Shown here in pieces: positions 1 to 64,000 of a stretch of 64,000 bases of DNA. How positions within the stretch are numbered: position 1 is the stretch's first letter; each line of letters starts with the position of its first letter. The notes beneath the pieces are model-generated. The model saw only the letters and a list, made by a program, of their open reading frames with translations. It did not search any database and was not told the origin of the DNA. The stretch is from Thiogranum sp. (GTDB lineage: Bacteria; Pseudomonadota; Gammaproteobacteria; DSM-19610): contig JASBSS010000022.1 in assembly GCA_030148805.1 (NCBI GenBank), positions 62,001 through 126,000 of the forward strand, written 5' to 3'. The position numbers and the translations under genes are program-made.

Positions 1-22
1 GAATATGTTTTTTTATTCATAA

Positions 23-46
23 GGCTTCTGGAATCTTCCAGAGGCC
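23..46. other. Inverted repeat (hairpin) near the window start
   Basis: Positions 23-33 pair with 36-46 (11 bp with one G-T wobble). No T-run follows on either strand in the orientation an intrinsic terminator would need. It could be the end of a preceding transcription unit or a processing site. No gene is visible in 1-316; this hairpin and the AT-rich stretch at about 210-240 are the only structures seen there. Confidence 0.4.
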
Positions 47-191
47 CTGCGTCCGTGCCCTCCCTGCTGTCTCCGAGGCTGACCCTCCCGGGAGACGGAG
101 TGCACCGCCTCCACCGGTGTGGGATTTCTTCTCCCCGATCGCCGTGTCCAGGTCGCCCAGGTGGCCTCCCCGCCGCGTTGTGTTAAACCCC

Positions 192-240
192 TTCGACGGC
201 GAGTTGCAAATCCATAATTTTATACTTTAATGGTACTTAT
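192..240 (+). promoter_or_regulatory. Probable promoter region of aprMBA
   Basis: An AT-rich island at 210-240 in GC-rich surroundings holds CATAAT (213-218) and TATACT (221-226) as -10 candidates. TTCGAC at 192-197 is a weak -35 fifteen bases before the first. A strong ribosome binding site, GGAGGAG at 301-307, precedes the aprM ATG at 317. The exact promoter hexamers are uncertain. Confidence 0.35.
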
Positions 241-316
241 GGCGCGTTAGCGTGCTGCCTCGCAAACGGCTCCAGGCAACAACAAACCGGACTGTCTGAA
301 GGAGGAGTTCAGATAC

Positions 317-1111
317 ATGATCACCCATAACCCCATTTCCGATGTTTCCGATTTCATCTCGCCGCTGGCGATGCAGTGGTACGTCGTGGCCATGTTCGTC
401 CTTGTGGTGGGCGGAACCATCATCGATACCATCCATAAGAAAAGCGCCAAATATTTCTTTGAAAATGCCAGACGTTCCCGCGAGGCGCGCGAACGCCAGC
501 TCGGCGGCGGGGAGAAAATCTCGATTGCCGTCAAGACGGTGGCTGAGGATGTACTGGCTTCCGGCGAGTTCTGCAATCCGCGGCGCCGGATCGCCCATCT
601 GCTCACGATGTACGGGTTCATCATTTTTGTCGTCACCACCGTGATCCTGGTGTTCGGCTATCCCACCCCCGCCACCCCCACGCCGGGTTATCTACCCTTG
701 CTGTGGCATCTGGGCGCCTTGATGATCTGCATCGGCGGGTATTGGTTCTGGTTCGGTATCCGCGTCGACGTCGCCGCCGAGGGTAACCCCTGGTATCGCG
801 TGGTGCGCGCCGATCTGTTCGTGCTCTCGTTGTTGGCGACGGCGACTTTCGCCCTCATCTGGTCGTTCCTGCAGTGGAGCGGCGCCGGCGGCTGGGCCAC
901 GCTGTTCTTCTGGCTATTCGTGCTGGCCAGCACGGTGCTGTTCGGCGGCGTGCTCTGGTCGAAGTTCGCGCATATGTTCTTCAAGCCCGCGGCGGCCTAT
1001 CAGCGGCGTATCGCCGAGGCCGACGGTTCGATGGACAACCTGCCGCCGCCGGCCGACAAGCCGGAGAAGTTCGGTCTGGGCATCGCCCGCGAGCTGCCGC
1101 GGCACTATTAG
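317..1111 (+). CDS. aprM: AprM, membrane anchor of adenylylsulfate (APS) reductase
   Basis: A 264-residue integral membrane protein with about five hydrophobic segments (near residues 20-40, 90-115, 135-152, 172-195 and 200-222), directly upstream of aprB and aprA. In sulfur oxidisers AprM is thought to dock the soluble AprBA complex to the cytoplasmic membrane and pass electrons from sulfite oxidation to APS into the quinone pool, replacing the QmoABC complex of sulfate reducers. No qmo genes are in the window. A perfect ribosome binding site lies 9 bp before the ATG. The identification rests on topology plus the aprMBA order; the electron path is family knowledge, not visible in the sequence. 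Confidence 0.88.
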   Translation: MITHNPISDVSDFISPLAMQWYVVAMFVLVVGGTIIDTIHKKSAKYFFENARRSREARERQLGGGEKISIAVKTVAEDVLASGEFCNPRRRIAHLLTMYGFIIFVVTTVILVFGYPTPATPTPGYLPLLWHLGALMICIGGYWFWFGIRVDVAAEGNPWYRVVRADLFVLSLLATATFALIWSFLQWSGAGGWATLFFWLFVLASTVLFGGVLWSKFAHMFFKPAAAYQRRIAEADGSMDNLPPPADKPEKFGLGIARELPRHY

Positions 1112-1173
1112 TGCGATAAGTATTCGTTTTCGATTCGAGCTACCGGTCACCGGTCCCAACTACGGAGGAAGAC

Positions 1174-1644
1174 ATGCCGACTTTTGTGTACATGACTCGC
1201 TGTGATGGCTGTGGACATTGCGTGGATATCTGTCCATCCGACATCATGCACATCGATCCGACTTATCGCCGTGCCCTGAATATCGAACCCAACATGTGCT
1301 GGGAGTGCTACTCCTGTGTCAAGGCCTGCCCGCAGAACGCCATCGACTGCCGCGGCTATGCCGATTTCGCTCCGCTCGGGCACAGCGTGCGGGTGCGCCG
1401 GGAAGAAGAGAAGGGCACCATCTCGTGGCGGATCAAATTCCGTGACGGGCGGGTGAAGGACTTCGTCTCGCCCATCACCACCCAGCCCTGGGGCGAGAAG
1501 ATCCCCCGTCTGGCCGATCTGCCGGTGCCGGATGAGGCCGAACTGAACTCGCAGCTATTGTGCTTCGAGCCGGATGCGCTCAACGTCGATACCGGTCTGC
1601 CGCAGATTTCGAAAGACAAGTTCAAGCAGGGGGTCTACTACTGA
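1174..1644 (+). CDS. aprB: Adenylylsulfate reductase beta subunit (AprB)
   Basis: A 156-residue ferredoxin-like subunit that carries electrons between the AprA flavin and the membrane partner. Two [4Fe-4S] motifs are visible: C10-x2-C13-x2-C16-x3-C20 and C42-x2-C45-x2-C48-x3-C52, followed by the long C-terminal extension that wraps AprA in known structures. The start follows TACGGAGGAAGAC, a strong ribosome binding site. Its stop overlaps the aprA start by one base (TGATG), which suggests translational coupling. It works in the cytoplasm in dissimilatory sulfur metabolism; with AprM present, the oxidative direction (sulfite + AMP to APS) is expected. Confidence 0.96.
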   Translation: MPTFVYMTRCDGCGHCVDICPSDIMHIDPTYRRALNIEPNMCWECYSCVKACPQNAIDCRGYADFAPLGHSVRVRREEEKGTISWRIKFRDGRVKDFVSPITTQPWGEKIPRLADLPVPDEAELNSQLLCFEPDALNVDTGLPQISKDKFKQGVYY

Positions 1645-3476
1645 TGAGCTTCAAAACCGTTTACGAAGACTGCGATATCCTGGTGGTCGGCGGCGGCATG
1701 GGCGGCACCGGCGCGGCCTACGAGGCCCGCTACTGGGCGCGCGACATGAAAATCGTCATTGCCGAGAAGGCTAATATCGACCGCAGCGGCGCGGTGGCCC
1801 AGGGTCTGTACGCGATCAACTGCTACATGGGCATGCAGTGGAACGAGAACCAGCCCGAGGACCACGTGCGTTACGCCCGCAATGACCTGATGGGCATGGT
1901 GCGCGAGGATCTGGCCTACGACATGGCCCGCCACGTCGACTCGGCGGTGCACAAGTTCGAGGAATGGGGCCTGCCGCTGATGCGCGATCCGAAGACCGGC
2001 CGCTATCAGCGCGAAGGCAAATGGCAGATCATGATCCACGGCGAGAGCTACAAGCCGATCGTCGCCGAGGCGGCGCGCAAGTCCGCCGACAAGATCTACA
2101 ACCGCATCATGGTCACCCACCTGTTGATGGACGAGAACCACCCCAACCGGGTCGGCGGCGCCATCGGTTTCAACGTGCGCACCGGCGATCTGCACGTGTT
2201 CAAGGCCAAGGCGGTGATTGTCGGCGCCGGCGGCGCCTCGCATATCTTCAAACCGCGCTCGGTCGGCGAGGGCATGGGGCGCACCTGGTACGCGCCCTGG
2301 AGCAGCGCCTCGGCATACGCCCTGCCGATCATGGCCGGGGCGAAGATGACGCAAATGGAAAACCGGATCGTGCTGTGCCGCTTCAAGGACGGCTATGGCC
2401 CGGTCGGTGCCTATTTCCTGCACCTGAAGACCTACACCCAGAATGCCTATGGCGAGGAGTACGAATCGAAATGGTACGATCACACCAAGGCCATGGTGGG
2501 TGAGTACATCGACCATCACCCGACGCCCACCTGCCTGCGCAATCACGCGTTCCTGCAAGAGGTGGCCGCCGGCCGGGGGCCGATCCACATGGTCACCAAG
2601 GAGGCGTTCCAGGATCCCCACAAGGAGACCGTGGGTTGGGAGAATTTCCTCGGCATGACCGTCGGTCAGGCGGTGGTGTGGGCTTCGCAGGATATCGATC
2701 CCAAGTACATCAATCCGGAACTGACCACCTCCGAGCCCTACGTGATGGGTTCGCATGCGACCTGTTCCGGGGCCTGGGCCAGCGGCCCCGAGGATCTGTC
2801 GCCCTCGGAGTATTTCTGGGGTTACAACCGCATGATGACCGTCGAGGGGTTGTTCGGTGCCGGCGACGCGCTGGGCGGGACCGCGCACGCGTTTTCCTCG
2901 GGCTCGTTCACCGAAGGTCGCCTGGCCGCCAAGGCTGCGGTGAAGTACATCCGCGATCACGCCAAGGACGAAGTCAAGATCTCCGACAAGCAGATCGAGG
3001 ACCTCAGGCAGGCGATCTACCAGCCCCTGGAGAACTACCGTGTGGGGCGCAACGAGATCGTCGCCGGGACGGTGTCGCCGAGCTATATCCTGCCGTTGCA
3101 CGGCTTACAGCGGCTGGAGAAGATCATGGACGAATACGTCGGCGGCATCGGGGTCAATTACATGACCAATGAACCGTTGCTGAAGTTCGGCTTGGAGAAG
3201 CTGCGCATCCTGCAGGAGGACCTGGAGCACATCGGTGCCGAGGATCTGCACCAGTTGCAGCGCGCCTGGGAGCTCAAGCACCGGGCGATCGCCTCCGAAT
3301 GCGTGACCCAGCACACCCTGTTTCGCAAGGAAACGCGCTGGCCGGGTTATTACTACCGGGGTGACTATCTCAAGCTTGACGATGAGAACTGGCATGCATT
3401 GACCGTATCGCGGCGTGACCCCGTCTCGGGCGAATGGGAAATGGAAAAGATGCCGGTCTATCACATCGTCGACTGA
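1644..3476 (+). CDS. aprA: Adenylylsulfate reductase alpha subunit (AprA)
   Basis: The 610-residue catalytic flavoprotein that interconverts APS with sulfite and AMP. The N terminus has the FAD-binding GGGMGGTG loop at residues 16-23, and the length fits AprA (about 600-660). The ATG at 1644 was chosen over an in-frame start 84 bases upstream because it gives the conserved N terminus (MSFKTVYEDCDILVVGG) and overlaps the aprB stop. A GC-rich hairpin (3489-3506, stem GGGCGG) follows the gene but has no T-run. AprA phylogeny would place the organism among sulfur-oxidiser lineages. Confidence 0.97.
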   Translation: MSFKTVYEDCDILVVGGGMGGTGAAYEARYWARDMKIVIAEKANIDRSGAVAQGLYAINCYMGMQWNENQPEDHVRYARNDLMGMVREDLAYDMARHVDSAVHKFEEWGLPLMRDPKTGRYQREGKWQIMIHGESYKPIVAEAARKSADKIYNRIMVTHLLMDENHPNRVGGAIGFNVRTGDLHVFKAKAVIVGAGGASHIFKPRSVGEGMGRTWYAPWSSASAYALPIMAGAKMTQMENRIVLCRFKDGYGPVGAYFLHLKTYTQNAYGEEYESKWYDHTKAMVGEYIDHHPTPTCLRNHAFLQEVAAGRGPIHMVTKEAFQDPHKETVGWENFLGMTVGQAVVWASQDIDPKYINPELTTSEPYVMGSHATCSGAWASGPEDLSPSEYFWGYNRMMTVEGLFGAGDALGGTAHAFSSGSFTEGRLAAKAAVKYIRDHAKDEVKISDKQIEDLRQAIYQPLENYRVGRNEIVAGTVSPSYILPLHGLQRLEKIMDEYVGGIGVNYMTNEPLLKFGLEKLRILQEDLEHIGAEDLHQLQRAWELKHRAIASECVTQHTLFRKETRWPGYYYRGDYLKLDDENWHALTVSRRDPVSGEWEMEKMPVYHIVD

Positions 3477-3658
3477 GGCGGCCAGGCGGGGCGGAGGGAG
3501 CCGCCCTGTCGACTTTCCTCCTCACACTCGACCAACCGCGGGCGACCGTTCAACGCTGTTGTCCCTGATGGAGTGTCAGGGGGCTCGGCCGTTCCCGGCG
3601 AGGTGCGGTGCCAACGGGGTGTGGTGAAAATCCAGAGTCAATCCACGAGGTGAACGAC

Positions 3659-5224
3659 ATGGGCAGTGCGGTGGCCGATTCCGCAGAAGAGACAGCGCCC
3701 GGGCGCGGGGATAACGGTGTGTACGCCGCCGAGCTGAAGGCGGCCAGCTTGAGTCTGTCGGTCGATGAAACCGTGCTCGCGCGTCTGCTCGCGCCCCTCG
3801 GTCCGCGCGCGGTGGCGCCGCGGCAGGTTTCGCGACTGCTGGCCAAGGCCTGGGCGCGTTTACGGGCCCTGGACGGCGTCCGCCAGGAGTTGGCCGCGCT
3901 TGCCGGCGACGACAGCGGCCTGCTGCAGCGCATCGAGTGGCTGTTCGAGCCCCTGTGCGAGGGCGAGGGTTTTTCGCTTGAAGTCTCTGATCAACGGTGC
4001 CAACAGTGGTATCGACAGGCTGTCGAGGGCGGGCTTCGGGGCGAACTGGGAGCCCACCTGTTGGGCTTGCAGGCCCAACTCGCCGCCCTCGGACAGGACT
4101 ATCGCCGCGCGGCGGAATGTTTTGCCCAGGCGGCTGCCGTCGCCCCGCTGGGCGTGGCGCAGCGGTGGCGCTTCCAGCTCAGCCGTGCGGTGGCTTTGGA
4201 GGAATCGGGGCGGGTATTCGGCGATGCCGCGGCGTTGGAAGAGGCGATCGAACTCTATCGAGCCGAGGGGTTGCCGCTGGCGCCGGAGGCCGACAGACCG
4301 CGCGACTGGGCGCTGACTCAGCATCGTCTTGGCGCGGCGCTGGCCTGCCTGGGTCAGGGGCAACGCGGGACCCGGTCGCTGGAGGAGTCGATTCAGGCGT
4401 TCGAGCGGGCCCTCGCCGGGCGATCGCGCCAAGCCGATCCCCTGGCCTGGGCGGAAACGCAGCAGGGGTTGGGAGAGGCGCTGGGGATGCTGGCGCAGCG
4501 CCACGCCGATACCGATATGCTGGAACAGGCGATCGCGGCGTTCGAGGCGGCCCTGGAGGAGCGCAGCCGCGAGCGCTCGCCGCAGGACTGGGCCGATAGC
4601 CAGTACAGTCTCGCCACCGCGCTTCTGACCCTGGGCCAGCGTAACAAGGACAAGACGCTGTTGGGTCGGGCGGCGGACGCTTATAAGAATGCGCTGCTGG
4701 TGTGGCGGCGCGACCTGACGCCGCTGGCATGGGCCGACACCATGCATTGTCTGGGCACGGCGTTGCGGCTGTTGGGTGAATTGCGCAAAGGCCCGCGCAC
4801 GCTGGAACAGTCGGTGGCGGCCTACCAAAGTGCGTTGGCCGAAAGAACGCGCCAGCGGGTACCGCGGGACTGGGCGATGACGCACAACAGCCTCGGCGCG
4901 GCGCTGCACAAGCTCGGTGAGCGCCAGCAGGACGCAGCGGTGCTCACGGATGCCATGACAGCCTACGAGAACGCGCTCGAGGAATGTTGCCGCGAGCGCG
5001 AACCCTTGACCTGGGCGATGACCCTGGCGAATCTGGCGGCGGCGAAAAAAGCCCGGGCGCAGTTGTGCGGCGAAGTCGCTCTGGTACGTTCGGCGTTGCA
5101 GGATTTCGCTGCCGTGGGAGAGGTTTTTCGCGCCGCCAGCCATGCCCAGTATTACGAACTGGTGATCGAGCAGATAGCCAAATTGCGGGAACTGGAAGGG
5201 CGGCTCCCTGGCGCTGGCACATGA
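3659..5224 (+). CDS. Tetratricopeptide-like repeat protein with exact 47-residue units
   Basis: A 521-residue protein without signal peptide or membrane segment. From residue 214 it contains five consecutive units of exactly 47 residues (214-260, 261-307, 308-354, 355-401, 402-448) and a partial sixth. Each starts P-x-x-W-A-x-T/S and contains L-G-x-A-L and a later A-x-x-A-Y/F-x-x-A-L helix, so each unit is a long-form TPR. Residues 1-210 are helical and less repetitive. Such arrays are protein-binding scaffolds; no catalytic domain (CHAT, NACHT, kinase) is attached. The ATG at 3659 follows CACGAGGTGAACG; an upstream in-frame start at 3608 is less likely. It lies 182 bp after aprA, so a functional link to sulfur oxidation is only positional. 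Confidence 0.85.
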   Translation: MGSAVADSAEETAPGRGDNGVYAAELKAASLSLSVDETVLARLLAPLGPRAVAPRQVSRLLAKAWARLRALDGVRQELAALAGDDSGLLQRIEWLFEPLCEGEGFSLEVSDQRCQQWYRQAVEGGLRGELGAHLLGLQAQLAALGQDYRRAAECFAQAAAVAPLGVAQRWRFQLSRAVALEESGRVFGDAAALEEAIELYRAEGLPLAPEADRPRDWALTQHRLGAALACLGQGQRGTRSLEESIQAFERALAGRSRQADPLAWAETQQGLGEALGMLAQRHADTDMLEQAIAAFEAALEERSRERSPQDWADSQYSLATALLTLGQRNKDKTLLGRAADAYKNALLVWRRDLTPLAWADTMHCLGTALRLLGELRKGPRTLEQSVAAYQSALAERTRQRVPRDWAMTHNSLGAALHKLGERQQDAAVLTDAMTAYENALEECCREREPLTWAMTLANLAAAKKARAQLCGEVALVRSALQDFAAVGEVFRAASHAQYYELVIEQIAKLRELEGRLPGAGT

Positions 5225-5296
5225 ACGCCCTGCAGGTCTGGGGGCGGTCTTGCGCGCCCGGGGATGTCCGGCGGGCCGTTCCCGCCAGGCACAAAG

Positions 5297-6334
5297 TCAG
5301 GGTCTTCTTCCCAATAGTGGCGTTCGTATATAAGGCAGTCCGCCGACGGCCTTGTCGAACAAGATAGGCAGTATCAGGCCGGCGATGATGATCAACACAA
5401 ACCAAAGCGCCTGATAGTGCGTGTATACCAGAAGATCGTCGAACAAGCGATGCGCCTCGAAGGCCAAACCATGATAGAGGTAGATGACGTAACTATGCTT
5501 GCCCACCGCCACCAGCGGTTGCCAGACCCAGTTGATCGACAATAGCGCGATCGGGCCCAGCGCGCCCACGGCCAGATAATGGGGCCACTTGCGGAACGAC
5601 ACATCGCCGAACTTCCACAGCAGGTGCAGCGTCATTCCCAGGATAAAGAAAAGCCACACGGCTTTTATCAGCCGCGGATCGGACAACTCAGCCTGAAAGC
5701 GTTTGATCCCGACGCCGACAAAAAAGAACACCATGATGGTCGGAACTTTCATCAGGCTCCAGAATTCCCAATGGATCGGCGCGAACTGCAATAGCGCGGT
5801 CAACACTACCCAGAACGACCATTGCTTGAGCGTGCGCATCCAGCCCAGAAGATCGATGATGGCCACGCAGAGAAAGATCAGCAGCAGTGCCTGCAGGAAC
5901 CACAGGTGTCCCAGGCGGAAGAACCACAGGATCCAGAAGTCTTCCGGCATGACCGGTATCGGCTCGGCGCCGCGGATGACCGGGTATTCGTTATTGGAGA
6001 AAAGAAACTGGAAATAAGTCAGCGTGGAGAGAAAAAACAGCGGCAGAAGAATGCGGCGGAACTTGCCGCTGGCAAAGCGCTGTATCTGTCCCGGCGCCGC
6101 CGGCCGGACCGCGTAAACCCAGCCCGACAATACCGTGAACAGCGGCATGCGTAGCGGCTGCAGGATGCCCTTTATGGCTTCGACAAACTCATAGCTCCAG
6201 TGAAGCTCCACACCTTGCTGCTCGGCGATGCCCGCCAACCAAAGCGTGGCGTGGCCCCAGAGCACCGCGATGATCGCAAAGCCGCGTAGCGTTTCAATCC
6301 GCAAATCGCCCGATTTGCTGGCAGGGGTTTTCAT
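5297..6334 (-). CDS. Acyltransferase family 3 membrane protein
   Basis: A 345-residue polytopic membrane protein of the acyltransferase-3 family. The N terminus has the family signature (RIETLRGFAIIAVLWGHA, residues 12-29), with the conserved R, then G and H, expected of the acyl-transfer site. About ten hydrophobic segments follow, one with a PLFTVLSGW motif. Members O-acetylate or succinylate surface polysaccharides or lipids; the substrate here cannot be read. It is convergent with the TPR gene (72 bp between stops). No clear ribosome binding site precedes the ATG. A perfect CRP-type palindrome lies 68 bp upstream. Confidence 0.85.
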   Translation of the reverse strand: MKTPASKSGDLRIETLRGFAIIAVLWGHATLWLAGIAEQQGVELHWSYEFVEAIKGILQPLRMPLFTVLSGWVYAVRPAAPGQIQRFASGKFRRILLPLFFLSTLTYFQFLFSNNEYPVIRGAEPIPVMPEDFWILWFFRLGHLWFLQALLLIFLCVAIIDLLGWMRTLKQWSFWVVLTALLQFAPIHWEFWSLMKVPTIMVFFFVGVGIKRFQAELSDPRLIKAVWLFFILGMTLHLLWKFGDVSFRKWPHYLAVGALGPIALLSINWVWQPLVAVGKHSYVIYLYHGLAFEAHRLFDDLLVYTHYQALWFVLIIIAGLILPILFDKAVGGLPYIRTPLLGRRP

Positions 6335-6401
6335 TCGTTGTTGTTGGCCGCTGGTTCGAGCTGCGCATCTTAGCAGATGGTGGCCTGGGAGGCGCGGTTT
6401 C

Positions 6402-6417
6402 TGTGATCTGATTCACA
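6402..6417. promoter_or_regulatory. Perfect CRP/Vfr-type operator TGTGA-N6-TCACA
   Basis: TGTGATCTGATTCACA fits both half-sites of the E. coli CRP consensus without mismatch. It sits in the 296-bp divergent region between the acyltransferase (start 6334, minus strand) and the lipoprotein (start 6631, plus strand): 68 bp from the former and 214 bp from the latter. Distance favours the acyltransferase promoter. Whether the host has a cAMP-binding CRP/Vfr is not visible here. Confidence 0.65.
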
Positions 6418-6630
6418 TCTTTGTGTAGGAGGGGCTCACATAATCGGCTTTCGGGACCGGGGTGGCCGCCATCGGTCGTCAGGAGACGGGGGGCGTGGTC
6501 TTGGCCGGGGTTGCGGCTAAGAACTGCTGGCAAGAGGGGGTGGCGCTGTCACATGAAGTTCATATTTCTGCACTAAAGCTGAGGATATGTCGGTCGTCAA
6601 AGTGAAGGATATTTTTCGGGAGATTTCCAA

Positions 6631-7653
6631 ATGCGAGAGATAAGGACAATAGCTAGTCAGGTCATGGGAATGTTGGTGATAGCCCTCGGCACGGTGGTGC
6701 TGGCGGCTTGCGGCGGCGGTGGCAGCGGGGGTTCCGGCAGCGCCTCTCTTTCCGGCGTCGCCGCCACCGGTGCGGCGGTCGACGGCATGGTGTATGTGAT
6801 CGACAGTACCGGCGCCCAGGCCAGCGCCGCTGTCAACCCGGACGGAAGTTTCACCCTTGCGCTGGGAGGCATGACACCCCCTTATCTGTTGAAGGCCGTG
6901 CCCAACGGTGGCGGCGCCACGCTCTATTCCTTCGCCTCCAAGGCCAATACCGCTGTGAACGTCACGCCGCTGACCAGCCTGGCGGTCTTCCTCGCCGCCA
7001 ATACCGACCTCGGTGCCCTGTATGACAGTTGGTCGACGAACAGTGGTGTACTGACGGATACCTCGATCGAAAGCGAACAGAAGGTCATCAACGCCAACCT
7101 GTCGGGTTTGTATGCCAGTCACAGCGTCGATGCCACCTATTATGACTTCATGAAGGCATCGTTCAACACCGACGGTACCGGTATCGACGGCGTGCTCGAT
7201 GCGCTCAACGTGGCCATCGATTTCGGTGCCAGCAATTTCAGCGTGGATGTCAATGGCTCGCCCACGACCTGGGACGCGGCGATCAGCACCGCCAATATCA
7301 ATATCGGTGATTTCTCCATTTCCGACAGCAGCAGCTGGCAGCTCACGATCACCGACGCGGCCAACAATATCAATATCAGTCAGGTGGTGAGCGGCATCAA
7401 TGTCCCCAATGATCTGGATGAGGTGGAACTGGCCAGCGAAGACGAGGTCGGCGGCACTTTCTCCGCCCAGGGACTGCAGATCACCGTGACGCTTTCCGAT
7501 TTGACCTATCAGGTTTCCGGTAGCGGCGAGATCGGCACCGTCATCAGCGGCACGCTCCGGGGCACGGTGCGCGTCACCGGCAGCAACAATGGCCAGCCTA
7601 TCGACGAAACCGCCAATCTCAACACGCAGTTCAGCTGGCAGAGACTGTCTTGA
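6631..7653 (+). CDS. Putative outer-membrane lipoprotein, unknown function
   Basis: A 340-residue secreted protein with a type II signal peptide: hydrophobic residues 12-25 and lipobox L24-A-A-C27, followed by glycines, so outer-membrane sorting is likely (no Asp at +2). The mature part starts with a glycine/serine linker, then a beta-rich region (about 35-110) like the carboxypeptidase-regulatory or transthyretin-like folds of surface lipoproteins. The rest is rich in Thr, Ser, Asn and Asp. No enzyme motif was recognised. GGGAGAT precedes the start. A strong intrinsic terminator follows at 7753-7790, so it is probably monocistronic. Confidence 0.75.
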   Translation: MREIRTIASQVMGMLVIALGTVVLAACGGGGSGGSGSASLSGVAATGAAVDGMVYVIDSTGAQASAAVNPDGSFTLALGGMTPPYLLKAVPNGGGATLYSFASKANTAVNVTPLTSLAVFLAANTDLGALYDSWSTNSGVLTDTSIESEQKVINANLSGLYASHSVDATYYDFMKASFNTDGTGIDGVLDALNVAIDFGASNFSVDVNGSPTTWDAAISTANINIGDFSISDSSSWQLTITDAANNINISQVVSGINVPNDLDEVELASEDEVGGTFSAQGLQITVTLSDLTYQVSGSGEIGTVISGTLRGTVRVTGSNNGQPIDETANLNTQFSWQRLS

Positions 7654-7752
7654 GGGCGCAGACCTAAACGGCTGCAACCGCTAGCGCGGATAAAGAAGGC
7701 CAGGAATGGCTTGAGGCGCGAGGCCAGTATTGTTGCAACAGCTCGCGCGGCC

Positions 7753-7790
7753 AAAAAGGGGGTGGCATCAGCCACCCCCTTTTTCTTTTC
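7753..7790 (+). terminator. Intrinsic terminator after the lipoprotein gene
   Basis: The stem GGGGGTGGC (7758-7766) pairs with GCCACCCCC (7771-7779) around an ATCA loop, flanked by A5 and followed by TTTTTCTTTT. It is about 100 bp after the lipoprotein stop. The rest of the 379-bp gap (7791-7997) holds no gene I can support. Confidence 0.93.
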
Positions 7791-7995
7791 CCTGTTTAGC
7801 GTAGGTTTGTGGCCGTCCGGCTGTTGGGGGTGGCTTGCAGGCATGGCGTTTTCGGCGGCACTGCGGCGCGCGCTCCCGGGCTCGAGGAACAGGGGGGTCT
7901 TTCCTCCGGGGGGCATTGGTCAGGAAATCCAGCGACTTGCTTGTTTGCGGGGGATGAGGCTTGCAGCGCTCTTCGATAGCTGTATAGAATATCAG

Positions 7996-8015
7996 TACTG
8001 TATGTAAATACAGTT
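7996..8015. promoter_or_regulatory. LexA operator (SOS box) of imuA-imuB-dnaE2
   Basis: CTGTATGTAAATACAG (7998-8013) is a full CTG-N10-CAG SOS box with an AT-rich core and TA/TT flanks, matching the gammaproteobacterial LexA consensus. It lies 20 bp upstream of the imuA ATG at 8033, placing it over the promoter or start of transcription. It predicts DNA-damage induction of the whole cassette. Confidence 0.93.
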
Positions 8016-8032
8016 ATTCGAACCGGACAGCC

Positions 8033-8668
8033 ATGACGCTAGAAGACCTGATGCAACGTGCCGATCTCTGGCGCGGGGGGGAGGCTCCGCCGCCGTCCGG
8101 GCTGGCTTGCGGTTACCCCGGGCTCGACAGGCTGCTTAACGGGGGTTGGCCGCAGGGGGCGCTGGTCGAGATTCTCACTGAGCACCGCGGCATCGGCGAA
8201 TTGCGCTTGCTGTTGCCGGCGCTGGCCGGTATCACCCAGTCGGATCGTTGGCTGGCCCTGGTGGCGCCGCCCTATATTCCGTATGCGCCGGCGTTGGCGC
8301 GTGCCGGGGTCCGGCTGGAGCGGGTCTTGCAGATCCACCCGGGCTCGCAAAAAGACCGGCTGTGGGCGCTGGAGCAGACCCTGCGCAGTGGCAGTTGCGG
8401 CGCCGTGCTGGCCTGGTTGCAGGAAGCCGATGCCCACGGTCTGCGGCGCTTGCAGTTGGCCGCCGAGGCGGGGGACAGCGTGGGCTTCCTGTTTCGCCAC
8501 ACCCGGGTTGCGCGGCAAGGCTCGCCGGCCGCGGTGCGGCTGCGGCTGACGCCCGCCCGGTCTGGCAGCCGGCTGGGGATCGAAGTGCTCAAGCGGCGGG
8601 GTGGTTGGCCGCGTGCGCCGCTCGAGCTGGAGGTGGAGCATGCTCTGGCTCTGTCTGGATTTTCCTGA
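8033..8668 (+). CDS. imuA: ImuA, translesion-synthesis accessory protein (RecA/SulA-like)
   Basis: A 211-residue RecA-fold-like protein, first gene of an imuA-imuB-dnaE2 cassette. The region G-Y-P-G-L-D-R-L-L-x-G-G-W-P-x-G (residues 27-42) is typical of the ImuA/SulA-like family, and the canonical Walker A GKT is absent, as expected. ImuA is thought to interact with RecA and the other mutasome components during damage-induced mutagenesis. It is under the LexA box at 7998-8013. Its 3' end overlaps the imuB start by 29 bp. Confidence 0.9.
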   Translation: MTLEDLMQRADLWRGGEAPPPSGLACGYPGLDRLLNGGWPQGALVEILTEHRGIGELRLLLPALAGITQSDRWLALVAPPYIPYAPALARAGVRLERVLQIHPGSQKDRLWALEQTLRSGSCGAVLAWLQEADAHGLRRLQLAAEAGDSVGFLFRHTRVARQGSPAAVRLRLTPARSGSRLGIEVLKRRGGWPRAPLELEVEHALALSGFS

Positions 8669-10076
8669 ACTGGCGCTCGAGGTCTTCACCCGGGGAGACA
8701 CCGGCGACGAACCGTTGCTGATAGGCGCCGGTCAGGGACGAGCGCGCCAGGTGGTGCAGGCCAATGCCGCGGCGCGGCGTGCCGGGATTGCGCCAGGCAT
8801 GCCGGTGAGCGCGGCCTACGCGCTCGCCCCTAGCCTGAGGGTGGTCGGTCGCGCGGCCGCTACCGAGTCGCAGGCCCTGCAGGGCCTGGCCACCTGGGCC
8901 GGTCAGTTCAGTTCCCTGGTCCACCTGGTCGAGCCGCAGACCCTGTTGCTGGAGGTCGGCGCCAGTCTCAAGCTGTTTGGCGGGGTTGACAACCTGCTGC
9001 GCCAGGTCGAAGGCGGGTTGCGCGATCTGGGTTATACCGCGCGGCTGAGCCTGGCGCCCACCGCGCGTGGAGCGACCTGGCTGGCGTTCGCCGCCGCGGG
9101 GACTTGTGTCAGCGAGGTCACGGCACTGGCCGGGGCTTTGGCGTCATTGCCGCTGACGGTGTTGGACCTGTCGCCGGCGCAGCAGGCGTGCCTCAAAGGC
9201 ATGGGCATCGGTTGTATCGGCGAGTGTCGGCGGTTGCCGCGCGCCGGCCTCGGACAGCGCTTCGGAGCGGAATTGTTGCGCCAGTTGGATCAGGCCTATG
9301 GTGAGGCGCCGGATCCGCGCAAGCCCTTCACACCTCCCGAGCGTTTCAGCACCCGTCTCGAGCTGCCGGGTGCGGTCGATCACGTGCAGGGCGTGGTCTT
9401 CGCGCTCAATCGTCTGGTGCACGAGTTGTGCGGCTGGTTGCACGCGCGCGATGCCGGTGTCATGTCCCTGAGCCTGCAACTGCTGCACGCCAGAGCCACG
9501 GTCAGCCGCAGCGAACTCGCGCTGGTGGAGCCTTCGCGTGATGCCAGACATCTCACCGATCTGTTTCGTGAACGTCTCGGGCGGACGGTATTGCCCGAAG
9601 CGGTTGAGGCGCTGGTGTTGAATGCGGCGCAACCCCAGCCGCTGGCAGCGGTTGCCGGGGATTTGTTGAGTCGGCGCCCGCCAACGGCGCTGTCGGCGAC
9701 GGCTCTCATCGAGCGGTTGCGGGTCCGCCTGGGTGAGGAGCGCGTGCAGGGTCTGCGCATCCTCGCCGATCACCGTCCCGAGCGCGCCCAGGGCAACACG
9801 GCTGCGGTTGCGCCGCCGCCCGGCATGGCTGGCGGGCTGCGTCCTTGCTGGTTGCTCTCCCAGCCCAGGCCGTTGGCGCTGGAGCAGGACCGACCCTGTC
9901 TCGGCGGTCCGCTGCAACTGCAGGGCAGTGCCGAGCGTATCGAAAGCGGCTGGTGGGACGGCGCCGATATCGGGCGTGATTACTACCGGGCCTGTAATCC
10001 GACCGGCGAGTGTTACTGGATCTTCCGTGAACTGCAGCCGCCGTATCGCTGGTGGCTGCAGGGTATTTTTGCCTAG
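8640..10076 (+). CDS. imuB: ImuB, Y-family polymerase-like protein of the mutasome
   Basis: A 478-residue Y-family DNA polymerase homologue beginning MLWLCLDFPELALEVF. The palm should carry the catalytic carboxylates; as in other ImuB proteins it appears degenerate, the normal D-x-D being replaced by D-F-P-E near residue 7. ImuB is therefore regarded as a non-catalytic adaptor linking DnaE2 to the beta clamp and ImuA. The ATG at 8640, inside imuA, was preferred over one 39 bases upstream because it opens directly on the conserved first strand. The gene ends 17 bp before dnaE2. Confidence 0.9.
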   Translation: MLWLCLDFPELALEVFTRGDTGDEPLLIGAGQGRARQVVQANAAARRAGIAPGMPVSAAYALAPSLRVVGRAAATESQALQGLATWAGQFSSLVHLVEPQTLLLEVGASLKLFGGVDNLLRQVEGGLRDLGYTARLSLAPTARGATWLAFAAAGTCVSEVTALAGALASLPLTVLDLSPAQQACLKGMGIGCIGECRRLPRAGLGQRFGAELLRQLDQAYGEAPDPRKPFTPPERFSTRLELPGAVDHVQGVVFALNRLVHELCGWLHARDAGVMSLSLQLLHARATVSRSELALVEPSRDARHLTDLFRERLGRTVLPEAVEALVLNAAQPQPLAAVAGDLLSRRPPTALSATALIERLRVRLGEERVQGLRILADHRPERAQGNTAAVAPPPGMAGGLRPCWLLSQPRPLALEQDRPCLGGPLQLQGSAERIESGWWDGADIGRDYYRACNPTGECYWIFRELQPPYRWWLQGIFA

Positions 10077-10093
10077 CTTCGGTCAGTGGCGCG

Positions 10094-13000
10094 ATGAGTG
10101 ATTCGGTTGATACGCAGACCACCGCGCCGGTTTATGCGGAATTGCACTGCCTTTCGAATTTCACTTTTCTGCGCGGTGCTTCGCATCCCCACGAGCTGGT
10201 CGCGCGGGCGCACGCGCTGGGCTATGCGGCGCTGGCGCTGACCGATGAATGTTCGCTCGCCGGCGTGGTGCGCGCGCACGAGGCGGCGCGCGATCTCGGT
10301 TTCAAGCTCATCGTCGGTGCCCAGTTCCAGCTGATGGAGGGCACGCGGCTTGTGCTCCTGGCGCCCGACCGTGAGGCTTATGGGGATCTGTGTGAGCTGA
10401 TCAGCGAGGGGCGACGGGGCGCGCCGAAAGGACAATACCGGCTGACGCGGGCGGCCGTGGGGCGGCGCGCGCGCACTTGCCTGGCCCTGTGGCTGCCGGG
10501 AGAGCCCTTTGCCGCCGAGGTGGCGCTGGAGGAGTTGGCGTGGCTGCGCGAGACCTTCGCCGGGCGCGCCTGGATCGCCGTGGAACTGTTGCGCGACGGT
10601 CACGACGAGGCGCGTCTGGCTGCGCTTGACGGCTTGTCGCAGCAGACCGGCTTGCCTTGTGTGGCCAGCGGCGATGTGCACATGCATGTGCGCGGCCGGC
10701 GGCCGCTGCAGGATGTGCTGAGCGCCATCCGGCGGCGCGAAACCCTCGCCCAGGCGATCCCCGCGCTGCATCCCAATGGCGAGCGTCATCTGCGCACGCC
10801 GGCGGCGTTGGCGCGCCTGTATCCCGAGCGATTGCTGGCGGAAACGCTAGGTATCGCCGAGCGCTGCCGGTTTTCCCTCGACGAGCTGCGCTACGAATAT
10901 CCGGACGAACTGGTGCCGGCGGGAGAGACCCCGGCGTCGCGGCTGGAGCAACTGACCCACGCAGGCTTGGCATGCCGTTGGCCTGACGGAACGCCGGCAA
11001 AAGTGCGCGCGCGCGTGGCCGACGAACTCAGGCTGATTCATGAATTGCGCTATGAAGCGTATTTTCTTACCGTGCACGACATTGTCGCTTTCGCCCGCGG
11101 CCGCGGCATTCTCTGTCAGGGGCGCGGTTCGGCGGCCAATTCGGCGGTCTGCTATGCCCTCGGCATCACCGAAGTCGACCCGGCGCGTATCGACACTCTG
11201 TTTGAGCGTTTCATTACCAGGGAGCGCAACGAACCGCCCGACATCGATGTCGACTTCGAGCACGAGCGGCGCGAGGAGGTCATCCAGTATCTGTATGGCA
11301 AATATGGGCGCGAGCGCGCGGCGTTGGCCGCCACGGTCATCACCTACCGCCCCAAGAGTGCGCTGCGCGATGTCGGCAAGGCGCTGGGGCTGGGGCTCGA
11401 TCAGATCGCCTTGCTCAGTTCCAACCTGGCGTGGTGGGATCGCGCCACCCTGGCGCCCGAGCGGCTGCGCGAGCTCGGCTTCGATCCCGCCAATCCCACG
11501 CTCCGGCGCCTGGTCAGACTGGTGACGCTGCTGCTGGGTTTCCCGCGGCATTTGTCGCAGCACGTGGGCGGGTTTGTGATCGCGCGTGGCAAGCTCTCAC
11601 GGCTGGTGCCGATTGAAAACGCCGGCATGGCCGAGCGCACCGTGATCCAGTGGGACAAGGACGATCTCGACGCCGTCGGTCTGCTCAAGGTCGACTGTCT
11701 GGCACTGGGCATGCTCAGTGCCATTCGTCGCAGTCTCGACCTGGTAAATCGGTTCCGCGGGACAAGCCTGTCGATGAGCGCTATTCCCGCCGAGGATGCC
11801 GCGGTCTACCGCATGATCTCCCGGGCCGACACGGTCGGGGTGTTCCAGATTGAATCCCGCGCCCAGATGGCGATGCTGCCACGGCTCAGGCCCGCGTGTT
11901 TCTACGACCTGGTGATCGAAGTGGCCATCGTGCGGCCGGGGCCTATCCAGGGCGACATGGTGCATCCTTATCTGCGCCGGCGTCAGGGGCTGGAGGCGGT
12001 GTCCTATCCTTCCGAGGCCGTGCGCGGCATCCTCGAACGTACGCTGGGAATACCGATCTTCCAGGAGCAGGTGATCAAAATCGCCATGGTGGCGGCCGGT
12101 TTCTCGGCCGGGGAAGCCGATCAACTGCGCCGCAGCATGGCGGCCTGGCGGCGCAGCGGCGCGCTCGAGCCATTCGAGCAGCGGTTGATCGAGGGCATGT
12201 CCCAGCGCGGTTACAGCGAGACTTTCGCGCGCCAGATCTATGCCCAGATCCAGGGTTTCGGCGAGTACGGTTTCCCGGAATCGCATGCGGCGAGCTTTGC
12301 GCTGCTGGTCTATGTTTCCGCCTGGCTCAAGTGCCACGAGCCGGCGGCGTTTCTCTGTGCGCTGCTCAATAGTCAGCCGATGGGTTTTTACGCCCCGGCG
12401 CAACTGGTGCAGGACGCGCGCCGGCATCGGGTCGACGTCCGCGCGGTGGATGTGGGTGCCAGCGATTGGGAGTCCACCCTGGAGCGGGGCAGGGACGGGT
12501 CGCCGGCGGTGCGTCTGGGCCTGCACCAGGTGCAGGGCCTGGGTCAGGCCGCCGCCGAGCGTCTCGTGCAGGCGCGTACTCAGCGGTCGTTTGCGGATGT
12601 GGCGGATCTCGCCCGGCGCGCCCGTTTGCAGCGCCAGGATCTTGAGGCGCTGGCCTCGGCCGGTGCGCTCCAGTCCTTGAGCGGTCATCGCCACCGGGCC
12701 CGGTGGGCGGTGGCCGGGATCGAGGCGCCCTTGCCCTTGCTGGAACGGGCGCGCCCGCGCGAGGCCTCGCCGCTGCTGCGCCGACCGAGCGAAGGCGAGG
12801 ACATCGTCGCCGACTATGCGAGCCTGGGATTGACGCTGGGCCGTCATCCGCTGGCGTTGCTACGCGCGCATCTGACGCGCCGACGCCGTTACCTGAACGC
12901 CGCGGCGGTGCGCGGGCTGGCCAGCGGCAGCGCGGTGCACACGGCGGGGCTGGTGGTCTCTCGCCAGCACCCGGGGTCGGCCTCGGGTGTGACTTTTGTG

Positions 13001-13210
13001 ACCATCGAGGATGAAAGCGGCCAGACCAATATCATCGTCTGGTCCAGATTGGGCGCTCGCCAACGGCGTGAATTATTGCACGCGCGTTTACTGGGGATCG
13101 CGGGCGAAGTACAGAACGAAGCCGGGGTCGTGCACGTGATAGCGCAATGTCTTTTCGACGAGAGTGAGTTGCTCGGCGGGTTGAAAGCCAGCTCCCGGGA
13201 TTTTCGCTGA
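10094..13210 (+). CDS. dnaE2: Error-prone DNA polymerase DnaE2 (ImuC)
   Basis: A 1038-residue C-family polymerase alpha subunit of the error-prone branch. In order: an N-terminal PHP domain (AELHCLSNFTFLRGASHP), the palm with the GRGSAANS loop, the catalytic PDIDVDF motif with D383, D385 and D387, fingers, helix-hairpin-helix, and a C-terminal OB fold (about residues 930-1010). It is shorter than replicative DnaE (about 1160), as usual for DnaE2. It performs damage-induced mutagenic synthesis with ImuA and ImuB. The ATG at 10094 starts after imuB; an in-frame ATG at 10052 would overlap imuB. Confidence 0.95.
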   Translation: MSDSVDTQTTAPVYAELHCLSNFTFLRGASHPHELVARAHALGYAALALTDECSLAGVVRAHEAARDLGFKLIVGAQFQLMEGTRLVLLAPDREAYGDLCELISEGRRGAPKGQYRLTRAAVGRRARTCLALWLPGEPFAAEVALEELAWLRETFAGRAWIAVELLRDGHDEARLAALDGLSQQTGLPCVASGDVHMHVRGRRPLQDVLSAIRRRETLAQAIPALHPNGERHLRTPAALARLYPERLLAETLGIAERCRFSLDELRYEYPDELVPAGETPASRLEQLTHAGLACRWPDGTPAKVRARVADELRLIHELRYEAYFLTVHDIVAFARGRGILCQGRGSAANSAVCYALGITEVDPARIDTLFERFITRERNEPPDIDVDFEHERREEVIQYLYGKYGRERAALAATVITYRPKSALRDVGKALGLGLDQIALLSSNLAWWDRATLAPERLRELGFDPANPTLRRLVRLVTLLLGFPRHLSQHVGGFVIARGKLSRLVPIENAGMAERTVIQWDKDDLDAVGLLKVDCLALGMLSAIRRSLDLVNRFRGTSLSMSAIPAEDAAVYRMISRADTVGVFQIESRAQMAMLPRLRPACFYDLVIEVAIVRPGPIQGDMVHPYLRRRQGLEAVSYPSEAVRGILERTLGIPIFQEQVIKIAMVAAGFSAGEADQLRRSMAAWRRSGALEPFEQRLIEGMSQRGYSETFARQIYAQIQGFGEYGFPESHAASFALLVYVSAWLKCHEPAAFLCALLNSQPMGFYAPAQLVQDARRHRVDVRAVDVGASDWESTLERGRDGSPAVRLGLHQVQGLGQAAAERLVQARTQRSFADVADLARRARLQRQDLEALASAGALQSLSGHRHRARWAVAGIEAPLPLLERARPREASPLLRRPSEGEDIVADYASLGLTLGRHPLALLRAHLTRRRRYLNAAAVRGLASGSAVHTAGLVVSRQHPGSASGVTFVTIEDESGQTNIIVWSRLGARQRRELLHARLLGIAGEVQNEAGVVHVIAQCLFDESELLGGLKASSRDFR

Positions 13211-13232
13211 GCCGCGTCTCAGCCGGGTAAAC

Positions 13233-13259
13233 AAAAAAGGGGCCAAAGGCCCCTTTTTT
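13233..13259. terminator. Bidirectional intrinsic terminator between dnaE2 and the outer-membrane protein gene
   Basis: A6 followed by GGGGCC-AAA-GGCCCC and T6. The A-run before and T-run after the stem make it functional on both strands. It sits between the convergent dnaE2 stop (13210) and the stop of the minus-strand gene at 13273. Confidence 0.93.
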
Positions 13260-13272
13260 AGTCGTCATCATC

Positions 13273-13785
13273 TCAGAAGTGGTAATTCACGCCGACGCTG
13301 ATGAAAGCCGCGTCCGATTCGATCTGTGAATATTCCGCTTCCACGTCCAGGTAGTCGTTGACGCGCACGCCACCGCCCAGACCCCAGGCGAGCCCGGAGT
13401 CGGATTCATCGGCCGAGACGCCACCGGCGCTCGCCGAGACGTCTTCGCGCAACACCCCGAGCTTGACCTTGCCGTACAGGGAATCGCCGAATTTCATCAC
13501 GCCATAGAGCGCCTGGGTGTCGATGTTCCAGTCGCCCTTGACACCGAAGGCCTGGAAGTCGCCATCTGCTACGCTGGTGGTCAGCTCGGCCTCGAGCGCC
13601 CAGCTCAAGCGGTCGTTGGCCGGGAGTTCGTAGCCGATGAGCACACCGGCGTTGAGCGCATCGTCGAAGGCGCTGTCGTCGACGCTGACCAGACCGGCTT
13701 TCGCGCCCAGGTAAAGACCTTCGGCGTGCGCGCCGCCGCCCAGCGCCAGCAGCAAGGGTGCCGCCAGGATGTTCTTGTTAAGCAT
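13273..13785 (-). CDS. Small outer-membrane beta-barrel protein
   Basis: A 170-residue protein with a Sec signal peptide (about residues 1-21, ending AHA before EGLYLG) and alternating hydrophobic residues with many G, Y, D and S, ending in ...VGVNYHF. A C-terminal Phe is the BAM recognition signature of outer-membrane barrels. Size suggests an eight-strand OmpX/OmpW/opacity-like barrel. Ligand and function are unknown. AAGGAAAC precedes the ATG. It is transcribed away from the histidine-kinase gene and shares the bidirectional terminator with dnaE2. Confidence 0.82.
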   Translation of the reverse strand: MLNKNILAAPLLLALGGGAHAEGLYLGAKAGLVSVDDSAFDDALNAGVLIGYELPANDRLSWALEAELTTSVADGDFQAFGVKGDWNIDTQALYGVMKFGDSLYGKVKLGVLREDVSASAGGVSADESDSGLAWGLGGGVRVNDYLDVEAEYSQIESDAAFISVGVNYHF

Positions 13786-13947
13786 TAGTGTTTCCTTCTA
13801 TGTAACGGTTGAGTGGCTAACAGTCATGTCGCAGTGGCATATCGACCTTTCCGGTTTGGCCTTTAGGTTGCGGAAACTGACAGTCCGCGTTTCGAATCGG
13901 GGTAGATGCAACCGCTTGCCAGCATCCGTCGACCCTAGGAGCGCGCC

Positions 13948-14020
13948 GGACTGACATGTCGGGGCGGAGTGCGTGGGACTTGACTTGTCGCGCTGGACGT
14001 GTGTGGGACTTGACATGCCG
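13948..14020. repeat. Three phased imperfect repeats, operator-like, upstream of the MEDS kinase
   Basis: Three copies of a GGAC(T)TGACATGTCG-like core lie at 13948-13961, 13976-13990 and 14006-14020. Each contains an 8-bp element, GACATGTC, GACTTGTC or GACATGCC, the first a perfect palindrome; the centres are 29 and 30 bp apart, close to three helical turns. They are in the 425-bp gap (13786-14210) between the outer-membrane protein and kinase genes. The sequence is open in the kinase frame, but the reading (repeated WDLTCR) looks non-coding. Nothing else was recognised in the gap. Confidence 0.55.
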
Positions 14021-14210
14021 GGAGTCGATCGCAAGGCCAATCGACGCTGGCATCGTGCGCCGGGGAAGTGTGTCTTACACGCTGAGGTTACCTAATCCGA
14101 TAATCCCCTATTTTTTTAGCATGAAAAGCTCGCTCTGGGATTCCGCTGAAAGGCAGATTTCTGCCCCGCGATACTGGAAGAGTCGCGTCATAGAAACTAG
14201 ACTACGGTCC

Positions 14211-17084
14211 ATGTCCACTGCCGCCACCATGATCCAGGAGCAAGTGCCCACCGGTCTGCCGGGCGTGGGTTCGGTGCCGTGGGGGACGCACATGTGTCAC
14301 TTCTATCGTTCCCCGCAGGAACTGTGCGAACCCCTGGTGGAGTTTTTCCGTGCCGGCCTGGACAACGGCGAATTGTGTCTTTGGGTCACCTCGGATCCCT
14401 TGCTTTCGAGCGAAGCCCGTGCCGCCCTCGCGCGGGTGGTGCCCAACCTCGACGATTATGAACGCAGTGGCCAGCTGTACATCGGCGATTTCCAGACTTG
14501 GTATGTCGATGCGGGGGAGTTCGACAGCGACAAGGTGGTGGAAAGCTGGTTGCAGCGGGAACAACGGGCGCTCGAAGCCGGCTTCAAGGGCGTGCGCCTC
14601 ACCGGCAACACCTCCTGGCTGGAACCGTCCAACTGGGACGAATTCACCGCCTACGAGGCCTGTGCGCACGCGGCGTTTCACCAGCGTCGCATCGTGGCGC
14701 TGTGCAGCTATCCGCTGGAGAGTTGCAATGCCGACGCGGTGCTCGAAGTGCAGCGCAATCACGAATTCTCCCTCATTTGCCAAGGCGGGGTGTGGGAGAC
14801 GGTGCGTAACGGCACCCAGCTCCTGGCGGCGATCGACAACCGTGGGCCGGCGCCACATACCGAACATTCGGTGCGTTTCTTCAGTCAGGACAATTACCCC
14901 GCTGAGGCCATCGCCGGATTCCTCTCCCAGGGCGCGTACGGCTGCGCGGCGGTCATCGCGCCAGCCCCTCATCTGAGCGCCCTGGGTGCTGCCCTGCGCC
15001 GACAGGGCGCGGATCCCTCGGGCGTTCTGATGTATGACACGGACAAGATCATGCGCGAGGTTGCCGGCCGGGACGGCCTGATCGCCGCCCTCAGCGAGAT
15101 GGTGGAGGAGGTCGTCCTGACGACGACGCGCGATTCGCGGAAAGCCTATATTTATGGCGAACTGGTGGACGTGCTCAGCCAGTCCGGCGACAAAGCCGCG
15201 GCGGTGGCGCTGGAGCAGGTCTGGAATGATCTGCTCCGCCAACACGATTTTGCGCTTTGGTGCGGTTACAGCCTGGAGCATTTCAATGCCGAGGATGCCC
15301 AGGCTTGCACCGCGGTGTGTGGCTGCCATGGCGATGTGCAGATCGACACCCCCGGCGAGCGCCAGCAATTGTTCGCGCGTGCACTGGTGGACGAGATTTC
15401 GCTGCGACGTCTGTATGAAAAGGAACGCTCGCGTCTGTTGCAGTTGGAGAGAAACACCAATCTGCGTCTTTCCCAGCTACAGGGGATCACCTCGGCATTG
15501 TCCGAAGCGGTGACCGCGCAGGATGTGGCCGAGGTCGTCTGCGCAGAGATCAGAACCCTCCTGGGGGCGGCCAGCGCCTTTCTTTCCGCGCCCGACGGGC
15601 AAGGGCGCCTGCGCTTATTGGCGCAGGTCGGCGTGCTGGATGAAGCCTGGGGCGATTGTCTGGCGTCGCCGACCGACCCGGGGGCGACGACCCGTATGGT
15701 GTTTCACTCCAGTCGACCTTTGTGGTTGTCCAGCGACGAGGAGATTTCCGCTCGGCTTCCGTGCTTGCGCGAAGGCGCCGGCGCCTTCGCCTGTCTGCCG
15801 CTCAGCCTGCACGGGCGCCGGCTTGGAATCGCCGGTTTTGCCTATCCCAGGGCGCAGCTTTTCGACAGTGCCCAGCGGGCCTTTCTGGAAGACACCTGCA
15901 AACAGGTGAGTCTGGCGTTGGAGCGTGCGCGATTGTATGACGAGGCCGAACGTCAACGGGCGCGGGCGGAAAGCGCCGGTCGCGCCAAGGACCAGTTCAT
16001 CGCCATGTTGGGCCACGAGCTGCGCAATCCCCTGGCGGCCATCCACACCGCCGCCGAGCTTCTGGGTCTGCCGCACCTGAGCCCGGAGATCGTCGCGCGG
16101 ACCCAGAAGATCCTCTCGCGCCAGGCGGGACACATGTCGAAGCTGATCGACGATCTGCTCGATGTGTCACGCATTGTTTGGGGCAAGATCAACCTCGACT
16201 TCAGCGAAGTGGATCTCACGGCACTGGTGTGCGAGGCGCTCGATGATCGGCGCGAACAGCTGGCGCAGCGCAAGCTCACGCTGAGCACCGATTTTGCCGC
16301 GCCGGCGTTGTGGGTGCGCGCCGACCGTGTCCGTTTGATGCAGGTGCTGGAAAACATCCTGGTCAACGCGGTCAAGTTCAGTCACGCCGGTGGCACCCTG
16401 CAGGTGTCGCTGGCCGCCGTGGGTGATGCCCAGGCCGTGCTGCGGGTAAAAGACAACGGCGCGGGTATTGATCCGGAGCTGTTGCCGCACATCTTCGAGC
16501 CTTTTCAACAAGGCGGTCAGGATCTGGCGCGCAGCTCCGGCGGCCTCGGGCTCGGGTTGACCTTGGTCAAGGGGCTGGTGGATATGCACCAGGGCGAGCT
16601 GAGCGTGACCAGCGACGGTTGCGGCAAGGGTTGCGAAGTGCAGGTGAGGTTGCCCTTGACCGGCGCGAGTCAGGCGGTGGCCCGTCTGCCCAATCCCGTC
16701 CCGGCAACGGTGCGCCAGGTGCTGATCGTGGAGGACAACCAGGATGCAGCAGAGTTGTTGAGCGAGTTGCTCCGCAGGGAAGGTCATGCGGTAGCGGTGG
16801 CCTACAGTGGCGAGCAGGCGCTGCAGGCCGCGCAGCGTGTTTCCCCGGATCTGGTGCTGTGTGATCTCGGGCTGCCGGGCGGCATGGATGGCTTCGAAAT
16901 CGCCGCGGCCATGCGCCGTCTCAACCCACCTTGCCGCGCCTACCTGGTGGCCCTCACCGGCTATGCCGCGCCGGAAGACGTTACCCGGGCATTGCAGGCA
17001 GGCTTCGATGAGCATGTCACCAAACCCGTCAGTCAGGGTGAGCTGAAGCGTCTTTTCGCCGCCATTCCAACGCCGAAAGCCTAG
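14211..17084 (+). CDS. Hybrid sensor histidine kinase with two MEDS domains and GAF
   Basis: A 957-residue soluble hybrid kinase. Two MEDS (DcmR-like sensory) domains occupy about residues 24-200 (starting WGTHMCHFY) and 219-395. A GAF domain follows at about 429-570, then HisKA with the phospho-acceptor H602 (GHELRNP), HATPase_c (about 705-830; DNGAGI and GGLGLGL) and a C-terminal receiver with acceptor D885 in VLCDLGLPGG. No transmembrane segment is seen, so the signal is intracellular. MEDS domains are tied to methanogens, methylotrophs and hydrocarbon-derivative sensing, but the ligand is unknown. Start choice is uncertain: 14211 is used; 14121 and 13956 are open upstream. No DNA-binding regulator is adjacent. 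Confidence 0.88.
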   Translation: MSTAATMIQEQVPTGLPGVGSVPWGTHMCHFYRSPQELCEPLVEFFRAGLDNGELCLWVTSDPLLSSEARAALARVVPNLDDYERSGQLYIGDFQTWYVDAGEFDSDKVVESWLQREQRALEAGFKGVRLTGNTSWLEPSNWDEFTAYEACAHAAFHQRRIVALCSYPLESCNADAVLEVQRNHEFSLICQGGVWETVRNGTQLLAAIDNRGPAPHTEHSVRFFSQDNYPAEAIAGFLSQGAYGCAAVIAPAPHLSALGAALRRQGADPSGVLMYDTDKIMREVAGRDGLIAALSEMVEEVVLTTTRDSRKAYIYGELVDVLSQSGDKAAAVALEQVWNDLLRQHDFALWCGYSLEHFNAEDAQACTAVCGCHGDVQIDTPGERQQLFARALVDEISLRRLYEKERSRLLQLERNTNLRLSQLQGITSALSEAVTAQDVAEVVCAEIRTLLGAASAFLSAPDGQGRLRLLAQVGVLDEAWGDCLASPTDPGATTRMVFHSSRPLWLSSDEEISARLPCLREGAGAFACLPLSLHGRRLGIAGFAYPRAQLFDSAQRAFLEDTCKQVSLALERARLYDEAERQRARAESAGRAKDQFIAMLGHELRNPLAAIHTAAELLGLPHLSPEIVARTQKILSRQAGHMSKLIDDLLDVSRIVWGKINLDFSEVDLTALVCEALDDRREQLAQRKLTLSTDFAAPALWVRADRVRLMQVLENILVNAVKFSHAGGTLQVSLAAVGDAQAVLRVKDNGAGIDPELLPHIFEPFQQGGQDLARSSGGLGLGLTLVKGLVDMHQGELSVTSDGCGKGCEVQVRLPLTGASQAVARLPNPVPATVRQVLIVEDNQDAAELLSELLRREGHAVAVAYSGEQALQAAQRVSPDLVLCDLGLPGGMDGFEIAAAMRRLNPPCRAYLVALTGYAAPEDVTRALQAGFDEHVTKPVSQGELKRLFAAIPTPKA

Positions 17085-17126
17085 GAAAGTCCAGCCGCGC
17101 AACAGCGTGGACTGTCGTTCATACGC

Positions 17127-17166
17127 TTGACATGTAAATGCGAATCATTATCATTAATGATAATGA
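17127..17166 (+). promoter_or_regulatory. Sigma-70 promoter overlapped by a Fur box
   Basis: TTGACA (17127-17132) and TATCAT (17149-17154) are 16 bp apart. A 22-bp perfect palindrome at 17145-17166 (TCATTATCATT and its complement) covers the -10 region and matches the Fur consensus made of GATAAT/ATTATC repeats. It lies 22 bp upstream of the DUF2325 start. This predicts iron repression of the DUF2325/peroxidase pair. Confidence 0.9.
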
Positions 17167-17187
17167 CACGTTTGGCTGGGTCTTGGT

Positions 17188-18420
17188 GTGTGCAGCAACA
17201 GCGAAAATAGCCCGCAAAGGCCGGTGGCGACGAAGCGCACCGGTCGCAGGAAAATCTGGGAACTGGACAGTGCCTTTCATTGCAGTCTCATCGGAACCTG
17301 TCTGTCGGTGGAGGAGCTGCGCTTGCTGTGCCGCAAGTTGCAGATCGTCAGCTCGGCGCCGCTGGGCGATTATGAACTACATCACTCCTTCGTCGCGGCG
17401 GTGGGCAAAAACTGTCACGCCGCCCGGCGGTTGAGCAAATTCCTGGATCGCAAGTATCGGCAGGAAATCCGCGCCTACAACGTCGCGCCCGAGGCGCAGC
17501 TGGAAGAGTGCTGGCGTGCCTCGGTCGCCGGGGGCAACCCGGCCGGCACTTATTGGGCGCTCGCCACCCACGCCCGGACACCGGCCGCACTGCTGGATCG
17601 GGCCTATGGCGAGATTCATATGCTGTCGCACCTGGCGGGCGCCGCGGCGCGGGTGGACAGGCGTGAAAGCCAACGCCTGCGCCGCAGCGCCGAGCTGTTC
17701 CGAAAGCAGCAGGCCGCGTTGCGTGCCAGAGCCAGATTGCGCGAGGCAGAACGGGAAGAACTGCTCGCGCAGACCCAACAGCGCCTGGTCCGGGCGCGGG
17801 AACAACTGCACCGCCAGGGCGAAAAGCAGCGCCGCCAGGCACCCGAGGCGACGCCCGTGGCGATGCGCTTGCGCCAGCAGGTGGAACACTACGCCGCCAA
17901 GCTGGCCGAGGCCCGCAAGCGGGCGGAAAGCGCCGCGGCCGAGGCGTTGCAATGGAAACAGATGGCGGTGAAACAGGGGGACCGTCTGTTGCGTATGGAG
18001 CGACGCCTGGTCGAGGCGCAAACCGAGCGTGATGCCCTCGAGCAGGCGCTGGAGACGCGCCTGGCCGGGGCAGCGATGACCTGCGAACTCGAGCGGGGCG
18101 AGAGCGGCAAGGTCAATTTGTGCGGACGCTGCATTTTGTACGTGGGCGGGAGAGACCGCCTGTGTGCCCGTTTCCGCCAACTGGTGGAGGGCAACAACGG
18201 TCGCTTCCTGCATCATGACGGCGGCTTGCACGAGGGGCGTCTGCGGCTGGGTTCGTTGTTGCCGCAGGCCGACGCGGTTCTCTGTCCCCTGGACTGCGTC
18301 AGCCACGATGCCAGTAAACGGATTCGGCAGTTCTGTAAACGCCACGGGAAAAAATTGGTATTACTGCCGAGGTGCAGCTTGGCCGCGTTTGCGCGTGGCC
18401 TGAGCGAGCTGACGGCCTGA
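17188..18420 (+). CDS. DUF2325 domain protein, Fur-controlled
   Basis: A 410-residue cytoplasmic protein. The N-terminal 150 residues are globular and helical (IWELDSAFHCSLIGTCLS), residues about 150-300 form a charged coiled coil rich in R, E, Q and A, and the C-terminal about 95 residues are the DUF2325 domain: ILYVGGRDRLCARFRQL, an HHDGG segment and VLCPLDCVSHDA. The DUF2325 fold resembles a Rossmann-like nucleotide or metal module; no activity is established to my knowledge. The GTG at 17188 gives the longest plausible product; no strong Shine-Dalgarno is seen, and a later GTG is possible. It is directly downstream of the Fur box and 36 bp before the di-haem peroxidase gene, so the two are probably co-transcribed. 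Confidence 0.8.
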   Translation: MCSNSENSPQRPVATKRTGRRKIWELDSAFHCSLIGTCLSVEELRLLCRKLQIVSSAPLGDYELHHSFVAAVGKNCHAARRLSKFLDRKYRQEIRAYNVAPEAQLEECWRASVAGGNPAGTYWALATHARTPAALLDRAYGEIHMLSHLAGAAARVDRRESQRLRRSAELFRKQQAALRARARLREAEREELLAQTQQRLVRAREQLHRQGEKQRRQAPEATPVAMRLRQQVEHYAAKLAEARKRAESAAAEALQWKQMAVKQGDRLLRMERRLVEAQTERDALEQALETRLAGAAMTCELERGESGKVNLCGRCILYVGGRDRLCARFRQLVEGNNGRFLHHDGGLHEGRLRLGSLLPQADAVLCPLDCVSHDASKRIRQFCKRHGKKLVLLPRCSLAAFARGLSELTA

Positions 18421-18456
18421 GCCTCACAATCTTTTACATTCCAAGAAGGTAGAATT

Positions 18457-20118
18457 ATGAATCCGGCATTTACTGGACGGGCAAGCATCGGCGTATTGTT
18501 GTTCATCGGGCATGCGGTCGCGGCGCTCGCAGCCGCCCCCATGGATCCGGCAGTCGTCGCCCTTGGTGAAAGACTGTTTCTGGAAACGCGTTTTGCCCAG
18601 TTCTATTTTTCCCACGGGCAGGGCGGTGATCCGCTGATGGAGACTACCGAGACGGTGACCGAACCGCTTCCCGGGCCTTTCAGCGGTCAGTCGATGAACT
18701 GTGCCGCCTGTCACCTGGTGGATCAGCAGTTAGACACCACGGGAGGCGGGATGCGGACCTATAACGATTTCGCCCGCCGCAGCCCGATACCGCTGCGCGA
18801 GGACGGAAAAACCAGGGCGGTGCGTAACAGCCCGCCGTTGGTAAACGCCTCTCTGTCCCGATCCACGGGTTTTTTGTTCCATTTTGACGGCGAGTTCGCC
18901 ACCTTGACGGATCTGGTCAAGGCGACCTATAGCGGACGCAACTATGGCTGGCTGCCCGGCGAGCGCGCGCAGGCGGTCAGCCATTTTGCCGCCGTCGTGC
19001 GCAACGACGACGGCAGTGGTGAACTGGCGCAGGAGTTCGGTGGCGCCTATCGTATCGTGCTTGCCGGGACCGATCCGTCGATTCCCGAAGAGTTGCGCCT
19101 GCCCGAGTCCTGGCGTCTGGATGTGGACAGCGCCAGTGACGAGGAGATTTTCGCGCACCTCGCAGGCTTGACGGCGGCTTATGTTGAGGATCTGGAATTT
19201 TCCCGTGATGAGAATGGGGCGTTCAACGGTTCCCCTTATGATCTGTTTCTGGCGAAAAACGGTTTGCCACGTCAACCCAGAAAAGGCGAGTCGGACGAGC
19301 GTTACAGTCGGCGTCTAATGAACCGTCTCGAGCAGCTGCGCCGGCCGCAGTTCGTGACCCCGCAGGAAGGCGGCTTCGCTTTTCATGATCAAACCTACGT
19401 ATTCGGGCCCCAAGAGTTGCAGGGCATGCGGATATTTTTTACCCGCGCCCAGCCGCGGGGCCGGCAATCCGCAGCGGTGGGCAATTGTGTCGCTTGCCAT
19501 GCCGCGCCGGCATTTACCGATTTCGCCTTACACAATACCGGTATCAGTCAGCTGGAATACGACAGTGTACACGGAGAGGGCGCCTTTGCTTCTCTCTATA
19601 TTCCTACCTTGCGTGAGCGCCGGCACGATCCCGACGCGTGGCTGCCGGCGACCGAGAATCACCCCAACGCGGCGGAGCCGTACCGGGCGATTCCCGCGCC
19701 CGATAACCCGCTTCTCGTCGATCTGGGCGCCTGGAATATTTTCGCCAACGCGGATTTTCCGCGCACCCAGGACACGCTGCGAAGGCAGCTTTGCCGCGAA
19801 CAGCTACAGGCGCGCAAACATCCCGGCGCCGTGCTGATCGGGCACTCCCACTGCGCACGCCCGGCGTTGTTGGAGCGAAGTATTGCCAGCTTCAAAACGC
19901 CGGGACTGCGCGACACCGGGCATTCGGCTCCCTATATGCATAACGGCGCGTTTGACACGCTGGAGGCTGCGACGGCGGTTTATCGCCGAGTGTCCGTCAT
20001 GGCGCGGAACGGTCTGTTGCGCAACCCGGCGCCTGCGCTGCTGGATATCCACCTTCAGGCAGAAGATGTGGAGCCGCTGGCGGCGTTTATTCGTTCGCTC
20101 AACGAGGATTACGAATAG
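18457..20118 (+). CDS. Di-haem cytochrome c peroxidase / MauG-family protein
   Basis: A 553-residue exported c-type cytochrome with signal peptide (about residues 1-26, cleaved after AALA). Two haem-binding CxxCH motifs are present: C82-A-A-C85-H86 and C344-V-A-C347-H348. The layout matches the bacterial cytochrome c peroxidase / MauG superfamily, but 553 residues is long compared with about 330-380 for CcpA and MauG. It should act in the periplasm, reducing peroxide or oxidising a protein or small substrate. AAGGTAG precedes the ATG. It follows the DUF2325 gene in a likely Fur-regulated operon and converges with a small minus-strand operon. Confidence 0.88.
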   Translation: MNPAFTGRASIGVLLFIGHAVAALAAAPMDPAVVALGERLFLETRFAQFYFSHGQGGDPLMETTETVTEPLPGPFSGQSMNCAACHLVDQQLDTTGGGMRTYNDFARRSPIPLREDGKTRAVRNSPPLVNASLSRSTGFLFHFDGEFATLTDLVKATYSGRNYGWLPGERAQAVSHFAAVVRNDDGSGELAQEFGGAYRIVLAGTDPSIPEELRLPESWRLDVDSASDEEIFAHLAGLTAAYVEDLEFSRDENGAFNGSPYDLFLAKNGLPRQPRKGESDERYSRRLMNRLEQLRRPQFVTPQEGGFAFHDQTYVFGPQELQGMRIFFTRAQPRGRQSAAVGNCVACHAAPAFTDFALHNTGISQLEYDSVHGEGAFASLYIPTLRERRHDPDAWLPATENHPNAAEPYRAIPAPDNPLLVDLGAWNIFANADFPRTQDTLRRQLCREQLQARKHPGAVLIGHSHCARPALLERSIASFKTPGLRDTGHSAPYMHNGAFDTLEAATAVYRRVSVMARNGLLRNPAPALLDIHLQAEDVEPLAAFIRSLNEDYE

Positions 20119-20154
20119 CCCTCGCGCCGCCAGCCGACGGCTCCCCGACCACCC

Positions 20155-20232
20155 TCAGTTGAACAGAAGGTAAATGATGACGAGTACGAACAGCGGGATG
20201 CCGAATAGCCATCCGATAAAATATTTGCCCAT
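20155..20232 (-). CDS. 25-residue single-pass membrane peptide
   Basis: A short open frame of 26 codons: starts MGKYFIGWLFGIP, then a run of V, L, I, F and Y, ending LLFN. The whole peptide is one hydrophobic helix with a lysine near its N terminus. It has a ribosome binding site (GAGG, 8 bp before ATG) and starts 26 bp after the AF1514-family stop, so it looks like the second gene of that operon. Composition and spacing support a genuine small membrane protein; function unknown. Confidence 0.65.
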   Translation of the reverse strand: MGKYFIGWLFGIPLFVLVIIYLLFN

Positions 20233-20258
20233 GTTATCAGCCTCAAAGGGAAGTTGTG

Positions 20259-20651
20259 TTAGCCACCGACACCGCCGCCGGCGAAATAGCCCAGCTTGCG
20301 TCGGTCTTCTTCGGTACAGGCATCACGCAGACATAGAATGCCGCTGTCACCGTCCTCGGCGAGCGTTTCGACATTGATGTCCGGCGAGGCGAATTCCTCG
20401 GACTCGGTGAAAATAAAGTGATATTTTCCGTCAACGTTCACTTGTAACAAGCCGTTGTTGTTTTCTCCGTAGTCGTGCCAGCGATCGTCACTGGCTCCCG
20501 GAATTTCCGGGCCGAACAAGCCCGTCTGATCGTCCTTCCAGGCGATAATCAATGGCTCCGAAAAATTTTCGCGCGCGCGGTCAGCCGCGGCGCGACGGGC
20601 ATTGAAAAAGTTGTCGGAAGTGGCTTCGAGCGAAAGATCGATATTTTTCAC
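20259..20651 (-). CDS. AF1514 family protein
   Basis: A 130-residue soluble protein. Its first 90 residues (NIDLSLEATSDNFFNARRAA; EPLIIAWKDDQTGLFGP; VNVDGKYHFIFTESEEF) resemble the AF1514/DUF5619 family: a beta strand, a helix, a W-containing strand and a final V-x-V-D-x-G-x-Y-x-F-I segment. The family has no known activity. The C-terminal 40 residues are an acidic, then glycine-rich tail with two cysteines (CLRDAC). The GTG at 20651 was chosen because AAGGAGAC lies 3-10 bp upstream; an ATG further out at 20726 lacks this. The 25-residue membrane peptide follows at 26 bp. Confidence 0.65.
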   Translation of the reverse strand: MKNIDLSLEATSDNFFNARRAAADRARENFSEPLIIAWKDDQTGLFGPEIPGASDDRWHDYGENNNGLLQVNVDGKYHFIFTESEEFASPDINVETLAEDGDSGILCLRDACTEEDRRKLGYFAGGGVGG

Positions 20652-21015
20652 GACTGTCTCCTTAAAGATCCGTGCCGATGGATAGCGGTGAGGGATAAGG
20701 CCCCCGATAAACTCCGATTCTCCCAACCAACCCGGGTCGGAATAGGGAAAAGTGTAGGTTTATGTGGGGAGAGAGTAGATAAGCCATTACCGACTATCGG
20801 GTAAGAGGAGTCCGACGGGTCAGGCAGGGGGCAGGCTATCGGGAGTGCCCCATGGCGTGCGGCGCTGCCAGAAGCTTGGGTTGCTCCCTCTCTACCCGGG
20901 TATTGCTATCGCCGTGCCTATCGCCGGCCGGTGCCGGCAGCGTGAAGCTTTACGTATCGTAGGCAACGGAACGTTGCCTGATGAATTGCAAATGGCTTTG
21001 CCAATACCGGAGCCG
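20652..21015. other. 364-bp gap without a recognisable gene
   Basis: It lies between the AF1514-family start and the LysR stop. It contains an 8-bp-stem hairpin, AGGCAACG-GAA-CGTTGCCT (20961-20979), without a T-run, which may mark the end of the LysR transcript. The open frame at 20845-21096 on the plus strand overlaps the LysR gene and has no coding character. Local base composition is slightly less GC-rich than the surroundings. Confidence 0.5.
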
Positions 21016-21948
21016 TCAAGGGGAGTGAACTTTTGGCACAGGGCGGTTCCAGAAGGGCGGCTCTCCTACGTATTCCACCAAGCGATCGATGAATAGTCGG
21101 GTCTTCTTCGGCAAATAACTTCGGCTTGGATACATGATGTAGATCGGCGAAAACGGAATCAACTGCAGGTCCGGCAATATGCGTACCAGCGTGCCTTGCC
21201 GCAGAGCATCGCGGCTGACGAAGGCCGCCAGGAGCGCGACGCCCAATCCGTCCTCGGCGGCCTTAAGCAGGGCATAACCGTCATTGACCTTAATCCGCGG
21301 ACTGACCGAAAACGTTTTAATAGTATCGCCAGCGCGGTAGTTCCAACTGTCGTTCACGCCGTATTCTCCCGAATAGACGACAAAACGATGATCGGCCAGG
21401 TCGGCGAGCTTCGTCGGCGCTCCGTGGCGTTCTAAATAGTCTGGGGAAGCCACCATCATAAACGGGTTATCGGCCAGTTTTCGCGCCACCAACGTAGAGT
21501 CATTCGGTTCGGTGACGCGAATGGCGACATCGTAGCGTTCGCCGACAAGGTCCACGTAACGGTCTTCCAGGCGCAGCTCGATATTCAGACGGGGATATTC
21601 GGCCGCCAGCGCTTCAATCACCGGTAGCACGTGCAGGCGGCCAAACTGCGTCGTGCTGGAGATGCGCAGTTCGCCCGCCACTTCCTGGCGTAGCGAGGCG
21701 ACCAGCGCATCCGTTTCCATGAGTTGTTCGCGTAACGAACAGGCATGTTGGTATATCGCCTCGCCGGCCTCCGTAAGACTCAGGCTGCGGGTAGTCCGAT
21801 TCAGCAGGCGTACGCCCAGCTGCTCTTCGAGTTTGGCCAGTTGCTTGCTGACATAAGACCGGTTGACCGCCCGGCGTTCAGCGGCTTTGCTGAAATTGCC
21901 GCTGTCGATGACGTCAGCGAATAAGATCAGACGACTGGCCGTGTCCAT
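21016..21948 (-). CDS. LysR-family transcriptional regulator
   Basis: A 310-residue LTTR with an N-terminal winged helix-turn-helix (residues about 4-62; NFSKAAERRAVNRSYVSKQL... LLNRTTRSLSLTEAGE) and a periplasmic-binding-like effector domain (about 90-295). It belongs to the AaeR/CrgA-like group by its RTTRSLSLTEAG signature. It is divergent from the ene-reductase gene at 22064, the classical LysR arrangement, so it probably controls that gene in response to an electrophile. The ATG at 21948 was chosen because GGAGACCCC precedes it; an in-frame start 42 bases upstream is less likely. Confidence 0.9.
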   Translation of the reverse strand: MDTASRLILFADVIDSGNFSKAAERRAVNRSYVSKQLAKLEEQLGVRLLNRTTRSLSLTEAGEAIYQHACSLREQLMETDALVASLRQEVAGELRISSTTQFGRLHVLPVIEALAAEYPRLNIELRLEDRYVDLVGERYDVAIRVTEPNDSTLVARKLADNPFMMVASPDYLERHGAPTKLADLADHRFVVYSGEYGVNDSWNYRAGDTIKTFSVSPRIKVNDGYALLKAAEDGLGVALLAAFVSRDALRQGTLVRILPDLQLIPFSPIYIMYPSRSYLPKKTRLFIDRLVEYVGEPPFWNRPVPKVHSP

Positions 21949-21962
21949 GGGGTCTCCATTGG

Positions 21963-21975
21963 TTCCATTCTGGAA
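21963..21975. promoter_or_regulatory. Candidate LysR operator in the divergent region
   Basis: TTCCA-TTC-TGGAA is a perfect interrupted palindrome 15 bp from the LysR start and about 90 bp from the ene-reductase start. The half-motif TTTGGAA recurs near 22000. LTTRs bind such T-N11-A type dyads; the assignment is inferred from position and symmetry only. Confidence 0.5.
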
Positions 21976-22063
21976 ACATATATACGACATTCTGGTGCTA
22001 TTTGGAAGGTTATGGGCGACTTAGAATGCTTCACCGAATTGTGACCTAACCAGGAGATGCGCC

Positions 22064-23170
22064 ATGTCTGGGATTACCACCTCGAGTGTCGAGCTGCTCA
22101 GCCCTTTCGCCTTGGGCGATTTGGAATTGCAAAACCGTTTGGTGATGGCGCCGTTGACGCGCAACCGGGCGGGTGACGGAAATGTCCCGACCGATCTGAA
22201 TGTCGAATATTATGGGCAACGCGCGAGCGCCGGGCTCATTATTACCGAGGCCGCGCAGATTTCGCCGCAAGGCGTCGGCTATCCCTCTACCCCGGGGATT
22301 CACACGTCCGCACAAGTCGCTGGTTGGCGCCGAGTAGTCGACGCTGTGCACGCCAGGAACGGACGCATTTTTCTGCAGCTCTGGCACGTCGGGCGTATTT
22401 CCCATCCTTCCCTGCAACCCGACAACGCGCAACCGGTGGCGCCTTCGGCGATCCGGCCAGCTGGCGAGGCCGTGACCTATGAGGGTATGAAAGCCTTCGA
22501 GACGCCGCGCGCGTTGCGGGCGGATGAGCTCCCGGGCATCGTTGCCGATTATGCTCGCGCGGCGCGTCATGCGCGCGACGCGGGCTTTGATGGGGTGGAG
22601 ATACACGCGGCGAACGGTTATCTGCTGGATGAGTTTTTGCGCGACGCCACCAACATCCGCGACGACGCTTATGGCGGCAGCGTGGAAAACCGCATGCGCT
22701 TATTGCAGGAAGTCGTCGAGGCGGTTACGCAGATCTGGCCTGCGCAGCGCGTCGGCGTGCGCTTATCCCCGGAAAACAGCTTTAACGATATTCGCGATTC
22801 CGATCCGCAGGCGACCTTCGGCGCCGTCGCTGACATGCTCAGCCGCTATCAGCTGGCCTACTTGCACGTGGTAGAGGGGGATATGATGAGCGGCGAACGC
22901 AAAGTGGACTATGGCGAGATCAAACGGCGTTTCGCGGGGATCTATATGGCTAATAACGGGTATACCAAAGCCCGTGCGGAACAGGCGTTGCACACGGGGA
23001 TGGCGGATCTGATCGCGATAGGGAAGTTGTTTATCGCAAATCCGGATCTGCCGCAGCGGTTTGCCGACAACGCCGAGCTCAACGAGCCAGACACAAGCAC
23101 CTTCTACGGTGGGGACGCGCGCGGGTATACGGACTACCCGGCCCTGACACAGAAAAGAAAGACCGCGTAA
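22064..23170 (+). CDS. nemA: Alkene reductase of the Old Yellow Enzyme family (NemA-like)
   Basis: A 368-residue FMN-dependent TIM-barrel oxidoreductase that reduces activated alkenes, N-ethylmaleimide and nitro compounds with NAD(P)H. Visible OYE features are the N-terminal LQNRLVMAPLTRNRA, the GLIITEA strand, QLWHVGR, the H-A-A-N substrate-binding pair in GVEIHAANGYLLDEFL and YGGSVENR. Length matches NemA (about 365). CAGGAGATGCGCC precedes the ATG. The divergent LysR gene likely regulates it. In this chemolithotroph a detoxification role is more likely than carbon metabolism. Confidence 0.93.
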   Translation: MSGITTSSVELLSPFALGDLELQNRLVMAPLTRNRAGDGNVPTDLNVEYYGQRASAGLIITEAAQISPQGVGYPSTPGIHTSAQVAGWRRVVDAVHARNGRIFLQLWHVGRISHPSLQPDNAQPVAPSAIRPAGEAVTYEGMKAFETPRALRADELPGIVADYARAARHARDAGFDGVEIHAANGYLLDEFLRDATNIRDDAYGGSVENRMRLLQEVVEAVTQIWPAQRVGVRLSPENSFNDIRDSDPQATFGAVADMLSRYQLAYLHVVEGDMMSGERKVDYGEIKRRFAGIYMANNGYTKARAEQALHTGMADLIAIGKLFIANPDLPQRFADNAELNEPDTSTFYGGDARGYTDYPALTQKRKTA

Positions 23171-23331
23171 ACAGGTATGACGGAGGCCTCTCGGCGGGCG
23201 ACCGAGCATCCACCTGTCGAGGGGCCTAAGGACACCGCCGTTGACAGGGTGTCATCGCCGAGCGCGTACGGGGGCGACGCTGATGGCGCGTAGAGTCCCG
23301 CGGCCACGAGGGCCTGGGCTCGTTCGGGCGG

Positions 23332-24081
23332 CTATTGAGAAAAAACTTTTTTAAGTAAGTCGGTCGTCCGTGCCACCGGATCCTCACGGATACGTTTTTC
23401 TTCCGCGGCCAGCTTGAGAAACAAACCATCCAGTGTTTTGCCGGCGATGTATCGATCCAGATCGAGGTTTTCCGGGGTTCCGGTAAATGGCGCGAGCATG
23501 CTGAGTTTGGCCGTCATCTGCTTATAAGAGGCTGTCACGCCAGCCTCGGCGGTGGTGTCTTTGACAATAGGTAAAATCGCGTCGGTCAATTGACCAGCAT
23601 TTTTGTTGCGAAAATACTGTGTCGCGGCATCATCCGGACCGTTGAGGATACCGCGCGCGTCTTCCAGAGACATGGACTGGATACTGTCTTTGATGATGCT
23701 CACGGTAGCCGGTACCGCCTGTTCGGCGGCGTGGTTCATGGCGGCGACAAAGTCGTCAGCCAGTTTCTGCTGGCCGATCAGTCGCAAGCCGTCGCCGACC
23801 TTCTCCAGCGACCCCGGCATGGTGATTTTTACCGCCGGGTCGTTCAAGAAGCCGCCACTACGTCCTAACAGCTCGGTCGCCCGTTCCGTGCCAACGCTCA
23901 AAGCCTGTCGCAATCCGGCGACAACTTCACTGGAGGTCAGGGTTTGGGGGGTGCCCGCGGACGTGGCTTGCGGCAGGTTTTTCTCGATTTTCTTATACCA
24001 ATCGGCCCAGTCCGCCTGGAGCGCCGGACTTATCAGGAGGCTGATTCCCAGTGCGAGGACGGTTGCCGTTGCTGCCTGCAT
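23332..24081 (-). CDS. DUF4197 domain protein, exported
   Basis: A 249-residue protein with a signal peptide (about 1-23, ending ALQA before DWADW) and then a helical domain matching DUF4197: SEVVAGLRQALSVGTERATELLG, FLNDPAVKITMPG, KNAGQLTDAILPIVKDTT and a final DGLFLKLAAEEKRIR. Function of the family is unknown; members are predicted periplasmic. The ATG at 24081 opens on the signal peptide and is preceded by GGAGTCCG; upstream in-frame codons would add a non-signal extension. It is convergent with nemA. Confidence 0.88.
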   Translation of the reverse strand: MQAATATVLALGISLLISPALQADWADWYKKIEKNLPQATSAGTPQTLTSSEVVAGLRQALSVGTERATELLGRSGGFLNDPAVKITMPGSLEKVGDGLRLIGQQKLADDFVAAMNHAAEQAVPATVSIIKDSIQSMSLEDARGILNGPDDAATQYFRNKNAGQLTDAILPIVKDTTAEAGVTASYKQMTAKLSMLAPFTGTPENLDLDRYIAGKTLDGLFLKLAAEEKRIREDPVARTTDLLKKVFSQ

Positions 24082-24361
24082 GCGGACTCCTTTGCGGGCG
24101 CCGAATAGCCTTGGTTCGGCTTCCAGCGCCTTCCTTGGGTGTGAACTCTCAATCTCCTCGGGCAATGTATCAGATCCGCACTGATAAGGGTAATCACGCC
24201 CGCCACGGCGGCGAATTTCCATAAATCCACGCCAGCGGTATGGCTACGGCCCGGCGGATGCTACACTGAGCCCGGCCAAGGCGCCCGCCTTTGCCGGACT
24301 GGGAGCAATTTCAAGCAAAAAGTGAAAATACAGGTGTTCGCGCCTGGAAGGAGATATCACA

Positions 24362-25006
24362 ATGACGGATAAAAAAGTGGCGCTGATGGTAGCGGCTTCG
24401 CTGACGGGTGTACTGATGCAGCAAAGCGTGTCGGCACACGGTGTTGGCAAGGGAAACGATGGCTTTGTGGTGGATTCGAGTGGTCATCTGGTTTCCGACG
24501 GCGCGGGTGATTGCCTGAGAACCCGTGAGTGGAGCAAAGATCTGGACCTGGTCGATTGCGGCGCCGAGCCCAAGAAGACGGCGGTGGTCGCGCCCGAGCC
24601 GGCCCCGACGACGCAGCCGGCGCCGATGCCCGAGCCGGTGGCGGTGTCTGAATCGGTGGCGCTTTCGGCCGGCGCGCTTTTCGACGTGAACAGCGACCAG
24701 TTGAAAGACGCCGGCAAGCAGGAGCTGTCGGCGCTGGCGACCCATATCAAGGCGCTGCAGGAGATTCAAAGCATCAAGATCATCGGCCACACCGACAGCA
24801 CCGGCGCGGCCTCCTACAATCAGGTGTTGTCACAGCGCCGGGCCAACGCGGTGAAGAACTATCTGCTGGATCAGGGTATTTCTCCCACCGTGATGTCGAC
24901 CCTGGGCATGGGGGAAGAGCGGCCGGTTGCCAGCAACGCCACCCGCGAAGGTCGCGCCCAGAACCGTCGGGTCGAAATCAAGATAGAAGGTTCGCGCAAG
25001 CGCTAA
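24362..25006 (+). CDS. OmpA-family outer-membrane protein
   Basis: A 214-residue protein: signal peptide (about 1-25, cleaved after VSA), a short region with two cysteines (CLRTREWSKDLDLVDC), a proline-alanine-rich linker (about 75-100) and a C-terminal OmpA peptidoglycan-binding domain (about 105-210; LFDVNSDQLK, IIGHTDSTG, SQRRANAVKNYL, NRRVEIKI). It tethers the outer membrane to the cell wall. No full beta-barrel is present. The CLRTxEW/VxC motif is common in small OmpA-like proteins of proteobacteria. GAAGGAGATATCAC precedes the ATG. Confidence 0.92.
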   Translation: MTDKKVALMVAASLTGVLMQQSVSAHGVGKGNDGFVVDSSGHLVSDGAGDCLRTREWSKDLDLVDCGAEPKKTAVVAPEPAPTTQPAPMPEPVAVSESVALSAGALFDVNSDQLKDAGKQELSALATHIKALQEIQSIKIIGHTDSTGAASYNQVLSQRRANAVKNYLLDQGISPTVMSTLGMGEERPVASNATREGRAQNRRVEIKIEGSRKR

Positions 25007-25024
25007 GCGCCCGTCCTTCGATCC

Positions 25025-26122
25025 TCAGGCGCCGGCCTCGACCGGTTGTCCGCGACGTAGAATCAGGGTTTGGGTGGGGTAGGCGAATTCTATTCCGGCC
25101 TGCTCGAACTGTTCGTGGATATACAGGTTGATGGCCTGCTGGATATCCATGTAAAGGTTGTAATCGGGGCCCAGGACGTAATACACCGTTTCGAAGTTCA
25201 GGGAAAAATCGCCGTACTTGGCGAAATGCGAGCGATCGAAACGGGTATGTTTCTGGGCCTCGATGGCCGCCTTCAGGACACCCGGGATCTGTTTCAGCTT
25301 TTCTCTCGGCGTATCGTAGGTCACGCCGATTTGCATCACCACGCGCCGTTCGTACATGCGGCCGAAATTCTGCAACCGGCTCTTGAGCAGATCGGAGTTG
25401 GAGAACACCAGCTGTTCGCCGGACAGGCTGCGTACCCGCGTGGTCTTCAAGCCGACGTGTTCGACGCTGCCCATGTAATTGTCGACGATGAGGAAGTCGC
25501 CGACCACGAAAGGCTTGTCGATGAGAATCGACAGGGAAGCGAACAGATCGCCGAGGATGTTCTGTACCGCGAGCGCCACGGCCACGCCGCCGACGCCCAA
25601 ACCGGCGATCAGCGCCGTGATATTGAACCCCAGATTGTCCAGCGCGAGCAGCAGCACGCCCATCCACAGCATCGAACTGGCCAGCAAACCGATGGCGTTC
25701 AGCGCGGTGACGCTGCCGGGGTCCTGCTTAATTTTGCGTTGGCGGTAGTGCTCCAGAGTGAACCTGAGCAGCGCGCTGGCCCAGACGCCCAGTTGCAGCA
25801 GCAGCGTAACCACCAGCGTGGTATGGACAAGGCCGCGCGCACGTTCCGAAAGCTCCACCACCTGGCTGCCGGCGGCGAGCGCGACCACCGCCAGCGCCCA
25901 CCATTTGGTGCGCTTCAACAAACAGACGATGGCATCGTCGATCTGGGTGCTGGTGCGCTCGGCGAGCCGGTCCAGACGTCGCCAGAGAACGCTGACGACC
26001 AGCTTGGCGATGAAAAAAACGGTCACGCTGATGGCGGCCGCCAGCAACCACAGTTCGATCGCCTTGGCGGTCAGTTCGAGATGAAGGTACTGGCTGAAAA
26101 AGCTTGTGATCCAATCAATCAT
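25025..26122 (-). CDS. Mechanosensitive ion channel family protein (MscS-like, extended)
   Basis: A 365-residue inner-membrane protein with about five predicted membrane helices, the last being the pore helix (NITALIAGLGVGGVAVALAVQNILGD), then the MscS beta domain (KPFVVGDFLIVDNYMGSVEHVGLKTTRVRSLSGEQLVFSNSDLL) and an alpha/beta vestibule. Extra N-terminal helices relative to MscS suggest the YnaI/YbdG-type subgroup. It would release solutes on hypoosmotic shock. It is convergent with the OmpA-like gene (18 bp between stops). A second, shorter mscS gene lies at 47813-48652. Confidence 0.92.
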   Translation of the reverse strand: MIDWITSFFSQYLHLELTAKAIELWLLAAAISVTVFFIAKLVVSVLWRRLDRLAERTSTQIDDAIVCLLKRTKWWALAVVALAAGSQVVELSERARGLVHTTLVVTLLLQLGVWASALLRFTLEHYRQRKIKQDPGSVTALNAIGLLASSMLWMGVLLLALDNLGFNITALIAGLGVGGVAVALAVQNILGDLFASLSILIDKPFVVGDFLIVDNYMGSVEHVGLKTTRVRSLSGEQLVFSNSDLLKSRLQNFGRMYERRVVMQIGVTYDTPREKLKQIPGVLKAAIEAQKHTRFDRSHFAKYGDFSLNFETVYYVLGPDYNLYMDIQQAINLYIHEQFEQAGIEFAYPTQTLILRRGQPVEAGA

Positions 26123-26453
26123 GCGTTCGATCCGGGGGCAAACTGTCGCGGGAAACGCGCTGCGACACGATGCGCGCCTAGTGTGTCTCAGGGCACCGGA
26201 ATCTGCAACCGGGTGTCGCGGGTTTATGCGCTATTTTGAACATCTGCGGATCTGACCGGCACTGTTGTAGTTCGTTCCCTACGGCGAGCACCGCCGCCGA
26301 GGTCCGTCCGCTGGCTCACGCACGCATTCGCGGCGTGCCGCGGCAAGGCGCGGCACCAGCAAGAGGTGCGCCCGGCCGGGGTTGGCGACCAACGGTGCAC
26401 GGCCAGGCCCAGCGACCGCGCACGCCCTTTTTTCGCCCAGGTTTTGGGCCGCT

Positions 26454-26470
26454 TGCACTGGGGATGTGCG
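26454..26470. promoter_or_regulatory. Candidate NtrC binding site
   Basis: TGCACT-GGGGA-TGTGCG fits the 17-bp NtrC consensus TGCACY-N5-RGTGCA with two mismatches. It lies about 120 bp upstream of the transcription start predicted from the sigma-54 promoter, the normal enhancer distance. It would place nirBD-nasA under nitrogen limitation control. Confidence 0.5.
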
Positions 26471-26555
26471 TGAGGACGGTTCCGGTTTGGTGCGCGAATC
26501 GTTTCCCTTATCGCAAGTGAATGAAAAATTGAATAAAACGCATATCTCCAGCGCA

Positions 26556-26571
26556 TGGCATAGTCGTTGCT
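26556..26571 (+). promoter_or_regulatory. Sigma-54 (RpoN) promoter of nirB-nirD-nasA
   Basis: TGGCAT-N5-TTGCT, with GG at 26557-26558 and GC at 26569-26570 separated by exactly 10 bp, matches the -24/-12 consensus TGGCAC-N5-TTGCW with one mismatch. The expected transcription start is near 26582, leaving a leader of about 26 nt before the nirB ATG at 26608, which has GGAAGAGG as ribosome binding site. Confidence 0.8.
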
Positions 26572-26607
26572 TACCCCCGTGCAGGAAGTATTAAATCGGA
26601 AGAGGTT

Positions 26608-29043
26608 ATGAAGGAAAAGCTTGTACTGATCGGCAATGGCATGGCAGGGGTGCGCGCGCTGGAGGAGTTGCTCAAACTGGCGCCGGAGCAATACGAAATC
26701 ACGGTGTTCGGCGGCGAACCCTACGGCAACTACAACCGAATCATGCTTTCGCCCGTGCTGGCCGGGGAAAAAACCCTCGACCAGATCATGTTGAACGACG
26801 AGCAGTGGTACGTTGACAACGGCATCACCCTGCACAAGGGCAAGTGGGTGGATAACATCGACCGGGCGCGCCGCGTGGTCCACGCCGGTGACGTTTGTGC
26901 ACCCTACGACCGCCTGATCCTCGCTACCGGCTCCAATCCGTTTGTGATACCGGTTCCGGGGCACGACCTCAAGGGTGTCATCAGTTTTCGCGATATCGCC
27001 GATGTCGATGCGATGTTGCAGGCGGCCAGCCGGCCGGGGCGCCGGGCGGTGGTGATCGGCGGTGGCCTGCTCGGGCTCGAGGCCGCCAATGGGCTCGCCA
27101 AGCAGGGCATGGACGTGACGGTGGTGCACCTGATGGACAGCCTCATGGAGCGCCAGTTGGACAAGCCCGCCGCCGAGTTGCTGCGCGCCTCGCTGGAAGC
27201 AAAGGGGTTGAAATTCCTCCTGGAGGCGCAGACCGAGGCGATTCTGGGCGAGGCGCGAGTCGAGGGCGTGCGCTTCAAGGACGGTCAGGAAGTGCCCGCC
27301 GACCTGGTGGTGATGGCGGTGGGGATACGGGCCAATTACCAGCTGGCCGAGCGGATCGGATTGCATTGCGAGCGGGGAGTGGTGGTCAACGACACCATGC
27401 AGACTTTCGACCCGCGGATCTACGCCGTGGGCGAATGCGTACAGCATCGCGGCCAGACCTACGGTTTGGTCGCGCCCTTGTTCGAACAGGCCAAGGTCTG
27501 CGCCAACCATCTCGCCCACATCGGCATCGCTCGCTACGAGGGGTCGATCACTTCGACCAAGCTGAAGGTGACCGGCATCGATCTGTTTTCCGCCGGCGAT
27601 TTCATCGGCGATGAGCAGACCGAGTCGCTGGTGCTGCAGGATCCCGGCCGTGGCTTGTACAAGAAGGTGGTCCTCAAGGACAACCGGATCCAGGGCGCGG
27701 TGATGTACGGTGATACCATCGACGGCACCTGGTATTTCGAGCTGATGCGCGACGGCACCGATGTTTCGGACTTTCGCGACAGTCTTCTGTTCGGGCAGGC
27801 TCATCTCGGGGACTCCGGGCACGGTGACGACAATCGCGTCGCGGCGATGGCCGACTCGGCGGAAATCTGCGGTTGTAACGGGGTGTGCAAGGGCGAGATC
27901 GTCACGGCGATCACCCAGAAGAATCTGTTCACGCTCGAGGATGTGCGCGCGCATACCAAGGCGTCCAGCTCCTGCGGTTCCTGTACCGGCCTGGTGGAGG
28001 CGTTGCTCGCGCACACCGTCGGGGGTGACTATTCGCAATCCCCGGCGAAAAAGCCGCTCTGCCCGTGCACCGAATTCACTCACGACGAAATCCGCGCCGG
28101 GATTCGCGACCATGACCTCAAGAGCATGGCGGCGGTGCGTGATTTCTTCGAGTGGAAGGCCCCCGACGGGTGCTCCAAATGCCGGCCCGCGTTGAATTAC
28201 TATCTGCTCTGCCAGTGGCCGGGGGAATATCAGGACGACAGTCAGTCCCGTTTCATCAACGAACGGGCGCACGCCAATATCCAGAAGGACGCCACCTATT
28301 CGGTGATACCGAGGATGTGGGGTGGCGGCACGACCCCGCAGGAATTGCGTGCCATCGCGGATGTGGCGGAAAAGTACAGTGTACGCATGGTCCACGTCAC
28401 CGGTGGCCAGCGGCTGGCGCTCTACGGCCTGACCAAGGAGCAGCTGCCGCAGATCTGGGGGGATCTCACCCAGGCCGGTCTGGTCTCGGGGCATGCTTAC
28501 GGCAAGGCGCTGCGCACGGTGAAGACCTGTGTGGGGCGCGAGTGGTGTCGCTTCGGCACGCAGGATTCCACGGCGCTGGGCATCGAACTGGAGAAAATGA
28601 CCTGGGGCTCCTGGACGCCGCACAAATTCAAGATGGCCGCCTCGGGTTGTCCGCGCAATTGCGCGGAAGCCACGATCAAGGATTTCGGCGTGGTGTGCGT
28701 GGACTCGGGTTACGAGTTGCACGTCGGCGGCAACGGCGGGGTCAAGGTGCGCGCCACCGACCTCTTGTGTCATGTCGACACCGCGCAGCAGGTGCTGGAC
28801 TATTGCGCCGCGTTCATGCAGTTGTATCGCGAGGAGGCACACTATCTGGAGCGGACCGCGCCCTGGATCGAACGCGTCGGCCTGAGCTACGTGAAGGCCA
28901 AGATCGTCGACGACAGTGCCAGCAGAGAAGCGCTGACACAGCGCTTCCATCACGCGCAACAGTTCGCCCAGGACGACCCCTGGGCGGCTCGCGCCAAGGG
29001 TGCCGAAGCCCATGAATTCACACCGATCAAGCAAGTCGGCTAA
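26608..29043 (+). CDS. nirB: Nitrite reductase [NAD(P)H] large subunit NirB
   Basis: An 811-residue cytoplasmic enzyme reducing nitrite to ammonium. Order: FAD-binding fold (GNGMAGVRALEEL, residues 7-19), NAD-binding fold (GGGLLGLEAANGL from about 151), BFD-like [2Fe-2S] site (C421, C423, C427 with C456 and C459), nitrite/sulfite reductase half-domains, and the sirohaem/[4Fe-4S] site C641-x5-C647-x33-C681-x3-C685. Length is near the E. coli enzyme (about 847). It precedes nirD by 22 bp and nasA, so it serves nitrate assimilation. Transcription probably starts from the sigma-54 promoter at 26556-26571. Confidence 0.97.
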   Translation: MKEKLVLIGNGMAGVRALEELLKLAPEQYEITVFGGEPYGNYNRIMLSPVLAGEKTLDQIMLNDEQWYVDNGITLHKGKWVDNIDRARRVVHAGDVCAPYDRLILATGSNPFVIPVPGHDLKGVISFRDIADVDAMLQAASRPGRRAVVIGGGLLGLEAANGLAKQGMDVTVVHLMDSLMERQLDKPAAELLRASLEAKGLKFLLEAQTEAILGEARVEGVRFKDGQEVPADLVVMAVGIRANYQLAERIGLHCERGVVVNDTMQTFDPRIYAVGECVQHRGQTYGLVAPLFEQAKVCANHLAHIGIARYEGSITSTKLKVTGIDLFSAGDFIGDEQTESLVLQDPGRGLYKKVVLKDNRIQGAVMYGDTIDGTWYFELMRDGTDVSDFRDSLLFGQAHLGDSGHGDDNRVAAMADSAEICGCNGVCKGEIVTAITQKNLFTLEDVRAHTKASSSCGSCTGLVEALLAHTVGGDYSQSPAKKPLCPCTEFTHDEIRAGIRDHDLKSMAAVRDFFEWKAPDGCSKCRPALNYYLLCQWPGEYQDDSQSRFINERAHANIQKDATYSVIPRMWGGGTTPQELRAIADVAEKYSVRMVHVTGGQRLALYGLTKEQLPQIWGDLTQAGLVSGHAYGKALRTVKTCVGREWCRFGTQDSTALGIELEKMTWGSWTPHKFKMAASGCPRNCAEATIKDFGVVCVDSGYELHVGGNGGVKVRATDLLCHVDTAQQVLDYCAAFMQLYREEAHYLERTAPWIERVGLSYVKAKIVDDSASREALTQRFHHAQQFAQDDPWAARAKGAEAHEFTPIKQVG

Positions 29044-29065
29044 GTAAGGGAAGTAGGGTTTTATC

Positions 29066-29431
29066 ATGAATCAGGCAGAACAGCGGGTCCCAGACGCCGC
29101 AGGCTGGCTCGAAGTGGGCCGTATCGAGGACATTCCCGCCCTGGGTGCCCGGGTGGTGCGCACGCCCGGCGGGGATATCGCCGTATTCCGCAACGCCGAG
29201 GACGAGGTATTCGCCTTGCGCGACCGGTGTCCGCACAAGGGCGGGCCCTTGTCGCAGGGTATCGTTCACGGTCGGCGTGTCGCCTGCCCTTTGCACGACT
29301 GGAAAATCCATCTCGACAGCGGACTGGCGGTCGCACCGGACGAAGGATGCGCGGCGCGTTTTCCGGTCAAGGTCGACGCGGGCGTGATCTATCTGTCGCT
29401 GACCCCCGACGAGGGCTGTCCGGATCGGTGA
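29066..29431 (+). CDS. nirD: Nitrite reductase small subunit NirD with complete Rieske ligands
   Basis: A 121-residue Rieske-fold protein directly after nirB. Unlike classical NirD of E. coli, which lacks iron ligands, it has C55-x-H57 and C74-x2-H77, the full [2Fe-2S] Rieske signature (CPHKGGPLSQG; CPLHDWKI). It could carry electrons from NirB's flavin or a ferredoxin-type donor to the sirohaem. GTAGGG lies shortly upstream of the ATG. A GC-rich 18-bp perfect palindrome (29449-29466) follows the stop. Confidence 0.9.
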   Translation: MNQAEQRVPDAAGWLEVGRIEDIPALGARVVRTPGGDIAVFRNAEDEVFALRDRCPHKGGPLSQGIVHGRRVACPLHDWKIHLDSGLAVAPDEGCAARFPVKVDAGVIYLSLTPDEGCPDR

Positions 29432-29448
29432 TCGCCGCCAGGCCCGGG

Positions 29449-29466
29449 CCCGGCTCGCGAGCCGGG
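29449..29466. other. Perfect 18-bp GC palindrome between nirD and nasA
   Basis: The half CCCGGCTCG is followed immediately by its complement. It lies 18 bp after the nirD stop, without a T-run. It may be an mRNA processing or stability hairpin separating nirBD from nasA, or a protein site; the 159-bp gap to nasA holds nothing else recognisable. Confidence 0.4.
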
Positions 29467-29590
29467 GCCGCTTGATCGACGCTCCCCGGCGCCACCACAC
29501 CGGCGGCGGCGAAATCCGGCTCGGTACCCGAGGGAGCGTGTCGCCATCGTCCGGGAGCCGCAGCCCTGTCCCGTTGTGTATAAGACCAGC

Positions 29591-32308
29591 ATGTCCGTAA
29601 ATCCTGTGCGCGAAGTCAGAACAACCTGCCCTTACTGCGGCGTCGGCTGCGGCGTCTTGGTAGGCGTCGGCCCGCACGCTCAAGTCAGTGTGCGCGGCGA
29701 TCCGGAGCATCCGGCCAACTTCGGGCGCTTGTGCTCCAAGGGCGCGGCCCTGGCCGAAACCCTGGATGAGGACAATCGCCTGCTGCGGCCCCGGATAGAT
29801 GGAGCGCAGGTCCCTTGGGAGCACGCGCTCGATCACGTCGCCGCTCAGTTCAATCGTATCATCGAACAGCAGGGTCCCGGGGCCGTCGCCTTCTATGTCT
29901 CGGGGCAACTGTTGACCGAGGATTACTATGTGGCCAACAAGCTGATCAAGGGCTACATCGGTACGGCCAATATCGATACCAACTCCCGGCTGTGCATGTC
30001 CTCGGCGGTGGCCGGGTACAAACGGGCGTTCGGTTCGGACACGGTTCCCTGTTGCTACGAAGACCTGGAGCGCGCCAAGTTGATCGTGCTCGTCGGGTCC
30101 AACACCGCGTGGTGTCATCCGGTCCTGTTCCAGCGTATCCGTAAGGCCCGCGAGCTGCACCCGGACATGCAGGTGGTGGTCATCGATCCGCGGCAGACCC
30201 CCAGTTGCGATATTGCCGATCTGCATCTGCCATTGGCGCCGGGCAGCGATACCGATCTGTTCAACGGTCTGTTGCTCTATCTGCACCAGCACGGCGAAAC
30301 CCACGAACAGTTCGTTGCCGGCTGCACCCAGGGGGTGGACCAGGCGCTCGCCCAGGCGCGTCTGTCCGGCGCCGATACCGCCACGGTGGCCATGCGCTGC
30401 GGTCTGGACGAGCAGCAGGTGCTGGAATTCTACCGGCTGTTCGCGCGCACCGAGCGCGTGGTCAGCGTCTTCTCCCAGGGGGTCAACCAGTCCTCCTACG
30501 GCACCGACAAAGTCAACAGCGTGATCAACTGCCATCTGCTGACCGGGCGGATCGGGCGTCCGGGTATGGGGCCGTTCTCGCTCACGGGCCAGCCCAACGC
30601 GATGGGTGGGCGCGAAGTCGGCGGCCTGGCCAACCAACTGGCCGCGCATATGGAGATCGCGGAGCCTTCGCACCGGCAGCGGGTGCAGCGTTTCTGGGGA
30701 TCGCCGCGAATCGCCGAGCGCGAGGGACTCAAGGCGCTCGACATGTTCCGCGCCATCGAGGCCGGTCAAGTCAAGGCCGTCTGGATCATGGCCACCAATC
30801 CGGCGGTCAGCCTGCCCGACAGCCATCGCGTACGGCGTGCCTTGGCCGCGTGTGAGCTGGTGGTGGTTTCCGATTGCATCGAGCGCACCGATACCAACCA
30901 GTACGCTCACGTGTTGTTGCCGGCGCAGAGTTGGGGTGAAAAGGAGGGGACGGTGACCAATTCGGAGCGCCGTATTTCCCGCCAGCGTGCGTTTCTTCCC
31001 GCCCTGGGCGAAGCCCGGCCGGATTGGTGGATCATCTCGCAGGTGGCTCAGCGTATGGGCTACAAGGACGCCTTCAACTATCGCGACAGCGCTGAGGTCT
31101 GGCGCGAGCACGCGGCCCTGTCGGGTTTCGAGAACGAGGGTCAGCGTGATTTCGACATCAGCGCTCTGGCGGCGCTCAGCGACAGCGACTATGCAGGCTT
31201 GCAGCCCGTGCAGTGGCCACTGAGCTCGCTCGATGGCGGCACCCAACGGTTGTTCGGCGACGGCAGGTTCTTCACGCCTGAGCGTAAAGCGCGCTTCATC
31301 GGTGTTGGCACGCATCGGCCGGCGAACCGGGTAAGCACCGATTTTCCGCTGGTCCTGAACACCGGTCGGGTCCGCGATCACTGGCACACCATGACGCGCA
31401 CCGGAAAATCGCCGCGGCTCTCGGGCCATGTGGTGGAGCCCTATGCGGAGATTCATCCCCGGGACGCGGCGGCCGCCGGGATCCAGGCTCAAGACCTCGT
31501 GGAGGTCACGAGCCGTTGGGGCCGGCTCATCGTGCGCGCGCAGCCAAGCCCCGCGCAACGGGCCGGTAGCCTGTTCATCCCCATGCACTGGAATCAACAG
31601 TTCTCCAGCGGTCCCGGGGTCGGTTGCCTGGTCAATCCGGCCACCGATCCGGTTTCCGGTCAGCCGGAATTCAAGCATACGCCGGTGAAGTTGTCGCTTT
31701 ATACGCCTGCGTGGCACGGTTTCGTGTTGTCGCGGCGCCGGCTGGATCTGCGCCATCTGCGCTACTGGGCCTGCGCGCGCGCCGAGGGTCTCTGGCGTTA
31801 TGAGATCGCCGGCGACGAGACGCCGTCGGACTGGAACACTCAAGCGCGCCAGTGGTTGGGCGGTGGCGGCGAGAAGGTCGAGTGGATGGAGTATCGTGAC
31901 GCGGCGGCCGGACGCTACCGCGCGGTCAGGTTGCTCGCGGGCGGCTTGGAAAGTTGTCTGTTTATCGGCCCACAGGCGTCGCTGCCGGCGCGGGACTGGC
32001 TGGTGAAAATGTTCAACCAGTCGCAGATCGACGATGCCGAGCGCGCCAGCCTGCTGAGCGGCAAGCCCGCGCCGGGCTCGAAGGATGCCGGGCGTATTGT
32101 CTGCGCCTGCTTTGGTGTCGGCGTCAACACGCTGCGCGATGCCATCCAGAGCCAGGGGTTGCGCAGCGCCGAAGAGATCGGCCAATGCCTGAAGGCCGGC
32201 ACCAACTGCGGGTCCTGCGTGCCCGAACTCAAGCTGCTGTTGAAAGAAAATCAAGCTGCCGAGACAGTGGCCGGCGTCCCTGCCGGCTCTGGTGTCGCCG
32301 TATCCTGA
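29591..32308 (+). CDS. nasA: Assimilatory nitrate reductase catalytic subunit NasA with C-terminal BFD domain
   Basis: A 905-residue molybdenum bis-MGD enzyme reducing nitrate to nitrite in the cytoplasm. The N-terminal [4Fe-4S] motif begins C13-x2-C16-x3-C20 and is completed by the cysteine in GRLCSKG; then the molybdopterin domains (SRLCMSSAVAGY) and the dinucleotide-binding domain. A C-terminal [2Fe-2S] BFD-like module uses C838, C840, C873 and C876. This extra cluster is typical of NAD(P)H-linked NasA. The ATG at 29591 is used; a GTG at 29576 is in frame and neither has a clear ribosome binding site. No nitrate transporter or NasB gene is nearby. Confidence 0.94.
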   Translation: MSVNPVREVRTTCPYCGVGCGVLVGVGPHAQVSVRGDPEHPANFGRLCSKGAALAETLDEDNRLLRPRIDGAQVPWEHALDHVAAQFNRIIEQQGPGAVAFYVSGQLLTEDYYVANKLIKGYIGTANIDTNSRLCMSSAVAGYKRAFGSDTVPCCYEDLERAKLIVLVGSNTAWCHPVLFQRIRKARELHPDMQVVVIDPRQTPSCDIADLHLPLAPGSDTDLFNGLLLYLHQHGETHEQFVAGCTQGVDQALAQARLSGADTATVAMRCGLDEQQVLEFYRLFARTERVVSVFSQGVNQSSYGTDKVNSVINCHLLTGRIGRPGMGPFSLTGQPNAMGGREVGGLANQLAAHMEIAEPSHRQRVQRFWGSPRIAEREGLKALDMFRAIEAGQVKAVWIMATNPAVSLPDSHRVRRALAACELVVVSDCIERTDTNQYAHVLLPAQSWGEKEGTVTNSERRISRQRAFLPALGEARPDWWIISQVAQRMGYKDAFNYRDSAEVWREHAALSGFENEGQRDFDISALAALSDSDYAGLQPVQWPLSSLDGGTQRLFGDGRFFTPERKARFIGVGTHRPANRVSTDFPLVLNTGRVRDHWHTMTRTGKSPRLSGHVVEPYAEIHPRDAAAAGIQAQDLVEVTSRWGRLIVRAQPSPAQRAGSLFIPMHWNQQFSSGPGVGCLVNPATDPVSGQPEFKHTPVKLSLYTPAWHGFVLSRRRLDLRHLRYWACARAEGLWRYEIAGDETPSDWNTQARQWLGGGGEKVEWMEYRDAAAGRYRAVRLLAGGLESCLFIGPQASLPARDWLVKMFNQSQIDDAERASLLSGKPAPGSKDAGRIVCACFGVGVNTLRDAIQSQGLRSAEEIGQCLKAGTNCGSCVPELKLLLKENQAAETVAGVPAGSGVAVS

Positions 32309-32315
32309 ACCCGGC

Positions 32316-33443
32316 TTAGAAGACGTACTGCGCCTGCACGAACAGCTCGTTGGCGTCGTTGCCCTTGACCCCGGATTCGCTGCTGTTGAGCTGATAGGTC
32401 GCCTGCAGCTTGATATCGTGCTTATGGACAAACCAGTTGGCGCCGAAGGTGGTGCGACCCCAGACGTCGGCATAGTTGTCGGCGTCCTGCTCGGAATAGC
32501 CTGCGACCAGCTCCAGTCGATCGGCAATCACCATGTAGCCGCCTTCCACCGACCAGTTGGTCAATTCCGTTTCGCCGTTCTGGTAGAGACCGCCGGTAAA
32601 TGTGCCGTCGGTGGTGTCCACCTGAAACAGATTGTACTCGGCGTCCACCGAAAAACCGCTGCTGCGAAAAGCGCCGCTGACCTCATAACCGGTCACTTTG
32701 TCCAGACTGGCGGCGTGCACTTCGTTGTCGCCGTCATTGGACCACTGGAACGCGGCGACGCCGATGGTGGCTTTCGTGTCACCCGAAAAGTCACCCTGGG
32801 AGAACTTCAGTTTTCCGAACGGGTGGTAGTCCACCCGGCCACCGTAGATCCAGCCTTCGTTGAAATCCGAGTTGGCGTTCACCGGCGTGTCGAAATCCAC
32901 CCGGTTGGCGTTGGGGTCGATCGAGGCCTGGGCGACCGATGCGCCCCAGGTGAGTTGCTTGCTGGCGTTATGTCCGCTCAGGTGCAGGCCCAGATTGCGG
33001 TCCGGCGTGCCATAGTTGTGGTCGCCGACGAAGGTGCGTTCGACAAACTGCTGGTATTTCGACGAGGTCAGAAATTCACGCGAAAAGGGAAAATTGGCGT
33101 TACCGAGCTTGACTTTCATCCCCTCGAAGCCGGAGTACTGCATGTACGCGTCCTTGACCGCGACCTCATTGCCGTCTTCGGCCTTGCCGAAGTCCATCTG
33201 GAATTTCCCCTTCCAGTCCTTGTGCAACGTCCCCTCCACATAAGGGCGCAGACGGCGGAAAAACATCTCGTCGGTCGCCGGACCGCTGTCGGGGTCGGTG
33301 CGCAGGTACTGCAACTGGATACGACCACCCAATTTCACCGATTTCTCGCCTTTTTCATAGACGGTGACGCCGGCGTAGGCCGGCAGTAGGGTTGCAAGAC
33401 CCAACACGCCGGCCACGGCCTGGCGAATAGCGTTGTGTGGCAT
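32316..33443 (-). CDS. Phosphate-selective porin O/P family outer-membrane porin
   Basis: A 375-residue outer-membrane protein with signal peptide (about 1-24, cleaved near AYA) and the Porin_O_P pattern: KLGGRIQLQY, FFRRLRPYVEGTLHKDWKGKFQMDFG, KDAYMQYSGFEGMKVKLGNANFPFS, and a C-terminal QAQYVF ending in Phe. OprP/OprO relatives take up phosphate or polyphosphate. Three tandem PHO-box repeats lie just upstream, strongly supporting phosphate control. The ATG at 33443 was chosen because AAGGAG lies 9 bp away; a GTG six bases earlier is too close. It is convergent with nasA (7 bp between stops). Confidence 0.92.
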   Translation of the reverse strand: MPHNAIRQAVAGVLGLATLLPAYAGVTVYEKGEKSVKLGGRIQLQYLRTDPDSGPATDEMFFRRLRPYVEGTLHKDWKGKFQMDFGKAEDGNEVAVKDAYMQYSGFEGMKVKLGNANFPFSREFLTSSKYQQFVERTFVGDHNYGTPDRNLGLHLSGHNASKQLTWGASVAQASIDPNANRVDFDTPVNANSDFNEGWIYGGRVDYHPFGKLKFSQGDFSGDTKATIGVAAFQWSNDGDNEVHAASLDKVTGYEVSGAFRSSGFSVDAEYNLFQVDTTDGTFTGGLYQNGETELTNWSVEGGYMVIADRLELVAGYSEQDADNYADVWGRTTFGANWFVHKHDIKLQATYQLNSSESGVKGNDANELFVQAQYVF

Positions 33444-33477
33444 TGACACGCTCTCCTTATGTTTTAATGAATTTGAT

Positions 33478-33524
33478 TAAAAGAGCGTGCAGCGTATGAC
33501 AGAGGTATGACTGGACAATGACGG
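33478..33524 (-). promoter_or_regulatory. Three tandem PHO boxes and -10 of the porin promoter
   Basis: On the minus strand three CTGTCAT-like 7-mers occur with an 11-bp period: CCGTCAT, CAGTCAT and CTGTCAT. On the plus strand these read ATGACAG at 33496-33502, ATGACTG at 33507-33513 and ATGACGG at 33518-33524. A TTTAAT -10 element follows (33478-33483) at about the PhoB-dependent spacing. PhoB binds pairs of such repeats when phosphate is low. Confidence 0.85.
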
Positions 33525-33569
33525 ACATGTTAAGCTTCTGTTACGAGGAGCATCCAGGAGCCGGGCGCC

Positions 33570-33598
33570 TTGCCCGCCTGTCAGATAATAAGTACAAT
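33570..33598 (+). promoter_or_regulatory. Probable sigma-70 promoter of the thioredoxin gene
   Basis: TTGCCC (33570-33575), a 17-bp spacer and TACAAT (33593-33598) lie about 110 bp before the thioredoxin-like ATG at 33708, back to back with the PHO-box promoter of the porin. Confidence 0.5.
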
Positions 33599-33707
33599 CT
33601 AACTTACTAATATTTAAGCGGCAAACCGCACCAACACCACCAGGGACAAGCCATTTGCCGGACCTATCGTCACGCATTGGCCAGATGAACGTTTTGCGAT
33701 AATTGAA

Positions 33708-34058
33708 ATGGCCGTGGTCTGTACCAGTCTGGAGCGCTTTGACGAGGACGTGATCGCCGCGTCGGACAGCTTGCCGGTGCTGGTGGATTTCTGGGCCGAG
33801 TGGTGCGCGCCGTGCCTGGTGATCGCGCCCATACTCGAGCAATTGGCGGGGGAATTCCAGGGGCGGCTGCGCATCGCCAAGCTTGAGGTCGACCAGGGAG
33901 AAAACATGAAGCTGGCTGGACGCTATCGGTTGCGCGGCTTTCCCACCGTTATCCTTTTTTATCGTCGTGGCGAGCGCGGTCGTTTCAGCGGGGCCCGTTC
34001 CAAGGCCGCGATCGTGGAGTTTTTGCGCAAGCAATTGGATGACGGCGACTCGACCTAG
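33708..34058 (+). CDS. Thioredoxin-like protein
   Basis: A 116-residue cytoplasmic thioredoxin fold with active site W-C33-A-P-C36, where classical Trx1 has CGPC, and a cis-proline in RLRGFPTVILF. No signal peptide. It would reduce disulphides in cytosolic partners. The C-terminal basic stretch (RRGERGRFSGARSK) is typical of Trx beta-strand 5. No clear ribosome binding site precedes the ATG (GATAATTGAA). It stands 40 bp before a diguanylate cyclase gene and may be co-transcribed with it. Confidence 0.9.
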   Translation: MAVVCTSLERFDEDVIAASDSLPVLVDFWAEWCAPCLVIAPILEQLAGEFQGRLRIAKLEVDQGENMKLAGRYRLRGFPTVILFYRRGERGRFSGARSKAAIVEFLRKQLDDGDST

Positions 34059-34098
34059 GGGTCGTTGCCATTGCTGAAAGCGAGGTGAGAGAGCGATT

Positions 34099-35124
34099 AT
34101 GGAGTACCCCTGCGACAGCGCGCGCGCCCAAGAGATCGCCCGGCTGGTGCTGCCTATCATGACCCGCCTGGGCATACCCATGACGCCGATCAACTATGCG
34201 TTATGGTACGAATACTGCCTCGAGCGTACCCCGGAACTTGTCCAGGCGCTCGCCCCGGTCGCCTCAGGCGAAGTCGCTTATGATTACCAACAAGCCCACG
34301 CATTGTTCAAACGCTACGTGGCGGGCGAGGATCCGGGCACGGTGCAGCGGGTAGAGACAGAGGTACGCCGGCTGCTGGCTGATATCGTGCAAATCATCCG
34401 CGACGCGGGCCTGGAGCTGAGCCGCTACAGTGCGGTGCTGGGCAGTTGCGGCAGGCGTCTGGAGAGCTGTGAGGATTTGCGCGATCTGCGCAGACTGGTG
34501 CAGTCTATTGTGGAGGACACCCAGGCGGTCGCCGCCTCCAACAGCCAGCTGGCCGGCGCCCTCAAGGAGCGAGCCAGCGAAATCGATCAGTTGCGCGGTG
34601 AACTGGAGCGGGTACGTCAGGAGGCGGTCAAGGATCCGCTGACCGGGCTGGCCAACCGGCGCGCTTTCGACGAGAGATTGGCCGAGTCGCTCGATGCCAG
34701 TCTGCGACAGATGAAAACCATCTGTCTGATGCTGATCGACATCGATCATTTCAAGACCATCAATGATCGCCACGGACACCAGATCGGCGACAAGATCCTG
34801 CAATTCGTCGCCTCGGTATTGCGCAAGAATTTTGCCGGCGAGGACGTGGTGGCCCGCTACGGCGGGGATGAGTTCGCCGTGATCGTGGATAAAGCTCCAC
34901 CCGGAGGCGTTGCGTATGTGGCGGAAACCGTTCGCCGACAAGTCGAGGCGAGTCAACTGAAGCGCACCGATACCGGCGAACCGGTGGGAAGGGTCACCGT
35001 CAGTATCGGCTATGACTATTTGCACAATGCCGACACCACGGCCGACGCGCTGGATCGAGCCGACAAAGCGCTATACCGGGCAAAGCAGGGTGGGCGCAAT
35101 CAAGTGAAAAGTTTCTCCGATTGA
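34099..35124 (+). CDS. Diguanylate cyclase (GGDEF) with degenerate I-site
   Basis: A 341-residue cytoplasmic protein. Residues 1-165 are helical with no recognised sensory family; a coiled coil (about 150-185) leads to the GGDEF domain (DPLTGLANRRAFDERL; active site GGDEF 255-259). Since the signature is intact, c-di-GMP synthesis is expected. The inhibitory I-site R-x-x-D upstream of GGDEF is replaced by A-G-E-D, so product inhibition at this site is probably lost. GAGGTGAGAGAG precedes the start. It follows the thioredoxin gene. Confidence 0.92.
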   Translation: MEYPCDSARAQEIARLVLPIMTRLGIPMTPINYALWYEYCLERTPELVQALAPVASGEVAYDYQQAHALFKRYVAGEDPGTVQRVETEVRRLLADIVQIIRDAGLELSRYSAVLGSCGRRLESCEDLRDLRRLVQSIVEDTQAVAASNSQLAGALKERASEIDQLRGELERVRQEAVKDPLTGLANRRAFDERLAESLDASLRQMKTICLMLIDIDHFKTINDRHGHQIGDKILQFVASVLRKNFAGEDVVARYGGDEFAVIVDKAPPGGVAYVAETVRRQVEASQLKRTDTGEPVGRVTVSIGYDYLHNADTTADALDRADKALYRAKQGGRNQVKSFSD

Positions 35125-35263
35125 AGTGCCGCGGGCGCCCGCGGCGTGAGCCAGGCCGGCACCACGCTGGATTTTTCGCCCGATTGGGTGGAGTCCGGCG
35201 GCGGGATGCGGTTACCATGGTCCTTTTGGTTGGACCTGCCATTGCGGACGGAAGTGTGAAAAC

Positions 35264-35878
35264 ATGAAATTCAGTATCATCAGCGGCAGTCACCGCGAGA
35301 ATTCGCAAAGCGAGAAAGTCGCCCGTTACCTGGAGCGGACCCTGGCGGAAACCAGGCTCTGCGACGAAACCTGGTTGTTCTCCCTGGCCAACAACCCGCT
35401 ACCGCTGTGGGATGAAAGCGTCTGGGAGGGGGCCCCTGAGTGGCGCGAACGCATGCGGCCGATCTCCGAGGAGCTGAGTTCGAGCGACGCGTTTATCGTC
35501 ATCTCCCCGGAGTGGCACGGACAGGTGCCTGCGGGGCTGAAGAATTTTTTTCTTTTGTGCGGCAAGGAGGAAGTGGGGCACAAACCGGCGCTGATCGTCA
35601 CGGTATCATCGGCCGACGGGGGCGCTTATCCGGTGGCGGAGTTGCGCATGAGCAGCTATAAGAACAACCGCATCTGTTACATTCCGGAACAGGTCATCGT
35701 GCGCAATGTGGAAAGCGTCCTCAACGAGCGCGAAGCGGATAACAACCCCGAGGCCGATCAGTACTTCCGCGCCCGTTTCGCTTATGCCTTGGGGGTGCTC
35801 AAGGCGTATGCCCTGGCCCTGCGTCAGGTGCGTGCCAGCGGTGCGGTCGAGACCACGGTGTTCAAGAACGGTATGTGA
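35264..35878 (+). CDS. NADPH-dependent FMN reductase family protein
   Basis: A 204-residue flavodoxin-like protein with the N-terminal phosphate-binding loop of FMN reductases (SIISGSHRENSQSEKVARYL) and the SPEWHGQVPAGLKNFF segment, where the family has P-E-Y-N-x-S/G. It probably reduces quinones, azo compounds or FMN with NAD(P)H. GGACGGAAG precedes the ATG. It is convergent with the following diguanylate cyclase gene (12 bp between stops) and may form a unit with the upstream GGDEF gene, although 139 bp separate them. Confidence 0.85.
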   Translation: MKFSIISGSHRENSQSEKVARYLERTLAETRLCDETWLFSLANNPLPLWDESVWEGAPEWRERMRPISEELSSSDAFIVISPEWHGQVPAGLKNFFLLCGKEEVGHKPALIVTVSSADGGAYPVAELRMSSYKNNRICYIPEQVIVRNVESVLNEREADNNPEADQYFRARFAYALGVLKAYALALRQVRASGAVETTVFKNGM

Positions 35879-35890
35879 CGGGGCCGGTTC

Positions 35891-36802
35891 TCAGGCCTGA
35901 GGGTCGATCACGCAGACCTGATTGCGGCCGTTGTCCTTGGCCTGGTACAACGCCTGATCGGCGCGCGCGAACAGCGATTCCGGCGTGTCGCTGTCGGCCA
36001 GCATGCTGACCCCGATGCTCACGCTCATCGCCAGTTCGGCGCCGGAGCAGCGACAGGGTGTTTCGGCGATATGGCTGCGGATGCGCTCGGCCAGCAACAG
36101 GGCGCCCTCCCTGTCGGTGTCGCGCATCAGCACAATGAATTCCTCGCCGCCATAACGGAACAACAGATCGCCGTCGCGCTTGCACAGATCGGTCTGCTGG
36201 GCGATCGCCTTGAGCGCGCAGTCGCCGATGATATGGCCATAGCGGTCATTGATGGCCTTGAAATGATCAATATCCAGCACCAGCATCGCGCAATCGGCCT
36301 GACGGCGGCGGGCGTGGCTGAGTTCGCGGTGCAACATCTCATCGAGCGCGGCACGATTGCTGACGCCGGTGAGCGGGTCCTTTTGCGCCAATTGCAGCGC
36401 GTCCTGGTAGAGCAGGGCATTGCGCAGCGGATAAAGCAGGTTGCACAACAGGCGCTCGAGGATTTCAGTCTCCCGTTCGCTGAATTTTTCGTTGCGGCGA
36501 AATGACAGCTTGCCCAGCGGTTCGTCGCCCAGATGCAGCTTATAGGAACAGCTGTGGCGCGATTGTGTCCCCAGCCTGACCTCCAGATCGAGATCGTCGT
36601 TGCGATAACGAATGCCCTGATGAGGAATCAGATTGCCCACTTCCTGGCTGAACAGCTCCATCAGGCGCATCGGATCCAGACTGGTTTGCAGGCATCTGAC
36701 GATCTCCAGCGTCTGGTAGGCCGCCGCTTCCTGCCGCTCCGGGCAGCCGACGGCCGGGCCGTCAGCCAGGGCTTGTGCAATGTCGTGCAGCGGTTTGCTC
36801 AT
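35891..36802 (-). CDS. Diguanylate cyclase with GAF-like N domain
   Basis: A 303-residue cytoplasmic protein. Residues about 25-145 resemble a GAF-type sensory domain, and residues 145-300 are a GGDEF domain (DPLTGVSNRAALDEML; catalytic GGEEF). The I-site RDGD is intact, so allosteric inhibition by c-di-GMP is expected, unlike the other cyclase at 34099. The product should be c-di-GMP. Upstream (36803-37065) a 263-bp gap is AT-rich near 36880 and contains several TTGTGC-like words but no defined operator. Confidence 0.9.
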   Translation of the reverse strand: MSKPLHDIAQALADGPAVGCPERQEAAAYQTLEIVRCLQTSLDPMRLMELFSQEVGNLIPHQGIRYRNDDLDLEVRLGTQSRHSCSYKLHLGDEPLGKLSFRRNEKFSERETEILERLLCNLLYPLRNALLYQDALQLAQKDPLTGVSNRAALDEMLHRELSHARRRQADCAMLVLDIDHFKAINDRYGHIIGDCALKAIAQQTDLCKRDGDLLFRYGGEEFIVLMRDTDREGALLLAERIRSHIAETPCRCSGAELAMSVSIGVSMLADSDTPESLFARADQALYQAKDNGRNQVCVIDPQA

Positions 36803-37065
36803 AAAAGTGCACCAAAAAGTGGATGTTGCAGCCCAAGTGATGCGAATTTTGTGCCAGACTTGTGCAAAATTTACAAATCTTTTAAAATCAACAGCTAATA
36901 ACTGAGGATGACGATACAGAAAGGCATTTCGTCAAACCTATGACGGCTGAATGACGCTTCGGTTGCCCTTCACCGGTGACGGTTTTCCGCCCCCAGCGCT
37001 TGCGCGTGTCCGGCGAAGCGCACACCATTATCCTTATTGAGGAGTGGATTGGAGTGCCTGGAGCT

Positions 37066-38097
37066 ATGCGCCGTTTTGTCTTCTGTCTGTTGTTCCTGTT
37101 GCCATGGGTCTCGCCGGCGTCGGCCGCGCAGGAGGAGGCGGTCCTGCAGCCGGGTATGGTCAACCCTGGCTTCCACGAGCAACCTGCCTGGTTCAAACAA
37201 TCGTTTCTGGATATCCGTGAAGACGTCGCCGAGGCGGCCGAGAGCGACCGCCGGGTCATGCTGTACTTCTACCAGGACGGTTGCCCCTATTGCAAAAAGC
37301 TGTTGGAAACCAACTTCAGTCAGCGCGATATCGTGGAGCGCACGCGCGGGCATTTCGATGTCATCGCCATTAACATGTGGGGCGATCGGGAAGTCCTGGA
37401 TTTTCAGGGCAAGCCAACCACCGAGAAGAACTTCGCCACCGACCTGAAGGTCATGTTCACGCCGACGCTGCTGTTTCTCAACGAACAGGGTGAGGTCGTG
37501 GTGCGGTTGAATGGCTATTACGCACCGCACAAATTCGCCGCGGTGCTGGATTATGTGGGCCAGAAAAAAGACCGCGACATGGATTTCCGCAGCTTCCTGG
37601 CCGCCAATGAGCCGGTGGCGGCGAAGGGGGAATTGCACCAGGACCCCAGCTACCTGCAGCCCCCCTATCGGCTGTCGCAGCGCGCCGCCAAACCGCTGCT
37701 GGTGATGTTCGAACAAAAGGACTGTGCGCCCTGTGACGAGTTGCACCAGGATATTCTCACACGGCCGGAAAGCCGCGAGCTGTTGCGGCAGTTTGACGTG
37801 GTATTGCTGGACATGTGGGCCGACACGCCCGTTCAGACCCCCTCGGGGCGCGAGACCACCGCGGCGGAGTGGTCGCGTGCGCTGAAGGTGCAGTACGCGC
37901 CGACGCTGGTGATGTTCGATCGCGAGGGCAAGGAGGCGTTTCGCACCGAGGCGTATCTCAAGGCGTTCCACGTCCAGTCGTCGCTGGACTATGTGCTCTC
38001 AGGCGCGTATCGCTCGCAACCGAGTTTCCAGCGCTACATCCAGAAACGCGCGGAGGCCCTGGAGGCGCAGGGCGTGCACGTCAATTTGATGGAATAG
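37066..38097 (+). CDS. Exported tandem thioredoxin-fold protein (SoxW-like)
   Basis: A 343-residue periplasmic protein with signal peptide (about 1-20, cleaved after PASA) and two thioredoxin-like domains in tandem: the first with C73-P-Y-C76 (residues about 45-160) and the second with C220-A-P-C223 (about 190-320). Both have the F-Y-x-D/F-E-Q-K-x-C context and a TPT cis-proline. Single-domain relatives (SoxW, thioredoxin_7) keep periplasmic thiol partners of sulfur oxidation reduced, which would fit aprMBA here. GGAGCT precedes the chosen ATG. Its stop overlaps the convergent yciK end by 17 bp. Confidence 0.82.
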   Translation: MRRFVFCLLFLLPWVSPASAAQEEAVLQPGMVNPGFHEQPAWFKQSFLDIREDVAEAAESDRRVMLYFYQDGCPYCKKLLETNFSQRDIVERTRGHFDVIAINMWGDREVLDFQGKPTTEKNFATDLKVMFTPTLLFLNEQGEVVVRLNGYYAPHKFAAVLDYVGQKKDRDMDFRSFLAANEPVAAKGELHQDPSYLQPPYRLSQRAAKPLLVMFEQKDCAPCDELHQDILTRPESRELLRQFDVVLLDMWADTPVQTPSGRETTAAEWSRALKVQYAPTLVMFDREGKEAFRTEAYLKAFHVQSSLDYVLSGAYRSQPSFQRYIQKRAEALEAQGVHVNLME

Positions 38098-38848
38098 CCT
38101 GCTGGGCCTCGAACTGTCGGCCGGTGACGCCCCGGCTGTCGCCGCTCAGCAGATAGAGAAAAGGCGAAACCACATCGGCGGGTTGTGGCCGCCGCTGCGG
38201 GTTCTCGCCCGGATAGGCCAGGGCGCGCAGGGAGGTGGCCACCGGTCCCGGGTCGATGCTGTTGACCCGCACCCGGGTATTGGTTTCCAGTTCGTCGGCC
38301 AGCGTCTGCATGAGGTTTTCCGCGGCTGCTTTGCTTGCCCCATACGCGCCCCAATAGGCTTTGCCGTGGCGCCCCGCGCTGTCGGAACAAAACAGGATCG
38401 AGGCATCCTCGCTGTTGAGCAGCGGTGTCAGGCAGGCGCGCGTCAGCATGAAGGGGGCGTTGAGGTTCACCTGCAAGACGCGATACCACAGCTCGGCTTC
38501 AAAATGCGTCAGCGGTATCAATGCGCCCAACATGGCCGCGTTGTGCACCAGCCCGTCGAGACGGCCGAATTCCTTGTCGACGGTGGTGGCCAGGTCGAAG
38601 TAATCCTTTTCGCTCGCGCCTTCCAGATCCAGGGGGTAGATCGCCGGTTGCGGGCCGCCGGCCGCCTCGATACGGTCGTAGACCGATTCGAGATTGCGCA
38701 CCACCTTGTCCAGCAGGATCAGGGTGGCGCCGTGGGCGGCACAGGCACAGGCAAGTTCGGCGCCGATGCCGCCGCCGGCGCCGGTGACGAGGATGGTGCG
38801 GTTGCTCAGGCAGGCTTCGGTGGGCGACCAGGTCTCAGGGATGTGCAT
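38081..38848 (-). CDS. yciK: YciK-like short-chain dehydrogenase
   Basis: A 255-residue cytoplasmic SDR with the NAD(P)-binding T-G-A-G-G-G-I-G loop, the NAA strand motif (LVHNAAMLG) and catalytic S (CSDSAG) and Y-G-A-Y-G-A-S-K. Length and the PVATSLRALAYPGENP loop fit the YciK group; substrate unknown. It starts inside hpnE (14-bp overlap) and is the last gene of a seven-gene minus-strand run. In Pseudomonas yciK follows the HAD phosphatase gene directly; here hpnCDE, rmuC, PAP2 and a glycosyltransferase lie between. Confidence 0.88.
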   Translation of the reverse strand: MHIPETWSPTEACLSNRTILVTGAGGGIGAELACACAAHGATLILLDKVVRNLESVYDRIEAAGGPQPAIYPLDLEGASEKDYFDLATTVDKEFGRLDGLVHNAAMLGALIPLTHFEAELWYRVLQVNLNAPFMLTRACLTPLLNSEDASILFCSDSAGRHGKAYWGAYGASKAAAENLMQTLADELETNTRVRVNSIDPGPVATSLRALAYPGENPQRRPQPADVVSPFLYLLSGDSRGVTGRQFEAQQAIPSN

Positions 38849-40202
38849 CCACCCAGTTTACCACGTTTGTTTCGCTCAGGGATTGCATGAGCTGTAGCGC
38901 GCACTGGTTGCCGCTGCGCACCGCGCCTTCGAGCGTGGCCGGAAGATCGGTGGCGGTGTAGTCGCCCGCCAGCCACAGCCCCGCGACCGGCGTCCGGTTC
39001 GCGGGGCGCCAGGTGTCGATACCGGCGCGGGCGCAGAAGGTGGCGCGTTTCTCACGGATGAGCCGACGCTCCAGCGGCGGGGGCCAGTGGGGAAAATGTT
39101 CTTTCAGTTGCGCGACCACGGCGTCGATCAGGGTCGTCGCCGGCAGGCGCTGGTGCGGGCCGCGACCGCTGATGACCGCCGCTATCAGCCCCGGTTGTCC
39201 GCCACAGCGGCGGTCGAACACCCACTGCGCCAGGCCCGATTCGAGCCCCACCATGATGGGATCGAGCGCGATCTCGGGCGGATACTGAAGGTAGACCGTG
39301 GCGATCGGTTCATGGCCCAGTTCCCCGAGTCGCGCCGCCAGCGGTTGCAATACCGGGTGGCGTGAAAGCAGTCTGCGGGTGATGCTGTGGGGCGTGGCGA
39401 GGATGACGTGGCTGGCCGCAAGCCGGCGCCCGCCCACGATCGCGCCGCGGATGGCCTGGGCGTCGATCTCCAGGCCGGTGAGGCGTTGTCCGAGTTCCAC
39501 CCCGGCGCCGTGGTCTTCGAGAAATTCACCCGCTGGGCGAGGCAACAGCGCATTGAGTTCCTGGCGCGGAATCAGCAGGTCCGAGTCCGGCCGCGAACCG
39601 CTGAACAAGGTCTGCAGGACGCGGGTGAACAACCGGGCCGAGGCCAGATCAATCGGCGTGTTCAGACTGGCCAGGCACAACGGCTCCCAGAGCTTGCGCA
39701 CCAGCCCCGGCGACTGCGCGTGGCTGTGCAACAACGCCTGGACAGAGAAGTCCTCGGCCGCGCTGATCCTGAGCTGGGTGACTTTGCGGCTGAAGCGCAA
39801 CGCCCGCAGGCGCTCGCTGGCCGAGAGGCCTCGCGCGGCGCTGAGCGCGCCCAATAGATGAAACGGGGCCGGCAGCGTCGGCGCTCTGAATCTCAGGCTG
39901 ACCGCATCGTCGCGATACAGTTGCAGAGTCAGCGGCAGGCGTTGGAACGCGGCGTCGACATCGATACCGATCTGCTTCATCAGGGTGAGCAACGCCTGGT
40001 AAGCACCGATCATCAGATGCTGGCCATTGTCCAGGATGCGCTCGCCGCTACGCACGCTGCGGGCGCGCCCGCCCAGTTGGCGCGCCGACTCCACCAGTAT
40101 CACCGGCACCTGGTGGCGACACAGGGTCAAGGCCGCCGATAGACCCGCCCAGCCGCCGCCGGCCACCAGCACCGGCGCTGTTGCTGGGCGCGCGTCACCC
40201 AT
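38835..40202 (-). CDS. hpnE: Hydroxysqualene dehydroxylase HpnE
   Basis: A 455-residue FAD-dependent amine-oxidase-fold enzyme that converts hydroxysqualene to squalene in hopanoid biosynthesis. The N-terminal dinucleotide motif GGGWAGLSAALTL (residues 15-27) and a C-terminal FAD contact (GLWLAGDYTATDLPATLEGAVRSG) are visible. It overlaps hpnD by 8 bp and yciK by 14 bp. The hpnC-hpnD-hpnE order supports the assignment over a phytoene desaturase. Confidence 0.92.
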   Translation of the reverse strand: MGDARPATAPVLVAGGGWAGLSAALTLCRHQVPVILVESARQLGGRARSVRSGERILDNGQHLMIGAYQALLTLMKQIGIDVDAAFQRLPLTLQLYRDDAVSLRFRAPTLPAPFHLLGALSAARGLSASERLRALRFSRKVTQLRISAAEDFSVQALLHSHAQSPGLVRKLWEPLCLASLNTPIDLASARLFTRVLQTLFSGSRPDSDLLIPRQELNALLPRPAGEFLEDHGAGVELGQRLTGLEIDAQAIRGAIVGGRRLAASHVILATPHSITRRLLSRHPVLQPLAARLGELGHEPIATVYLQYPPEIALDPIMVGLESGLAQWVFDRRCGGQPGLIAAVISGRGPHQRLPATTLIDAVVAQLKEHFPHWPPPLERRLIREKRATFCARAGIDTWRPANRTPVAGLWLAGDYTATDLPATLEGAVRSGNQCALQLMQSLSETNVVNWVDAHP

Positions 40203-41100
40203 GCGCGTAGCGTCGCTGCCAGCGCTGCTCCCGGCGCGCGGTGCGCCAGGCGATCCACAGTTTGCGCAGCGGCGTGAGACTCAGGCGGCGTTGTACCACG
40301 TTGTAGCCGTCGGCGGCGATTTCCTCGAGCAGCGTCTGGTAGATGGCCGCCATGATCAGGCCGGCACGTTGGGGGTAGCGGTCTTCGTCGGGCAGGTAGG
40401 ACAGGGCGCGGGCATAGTAATCGCGCGCGCGTTGCGCCTGGGTTGCGAGCACGCCGCGCAGCGCCTCGCCGGCGTGCAGCAGGCGTTCGGCGTCGATGCC
40501 GTGCGCGCGCAACTCGTCGGCCGGCAGATAGACCCGTCCGCGCTCGGCGTCTTCGCGCACATCGCGGATGATGTTGGTCAGTTGCATCGCGGTACCCAGG
40601 GTCTCGGCGTATTGCAGCGTCTGGCGATGGCGATAGCCGAAGATTTCCGCCGACAACAGGCCGACGACGCCGGCGACGCGGTGGCAATACAGCGCCAGTT
40701 CGCTGAAGTTCTCATAGCGAAGCTGGTCCAGGTCCATGCGCATGCCGTCGATGATTTCGTGGAAATGCTCGGCCGGCAGGTTGTAGCGCTCCAGGGCCGG
40801 GTGTAGTGCGCGTGTAACCGGGTGACTGGGCCGGCCGGCGAAGCACGCGTCGATCTCCCCGCGCCACCAGTCGAGTTTGCGCGCGGCGACGGCGACCTCG
40901 CCGCCGCTGTCCACGCAGTCGTCGACCTCGCGACAGAAGGCATACAACGCGGTGATCGCGCGCCGTTGCTCGGCGGGCAGGAAGAGAAAGCTGTAATAAA
41001 AGCTGGAACCGCTGGCGGCGGTTTTCTCCTGGCAGTAGTGTTCCGGGGACATCGGGCGTCCGGGCTGTGAGACACCCGGTGATTTTAACGCCTGTGCCAT
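40195..41100 (-). CDS. hpnD: Presqualene diphosphate synthase HpnD
   Basis: A 301-residue squalene/phytoene-synthase-family enzyme condensing two farnesyl diphosphates to presqualene diphosphate. The two aspartate-rich motifs are CREVDDCVD and RDVREDAERGRVYLP. The ATG at 41100 sits one base after the hpnC stop; homologues usually begin at the second in-frame ATG (41052; MSPEHYCQEK), so the start is ambiguous by 16 residues. First committed step for hopanoid lipids in this operon. Confidence 0.92.
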   Translation of the reverse strand: MAQALKSPGVSQPGRPMSPEHYCQEKTAASGSSFYYSFLFLPAEQRRAITALYAFCREVDDCVDSGGEVAVAARKLDWWRGEIDACFAGRPSHPVTRALHPALERYNLPAEHFHEIIDGMRMDLDQLRYENFSELALYCHRVAGVVGLLSAEIFGYRHRQTLQYAETLGTAMQLTNIIRDVREDAERGRVYLPADELRAHGIDAERLLHAGEALRGVLATQAQRARDYYARALSYLPDEDRYPQRAGLIMAAIYQTLLEEIAADGYNVVQRRLSLTPLRKLWIAWRTARREQRWQRRYAHG

Positions 41101-41101
41101 C

Positions 41102-41968
41102 TCAGGCGAAGCCCTGGCGCAGCGCGCCCCAGGCGATGCCCAGCCGGTCGCGCCCGCTGAGTCGGGGGCGACTGTAGATATCCTGTTGTCGATGGAGTTT
41201 TTCCAGCACTCGGGAACCGCCGAGAACGATGGCGCGCAACTCCAGCGCAAAGCGCCCCTCCAGACGTCTGCCCAGCGGGCTGCCGGCGCGCAACAGCCGG
41301 GCGCAGCGCTCGATCTGAAAGCGCACCAGGGCGTGTACCGCGGGCGAGTTGCGGCGTTGGGCGATATCGACTTCGCGCACGCCAAAGCGCGCCATTTCAT
41401 CGGCCGGAAGATAAATCCGTCCGCGTTGCTGGTAGTCGGAAGCGATATCCTGGAGGAAGTTGATCAACTGCAGTGCGCTGCAGATGGCATCGGCGTAGGC
41501 GAGATCGCGGGCGTCGCTGTGCCCGTGAAGATGTAGCAGCAAGCGACCTATCGGGTTAGCCGAGCGCCGGCAATAGTCCATGAGTTGACCAAAATCCTGG
41601 TACCGGGTCTGGGTCACATCCTGGCCGAAGGCGCTCAACAGATCGTGGAACGGCGGCAGCGGCAGTCGATGTCGGTGTATGGTGTCGGCCAGCGCCTGAT
41701 ACAGAGGTTCGGCGGGCGCGCGGGCGTCGGCCATCAGCCCGAGCGCCTCGCCCATCGCCGCGAGTCGCCGCAGGCGCGTGTCGGCGGCGAGTGCGTCTTC
41801 ATCGGCGATGTCGTCGGCGGTGCGGGCAAAGGCGTAGATTGCGGCGACGGGGTCGCGCAGGCGCGCGGGCAGCAGCCACGAGGCGACGGGAAAATTTTCG
41901 TAATGGCTACGCGCAAGCCGCCGACACCAGCGATAACCGGCGCGCGCCGCCCGCGGATCAATGCACAT
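41102..41968 (-). CDS. hpnC: Squalene synthase HpnC (hydroxysqualene synthase)
   Basis: A 288-residue member of the squalene/phytoene-synthase family that converts presqualene diphosphate to hydroxysqualene. Aspartate-rich motifs are RTADDIADE and QDIASDYQQRGRIYLP. The ATG at 41968 overlaps the rmuC stop by 11 bp and gives a typical HpnC N terminus (YRWCRRLARSHYENFPVAS); longer in-frame reading into rmuC is not needed. Together with hpnD and hpnE it makes squalene; the squalene-hopene cyclase is not in this window. Confidence 0.92.
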   Translation of the reverse strand: MCIDPRAARAGYRWCRRLARSHYENFPVASWLLPARLRDPVAAIYAFARTADDIADEDALAADTRLRRLAAMGEALGLMADARAPAEPLYQALADTIHRHRLPLPPFHDLLSAFGQDVTQTRYQDFGQLMDYCRRSANPIGRLLLHLHGHSDARDLAYADAICSALQLINFLQDIASDYQQRGRIYLPADEMARFGVREVDIAQRRNSPAVHALVRFQIERCARLLRAGSPLGRRLEGRFALELRAIVLGGSRVLEKLHRQQDIYSRPRLSGRDRLGIAWGALRQGFA

Positions 41969-43241
41969 CGCCGGGCGGGTCGGGGTCGCCCTGCACCGGG
42001 CGCGGCAGGCGTTCCACCGGGGCCGGCTCGGGAAGGTCCTTTTTGCGTCGGATACCCATTTCGCCAAACTTGCGGGCACCCGGCAGTACGCGACTGTCAA
42101 AGGAACCCACCGCGCTGTTGTAGCTGTCGACGCTGCGCCGCAGATGATTGCCGAGTTTGCCCAGGTGGTCGGAAAAGGTGCTCAGGCGATCATACAATTC
42201 CTCGCCCAGGGTACGGATCTGTTCGGCGTTCTCCGCCAGCGATTCCTGGCGCCAGCCATAGGCGACGGCGCGCAGCAGCGCCACCAGACTGGAGGGTGTC
42301 GCCAGCACCACCTTTTCGGCCATGGCGTCTTCCAGCAAACGGGCGTCCACCTCCAGGGCGGCGCTGAGAAACTGATCGCCAGGAATGAACAGGACGACGA
42401 AGTCGGGCGATTGGGCGAACTGTTGCCAATAACCCTTGCCGGCCAGTTCCCGTACCCGGTCGCGGACGTTGCGCGCGTGCCGCTGGATCTCCAGCGCCCG
42501 AGCCGCGTCGTCGCCGGCCTCGACCGCGCCCAGGTAGGCGTCCATCGGCGCTTTGGCGTCGACGATGATTTCGCGTCCGCCGGGCATGCGCACGATCATG
42601 TCCGGCCGCTGTTTGCCGCCTTCGGTCTCGACACTGCGCTGCTGGTCGAAGTCACAGTGCTCCACCATCCCGGCGAGTTCGGCCAACCGTTTGAGCGTCA
42701 GCTCACCCCACTGACCGCGCACTTCGGGGCGGCGCAACGCCTTGACCAGATTACGGGTTTCGCCCTGCAATTGCTCCTGGGCAAGGGCCATGAATTTCAG
42801 CTGCTGGGTCAGCGAGCCGAACGCCGTCTGGCGCTCCTTTTCCATCTGTCGGATCTGCTGATCGGTTTTCTCCAAGGCCTCGCGAATCGGCTTGACCATG
42901 CTCTCGACGGCTTTTTCGCGCTGTTCCAGCGCGCCGTTGGCGCGGGTGTGCAGGGTGTTGAAATTACTTTCCGCCAGCTTGAGAAACTCGCTGCTGTTGG
43001 CCTTGAGGACGTCGCTGGCGAGCGATTTGAAAGTGCTTTCGAACTGCGCGCGTGCCTGATCGAAACTGCGGACCTTCTCCTCCATGGCCTGGTGCTGCGC
43101 CGCCAGCTGGCTGTCGAGGCGGATGTTGTCCTCGCGCAACCGCGCCAGTTCGCGTTGCGAGCGCTGGTGCGCCAGCAGCCAACCGATGAGGGCGGCAGCC
43201 AGGGGCGCGCCGAACAACAGAATCCAGTAGAGGGGTTCCAT
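41958..43241 (-). CDS. rmuC: DNA recombination protein RmuC
   Basis: A 427-residue protein with one N-terminal membrane helix (about 5-20), a long coiled coil (about 25-165) and the RmuC nuclease-like domain (about 175-390; LRRPEVRGQWGELTLKRLAELAGM, PDMIVRMPGGREIIVDAKAP). It is proposed to limit inversions and rearrangements at inverted repeats. Length matches the family (about 430-480). It lies 35 bp after the PAP2 gene and overlaps hpnC. Confidence 0.93.
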   Translation of the reverse strand: MEPLYWILLFGAPLAAALIGWLLAHQRSQRELARLREDNIRLDSQLAAQHQAMEEKVRSFDQARAQFESTFKSLASDVLKANSSEFLKLAESNFNTLHTRANGALEQREKAVESMVKPIREALEKTDQQIRQMEKERQTAFGSLTQQLKFMALAQEQLQGETRNLVKALRRPEVRGQWGELTLKRLAELAGMVEHCDFDQQRSVETEGGKQRPDMIVRMPGGREIIVDAKAPMDAYLGAVEAGDDAARALEIQRHARNVRDRVRELAGKGYWQQFAQSPDFVVLFIPGDQFLSAALEVDARLLEDAMAEKVVLATPSSLVALLRAVAYGWRQESLAENAEQIRTLGEELYDRLSTFSDHLGKLGNHLRRSVDSYNSAVGSFDSRVLPGARKFGEMGIRRKKDLPEPAPVERLPRPVQGDPDPPGDVH

Positions 43242-43276
43242 GAGGCCCCATCATACCGAATCCCGTGCGCGGACGC

Positions 43277-43798
43277 TCAGCCGAACAGGGGGATTTCCAA
43301 CGCGGCCAGCGCCACCAGGGTGCCGATGGCCGCGCCGGCCAGCACGTCGCTGGGGTAGTGCAGGCCCAGCACCGGTCGCGACAGACCCACCAGCACCGAG
43401 AATACCGCCAGCGGGGCGGCCAGCGGTGGCACATAGGCGCTGCAGATCAGGGTGAAATTCACCGCGTGCAGGGTGTGCCCCGAGGGGAAACTGAAATGGT
43501 CGAGACTGGCGGTTTTCTGATTCACCCGCGGATGGATGTTGCAAGGACGCTGTCGCGAGGTGGTCTTTTTGAGCACTTTGTAGATCAGCAGGGCTGGGAT
43601 GCCGGCGACCAGCATATGCAGGCTTGCCAACAGACCCGCGTGGCCGTGGAACGCCGGCAACCATAGCATCAGGCTGTACCAGCACACGCCGTTGCCCAGC
43701 CGGCTGACGGCACGAAAGAACCATTCCGCGGTGCGATGGGTGCTGATTCGATTGCAATGAATGCAGAGATTGAGATCGAGCTGATACAGCCGGTTCAT
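43277..43798 (-). CDS. PAP2-superfamily membrane phosphatase
   Basis: A 173-residue membrane protein with the three PAP2 motifs: K-x6-RP (KKTTSRQRP), PSGH and SR-x5-H-x3-D (SRPVLGLHYPSD). Such proteins dephosphorylate lipid pyrophosphates or lipid phosphates at the periplasmic face; undecaprenyl pyrophosphate is possible. It overlaps the glycosyltransferase stop by 4 bp (ATGA), so the two are coupled; a glycolipid or cell-surface role is plausible. Confidence 0.9.
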   Translation of the reverse strand: MNRLYQLDLNLCIHCNRISTHRTAEWFFRAVSRLGNGVCWYSLMLWLPAFHGHAGLLASLHMLVAGIPALLIYKVLKKTTSRQRPCNIHPRVNQKTASLDHFSFPSGHTLHAVNFTLICSAYVPPLAAPLAVFSVLVGLSRPVLGLHYPSDVLAGAAIGTLVALAALEIPLFG

Positions 43799-44928
43799 TG
43801 CCTCACCTCCTGCTGCAGTAGCCGTTCGAATCGCTGCACGATGCCGTCCCAGCTTAGGCCAAGCGCATAATCGGCGGCGTTGGCGCCGATTTGACGCAGG
43901 TTGGCGATGTCTTCGCAGTGGGCTTCGGCGGCAGCGACGAAAGCGGCCTCGTCGTCTCCGGAGATCAGAATTCCGTTTTCGCCATGGCGCAGGTGCTCAC
44001 CGGCGGCGGCCAGATCGTAGGCGGTGACCGCCAGGCCCGAGGCCATCGCTTCGGTGACTACGTTGCCAAAGGTTTCGCTGCGACTGGGGAACAGAAACAG
44101 ATCGGCGCTGGCGTAATGACGCGCCAGATCCTCCCCCCGCCGCGTACCGCAAAAGAAGATATCGGGGTTGTCCCGGGCCAGGCTGGCGCGCAGCGGCCCG
44201 TCGCCCACCAGCACCAGTCTGGCGGCGGGAACGCGTCTGTTGACGGCGCGAAACGCCGCTACCGCCGTGGCAATATTCTTCTCCGCCGCGATGCGCCCGA
44301 CGTACAGACACACCAGGTCGTCTTCGCCGGCCCCCCATTGCCGACGCAGCGCGAGGTCGCGCCGCTCGGGATGAAAGACCCGGCCGTCGACACCGCGCGG
44401 CAGGACTTCCACGCGACCGAAATCGAGTTGGCGCAACTGTGCGGCCAGCTTTGCGGTCGGTACCAGGGTGCAGCCGGTGCGCCGGTGCAGCCGTCGCAGG
44501 TAGGTGAGGATGAGCGGTTCGAGCACACTCAGATGGTAGTGGCGGCTGTAGGTATGGAAATTCGTATGGAAGCCGCTCAGGGTACGGATACCCAGGGATC
44601 TGGCGATGCCGGCGGCCGACCACCCGAGCGGCCCTTCGGTGGCGATGTAGACCACGTCGGGCGGTTTGACCTGCCAGTTCCCGCGCAACAGGCCGCCGGC
44701 GGGAAAGCCAAAACGCAGGTCGCGGTACATCGGCAGCTGCATGCCCGTGCACAGGTGCTCGGCATAGTGGCCATTGACCCGCGGTTGCTCGTCGGGCCGC
44801 TGGCGGGGACGAAACACCTCCACCGTCCACCCCCGATTGAGCAGACCGTCGACCAGTTTTCCCAGCGTCATGGCCACGCCGTTGACTTCGGGAGCGTAGG
44901 TCTCGGTCACAAAAGCGATATGTCGCAC
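43795..44928 (-). CDS. Glycosyltransferase family 1/4 (GT-B)
   Basis: A 377-residue GT-B enzyme: an N-terminal acceptor domain (TETYAPEVNGVAMTLGKLVDGL) and a C-terminal donor domain (VGRIAAEKNIATAVAAF, FPSRSETFGNVVTEAMASGLAV) with the E-x7-E motif of GT4. The N terminus resembles GDP-mannose-dependent mannosyltransferases that act on diacylglycerol or glucuronyl acceptors. The acceptor is unknown here. It is the first gene of a seven-gene run; a 79-bp gap separates it from the phosphatase gene. Confidence 0.88.
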   Translation of the reverse strand: MRHIAFVTETYAPEVNGVAMTLGKLVDGLLNRGWTVEVFRPRQRPDEQPRVNGHYAEHLCTGMQLPMYRDLRFGFPAGGLLRGNWQVKPPDVVYIATEGPLGWSAAGIARSLGIRTLSGFHTNFHTYSRHYHLSVLEPLILTYLRRLHRRTGCTLVPTAKLAAQLRQLDFGRVEVLPRGVDGRVFHPERRDLALRRQWGAGEDDLVCLYVGRIAAEKNIATAVAAFRAVNRRVPAARLVLVGDGPLRASLARDNPDIFFCGTRRGEDLARHYASADLFLFPSRSETFGNVVTEAMASGLAVTAYDLAAAGEHLRHGENGILISGDDEAAFVAAAEAHCEDIANLRQIGANAADYALGLSWDGIVQRFERLLQQEVRQ

Positions 44929-45007
44929 AGCACACGCCTGTCGCGGATCTTGGCGCGGTCAGTGTCGGTGCTCGGTGTGACTGTTATGTGTAGATTGCGT
45001 GAACTGT

Positions 45008-45706
45008 TTATGACAGCCAGGTCAGGATCTCGCCGGGGGTGCGAATCATGGCGCTGGCGCCCCAGGTTTCCGGGCGGTCGTCGGCGAGCAGGTAGCCAAA
45101 CAGCGCGACCAGGGTGGTCATGCCGGCGGCCCGGCCGGCGCGAATGTCGCGTTCGGCGTCGCCGACATAGAGGCAAGCCTGCGGCTGGGCCTGTATCTGC
45201 CGGCAGGCGTGCAACAAGGGCGCGGGGTGGGGCTTGCGTTGTTCCAGCGTATCGCCGCAGACCACGACCGCGACCCGCCGGTGCAACTCCAGCGCCCGCA
45301 GCAGCGGTTCGGTCAACCAGGTGGGTTTGTTGGTGACGATGCCCCAGCGCAGTCCGCGGCGCTCGATCTCATCCAGGACCTCGTCCATACCCGGAAACAG
45401 CTTCGTCTGGCGGGCGATGTTGTTGGCGTAGTATTCCAGGAACTGCTGGCGCAACGGCTCAAAGCGCGGCTGCTCGGGTTTGATGCCGAAGCCGAGTTCG
45501 ATCAGGGCGTTGCCGCCGTGCGAGACCACGGGCCGAATCGCTTCGAAGGGCAGCGCGGCGGCCCCGTTGGCCACCATGACGGCATTGAGGGCGGCCGCGA
45601 GATCGGCCGCGGTGTCCAGCAGTGTGCCGTCCAGATCGAACAGTACCGTCGTCCAGGGGGAGTCAGTCAGCTTTCTTGAACCAGGCAAGGTAATTGACGT
45701 CGACAT
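45008..45706 (-). CDS. mupP: HAD phosphatase, phosphoglycolate phosphatase (Gph) family, probable MupP
   Basis: A 232-residue HAD-IA hydrolase with motif [11 protein letters not shown], motif II VTNK, motif III K-P-H-P and motif IV GDAERD. By family it could be phosphoglycolate phosphatase (Gph), but its place after mtaD and ubiG in a Pseudomonas-like order suggests MupP, the N-acetylmuramic acid 6-phosphate phosphatase of cell-wall recycling. I infer the latter from synteny. The ATG used overlaps ubiG by 44 bp; a later non-ATG start near 45670 is possible. Confidence 0.8.
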
Positions 45707-46373
45707 TGCGCTCCAGGCGGTAGCGCGCGGTCAGCGGGTTGTAACTCATCCCGGTGAGCTCCTGCAGGCGCAGTCCGGCGACTCGCGCCCAGCGTTCCAG
45801 CTCCGAGGGCCGGATGAATCTCGCGTACTCATGGGTGCCCCGAGGCAGCAGACGCAGTACGTATTCCGCACCGACGATGGCCAGCAGATAGGCCTTGGGG
45901 TTGCGGTTGATGGTGGAGAAGAAGACATCGCCGCCCGGTGTCACCAGCTCGGCGCAGGCGCGGATCACCGAGGCGGGCTCGGGTACGTGTTCGAGCATTT
46001 CCATGCAGGTGCAGACAGAATAGGCCGCGGGTTGCTCGGCGGCCATCTGTTCGGCGGTCTTGAGCTGGTAGTCGACCGCGACGCCGGATTCGTGCTGGTG
46101 CAGCCGCGCCACGCTCAAGGGGGCTTCGCCCATGTCGATGCCGGTGACCTCGGCGCCGAGCGCGGCCATGCCCTCGGAGAGCAGCCCGCCGCCGCAGCCG
46201 ACATCGATGACCCGCCGGCCTTCGAGCGGCGCGCGGGCGTCGATATAACCCAGACGCAGGGGGTTGATATCGTGCAGCGGCTTGAATTCGCTGCCCGGAT
46301 CCCACCAGCGCGAGGCCAGTTCCTCGAACTTGCTGATCTCGGCCTGATCGACGTTGTCGTTAGCTTGTGCCAT
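45663..46373 (-). CDS. ubiG: Ubiquinone biosynthesis O-methyltransferase UbiG
   Basis: A 236-residue SAM-dependent methyltransferase performing both O-methylation steps in ubiquinone synthesis. Visible are the SAM motif [16 protein letters not shown], the substrate region [28 protein letters not shown] near the N terminus and EMLEHVPEP. The length fits UbiG (about 240). It is 43 bp after mtaD. Presence of ubiquinone synthesis suggests aerobic respiration with ubiquinone as the electron acceptor of the sulfur pathway. Confidence 0.95.
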
Positions 46374-46416
46374 GAAGACAAGATACCGGGGGCGCGGGCG
46401 CGCGGCAAGGAGGTCC

Positions 46417-47754
46417 TCAGCCCGGATCGCGCGCGGCGTCGGCCGCCGCGATCCGCGCCTGCCAGGCGTCGGCGCGCTGCAACACTTCGGTCAGGTTCAA
46501 TTGCGTCAGCCGGCGCTCCTGCAGCAGCCGTTGTCCGGCCACCCACACGTCGCTGACCTGCTCGCGTCCGGCGGCGTAGACCAGCTGCGAAATCGGGTCG
46601 TACAGAGGCCGGGTTTCCAGCGCGCCCAGGTCGACGGCAGTGATATCGGCCCACTTGCCCTCGCGCAGCGAGCCGATGGCTTCGCCCAGCCCGAGCGCGC
46701 GGGCGCCGTTGAGGGTCGCCATGGCCAGCACGTCGCAGGCCGGCAGGGCGCTGGCGTCGCCGTGCACGGCCTTGGCCAGCAGCGCGGCGGTGCGCATTTC
46801 GCCGAGCATGTCCAGGTCGTTGTTGCTGGCCGCCCCGTCGGTGCCGAGCGCGACATTGATGCCGGCCTCCAGGCACTTCTGCACCTGGCAGAAGCCGCTG
46901 GCCAGCTTGAGGTTGGATTCCGGACAGTGCACGATGGTTGCGCCGCTGTCGGCGACCAACTGGCGTTCGTCATCGCTGACGTGGGTCATGTGCACGGCGA
47001 GCAGCGAGGGCGACAACAGCCCCAACTCGTGCAGTCGCTGCAGGGGTCGCTTGCCGAAGCTCGCCACGCTGTCGCTGATCTCGCCGGCGGTCTCGTGCAC
47101 GTGCATGTGCAACGGCAGATCGAGCTCGTCGGCCAGCACCTGCACGCGGCGTAAGGGCGCGTCGGAAACCGTGTAGGGCGCGTGCGGCGCGAAACTACAG
47201 CGGATCAGCGGGTGGTGCTTGTATTCATCGTGCAGCGCCAGCCCCTTGGCCAGATACTCGTCGGCATCCCCCGCGTAGGCCGTGGGGAAATCGATCAGGA
47301 TCATGCCGGCGCACAGGCGCATACCGGCGCCGGCGGCGACGCGGGCACTGACTTCGGGAAAGAAATACATGTCGTTGAAGCAGGTGGTGCCGCCGCGCAG
47401 CATTTCCGCAATCGCCAGCTGGGTGCCGTCGTGCACGAACTGTTCGCCGACCCATTGTTGCTCGGCCGGCCAGATATGCCCCTGCAACCATTGCATCAGC
47501 GGCAGGTCGTCGGCGATGCCCCGCAGCAGATTCATCGCCGCGTGGGTGTGCGCGTTGACCAGGCCGGGAATCAGCGCGTGGCGCTCCAGGGTCGCTTCGT
47601 TGCGGGCCTGGAAACCGCGCCGGGCCTCGGCGCGCGGCAGCAACGCCACGATGCGCCCCTCGTCGATCGCCACGCTGTGGTGATCGAGCACCGTGCCGCG
47701 AGGTTCCACCGGAATCACCCAGCGGGCGTGCAACAGGGTTTCAACGTTTCTCAT
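46417..47754 (-). CDS. mtaD: TRZ/ATZ family amidohydrolase, methylthioadenosine/SAH deaminase MtaD
   Basis: A 445-residue metal-dependent amidohydrolase. Metal ligands are in [19 protein letters not shown], and HMTHVSD, with the catalytic D in [14 protein letters not shown]. In Pseudomonas the homologue deaminates methylthioadenosine, feeding the MtnP/MtnA methionine-salvage route, and mtnA lies nearby here on the opposite strand. Substrate could also include S-adenosylhomocysteine. It is 58 bp after mscS and before ubiG. Confidence 0.9.
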
Positions 47755-47812
47755 CGTCCACCTGTACGGTCGTTACCGCCGCGCGCGGGGGCACACAGCG
47801 CCGAGACCGCGT

Positions 47813-48652
47813 TCACTGCGCTTGCTCGGTCTGATAAAGATGCACGTCGCGCTGCGGGTAGGGAATACTGATACCGTTGGCGTCGAAGGCCAGCTTGATC
47901 TTCTCCAGCAGGTCGGCGCGCACCGGCCAATAGTCGCCGCTGTTCACCCAGGGACGGACGTTGAAATTCACGCTGCTGTCGCCCAGCTCGGCCAGGGCGA
48001 TGGCCGGCGGCGGGTCGGCGAGAATGCGCTCGTCCTGTTGCAGAATATCCCCCATGATCTGCTTGGCCTTGGCAATGTCGTCGTCGTAGCCGATGCCGAA
48101 CACCAGGTCGATGCGCCGGGTCGGTTTGGCCGAGTAATTGGTGATGGTGCCGTCGTAGATCTGGCTGTTGGGAACGATCACGGCGCGATTGTCGCCGGTG
48201 CGCAGCAGGGTGGCGAACATGCGCACCTCCTCCACCACGCCGCCGGTGCCCCCGGCCTCGATATAGTCGCCGACCTTGAACGGCCGGAACAGGATGATCA
48301 TCACGCCCGAGGAAAAGTTGGCCAGGGAGTCCTTCAGCGCCAGGCCTACGGCCAGACCGGCGGCACCGAAAATCGCCAGCAGCGAGGTGGTCTGGATCCC
48401 GACGTGGTCGAGGGTGGCCAGCACCACCGCCACCAGCAGCACCAGATAGACGATATTGGCGAGAAAGGCGATCAGCATCTGGTCGAGGCCGCCGCGCGTC
48501 ATCATCCGGCGCGACAGCCCGGTGAGCCATTTCGCGATCCAGCGCCCGACCAGGAAGATGAGTATGGCCACGACAATGCGTATGCCCCAGGGGATGAGCA
48601 GCGACTCGATAATGGCCGGATCGGTCCAGTCGACGTTGGATAAGGCTTCCAT
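47813..48652 (-). CDS. mscS: Small-conductance mechanosensitive channel MscS
   Basis: A 279-residue inner-membrane channel: three membrane helices (about 23-45, 62-82, 90-115), the glycine/alanine-rich pore helix [24 protein letters not shown], then the beta domain ([41 protein letters not shown]) and vestibule. Length fits E. coli MscS (286). It opens on membrane tension and protects against hypoosmotic shock. The ATG at 48652 has GAGGAG upstream; an open frame continuing beyond it on the minus strand is antisense to mtnA and not coding. First gene of mscS-mtaD-ubiG-mupP. Confidence 0.95.
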
Positions 48653-48713
48653 AAAGCAGAACTCCTCGCGGATATTGAGCGACAGGCCCGAGTAGAACGT
48701 GAATCGGTTTCGC

Positions 48714-48744
48714 TTGCAAGCCGCGACCGCCGCTGCGGTACAAT
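48714..48744 (+). promoter_or_regulatory. Promoter of mtnA, possibly giving a leaderless mRNA
   Basis: TTGCAA (48714-48719) and TACAAT (48739-48744) with a long 19-bp spacer. The -10 ends 7 bp before the ATG at 48752, so transcription would begin at or next to the start codon. No Shine-Dalgarno sequence is present. Confidence 0.45.
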
Positions 48745-48751
48745 CGCAGGC

Positions 48752-49792
48752 ATGGACGACCAACACGATTCCGTACGCGCCGTTTATTGGGAAGACGACG
48801 CCTTGCACCTGCTCGACCAGCGACGCCTGCCGGCGCAGGAACACTGGCTGCAACCGGCGGACTGTCAGGCGGTGGCCGCGGCGATCCGCGACATGGTGGT
48901 GCGCGGCGCGCCGGCCATTGGCATCGCGGCGGCCTACGGGGCGGTGATCGCGGCGCGTGCGCGCTACCGCGCCGCCCCCGCTGCCTGGCGAGACCCGCTG
49001 CGGGCCGACCTGGAGACCTTGCGCCAGGCGCGACCCACGGCGGTGAATCTGGCCTGGGCGCTGGAGCGGGTGGCCGCGCGCCTCGAGGACTTGCGGGGTG
49101 ATCCGGAACCGGCGCTGCTGGCGCTGGCGCGAGACATTCATCGGCAAGACGTCGCCGCCAACCGCCGCATGGGGGAGTTGGGGGCGGCGCTGATCGAGGC
49201 CGGCAGCGGCGTGCTGACGCATTGCAACACCGGCTCGTTGGCCACGGGCGGTTACGGCACCGCCCTGGGGGTGATCCGCAGCGCCTGGCGCGCGGCGAAA
49301 CTGAGCGCGGTGTTCGCCGACGAGACCCGCCCCTGGTTGCAGGGCGCGCGCCTGACCGCCTGGGAACTGGTTCGCGATGCCATCCCCGTCAAACTGGTGG
49401 TGGACGCCGCCGCGGCGCACCTGATGCAATCCGCTCAGGTGCAGTGGCTGATCGTGGGCGCCGACCGCATTGCGGCCAATGGCGACGTCGCCAACAAGAT
49501 CGGTACCTGCACGGCGGCGGTGGTCGCGCGCCACTACGGCGTGAAGGTGATGGTGGTCGCGCCCGCCTCGAGCGTCGACCTGCGCACCCCCTGTGGGGCC
49601 GACATCCCCATCGAGCAGCGGCCGCCGGCCGAGGTGTTGCAGTTGGCCGGCGCCCCGGTGGCCGCTGCCGGCGCCGACGCCTGGAACCCGGCGTTCGACA
49701 TCACCCCGGCGTCGCTGATCGACGCCATTGTCACCGAACGGGGTGTGGTATTGCGGCCGGATCGGGAAAAAATGACAGCGCTAATGAGCTGA
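48752..49792 (+). CDS. mtnA: Methylthioribose-1-phosphate isomerase MtnA
   Basis: A 346-residue aldose-ketose isomerase of methionine salvage, converting 5-methylthioribose-1-phosphate to methylthioribulose-1-phosphate. Visible signatures are [33 protein letters not shown] (catalytic Cys), [19 protein letters not shown] and [18 protein letters not shown] (catalytic Asp). Length matches the family (about 345-360). It is divergent from mscS (99 bp) and 160 bp upstream of gyrA. Confidence 0.96.
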
Positions 49793-49875
49793 CGAAAAAT
49801 TGACGACATGCGGCTGAGAGCGATTCTGAGCCGATTTGAGCCCCCTTCGGCTGGATGCGGTACCCCCCGGCCCTG

Positions 49876-49884
49876 TGCTATTAT
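49876..49884 (+). promoter_or_regulatory. Extended -10 promoter element upstream of gyrA
   Basis: TGC-TATTAT at 49876-49884 is an extended -10 element; the -35 region (about 49856-49861) is weak, as expected for extended -10 promoters. It lies about 70 bp before the gyrA ATG. Confidence 0.4.
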
Positions 49885-49952
49885 GCCGCTTTTACGCGCT
49901 CAGAGTATCTGGCGCCCACTACCGGCGCCACCGCGCCTGACACTGGATAAGC

Positions 49953-52505
49953 ATGGCCGATTTCGCCAAAGAAGTCCTTCCCGTCAATCTGGAAGACGAA
50001 ATGCGTCAGTCCTACCTGGATTACGCCATGAGCGTGATCGTGGGGCGCGCGCTTCCGGATGTCCGCGACGGTCTCAAACCGGTCCATCGTCGCGTGCTCT
50101 TCGCCATGAGCGAGCTGGGCAACGACTGGAACAAGCCCTATAAGAAATCCGCCCGCGTGGTCGGTGACGTCATCGGTAAATATCATCCGCACGGCGACAC
50201 CGCGGTCTACGACACCATCGTGCGCATGGCGCAGCCGTTCTCCCTGCGCTACATGCTCGTCGATGGCCAGGGCAACTTCGGCTCGGTGGACGGCGATTCG
50301 CCGGCGGCGATGCGTTACACCGAAGTGCGCATGGCCAGGATCGCGCACGAACTGCTGGCGGACCTGGATCGCGAAACCGTCGACTTCGTGCCCAACTACG
50401 ACGAGTCGGAATCCGAGCCCTCGGTCTTCCCCACGCGTATTCCCAACCTGCTGGTCAACGGCTCGGCGGGGATCGCGGTGGGCATGGCCACCAATATCCC
50501 GCCGCACAACCTCACCGAGGTGGTCAACGGTTGTATCGCCTTGATCGACAATCCGGAGCTCTCGCTCAAGGAGCTGATCGAATACATCCCGGGTCCCGAT
50601 TTTCCCACCGCCGCCTTCATCAATGGGGTGCGCGGTATCCACGAGGCCTATGCCACCGGTCGGGGGCGGGTGTATATCCGCGCCCGCTCGCACATCGAGG
50701 GCGAGGAGGGCGCGCGCCAGACGATCGTGGTCACCGAACTGCCGTATCAGGTGAACAAGGCGCGCTTGCTGGAGAAGATCGCCGAGCTGGTCAAGGACAA
50801 GAAGATCGACGGTATCAGCCAGTTGCGCGACGAGTCCGACAAGGACGGGATGCGCATGGTGATCGAGTTGAAACGCGGCGAAGTCGCCGAGGTGGTGCTG
50901 AACAACCTCTATCAGCACACCCAGCTGCAAAGCGTGTTTGGCATCAACATGGTCGCCCTGGTCGACGGTCAGCCACGGCTGTTGAACCTCAAGGAGGTGT
51001 TGCAGGCCTTCGTCCGCCACCGCCGCGAGGTGGTCACCCGGCGCACCGTTTTCGACCTGCGCAAGGCGCGTGAGCGGGCGCACATCTTGGAAGGTCTGGC
51101 CGTCGCCCTGGCCAACATCGACGAGGTCATCGCGCTGATCAAGGCGTCCACGAGCCGCGCCGAGGCGCGCGAGGAACTGGTGCGGCGCGAGTGGCAGCCC
51201 GGGATCGTCACCGAGCTGTTGCAGCGCTCGGGCAGCGAGGCCTCGCGCCCCGACGGCCTGGACGCGGCCTTTGGCTATCAGGGCGAGATCTATCGCTTGT
51301 CCGAGACCCAGGCCCAGGCCATTCTCGATCTGCGCCTGCACCAGCTCACCGGGCTGGAGCAGACCAAGATCGTCGATGAATACCGCGAGGTGATCGAGCG
51401 TATCGATGACCTGCTGGACATCCTCAACAATCCCGATCGGCTGATGCAGGTCATCCGCGACGAGCTGGTCGAGGTACGCGAGCAATACGGCGACGCGCGG
51501 CGCACCGAGATTCTGGTCGATCAGCTCGATCTGACCATGGAGGATCTGATCACCGAGGAGGACGTGGTGGTGACGCTGTCGCATTCCGGTTACGCCAAGT
51601 CGCAGCCGTTGTCGGACTACCGCGCCCAGCGCCGTGGCGGGCGCGGCAAGGCGGCCACGCGGGTCAAGGAGGAGGACTTCGTCGACAAGCTGTTCATCGC
51701 CAGCACCCACGACACCATTTTGTGTTTCAGCTCGCGCGGCAAGGCCTACTGGCTCAAGGTCTATCAGCTGCCGCAGGCCGGGCGCACGGCGCGCGGCAAG
51801 CCCATTGTCAATCTGTTGCCGCTGGAGGAAGGCGAGCGCATCAACGCCGTGCTGCCGGTGCGCGATTACAGCGAGAACCAGTTCGTCTTCATGGCCACGG
51901 CCCAGGGGACGGTGAAGAAAACCGCGCTGGCCGATTTCTCCCGTCCGCGCAGCAACGGCATCATCGCCGTCGATCTGCGCGACGACGACTATCTGGTCAA
52001 TGTTCAGATCACGGACGGCAACCAGAACGTGATGCTGTTCAGCAATGCCGGCAAGGCGATCCGCTTCAAGGAGGCCGACGTGCGGCCCATGGGGCGCACC
52101 GCCTGCGGCGTACGCGGCATCCGTCTGGGACCGGGACAGAAGGTGATCGCCCTGATCATCGTCGCCGAAGGCTCGGTGTTGACCGCCACGGCCAACGGCT
52201 ATGGCAAACGCACGCCGGTTTCCGACTATCCCATCCATGGGCGTGGCGGCCAGGGGGTGATTTCCATCCAGGGTTCGGAGCGCAACGGCGAGGTGGTCGG
52301 CGCGGTGCTGGTGCGCGACGAAGACGAAATCATGCTCATCAGCAACGGCGGCACGCTGGTGCGCACCCGGGTCAACGAAATCTCCTCCATGGGGCGCAAC
52401 ACCCAGGGCGTGCGCCTGATCAATCTGCACAGCGAGGAGCACCTGGTGGGCGTGGAGCGGGTGGTCGAGGAACAGGACGAAGAGGCCGAGGACGCGGCCG
52501 AATGA
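49953..52505 (+). CDS. gyrA: DNA gyrase subunit A
   Basis: An 850-residue type II topoisomerase subunit. The catalytic tyrosine is Y122 ([10 protein letters not shown]) and the quinolone-determining region reads GDTAVYD at 81-87, so position 83 is Thr (Ser in E. coli) and 87 is Asp. The C-terminal pinwheel has the GyrA-box QRRGGRGK and repeated blades, ending in an acidic tail ([12 protein letters not shown]). It introduces negative supercoils together with GyrB. The plus-strand amino-acid cluster follows 61 bp later. Confidence 0.98.
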
Positions 52506-52566
52506 AAAGAGCCGGCCTATCCGAACCCGCGCAAGGCAATGAACACATCGTTGGAGTGAGCGACAA

Positions 52567-53646
52567 ATGAAGGTTTACAATTTCAGCGCCGGCCCGGCGG
52601 TACTGCCGGCGGCGGTGCTCGAACAGGCGCGCGAGGAGCTGCTCGACTGGCACGGCAGCGGCATGTCGGTGATGGAAATGAGCCACCGCGGCAAGCAGTT
52701 CATGCAGATCGCCGCCGAGGCCGAGGCGGACCTGCGCGAGCTGATGAAGATACCGGCCAATTACAAGGTGCTGTTCCTGCAAGGCGGCGCGTCCAGTCAG
52801 TTTGCGATGGTCCCGATCAATCTGCTGCGCGGGAAAACCGCTGCCGACTACATCTGGACTGGGGCTTGGGGCAAAAAGGCGATCGCCGAGGCCAAACGCT
52901 ATGCCCGCGTCAATGTCGCCGCGAGCTCCGAAGAGGACGGTTTCAACAGCATTCCCGAGCGTTCCGGCTGGAACTTGGAGGCCGATGCGGCGTATGTGCA
53001 CTACACGCCGAATGAAACCATCGGCGGAGTGGAGTTCCACTGGATCCCCGACGTCGGAGACGTGCCCCTGGTGGCGGATATGTCCTCGACCATTCTGTCG
53101 CGACCGGTGGATGTCAGTCGCTTCGGGGTGATTTACGCCGGGGCGCAGAAGAACATCGGGCCCGCGGGTCTGACGGTGGCGATCGTGCGGGAGGATCTCA
53201 TCGGCCAGCCGCTCGACGGGCAGCCGGCGATGTTCGACTACGCCACCCACGCGGACAACGATTCGATGTACAACACGCCGCCGACCTATGCCTGGTATCT
53301 GGCCGGCTTGGTGTTCAAATGGCTCAAGGAACAGGGCGGCCTGGAGGCGATTTCGGTGATCAATCACCGCAAGGCGCGGTTGCTCTACGATTGCATCGAC
53401 GGCTCCGATTTTTATCGCAACCCGGTGGACGTCAACAGCCGTTCCTGGATGAACGTCCCGTTCACCTTGGCCGATCCGGGCCTCGATGGCACCTTTCTGG
53501 ATGAAGCCGGCGAGGCCGGGTTGGTGTCGCTCAAGGGCCACCGCTCGGTCGGCGGCATGCGTGCCAGCATCTACAACGCCATGCCGGAGGAAGGGGTGCA
53601 GGCGTTGGTGGACTTCATGCGGGATTTTGAGCGCCGTCGAGGCTGA
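52567..53646 (+). CDS. serC: Phosphoserine aminotransferase SerC
   Basis: A 359-residue PLP enzyme transaminating 3-phosphohydroxypyruvate to phosphoserine, and also acting in pyridoxal phosphate synthesis. It begins [19 protein letters not shown] and has HRGKQF; the PLP lysine is in [15 protein letters not shown]. Length is exactly as expected (about 360). TTGGAGTGAGCG precedes the ATG. First gene of the serC-serA-pheA-hisC-tyrA-aroA-cmk-rpsA series. Confidence 0.97.
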
Positions 53647-53731
53647 TCCTCCGCAAACCCAGTGCGCGCGAGGAGGGGGCTGAGCGGGAGGGCTTCGAGG
53701 TCGCGTGGCCGCTTAATTTAGGCTGACAGTT

Positions 53732-54898
53732 ATGTACCGAATTCTGACCCTGAACAATATTTCAACGGTGGGTTTGGAACGATTGCCCGCTGATCAGTAC
53801 ACCGTGGGTGACGACATCGCCGAGCCGGATGCGATTCTGCTGCGTTCGTTCAACATGCACGCCATGGAGATACCGGCGTCGGTGAAAGCCGTCGGCCGCG
53901 CCGGGGCGGGGGTGAACAACATTCCGGTGGACAAGCTCAGCCAGCGGGGCGTGCCGGTGTTCAACGCCCCGGGCGCCAATGCCAACGCGGTCAAGGAGCT
54001 GGTGCTGGCGGGGATGCTGATGGCGGCGCGCAATCTGGTTCAAGGCTGGGAGTTCGCGCGTAACCTGAGCGGTGATGACGCCGAAATCAGTCGCCAGGTC
54101 GAGGCCGGAAAGAAACAGTTCGCGGGAATGGAGCTGCCCGGGCGCACGCTGGGCGTCATCGGTCTCGGCGCGATCGGCGTGTTGGTCGCCAACGCCGCGC
54201 ACGCGCTGGGCATGAAGGTCATCGGTTACGATCCGGACATCACGGTGCAGAGCGCCTGGCAGTTGACCGCCGATGTCGAGCAGGCGAGCAGCGTGGACGA
54301 CCTGCTTTCGCAGGTGGACTTCGTCACTTTCCACGTTCCCTTGGTCGAGGGCACGCGGCACATGATCAACGCCGAGCGGCTGCGCGCGATGAAGGACAAT
54401 GTGGTGCTGCTGAATTTCGCCCGTAACGGCATCATCGACGACGAAGCCGTGGTGGCGGCCATGGCGCAGGGAAAAGTGTACGCCTATGTGTGCGATTTCC
54501 CCGGCAATCTGCTGAAGAACCATCCGCGCGTGATCACCCTGCCGCACCTGGGCGCCTCTACCCGGGAGGCCGAGGAGAACTGCGCGGTGATGGTCACCGA
54601 GGAAGTGCGCGATTACCTGGAAAACGGCAACATCCGCAATGCGGTGAATTTCCCCAAGGTCTACATGAAGCGCTACGAGGGCTATCGCCTGTGCGTGGCC
54701 AATGCCAACGTGCCCAACATGTTGGGCCAGATTTCCACCACCCTGGCCGACGCCGGACACAATATCCTCGACATGATCAACAAATCGCGCGGTGAGCTGG
54801 CCTACACGCTGGTGGACGTCGACAGCGTCATCGGCCAGCCGTGCCTCGACAAGATCGCCGCCGTGAAGGGCGTGCTGTCGGTGCGGGTGCTGGACTGA
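53732..54898 (+). CDS. serA: D-3-phosphoglycerate dehydrogenase, ACT-containing (SerA-like)
   Basis: A 388-residue NAD-dependent 2-hydroxyacid dehydrogenase catalysing the first step of serine synthesis, immediately before SerC's reaction. Visible are GRAGAGVNNIPVDK, the NAD-binding GLGAIGVLVANAAHALGM and the C-terminal ACT domain (about 315-388; RLCVANANVPNMLGQIS), likely the serine-feedback site. It is close to the 410-residue E. coli type. In the usual gammaproteobacterial order serC is followed directly by pheA, so the serA insertion is a variant. Confidence 0.93.
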   Translation: MYRILTLNNISTVGLERLPADQYTVGDDIAEPDAILLRSFNMHAMEIPASVKAVGRAGAGVNNIPVDKLSQRGVPVFNAPGANANAVKELVLAGMLMAARNLVQGWEFARNLSGDDAEISRQVEAGKKQFAGMELPGRTLGVIGLGAIGVLVANAAHALGMKVIGYDPDITVQSAWQLTADVEQASSVDDLLSQVDFVTFHVPLVEGTRHMINAERLRAMKDNVVLLNFARNGIIDDEAVVAAMAQGKVYAYVCDFPGNLLKNHPRVITLPHLGASTREAEENCAVMVTEEVRDYLENGNIRNAVNFPKVYMKRYEGYRLCVANANVPNMLGQISTTLADAGHNILDMINKSRGELAYTLVDVDSVIGQPCLDKIAAVKGVLSVRVLD

Positions 54899-54919
54899 GG
54901 AGGGCGGCCGCGTCAACTT

Positions 54920-55999
54920 ATGAGCGAGAGCGAACTCGACCGACTGCGCCAACGTATCGACGCCCTGGACGAGCAGATCCAGACGCTGCTGAGCGAGCGC
55001 GCGGCCTGCGCTCAGGCGGTGGCCGAGAGCAAGCGCGCGCGTGGCGACGAGGTGTTCTATCGTCCCGAGCGCGAGGCCGAAGTCCTGCGGGCGGTGCGCG
55101 CGCGTAACAGCGGGCCGCTGTCGGATGACGAAATCGCGCGGCTGTTCCGCGAGATCATGTCGGCCTGCCTGGCCTTGGAGCAGCCGTTGCGGGTGGCCTA
55201 TCTCGGCCCCGAGGGAACCTACACCCAGGAGGCGGCACAGAAGCATTTCGGTCATTCCGTGAGTTTGTGTCCGCTGCGCGCGATCGACGAGGTTTTCCGC
55301 GACGTCGAAGCCGGGAGCGCCGATTTCGGCGTGGTACCGGTGGAAAACTCGACCGAGGGCACCGTCAATCACACGCTGGACATGTTCATGCGCTCGCCGT
55401 TGAAAATCTGCGGCGACGTGGAGATGCGTATCCACCATCAGTTGCTGTCCCAGGCGACCGATATCGGTTCGCTCGAGCGGGTCTGCGCCCACCAACAATC
55501 CCTGGCTCAGTGTCGCGAATGGCTGGAGGCGAATCTGCCGGCTGCCGAACGCGTGGCGGTGAGCAGCAACGCCGAGGCGGCGCGCCTGGCGCGCGCGGAC
55601 GCCAAGCTGGCCGCCATCGCCAGTGACGCCGCGGCCGCCGTGTACGGGCTGAAGACCCTGGCGGCGAATATCGAGGACGACCCCGCCAACACCACCCGTT
55701 TTCTGGTGATCGGCGCGCAGCAACCTGGCCCCAGCGGCAGGGACAAGACATCGCTGATGGTGACGGTGCACAACAAGGCCGGGGCGCTGTATGCGTTGTT
55801 GGGTCCGATCGCGCGTCACGCTGTCAGCATGACGCGGATCGAGTCGCGTCCGTCGCGGGTGAGCAAGTGGGACTATGTGTTCTTTGTCGATGTGGAAGGG
55901 CATGTCGAGGACGCCAATGTCGCCGCCATGCTCGAGGAGCTGCGCGGCGAGGCCGTGTCGTTGAAAGTACTGGGATCGTTTCCGCGATGCGAGTTATGA
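54920..55999 (+). CDS. pheA: Chorismate mutase / prephenate dehydratase PheA
   Basis: A 359-residue bifunctional P-protein: chorismate mutase (residues 1-85; LRQRIDALDEQIQTLLSERA), prephenate dehydratase (about 92-275; AYLGPEGTYTQEAA, VPVENSTEGTVNHTLD) and a C-terminal ACT domain (about 285-355) with the phenylalanine-binding ESRPS. It leads chorismate to phenylpyruvate and is expected to be feedback-inhibited by phenylalanine. An AGGAGG lies 14 nt upstream of the ATG. Confidence 0.97.
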   Translation: MSESELDRLRQRIDALDEQIQTLLSERAACAQAVAESKRARGDEVFYRPEREAEVLRAVRARNSGPLSDDEIARLFREIMSACLALEQPLRVAYLGPEGTYTQEAAQKHFGHSVSLCPLRAIDEVFRDVEAGSADFGVVPVENSTEGTVNHTLDMFMRSPLKICGDVEMRIHHQLLSQATDIGSLERVCAHQQSLAQCREWLEANLPAAERVAVSSNAEAARLARADAKLAAIASDAAAAVYGLKTLAANIEDDPANTTRFLVIGAQQPGPSGRDKTSLMVTVHNKAGALYALLGPIARHAVSMTRIESRPSRVSKWDYVFFVDVEGHVEDANVAAMLEELRGEAVSLKVLGSFPRCEL

Positions 56000-56015
56000 G
56001 CGGCGGCCGGCGCGC

Positions 56016-57134
56016 ATGAGTTCGTTACTGACGTACGCGGTGGCGGGCGTGCAGGCGCTGCAGCCTTACGCGCCGGGCAAGCCGCTGGATGAACTCGAGC
56101 GCGAATTCGGTATCCGCCAGGCGGTCAAGCTCGCCTCCAACGAGAATCCGCTCGGCCCCAGCCCGCAGGTACAACAGGTCCTGCGCGAACAAACCGCCCA
56201 GCTCTCCCGGTATCCCGACGGCAACGCGTTCGCGCTCAAATCGGCGTTGGCGGCGCACCTGGGGGTGGCCGCCGAATGTCTCACCCTGGGTAACGGTTCC
56301 AACGACGTGTTGGAGCTGGTGGCGCGCGCCTTTCTGTCCCCCGGCACGTCGGCGGTTTTCTCGGCGCACGCGTTCGCCGTCTACCCGTTGGTCACCCAGG
56401 CCGTCGGCGCCCGCGCCCGGGCGGTGGCCGCCCACGACGGCAGCAATGGCCCGAGCTACGGCCACGATCTGGCGGCGATGTTGGCGGCGATCGACGCGGA
56501 TACGCGCGTGGTGTTCATCGCCAACCCGAACAACCCCACCGGTACCTGGGTGGCGGCCGCCGAGTTGCGAACGTTTCTCGACCGGGTGCCGGCGCACGTC
56601 GTTGTGGTGGTCGACGAGGCCTATTTCGAGTATGTGGAGGTCGCCGACTATCCGAACGCGCTCGCCTGGCTTGAGGACTTTCCGAATTTGCTGGTCACCC
56701 GCACGTTTTCCAAGGCCTACGGGCTGGCCGGTTTGCGCGTCGGCTATGGCGTCTCGCAAGCCGAGCTGGCCGATATCCTCAATCGGGTGCGTCAACCCTT
56801 CAACGTCAACAGCCTGGCGCAGGCCGCCGCAGTGGCCGCCTTGCACGACGTCGAGCATTTGCAGCGGGGGCTGGAGGTCAACCGCCAGGGCATGCGCCAG
56901 CTGGAGCTGGGCTTGGCCGAGTTGGGTCTGGCGTTCATTCCGTCGGTGGGCAATTTCATCAGTGTGGATACGGGCCGCGAGGCCGGGGAGGTCTACACCG
57001 CCTTGTTGCGCGAAGGCGTGATCGTGCGCCCGGTGGCCAATTATGATCTGCCGGGATTTCTGCGCATCAGCGTCGGCTTGCCCGAGGAGAATCAGCGCTG
57101 TCTGGCGGCGCTGGCGCGGGTGTTGGCCCTGTGA
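56016..57134 (+). CDS. hisC: Histidinol-phosphate aminotransferase HisC
   Basis: A 372-residue PLP class I/II aminotransferase. The PLP lysine is in TRTFSKAYGLAGLRVGYG; other signatures are LASNENPLGPSP and NPNNPTGTWV. In this aromatic cluster the enzyme probably also serves aromatic amino-acid transamination (HisC2 type). Its stop overlaps the tyrA GTG start by 4 bp. Confidence 0.95.
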   Translation: MSSLLTYAVAGVQALQPYAPGKPLDELEREFGIRQAVKLASNENPLGPSPQVQQVLREQTAQLSRYPDGNAFALKSALAAHLGVAAECLTLGNGSNDVLELVARAFLSPGTSAVFSAHAFAVYPLVTQAVGARARAVAAHDGSNGPSYGHDLAAMLAAIDADTRVVFIANPNNPTGTWVAAAELRTFLDRVPAHVVVVVDEAYFEYVEVADYPNALAWLEDFPNLLVTRTFSKAYGLAGLRVGYGVSQAELADILNRVRQPFNVNSLAQAAAVAALHDVEHLQRGLEVNRQGMRQLELGLAELGLAFIPSVGNFISVDTGREAGEVYTALLREGVIVRPVANYDLPGFLRISVGLPEENQRCLAALARVLAL

Positions 57135-57988
57135 TCACCCGGCTGTGTGTCATCGGTGTGGGTCTGATCGGCGGCTCGCTGGCGCGCGCGCTGCGCCAGG
57201 CCGGGTGTGTCGAGGAGGTCGTCGGTTGCAGTCGCAACGCCGCGCATCTGCAACGGGCGGTGGAGCTGGGCGTGATCGATCGTTTCGAGACCGACCCCGC
57301 GCTGGCGGTGCGCGGGGCCGACATGGTGTTCGTCGCCGTGCCCCTGGGCGCCATGCGGGCGGTGTTCGCCGCGATCGCGCCGGCGCTCGCGCGCGAGGCG
57401 GTGGTGACCGACGGCGGCAGCGCCAAGGCCAGTGTGGTGGCCGATCTGAATGACGCGGTGGGCGAGACGCCCGCCTGGTTCGTGCCGGGACACCCGATCG
57501 CGGGGATCGAGCGCAGCGGCGTGGAGGCGTCTTTCGCCGCCCTCTATCGGGACCGGCGCGTCATTCTCACGCCCTTGCCCGAGACGTCGGCCAGCGCGGT
57601 GGGCAAGGTCCGCCGGATGTGGGAGGCCGTCGGCGCGACGGTCAACGAAATGTCGCTGGCCCACCACGACGAAGTGCTCGCGGCCACCAGTCACCTGCCC
57701 CATGTGTTGGCCTTCGCGCTGGTGGAAAGCCTGGCGCGCAAGGACGAACAGCGGGAGATCTTCGCCTATGCCGCGGGTGGGTTCCGTGATTTCACCCGTA
57801 TCGCCTCCAGCGATCCGGTGATGTGGCGCGATATCTGCCTGGCCAACGGCCCGGCGATTCTGAGCATGATCGAGCGCTTCGAACAGGACGTCGCCGGACT
57901 GGCGCGCGCGATCGAGGCCGGCGACGGTGACCGCTTGCTGGCGATTTTCCGCGACGCCAAGGCCGCCCGCGACGCGTTTGCCGGTTAA
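57131..57988 (+). CDS. tyrA: Prephenate dehydrogenase TyrA
   Basis: A 285-residue NAD(P)-dependent dehydrogenase making 4-hydroxyphenylpyruvate from prephenate, or arogenate to tyrosine. NAD motif GVGLIGGSLARAL at 9-21; HPIAGIERSGVEAS and the C-terminal FRDFTRIASSDPVMWRDI helix are typical. Monofunctional, without mutase or ACT domain. In Pseudomonas TyrA is fused to AroA; here the two are separate (30 bp apart). It begins with GTG coupled to hisC. Confidence 0.96.
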   Translation: MITRLCVIGVGLIGGSLARALRQAGCVEEVVGCSRNAAHLQRAVELGVIDRFETDPALAVRGADMVFVAVPLGAMRAVFAAIAPALAREAVVTDGGSAKASVVADLNDAVGETPAWFVPGHPIAGIERSGVEASFAALYRDRRVILTPLPETSASAVGKVRRMWEAVGATVNEMSLAHHDEVLAATSHLPHVLAFALVESLARKDEQREIFAYAAGGFRDFTRIASSDPVMWRDICLANGPAILSMIERFEQDVAGLARAIEAGDGDRLLAIFRDAKAARDAFAG

Positions 57989-58018
57989 CCCTTGAGCAGA
58001 GTTTGAGATTATTTTTCC

Positions 58019-59335
58019 ATGAGCGATTCAAGCAGTGTGACCTTTCACGTGCAGCCCGGTGGCGTCCTGAGCGGCCAGTTGCGGGTGCCCGGCGACAAGT
58101 CGATTTCGCACCGTGCCATCATGCTGGGGGCCATCGCCGAGGGGTGCACCGAAATCAGCGGATTTCTCGAGGGCGAGGACAGTCTCGCCACCCTCAAGGC
58201 GTTCCAGGCGATGGGGGTCGAGATCACCGGACCCACGCAGGGACGGGTGCGGGTCCAAGGCGTCGGTCTGCACGGGCTCAAGGCGCCGGCGGGGCCGCTG
58301 GATCTGGGCAATTCCGGCACCTCGATGCGGCTGCTGGCGGGCCTGCTGGCCGGTCAGGCGTTCGCCAGCGAGCTGATCGGCGACGGCTCGCTGATGCGCC
58401 GGCCGATGCGCCGGGTCACCGAGCCGCTGGCGCGGATGGGCGCGGCGATCGCCACCGGGGAGGCGGGTACCGCGCCGCTCAGGATCAGCGGCGGCCGCCC
58501 GCTGCGGGCGATCGATTATGCGTTGCCGGTGGCCAGCGCGCAGGTGAAGTCGTGTCTGCTGCTGGCGGGGTTGTACGCCGAGGGCCGGACCTGTGTGCAA
58601 GAACCGGCGCCGACCCGGGACCACACGGAGCGCATGCTGCGCGGAATGGGCTATGCTGTGGACAGTGGCGACGGCCGCGCGTGCGTTAGCGGCGGCGGCC
58701 GTTTGCAGGGGTCGGTCATCGACGTCCCGGCGGATATTTCGTCGGCGGCGTTTTTCCTGGTGGGAGCGAGTATCAGCGTGGGTTCGGATCTGCTGTTGCG
58801 CCACGTCGGCATCAATCCCACCCGTACCGGCGTGCTGGAGATCCTGCGGCTGATGGGGGCCGACATCGAGGTGCGCGATCGGCGCGAGGTGGGCGGCGAG
58901 CCGGTCGCCGATCTGCGGGTGCGGGGCGCGCCTTTGCAGGGTATCGACATTCCACCGGAGCAGGTGCCGCTGGCCATCGACGAGTTTCCCGCGCTGTTCG
59001 TCGCCGCCGCCTGCGCCGAAGGGCGTACCCGGCTTACCGGCGCGGCCGAATTGCGGGTCAAGGAAAGTGACCGGATCCAGGTGATGGCCGACGGTCTGCG
59101 GGCGTTGGGGGTCGACGCGCGACCGACCGCCGACGGCATGGTCATCCAGGGTGGCGGTCTGAATGGCGGCCGCGTGGACAGCCAGGGCGACCATCGGATC
59201 GCAATGGCGTTCGCCATGGCCGCGTTGCGGGCCGCCGGTCCGATCACAATCGCCGACTGCGCCAATGTCGCCACCTCGTTTCCCGGTTTTGTCGAACTGG
59301 CCGCCACCGCGGGGCTGGCCATCGACGCGAGCTAG
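58019..59335 (+). CDS. aroA: 3-phosphoshikimate 1-carboxyvinyltransferase AroA (EPSP synthase)
   Basis: A 438-residue shikimate-pathway enzyme joining PEP and shikimate-3-phosphate. Signatures are GDKSISHRA, LGNSGTSMRLL, GDGSLMRRPMRR and the C-terminal LRVKESDRI and GDHRIAMAFA. The GDKSISHR and PEP-contact pattern with SGT-S-R-L resembles class II (less glyphosate-sensitive) enzymes, but that is inference. cmk follows after 4 bp. Confidence 0.96.
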   Translation: MSDSSSVTFHVQPGGVLSGQLRVPGDKSISHRAIMLGAIAEGCTEISGFLEGEDSLATLKAFQAMGVEITGPTQGRVRVQGVGLHGLKAPAGPLDLGNSGTSMRLLAGLLAGQAFASELIGDGSLMRRPMRRVTEPLARMGAAIATGEAGTAPLRISGGRPLRAIDYALPVASAQVKSCLLLAGLYAEGRTCVQEPAPTRDHTERMLRGMGYAVDSGDGRACVSGGGRLQGSVIDVPADISSAAFFLVGASISVGSDLLLRHVGINPTRTGVLEILRLMGADIEVRDRREVGGEPVADLRVRGAPLQGIDIPPEQVPLAIDEFPALFVAAACAEGRTRLTGAAELRVKESDRIQVMADGLRALGVDARPTADGMVIQGGGLNGGRVDSQGDHRIAMAFAMAALRAAGPITIADCANVATSFPGFVELAATAGLAIDAS

Positions 59336-59339
59336 CCGT

Positions 59340-60020
59340 ATGAATACGACCTCCTCCGTCCCAGTAGTGGCCATCGACGGGCCGAGCGGTTCGGGCAAAG
59401 GCACCATCAGCCGGCTGTTGGCGCGCGAGTTGGGCTTTCATTTCCTCGACAGCGGGGCGCTCTATCGCCTGCTGGCCTACGCCGCCGGCCAGCACGGCAT
59501 CGACCTGGCCGACAGCGCGGCCCTGGTGCGGCTGAGCGGAGACCTCGATATCCGCTTTCCCGCCGACGGCGAACAGGTGCTGCTCGACGGTGAGCCGGTG
59601 GGGGACGAGATCCGCACCGAAGCGGCCGGCGCGGGGGCCTCGCGGGTGGCGGCCTTGCCGGAAGTGCGGCGCGCGCTGCTGCAACAACAACGGAATTTCC
59701 GCCGCCCGCCGGGGCTGGTGGCCGACGGTCGCGACATGGGCACGGTGGTGTTTCCCGACGCCGTGCTCAAGGTGTTTCTGACCGCAAGTTCAGAAGTACG
59801 TGCAAAAAGGCGCTTCAACCAATTGAAAGAAAAGAATATAAATTCTGATTACGAAGCGATTTTGGAGGAAATCCAGGCCCGCGACGCGCGTGACAGCCAA
59901 CGCAGCGTGGCACCCCTGACCCCGGCCGCGGACGCCGTGGTGGTGGATACCGGCGGCCAGGCGATCGACGCCACATTCCAGTGCGTGTGCGATTTGTTAA
60001 AAAAACGTCTAAATCCGTGA
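59340..60020 (+). CDS. cmk: Cytidylate kinase Cmk
   Basis: A 226-residue nucleoside monophosphate kinase, phosphorylating CMP/dCMP. P-loop GPSGSGKGT at 14-22, LDSGALYRLLAY and DGRDMGTVVFPDA are visible. The ATG at 59340 gives the normal length; an in-frame start inside aroA is not used. Codons at about 59783-59870 (TASSEVRAKRRFNQLKEK) are clearly AT-rich compared with the flanks, and contain TTCAAC (59814-59819), 17 bp, TATAAA (59837-59842), a candidate internal promoter for rpsA. Confidence 0.95.
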   Translation: MNTTSSVPVVAIDGPSGSGKGTISRLLARELGFHFLDSGALYRLLAYAAGQHGIDLADSAALVRLSGDLDIRFPADGEQVLLDGEPVGDEIRTEAAGAGASRVAALPEVRRALLQQQRNFRRPPGLVADGRDMGTVVFPDAVLKVFLTASSEVRAKRRFNQLKEKNINSDYEAILEEIQARDARDSQRSVAPLTPAADAVVVDTGGQAIDATFQCVCDLLKKRLNP

Positions 60021-60045
60021 ATCCCAAAGAATAAGCGTTTATAAT
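60017..60045 (+). promoter_or_regulatory. Probable rpsA promoter
   Basis: A perfect TATAAT (60040-60045) lies 17 bp after a weak GTGAAT (60017-60022), overlapping the cmk stop. The leader of about 120 nt to the rpsA ATG at 60171 includes a GGAAGGA ribosome binding site and may carry S1 autoregulation. Confidence 0.6.
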
Positions 60046-60170
60046 CAGCGGTTACGTGGCCCGGTGTCGCTGGATACCGGTTTTTTCAACTGCAACCCGC
60101 CGTCGGGTGACGCTGCCGGACGGGCGATTTGGTATGCCGTTGCGCCAAGCAACGGAAGGATTTTTCACCC

Positions 60171-61844
60171 ATGTCTGAAAGTTTTGCTGAGCTCTTCGAA
60201 CAAAGCCTGGTCAACAAGGAAATGCGTCCGGGCACCATTGTCACCGGTACCGTGGTCGACATCCAGTCCGATGCTGTGATCGTCAACGCCGGTCTCAAGT
60301 CCGAAGGCGTTATCCCCATAGAACAGTTTTACAATACCCAGGGCGAGATCGAAGTCGCCGTGGGTGATGCCATCGAGGTATCGCTCGACGCCGTCGAGGA
60401 CGGCTTCGGCGCCACGCGTCTGTCGCGCGAAAAGGCCAAGCGCGCGCAAGTCTGGAAACGTCTGGAGCAGGCGTTCGAGGATTCCGAAATCGTCAAGGGC
60501 GTGATCAGCGGCAAGGTCAAAGGCGGCTTTACCGTGGATATCGACGACATCCGCGCGTTCCTGCCGGGATCCCTGGTCGATGTGCGCCCGGTGCGCGACA
60601 CCACCTATCTGGAAGGCAAGGAACTCGAGTTCAAGGTCATCAAGCTGGACCAGCGGCGCAACAACGTGGTGGTTTCGCGCCGCGCGGTGGTCGAATCCGA
60701 ATACAGCGCCGAACGCGAGCAGTTGTTGGAAGGCCTGCAGGAAGGCGCCAACGTCAAGGGCATCGTCAAGAACCTCACCGATTACGGTGTGTTCGTCGAC
60801 CTCGGCGGCATCGACGGTCTGCTGCATATCACCGACATGGCGTGGAAGCGGGTCAAGCATCCTTCGGAGATTGTCGAGGTCGGCCAGGAGATCGAGGTCA
60901 AGGTGCTGAAGTTCGACCGCGAGCGCAACCGCGTGTCACTCGGCCTGAAGCAACTGGGCCAGGACCCCTGGGCCGATCTGGCGCGGCGTTATCCCGAGGG
61001 CACGCGCCTGTTCGGCGCCGTCACCAACATCGCCGACTACGGCTGCTTCGTCGAAATCGAGGACGGCGTCGAAGGGCTGGTGCACGTCTCGGAGATGGAC
61101 TGGACCAACAAGAACGTCAACCCCAGCAAGATGGTGCACATCGGTCAGGAAGTCGAGGTCATGGTGCTGGACATCGACGAGGAGCGCCGGCGCATTTCGC
61201 TGGGCATGAAGCAGTGCCACACCAATCCCTGGGAAGAGTTCTCGGCCACCCACAACAAGGGCGATCACGTCAAGGGCACCATCAAGTCGATCACCGACTT
61301 CGGCATCTTCATCGGCCTGGACGGCGGTATCGACGGCCTGATCCATCTTTCCGACATCTCCTGGAACGAAAGCGGCGAAGAGGCCGTGCGCAACTACAAG
61401 AAGGGCGAGGAACTGGAGGCCGTGGTCTTGTCCGTGGACGCTGAGCGCGAAAGGATTTCCTTGGGAATCAAGCAGCTTGAGAAAGATCCCTTTTCCAATT
61501 TCTCAGCAGATAACGCTAAAGGTTCCATTGTTAAGGGCGTTATTAAGGAAGTCGACGCCAAAGCCGCCCTGGTGGATCTGGGCGACGGCGTGGAAGGGAC
61601 CTTACGCGCCTCCGAGCTGGCCCGCGACCGGGTCGAGGACGCGCGCACGGTGCTCAGCGTGGGCCAGGAAATCGAGGCCAAGTATATTGGCGTGGACCGC
61701 AAGACCCGCACCATCGCCCTGTCCATCAAAGCCAAGGACAGTGACGAAGAGGCGGCCGCCATCGCCGATTACAGCAAGAGCAGCGGCGGCAGCGCCAAAC
61801 TGGGCGACGTGCTGAAGGAACAGCTGGAAAATAGTGGAGACTAA
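60171..61844 (+). CDS. rpsA: 30S ribosomal protein S1
   Basis: A 557-residue protein with six S1 RNA-binding domains (starting near residues 22, 107, 193, 278, 365 and 452), the same length as in E. coli. It draws mRNAs onto the 30S subunit and works as translation-initiation helper. The ATG at 60171 has GGAAGGA; an upstream in-frame start at 60129 is not used. Codons at about 61452-61550, linking S1 domains 5 and 6, switch to AT-rich usage (AGG, TTG, GGA, CTT, TCA, GCT, GTT, ATT) within a GC-rich gene. Confidence 0.98.
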
Positions 61845-61878
61845 TCAATAAATTGGTCTATGATTAGGTTACGGGCCG

Positions 61879-61898
61879 GGGCGGCCGGACGGCCGCCC
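61879..61898 (+). other. GC-rich hairpin between rpsA and ihfB
   Basis: GGGCGGCCG pairs with CGGCCGCCC around a GA centre, 26 bp before the ihfB ATG. A weak TT follows, so full termination is unlikely; partial attenuation or mRNA processing is possible. Confidence 0.5.
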
Positions 61899-61923
61899 TT
61901 AAGGAATCATCGGGGACTACCAT

Positions 61924-62274
61924 ATGACGAAGTCTGAGTTAATCGAAATACTCGCTGCCAAGAACAGTCATCTGAACCATAAGGATGTGGAGCTGGCGGT
62001 CAAAAGTCTGATCGAGCAGATGAGTCAGTCCTTGTCGACGGGGAATCGTATTGAAATCCGCGGCTTCGGCAGTTTCTCGCTGCACTACCGGCCACCGCGC
62101 ATGGGGCGTAATCCGAAAACCGGCGACGCGGTGGCGCTGGCGGCCAAGTACGTGCCGCATTTCAAGCCCGGCAAGGAATTGCGCGAGCGTGTCAACATCT
62201 ACGCCAATGGCGGCAACGCCACCGCTGGCGGCGAATCGGACGCGGAGTCCGCTGGCGGTGGCAGCCTCTTCTGA
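61924..62274 (+). CDS. ihfB: Integration host factor subunit beta
   Basis: A 116-residue HU/IHF family DNA-bending protein. Motifs are [11 protein letters not shown], the [14 protein letters not shown] body and the DNA-intercalating arm [15 protein letters not shown]. The C-terminal 20 residues are a Gly/Ser/Ala/Glu tail ([14 protein letters not shown]) not present in the typical 94-100-residue IHF-beta. It forms a heterodimer with IHF-alpha, also a helper at sigma-54 promoters such as nirB's. A strong terminator follows at 62307. Confidence 0.95.
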
Positions 62275-62306
62275 TCCCCGCCGGCACCCCGGCAATCGTT
62301 ACTGAA

Positions 62307-62334
62307 GGAGCGGCCGCGACCGCTCCTTTTTTTT
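62307..62334 (+). terminator. Intrinsic terminator after ihfB
   Basis: GGAGCGG pairs with CCGCTCC around a six-base loop, followed by T8. It ends the serC-rpsA-ihfB transcription unit before lapA. Confidence 0.95.
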
Positions 62335-62400
62335 GTGATTTGCCGTGACTTTTCAAAGCACAGATAATGGGGCGCCTGAATATCCTCGCGGAGAGCTGTT

Positions 62401-62688
62401 ATGGGCCGACTGATCGGCTTCCTGTTTGTCGTTGTCCTGGTGGTTGCCGGGCTTTCGTTCGCTGTACTGAATTCCCAGCCGGTGACCTTGAATTATTATC
62501 TCGGCGAGCGAGAGATCGCGCTGTCGCTGGTGCTGGTTTTGGCGCTGGCGCTCGGGGCGCTGGCCGGGGTGGTGGTCAGCGCCGGCATGATCCTCAGGCA
62601 GAAGGCACAGATCGCGCAGCTCAGGCGCCGCTTGCGCCACCTGGAGAAGAGCGCCGAGCAGATCCAGGTCCTGCCGGCCGAGGACTGA
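62401..62688 (+). CDS. lapA: LapA (lipopolysaccharide assembly protein A domain)
   Basis: A 95-residue inner-membrane protein with two transmembrane helices (about 4-22 and 40-63) and a basic, helical C-terminal tail (QKAQIAQLRRRLRHLEK). The N-x-Q-P-V-x-L-N-Y segment between the helices is the DUF1049/LapA signature. With LapB it controls LpxC turnover by FtsH and so LPS synthesis. GGAGAG precedes the ATG. lapB starts 5 bp after the stop. Confidence 0.93.
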   Translation: MGRLIGFLFVVVLVVAGLSFAVLNSQPVTLNYYLGEREIALSLVLVLALALGALAGVVVSAGMILRQKAQIAQLRRRLRHLEKSAEQIQVLPAED

Positions 62689-62693
62689 GGGCG

Positions 62694-63647
62694 ATGTCTC
62701 TTCTGCTTTGGTTGTTGTTACCGGTCGCGGCGGCCTCGGGGTGGTGGGCGGCGGCCCATCGTCAGCAGACCCGTCGACGCGCGAACCGGGCGCGATTCAA
62801 CTCCGCTTACGGCCAGGGCCTGAACTACCTGCTCAATGAACAGCCGGACAAGGCGGTGGAGGTTCTGCTGCAGCTGGTGGAGGTCGACCCGGACACGGTG
62901 GAACTGCATCTGGCCCTGGGCAGCCTGTTTCGTCGCCGGGGCGAAGTCGCCCGCGCCATCCGCGTGCATCAGAATATCGCCGCCCGCGGCGGCCTGAGCC
63001 AGGAGCTGCGCAATCAGGCGCGACTGGAGCTGGGGCGGGACTATCTCAAGGCAGGCCTGCTGGATCGCGCCGAACACCTGTTCAGGCGTCTGTCGGCCGA
63101 AGGGGCGCATGAACGCCAGGCGTGTCAGTACCTGGTGGACATCTATCAGCAGGAGAAGGAATGGAGCCGGGCGATCGAGGTGGCGCGACGCATCGCCGGA
63201 TCGGATCCGGCGCATTGGCAAATCCGTATCGCCCACTATCACTGCGAACTCGGCGAGGCGGCGCTGGCACGGGGCGACGTCGGCGAGGCCAGGGTTCGCG
63301 CCGAGCACGCCCGCTGTGAAGACGCCGAGTGTGTGCGCGCGTTGCTGCTCAGAGCCGCCGCCTGCCAACACGCCGGGGATTTCCAGACGGCGATCGAGAC
63401 CTATCAGTCGCTGGGGGAACAGAGTCGGCGCTTGTTGCCCGACATCCAGCAACAGCTGCAGGCCTGTTACGATTTGTCGGGTCAGGCGAGGCGGCACCCG
63501 GATGCGAGCGCGGTCGAGACCGGGGCGTTCGAGACCCGTTTCCGTTGCGAGCAGTGCGGCTTCAGCAGTCGAAAATTGTTCTGGCAGTGTCCCGGTTGCA
63601 AATCCTGGAGCAGCGTCAAGCCGCTGGGGCAGGGAGCTCCTTTATGA
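62694..63647 (+). CDS. lapB: LapB (YciM), TPR lipopolysaccharide assembly protein, shortened
   Basis: A 317-residue membrane-anchored TPR protein with N-terminal helix ([21 protein letters not shown]), TPR repeats ([46 protein letters not shown]) and the C-terminal rubredoxin-like module ([28 protein letters not shown]). LapB recruits LpxC for FtsH. The E. coli protein is 389 residues; the missing about 70 lie between the TPRs (after [18 protein letters not shown]) and the rubredoxin module, where two TPRs normally stand. The reading frame is intact. It overlaps pyrF by 4 bp (ATGA). Confidence 0.93.
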
Positions 63648-64000
63648 TCGCCACCCATCCGGCATCCCGTATCATCGTGGCCCTGGATTTCGCCAACGGC
63701 GCCCGCGCCTCGGCCTTCGTCGACGGCCTGGCGCCGGGCAGTTGTCGGCTGAAAATCGGCAAGGAACTGTTCACCCGCGAAGGGCCTGAACTGGTACGCC
63801 GCTTTGTCGAACAGGGCCATGATGTCTTTCTGGACCTCAAGTTCCACGATATCCCGCACACCGTGGCGCGCGCCTGCGAGGCCGCCGCGGCCCTCGGGGT
63901 ATGGATGCTGAACGTGCACGCCAGCGGGGGGCGGCAAATGATGCAGGCGGCGAAACAGGCGCTGGCCGAGACCCATTCACAGCGCCCTCTGTTGATCGCG
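63644..64000 (+). CDS. pyrF: Orotidine-5'-phosphate decarboxylase PyrF, cut by the window end
   Basis: The first 119 codons of a TIM-barrel enzyme making UMP. Visible are [10 protein letters not shown] at the N terminus, [16 protein letters not shown] and the catalytic K-D array in [16 protein letters not shown]. The normal protein is about 230-245 residues, so about half is present. The ATG overlaps the lapB stop. Confidence 0.96.

Follow-up and report, generated by a model that had tools for sequence, protein, structure and literature searches.

We propose that a DUF2325 gene and a gene for a long di-haem peroxidase in Thiogranum sp. form an iron-starvation operon repressed by Fur, probably a little-known part of the iron-shortage response of some bacteria. 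Control of the operon by Fur is very likely on comparative grounds, and the two-gene unit is very probably switched off in iron-replete cells. A role of the pair in iron or haem acquisition is an even call, and we regard our explanation as a whole as similarly balanced.

A Fur-type palindrome overlaps the promoter of a putative two-gene operon

In the 64,000-nt stretch of DNA analyzed here (the window), TCATTATCATTAATGATAATGA, a perfect Fur-type palindrome that cannot be extended, overlaps the -10 element of a promoter. The DUF2325 gene starts 21 bp further on and is separated from the peroxidase gene by 36 bp (Table 1). The initial annotation had described this arrangement of a perfect 22-bp palindrome over a -10 element, ahead of DUF2325 and a 553-aa exported peroxidase, and it was confirmed in the sequence.

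Table 1. Features of the DUF2325-peroxidase locus in window coordinates.
Feature	Position	Strand	Basis
-35 element TTGACA	17127..17132	+	Promoter scan; invariant in 8 aligned upstream regions
Extended Fur box: 15/19 19-mer match at 17134 plus palindromic extension	17134..17166	.	
Perfect palindrome TCATTATCATTAATGATAATGA, 22 bp	17145..17166	.	Core match search
-10 element TATCAT, within Fur palindrome	17149..17154	+	Promoter scan
DUF2325 protein gene, 410 aa, GTG start	17188..18420	+	ORF and Pfam
Conserved helical N-terminal part, ~residues 20-150	17245..17637	+	Alignment and AlphaFold helices; approximate limits
Predicted coiled coil, long helices 133-215 and 224-297	17584..18078	+	AlphaFold, moderate confidence
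DUF2325 domain, residues 315-407, Rossmann-like model	18130..18408	+	Pfam, AlphaFold, alignment
Shine-Dalgarno-like AAGAAGG, 7 nt before peroxidase ATG	18443..18449	+	Read in sequence
Long exported di-haem peroxidase-like protein, 553 aa	18457..20118	+	ORF and profile searches
Probable Sec signal peptide, ~residues 1-26	18457..18534	+	Hydropathy; cleavage site by eye
First haem motif CAACH, residues 82-86	18700..18714	+	CxxCH in translation
Second haem motif CVACH, residues 344-348	19486..19500	+	CxxCH in translation

The 20-bp core of the palindrome has a single match in the window at up to three mismatches, with none expected from 100 shuffles. Its length is not special by itself because a second 22-bp palindrome, GC-rich and within a histidine-kinase gene, is present at 15769-15790; it is the Fur-type sequence that is special. 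The classical Fur 19-mer has its best match at 17134 (15/19), a score that none of up to 400 randomly drawn windows of equal size in the vicinity reached, and ATAATGATAATCATTATCATT, another phase of the Fur consensus, had no match in the window at three mismatches. The promoter (TTGACA, 16-nt spacer, TATCAT) scores 11/12 and is the sole promoter-like match in 16900-20400, where shuffles average 1.0. No terminator-like match was found on the + strand of the same interval, so the 3' end of the transcription unit is unmarked. A 19-mer search of the host genome at three mismatches gave no match, a limit that places the window's own site (four mismatches) outside the search; this single pattern was too strict to yield a whole-genome list of Fur sites.

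We infer that Fur binds this site and that the two genes are co-transcribed. With iron present, Fur(Fe2+) would occupy the palindrome over the -10 element and block transcription. Iron shortage or inactivation of Fur would then allow both proteins to be made from the one promoter.

The Fur box is conserved upstream of DUF2325 genes in relatives

A TTGACA and Fur-box promoter is also found upstream of DUF2325 in four other gammaproteobacterial families. When eight upstream regions from five families were aligned, all picked for a close box and one of them from the decayed locus G126, 17 of the 18 invariant columns fell within the TTGACA and the Fur box, and the promoter position was conserved. 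Among 22 DUF2325-family upstream regions, 14 carry a box that beats windows from the same locus (p<0.05; about 1/22 expected by chance) and 8 have no significant box. The fraction is 13/20 after dropping L088 and L089, neither of which has a Pfam DUF2325 match. This test omits L075 (gene at a contig end), L087 (split match), G126 (decayed) and G224 (weak). Long peroxidases away from DUF2325 have their own Fur box in four of six cases (4/7 counting L108). In G184 the genes are found on separate contigs, in both cases more than 10 kb away from the contig ends, and both have a Fur box. The 14 boxes and the conserved footprint support the initial claim of Fur control, and comparison of relatives makes regulation by Fur a well-supported reading. 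Fur control of each gene appears to be conserved, more so than the pairing of both.

The two genes are seldom adjacent

DUF2325 occurs in 3 of 17 Thiogranum genomes and the long peroxidase in 2 of 17; the pair is adjacent and intact at two places, the window and locus L059 of the Thiogranum genome G371. A decayed linkage is present in G126, from another family, where a single locus holds the Fur promoter, a DUF2325 remnant, a PA4570-like gene, a ferritin-like gene and a peroxidase remnant. No full-length long peroxidase is present in 22 of the 24 genomes with a DUF2325-family match, and DUF2325 is missing from five of the seven full-length long-peroxidase carriers; neither gene, therefore, needs the other. 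The expectation that the pair is conserved in relatives thus holds in part: the genes are adjacent in G371 and their linkage decayed in G126, but they are unlinked in G184 and rare in the genus. In a phylum sample the long peroxidase was found in 1 of 398 genomes, the window's own. By order, it occurs in 1/4 genomes for the order of G184, 2/4 for that of G132, 2/4 for that of G326 (G767 being new) and 1/9 for that of G138. No long peroxidase was found on plasmids at E 1e-20.

These distributions bear on the possibility that two separate Fur-regulon genes share a promoter through chance gene order in one lineage and have no joint function. Locus L058, with the same gene order and a 69% identical DUF2325, has no peroxidase at the locus or in the entire genome (E 1e-8), which together with the four stand-alone peroxidases carrying their own Fur box favors chance. 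The second linkage in G126, and the presence of DUF2325-family genes near DHOR, another di-haem family, in three loci, argue against it, and we consider such a coincidence improbable.

Neighbors of DUF2325 genes are linked to iron and haem

The DUF2325 family is little studied, and its genes usually lie near haem- or iron-handling genes. Within 7 kb on each side of 22 DUF2325-family loci (L075 included; L068, L087, G126 and G224 omitted), an iron/haem marker was found at 18 loci versus 1 of 20 control stretches, a contrast that is inflated because the marker families were taken from the target loci after looking. Stretch lengths differ, with 288 kb of target sequence compared against 306 kb of control sequence drawn from five genomes. 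Excluding the long peroxidase lowers the count to 16/22. By marker, TonB receptors were found at 10 loci, PA4570-like genes at 8, Bfr at 6, HmuY at 4, DHOR and imelysin at 3 each, and ferritin-like genes and the long peroxidase at 2 each. L058, L080, L081 and L088 have no marker gene near the DUF2325-family gene, and the L058 copy stands alone. In G212 (L073) the order DUF2325, PA4570-like, ferritin-like is that of G126, and in G240 (L086) DUF2325 is followed by ferritin-like and imelysin genes.

No haem- or siderophore-uptake gene, imelysin (M75), EfeU or EfeO-like gene was found among the ten window neighbors scanned (8003-25003), in agreement with the initial annotation as far as uptake genes are concerned. 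Its suggestion of an iron-scarcity setting gains support from the iron/haem neighbors of relatives. Its view that the pair is unlike a known Fur regulon member is not supported by relatives: their DUF2325 genes lie near TonB receptor, HmuY, bacterioferritin/ferritin and imelysin/DHOR genes, and cj1384c of Campylobacter is already a Fur target (PMC4491227).

DUF2325 was present in 34 plasmid records, and seven were examined (four annotated, three not). The genes adjoining it on the four annotated alphaproteobacterial plasmids are non-iron genes (MsrB/DipZ, XdhC, chemotaxis, GntR). Plasmid iron genes lie about 3-7 kb away, none of them adjacent (an iron ABC transporter in L094, ExbB/ExbD/TonB in L096), and none was found in L095 and L099.

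The DUF2325 protein may handle iron or haem in the cytoplasm

The window protein scores 78.4 bits against PF10087 (Pfam cut-off 33.6), and in the alignment its GTG start matches an "MC" start in several relatives. Residues C32, C38, H65, W109, W123, H144 and H148 of the N-terminal part are kept in 20/20 aligned rows, as are H343, H373 and C383 of the DUF2325 domain; C366 and C370 are kept in 19/20. The AlphaFold model (pLDDT 68, pTM 0.36) gave no Foldseek match at E<=0.001. The best VIA-align match was a BaeR structure (Z 10.6, rmsd 2.4, 93 aligned residues); the matches span residues 311-410 only and represent common, unspecific Rossmann-like or receiver-like folds, with the N-terminal part barely tested. 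NCBIfam searches over all 20 DUF2325 proteins returned mainly coiled-coil and other unspecific matches, and PHROGs at E 0.001 returned nothing for this protein or the peroxidase.

On our best reading of the sequences, the DUF2325 protein would be a cytoplasmic iron/haem-handling factor. With its Cys/His helical N-terminal part, coiled coil and Rossmann-like domain, it most likely handles imported iron or haem, the family working alongside haem/iron uptake and iron storage. A more speculative and rather doubtful extension is that long DUF2325 proteins constitute a new cytoplasmic iron/haem-handling system. Here an undescribed N-terminal part, with its invariant C32, C38, H65, H144 and H148, would bind haem or iron, the small PA4570-like Cys protein and ferritin/bacterioferritin would act with it in mobilizing iron from stores or from haem that has been imported, and extracytoplasmic di-haem enzymes, of the long family or DHOR, would perform the matching periplasmic redox step. 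Independently of this extension, the operon places a "domain of unknown function" in the iron-starvation response of several gammaproteobacterial families, where its part can be tested. If right, our main reading would provide a handle on haem-iron processing after uptake in iron-starved cells.

The long di-haem enzyme is distinct from characterized subfamilies

The designation di-haem peroxidase holds at the superfamily level, as the protein contains two CxxCH motifs and the C-terminal TPxLR...APYxHxG motif of PF03150, but its CCP_MauG score of 24.4 bits is just below the Pfam cut-off of 25.6. In classical cytochrome c peroxidases, a tryptophan located between the haems, in the WDG segment, has a role. 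This tryptophan is absent from all eight long members, which have F, H or V instead. Not all relatives have it, however: of 12 comparison rows, 7 show W and 5 show H. A plain EMN/EMG segment is also lacking, and the residues around the haems are thus unlike those of ordinary CCPs. AlphaFold, run from two sequences, gave an unusable model (mean pLDDT 34).

Among solved structures the best profile match was 6e1c, a "Di-heme enzyme" that we take to be MbnH-type (9e-10), followed by 6nx0, presumably BthA, and MauG. The window enzyme shares the superfamily and both sets of motifs with these proteins but differs in several insertions in the alignment and in its near-haem residues. NCBIfam scores far under cut-off led us to reject membership of the MbnH (TIGR04039, the best match, 37.2 versus 362.85 bits) or MauG (TIGR03791, 31.1 versus 443.85 bits) subfamilies. 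These matches raise the question of whether the enzyme oxidizes residues of a partner protein into a metal-binding site, as MbnH modifies MbnP under copper limitation. The best TIGR04039 stretch covers only about 75 C-terminal residues, and, peroxidase aside, no gene cluster is common to any two of the six stand-alone neighborhoods (L060-L065), making such a modification improbable. One of these, L065, has a TonB receptor about 4 kb from the peroxidase. Assignment to DHOR (PF06537) was also rejected (no Pfam match at E 0.1; BLASTP to one DHOR, E 0.15).

By analogy, the best reading is that the long peroxidase may be a periplasmic redox partner resembling DHOR or EfeB: an exported CCP/MauG oxidoreductase with two c-haems that most likely performs a periplasmic redox step in iron/haem acquisition, the role of DHOR or EfeB in imelysin systems. 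A point against an iron-starvation role is that a two-haem enzyme is costly when iron is scarce. The long enzymes represent a rare subfamily with Fur boxes in several lineages.

Comparison with known systems

The small DUF2325 gene cj1384c of C. jejuni carries a Fur repression motif, and its expression rises in a fur mutant (PMC4491227); it adjoins katA, has the highest induction of all genes under violet-blue light and is PerR-regulated (PMC9426514). The cj1383c-cj1384c/katA locus resembles the window in placing a Fur-repressed, highly iron-responsive DUF2325 gene beside a peroxide-acting haem enzyme (PMC4491227, PMC3815106, PMC9426514). It differs in that cj1384c, at 104 aa, has no room for the N-terminal part or coiled coil, its partner is a catalase, and PerR control is added. 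This likeness favors a Fur-wired peroxide defense, in which Fur would be inactivated by H2O2 or by Fe2+ loss. The di-haem enzyme would then remove H2O2 by reduction in the periplasm, while the DUF2325 protein, with its cysteines, would guard the cytoplasm. Placement of the window enzyme in the bacterial cytochrome c peroxidase superfamily, and a Rhizobium plasmid copy of DUF2325 that precedes msrB and dipZ, point the same way. Considering that the gammaproteobacterial sites are Fur-type, that the neighbors seen are uptake and storage genes (in a marker set without catalase) and that the near-haem residues are unlike those of ordinary CCPs, we find peroxide defense unlikely, and prefer iron/haem acquisition.

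EfeUOB/FepABC likewise combines an extracytoplasmic haem peroxidase with an iron-regulated import system (PMC9174327, PMC3577903), but EfeB is a DyP-type peroxidase and the scanned window neighbors include no EfeU/EfeO-like gene. Two further candidates were set aside: Shewanella SO1188-SO1190 is not a DUF2325 operon, SO1188 being an inner-membrane protein and SO1190 a Co2+-transporter component (PMC2667191), and a methanotroph Fur box with di-haem peroxidases belongs to a copper-responding multihaem operon (PMC4831470).

DUF2325 is also linked to PA4570, an iron-regulated protein of Pseudomonas aeruginosa with a canonical Fur site and induction by iron starvation (PMC13277308). PA4570-like genes occur near 8 of the 22 DUF2325-family loci and in the G126 locus, but none adjoins the window pair, and the relatives fall under the NCBIfam cut-off of 100 bits (21.7 and 30.3; a third has no match). 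To our knowledge, the role of PA4570 is not settled.

Clusters of imelysin (M75), DHOR (PF06537) and DUF1513 resemble the window in joining a di-haem oxidoreductase to iron-linked genes, but the window enzyme is not a DHOR and no imelysin is among its scanned neighbors. DHOR clusters lie near DUF2325-family genes in L077, L082 and L089; in L089 the family member, whose start is preceded by a Fur box at a distance of 35 nt, leads directly to genes for imelysin and DHOR.

Operon layout and the putative Fur box

The initial annotation had placed a Fur-type palindrome over the -10 element of the promoter preceding the DUF2325 gene, and this assignment is borne out by the positions of the two elements (see table). 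The window spans positions 62001-126000 of contig C8 in genome G000. The 20-bp core of the palindrome has a single match at ≤3 mismatches in the 64 kb of the window and none in 100 shuffles. No terminator-like sequence was found between the DUF2325 and peroxidase genes, or behind them as far as position 20400, and the 3' neighbour of the operon is a convergent DUF5619 gene.

Features of the operon and of the gene upstream of it (window positions)
Feature	Position	Details
Hybrid histidine kinase gene	13956-17084	Upstream, ends ~100 bp before the operon; two MEDS (DcmR-type) stretches, GAF and receiver domains
Promoter	17127-17154	TTGACA-N16-TATCAT
Perfect palindrome	17145-17166	TCATTATCATTAATGATAATGA; covers the promoter -10
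DUF2325 gene	17188-18420	GTG start
Peroxidase gene	18457-20118	

Fur boxes were scored with the 19-bp Fur consensus over 300 nt upstream and 60 nt of each gene, against windows from the same locus. A box exceeded these windows (p<0.05) at 14 of 22 DUF2325-family loci, or 13 of 20 after dropping L088 and L089, which lack a Pfam DUF2325 hit. The other eight loci (L074, L076, L078, L079, L083, L084, L086 and L088) had no significant box; at L076 and L078 a better box precedes the small gene before DUF2325. Among eight upstream regions from five families, picked for a close box, 17 of the 18 invariant columns fall within TTGACA and the Fur box. The boxes are conserved in relatives, a check the initial annotation had proposed, and by comparison with relatives the case for Fur control of the operon is strong.

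A second perfect 22-bp palindrome, GC-rich and within the kinase gene (15769-15790), is probably due to chance. SulA-like, ImuB-like (IMS) and DNA polymerase III alpha-like genes follow one another at 8003-13210; this row is likely an SOS mutagenesis operon of the imuA-imuB-dnaE2 type.

Conserved features of the DUF2325 protein

Pfam returned a C-terminal domain (residues 315-407) and a weak coiled-coil match for the DUF2325 protein, which is the sole PF10087 match found in the window's genome (96% complete). Alignment of 20 relatives revealed a second conserved part at residues ~20-150, so that a conserved N-terminal part is followed by a predicted coiled coil and the DUF2325 domain. C32, C38, H65, W109, W123, H144 and H148 of the N-terminal part and H343, H373 and C383 of the DUF2325 domain are kept in all 20 rows, and the Cys/His set may bind metal or haem. 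The AlphaFold model, of moderate confidence, is helical in its N-terminal part, continues with two long helices and ends in a Rossmann-like fold.

The long peroxidase

All eight long members have two CxxCH motifs, separated by ~245-267 residues, and a non-haem cysteine pair (C446/C466) that is conserved among them. We aligned them with 12 of 27 CCP/MauG-type proteins from other genomes and the window's own. Compared with these 12, the long members have insertions ahead of the first haem motif and flanking the second one on either side. They carry an H-F/H/V-DG segment where the comparison rows have WDG (7 of 12) or HDG (the other five), and TGRNxGW....E where most have EMN, EMA or EMG. By sequence, the long peroxidase forms a branch of its own within the di-haem superfamily. 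In a profile search against solved structures, significant matches spanned only ~40-75 C-terminal residues, with 6e1c (9e-10) followed by 6nx0 and MauG; structure prediction gave no usable model.

MauG, MbnH and the di-haem oxidoreductase family DHOR were considered as identities, and by family profile scores and BLASTP to a DHOR the window enzyme qualifies as none of them. Loci L111 (contig C36) and L110 (contig C38) of the same genome hold two neighbouring MauG-like di-haem genes and a CCP-like protein. One of the MauG-like proteins has an N-terminal part that is SCO-like, judged by eye, and the CCP-like protein has a third CxxCH near its C-terminus.

Distribution of the two genes

Of 369 genomes of the class, 24 contain matches to the DUF2325 protein; these matches are fragments in G126, weak in G224, the C-terminal domain only in G323, split in G061, mainly the N-terminal part in G190 and G295, and long in all others. 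Full-length long peroxidases were found in seven of the 369 (the window's genome G000, G132, G138, G180, G184, G326 and G341), two of which (G000 and G184) also carry DUF2325, and G126 has peroxidase fragments. In a phylum sample, only the window's own genome among 398 had the peroxidase. Of 17 genomes of the gammaproteobacterial genus Thiogranum, three carry DUF2325 and two the peroxidase. The initial annotation had asked whether relatives keep the pair, and the answer is divided. The genes are adjacent in L059 (labelled Thiogranum sp., with the same place and scores as G371). L058 (G381 by place) has the gene order of the window (kinase, DUF2325, DUF5619, LysR, FMN oxidoreductase) and a DUF2325 gene that retains its Fur box, but a search of its whole genome at E 1e-8 gave no peroxidase.

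Gene neighbourhoods and the role of the operon

At least one iron/haem marker gene lies within 7 kb at 18 of 22 DUF2325-family loci (16 without counting the long peroxidase), and none at L058, L080, L081 and L088. The markers comprise TonB receptors (10 loci), PA4570-like proteins (8), Bfr (6), HmuY (4), DHOR (3), imelysin (3), ferritin-like proteins (2) and the long peroxidase (2). Among 20 control stretches from five genomes one had any marker, a weak TonB match; this contrast is large, although inflated by the choice of marker families and representatives from the target loci. The L071 receptor scored best with a haem-receptor family, under the cut-off (295 versus 317 bits). DHOR genes lie ≤6 kb from DUF2325 at L077 and L082, and at L089 the family member leads into imelysin and DHOR genes.

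Neither of the two peroxidase copies that follow DUF2325 has its own box. Among six other copies, four have one (L060, L061, L063 and L064) and two do not (L062 and L065); a seventh copy away from DUF2325, L108, is also without. We favour iron or haem acquisition over peroxide defence as the role of the operon because DUF2325 accompanies haem and iron genes, the peroxidase has its own Fur box in several lineages, and DUF2325-family genes also occur near a second di-haem family. Judged by this gene company, acquisition is the likelier role, about twice as likely as peroxide defence.

G126 belongs to another family. It has a promoter like that of the operon, followed by the last 33 DUF2325 codons, with stops, then by a PA4570-like gene (47% to its L071 counterpart), a ferritin-like gene (68% to the L073 one) and the peroxidase fragments. 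DUF2325, PA4570-like and ferritin-like genes lie on one strand in the same order in G212 (L073 25-2039), and in G240 (L086 208-3219) the order is DUF2325, ferritin-like, imelysin, again on one strand. From these remnants and gene orders, such genes stood together in more than one family. The decayed locus occupies L066 100-1440, and another contig, L067, begins with a 97% copy of its first 392 bases.

A limited literature search by title and opening found nothing on a Fur-controlled gammaproteobacterial DUF2325 gene or on the long peroxidase, and no mention of PF10087. In Campylobacter jejuni, cj1384c is described as having a Fur repression motif and being up in a fur mutant (PMC4491227), and as being the most strongly induced gene under violet-blue light, regulated by PerR and RacRS (PMC9426514). 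According to an account of anammox bacteria, DUF2325 may be an encapsulin cargo (PMC6934571).

Close to the DUF2325 and TonB/HmuY genes of L077 and L082 lie CbiX-like chelatase and FMN_bind/NapH-like genes (L077 11383-14064, L082 8416-11226), which possibly form a haem-processing cluster. On the alphaproteobacterial plasmids L094, L095 and L099, DUF2325 lies by MsrB/DipZ or XdhC/molybdoenzyme genes, or near ModA/aldehyde dehydrogenase genes, which is another setting for the family; on two plasmids iron-type genes lie at a distance from DUF2325.
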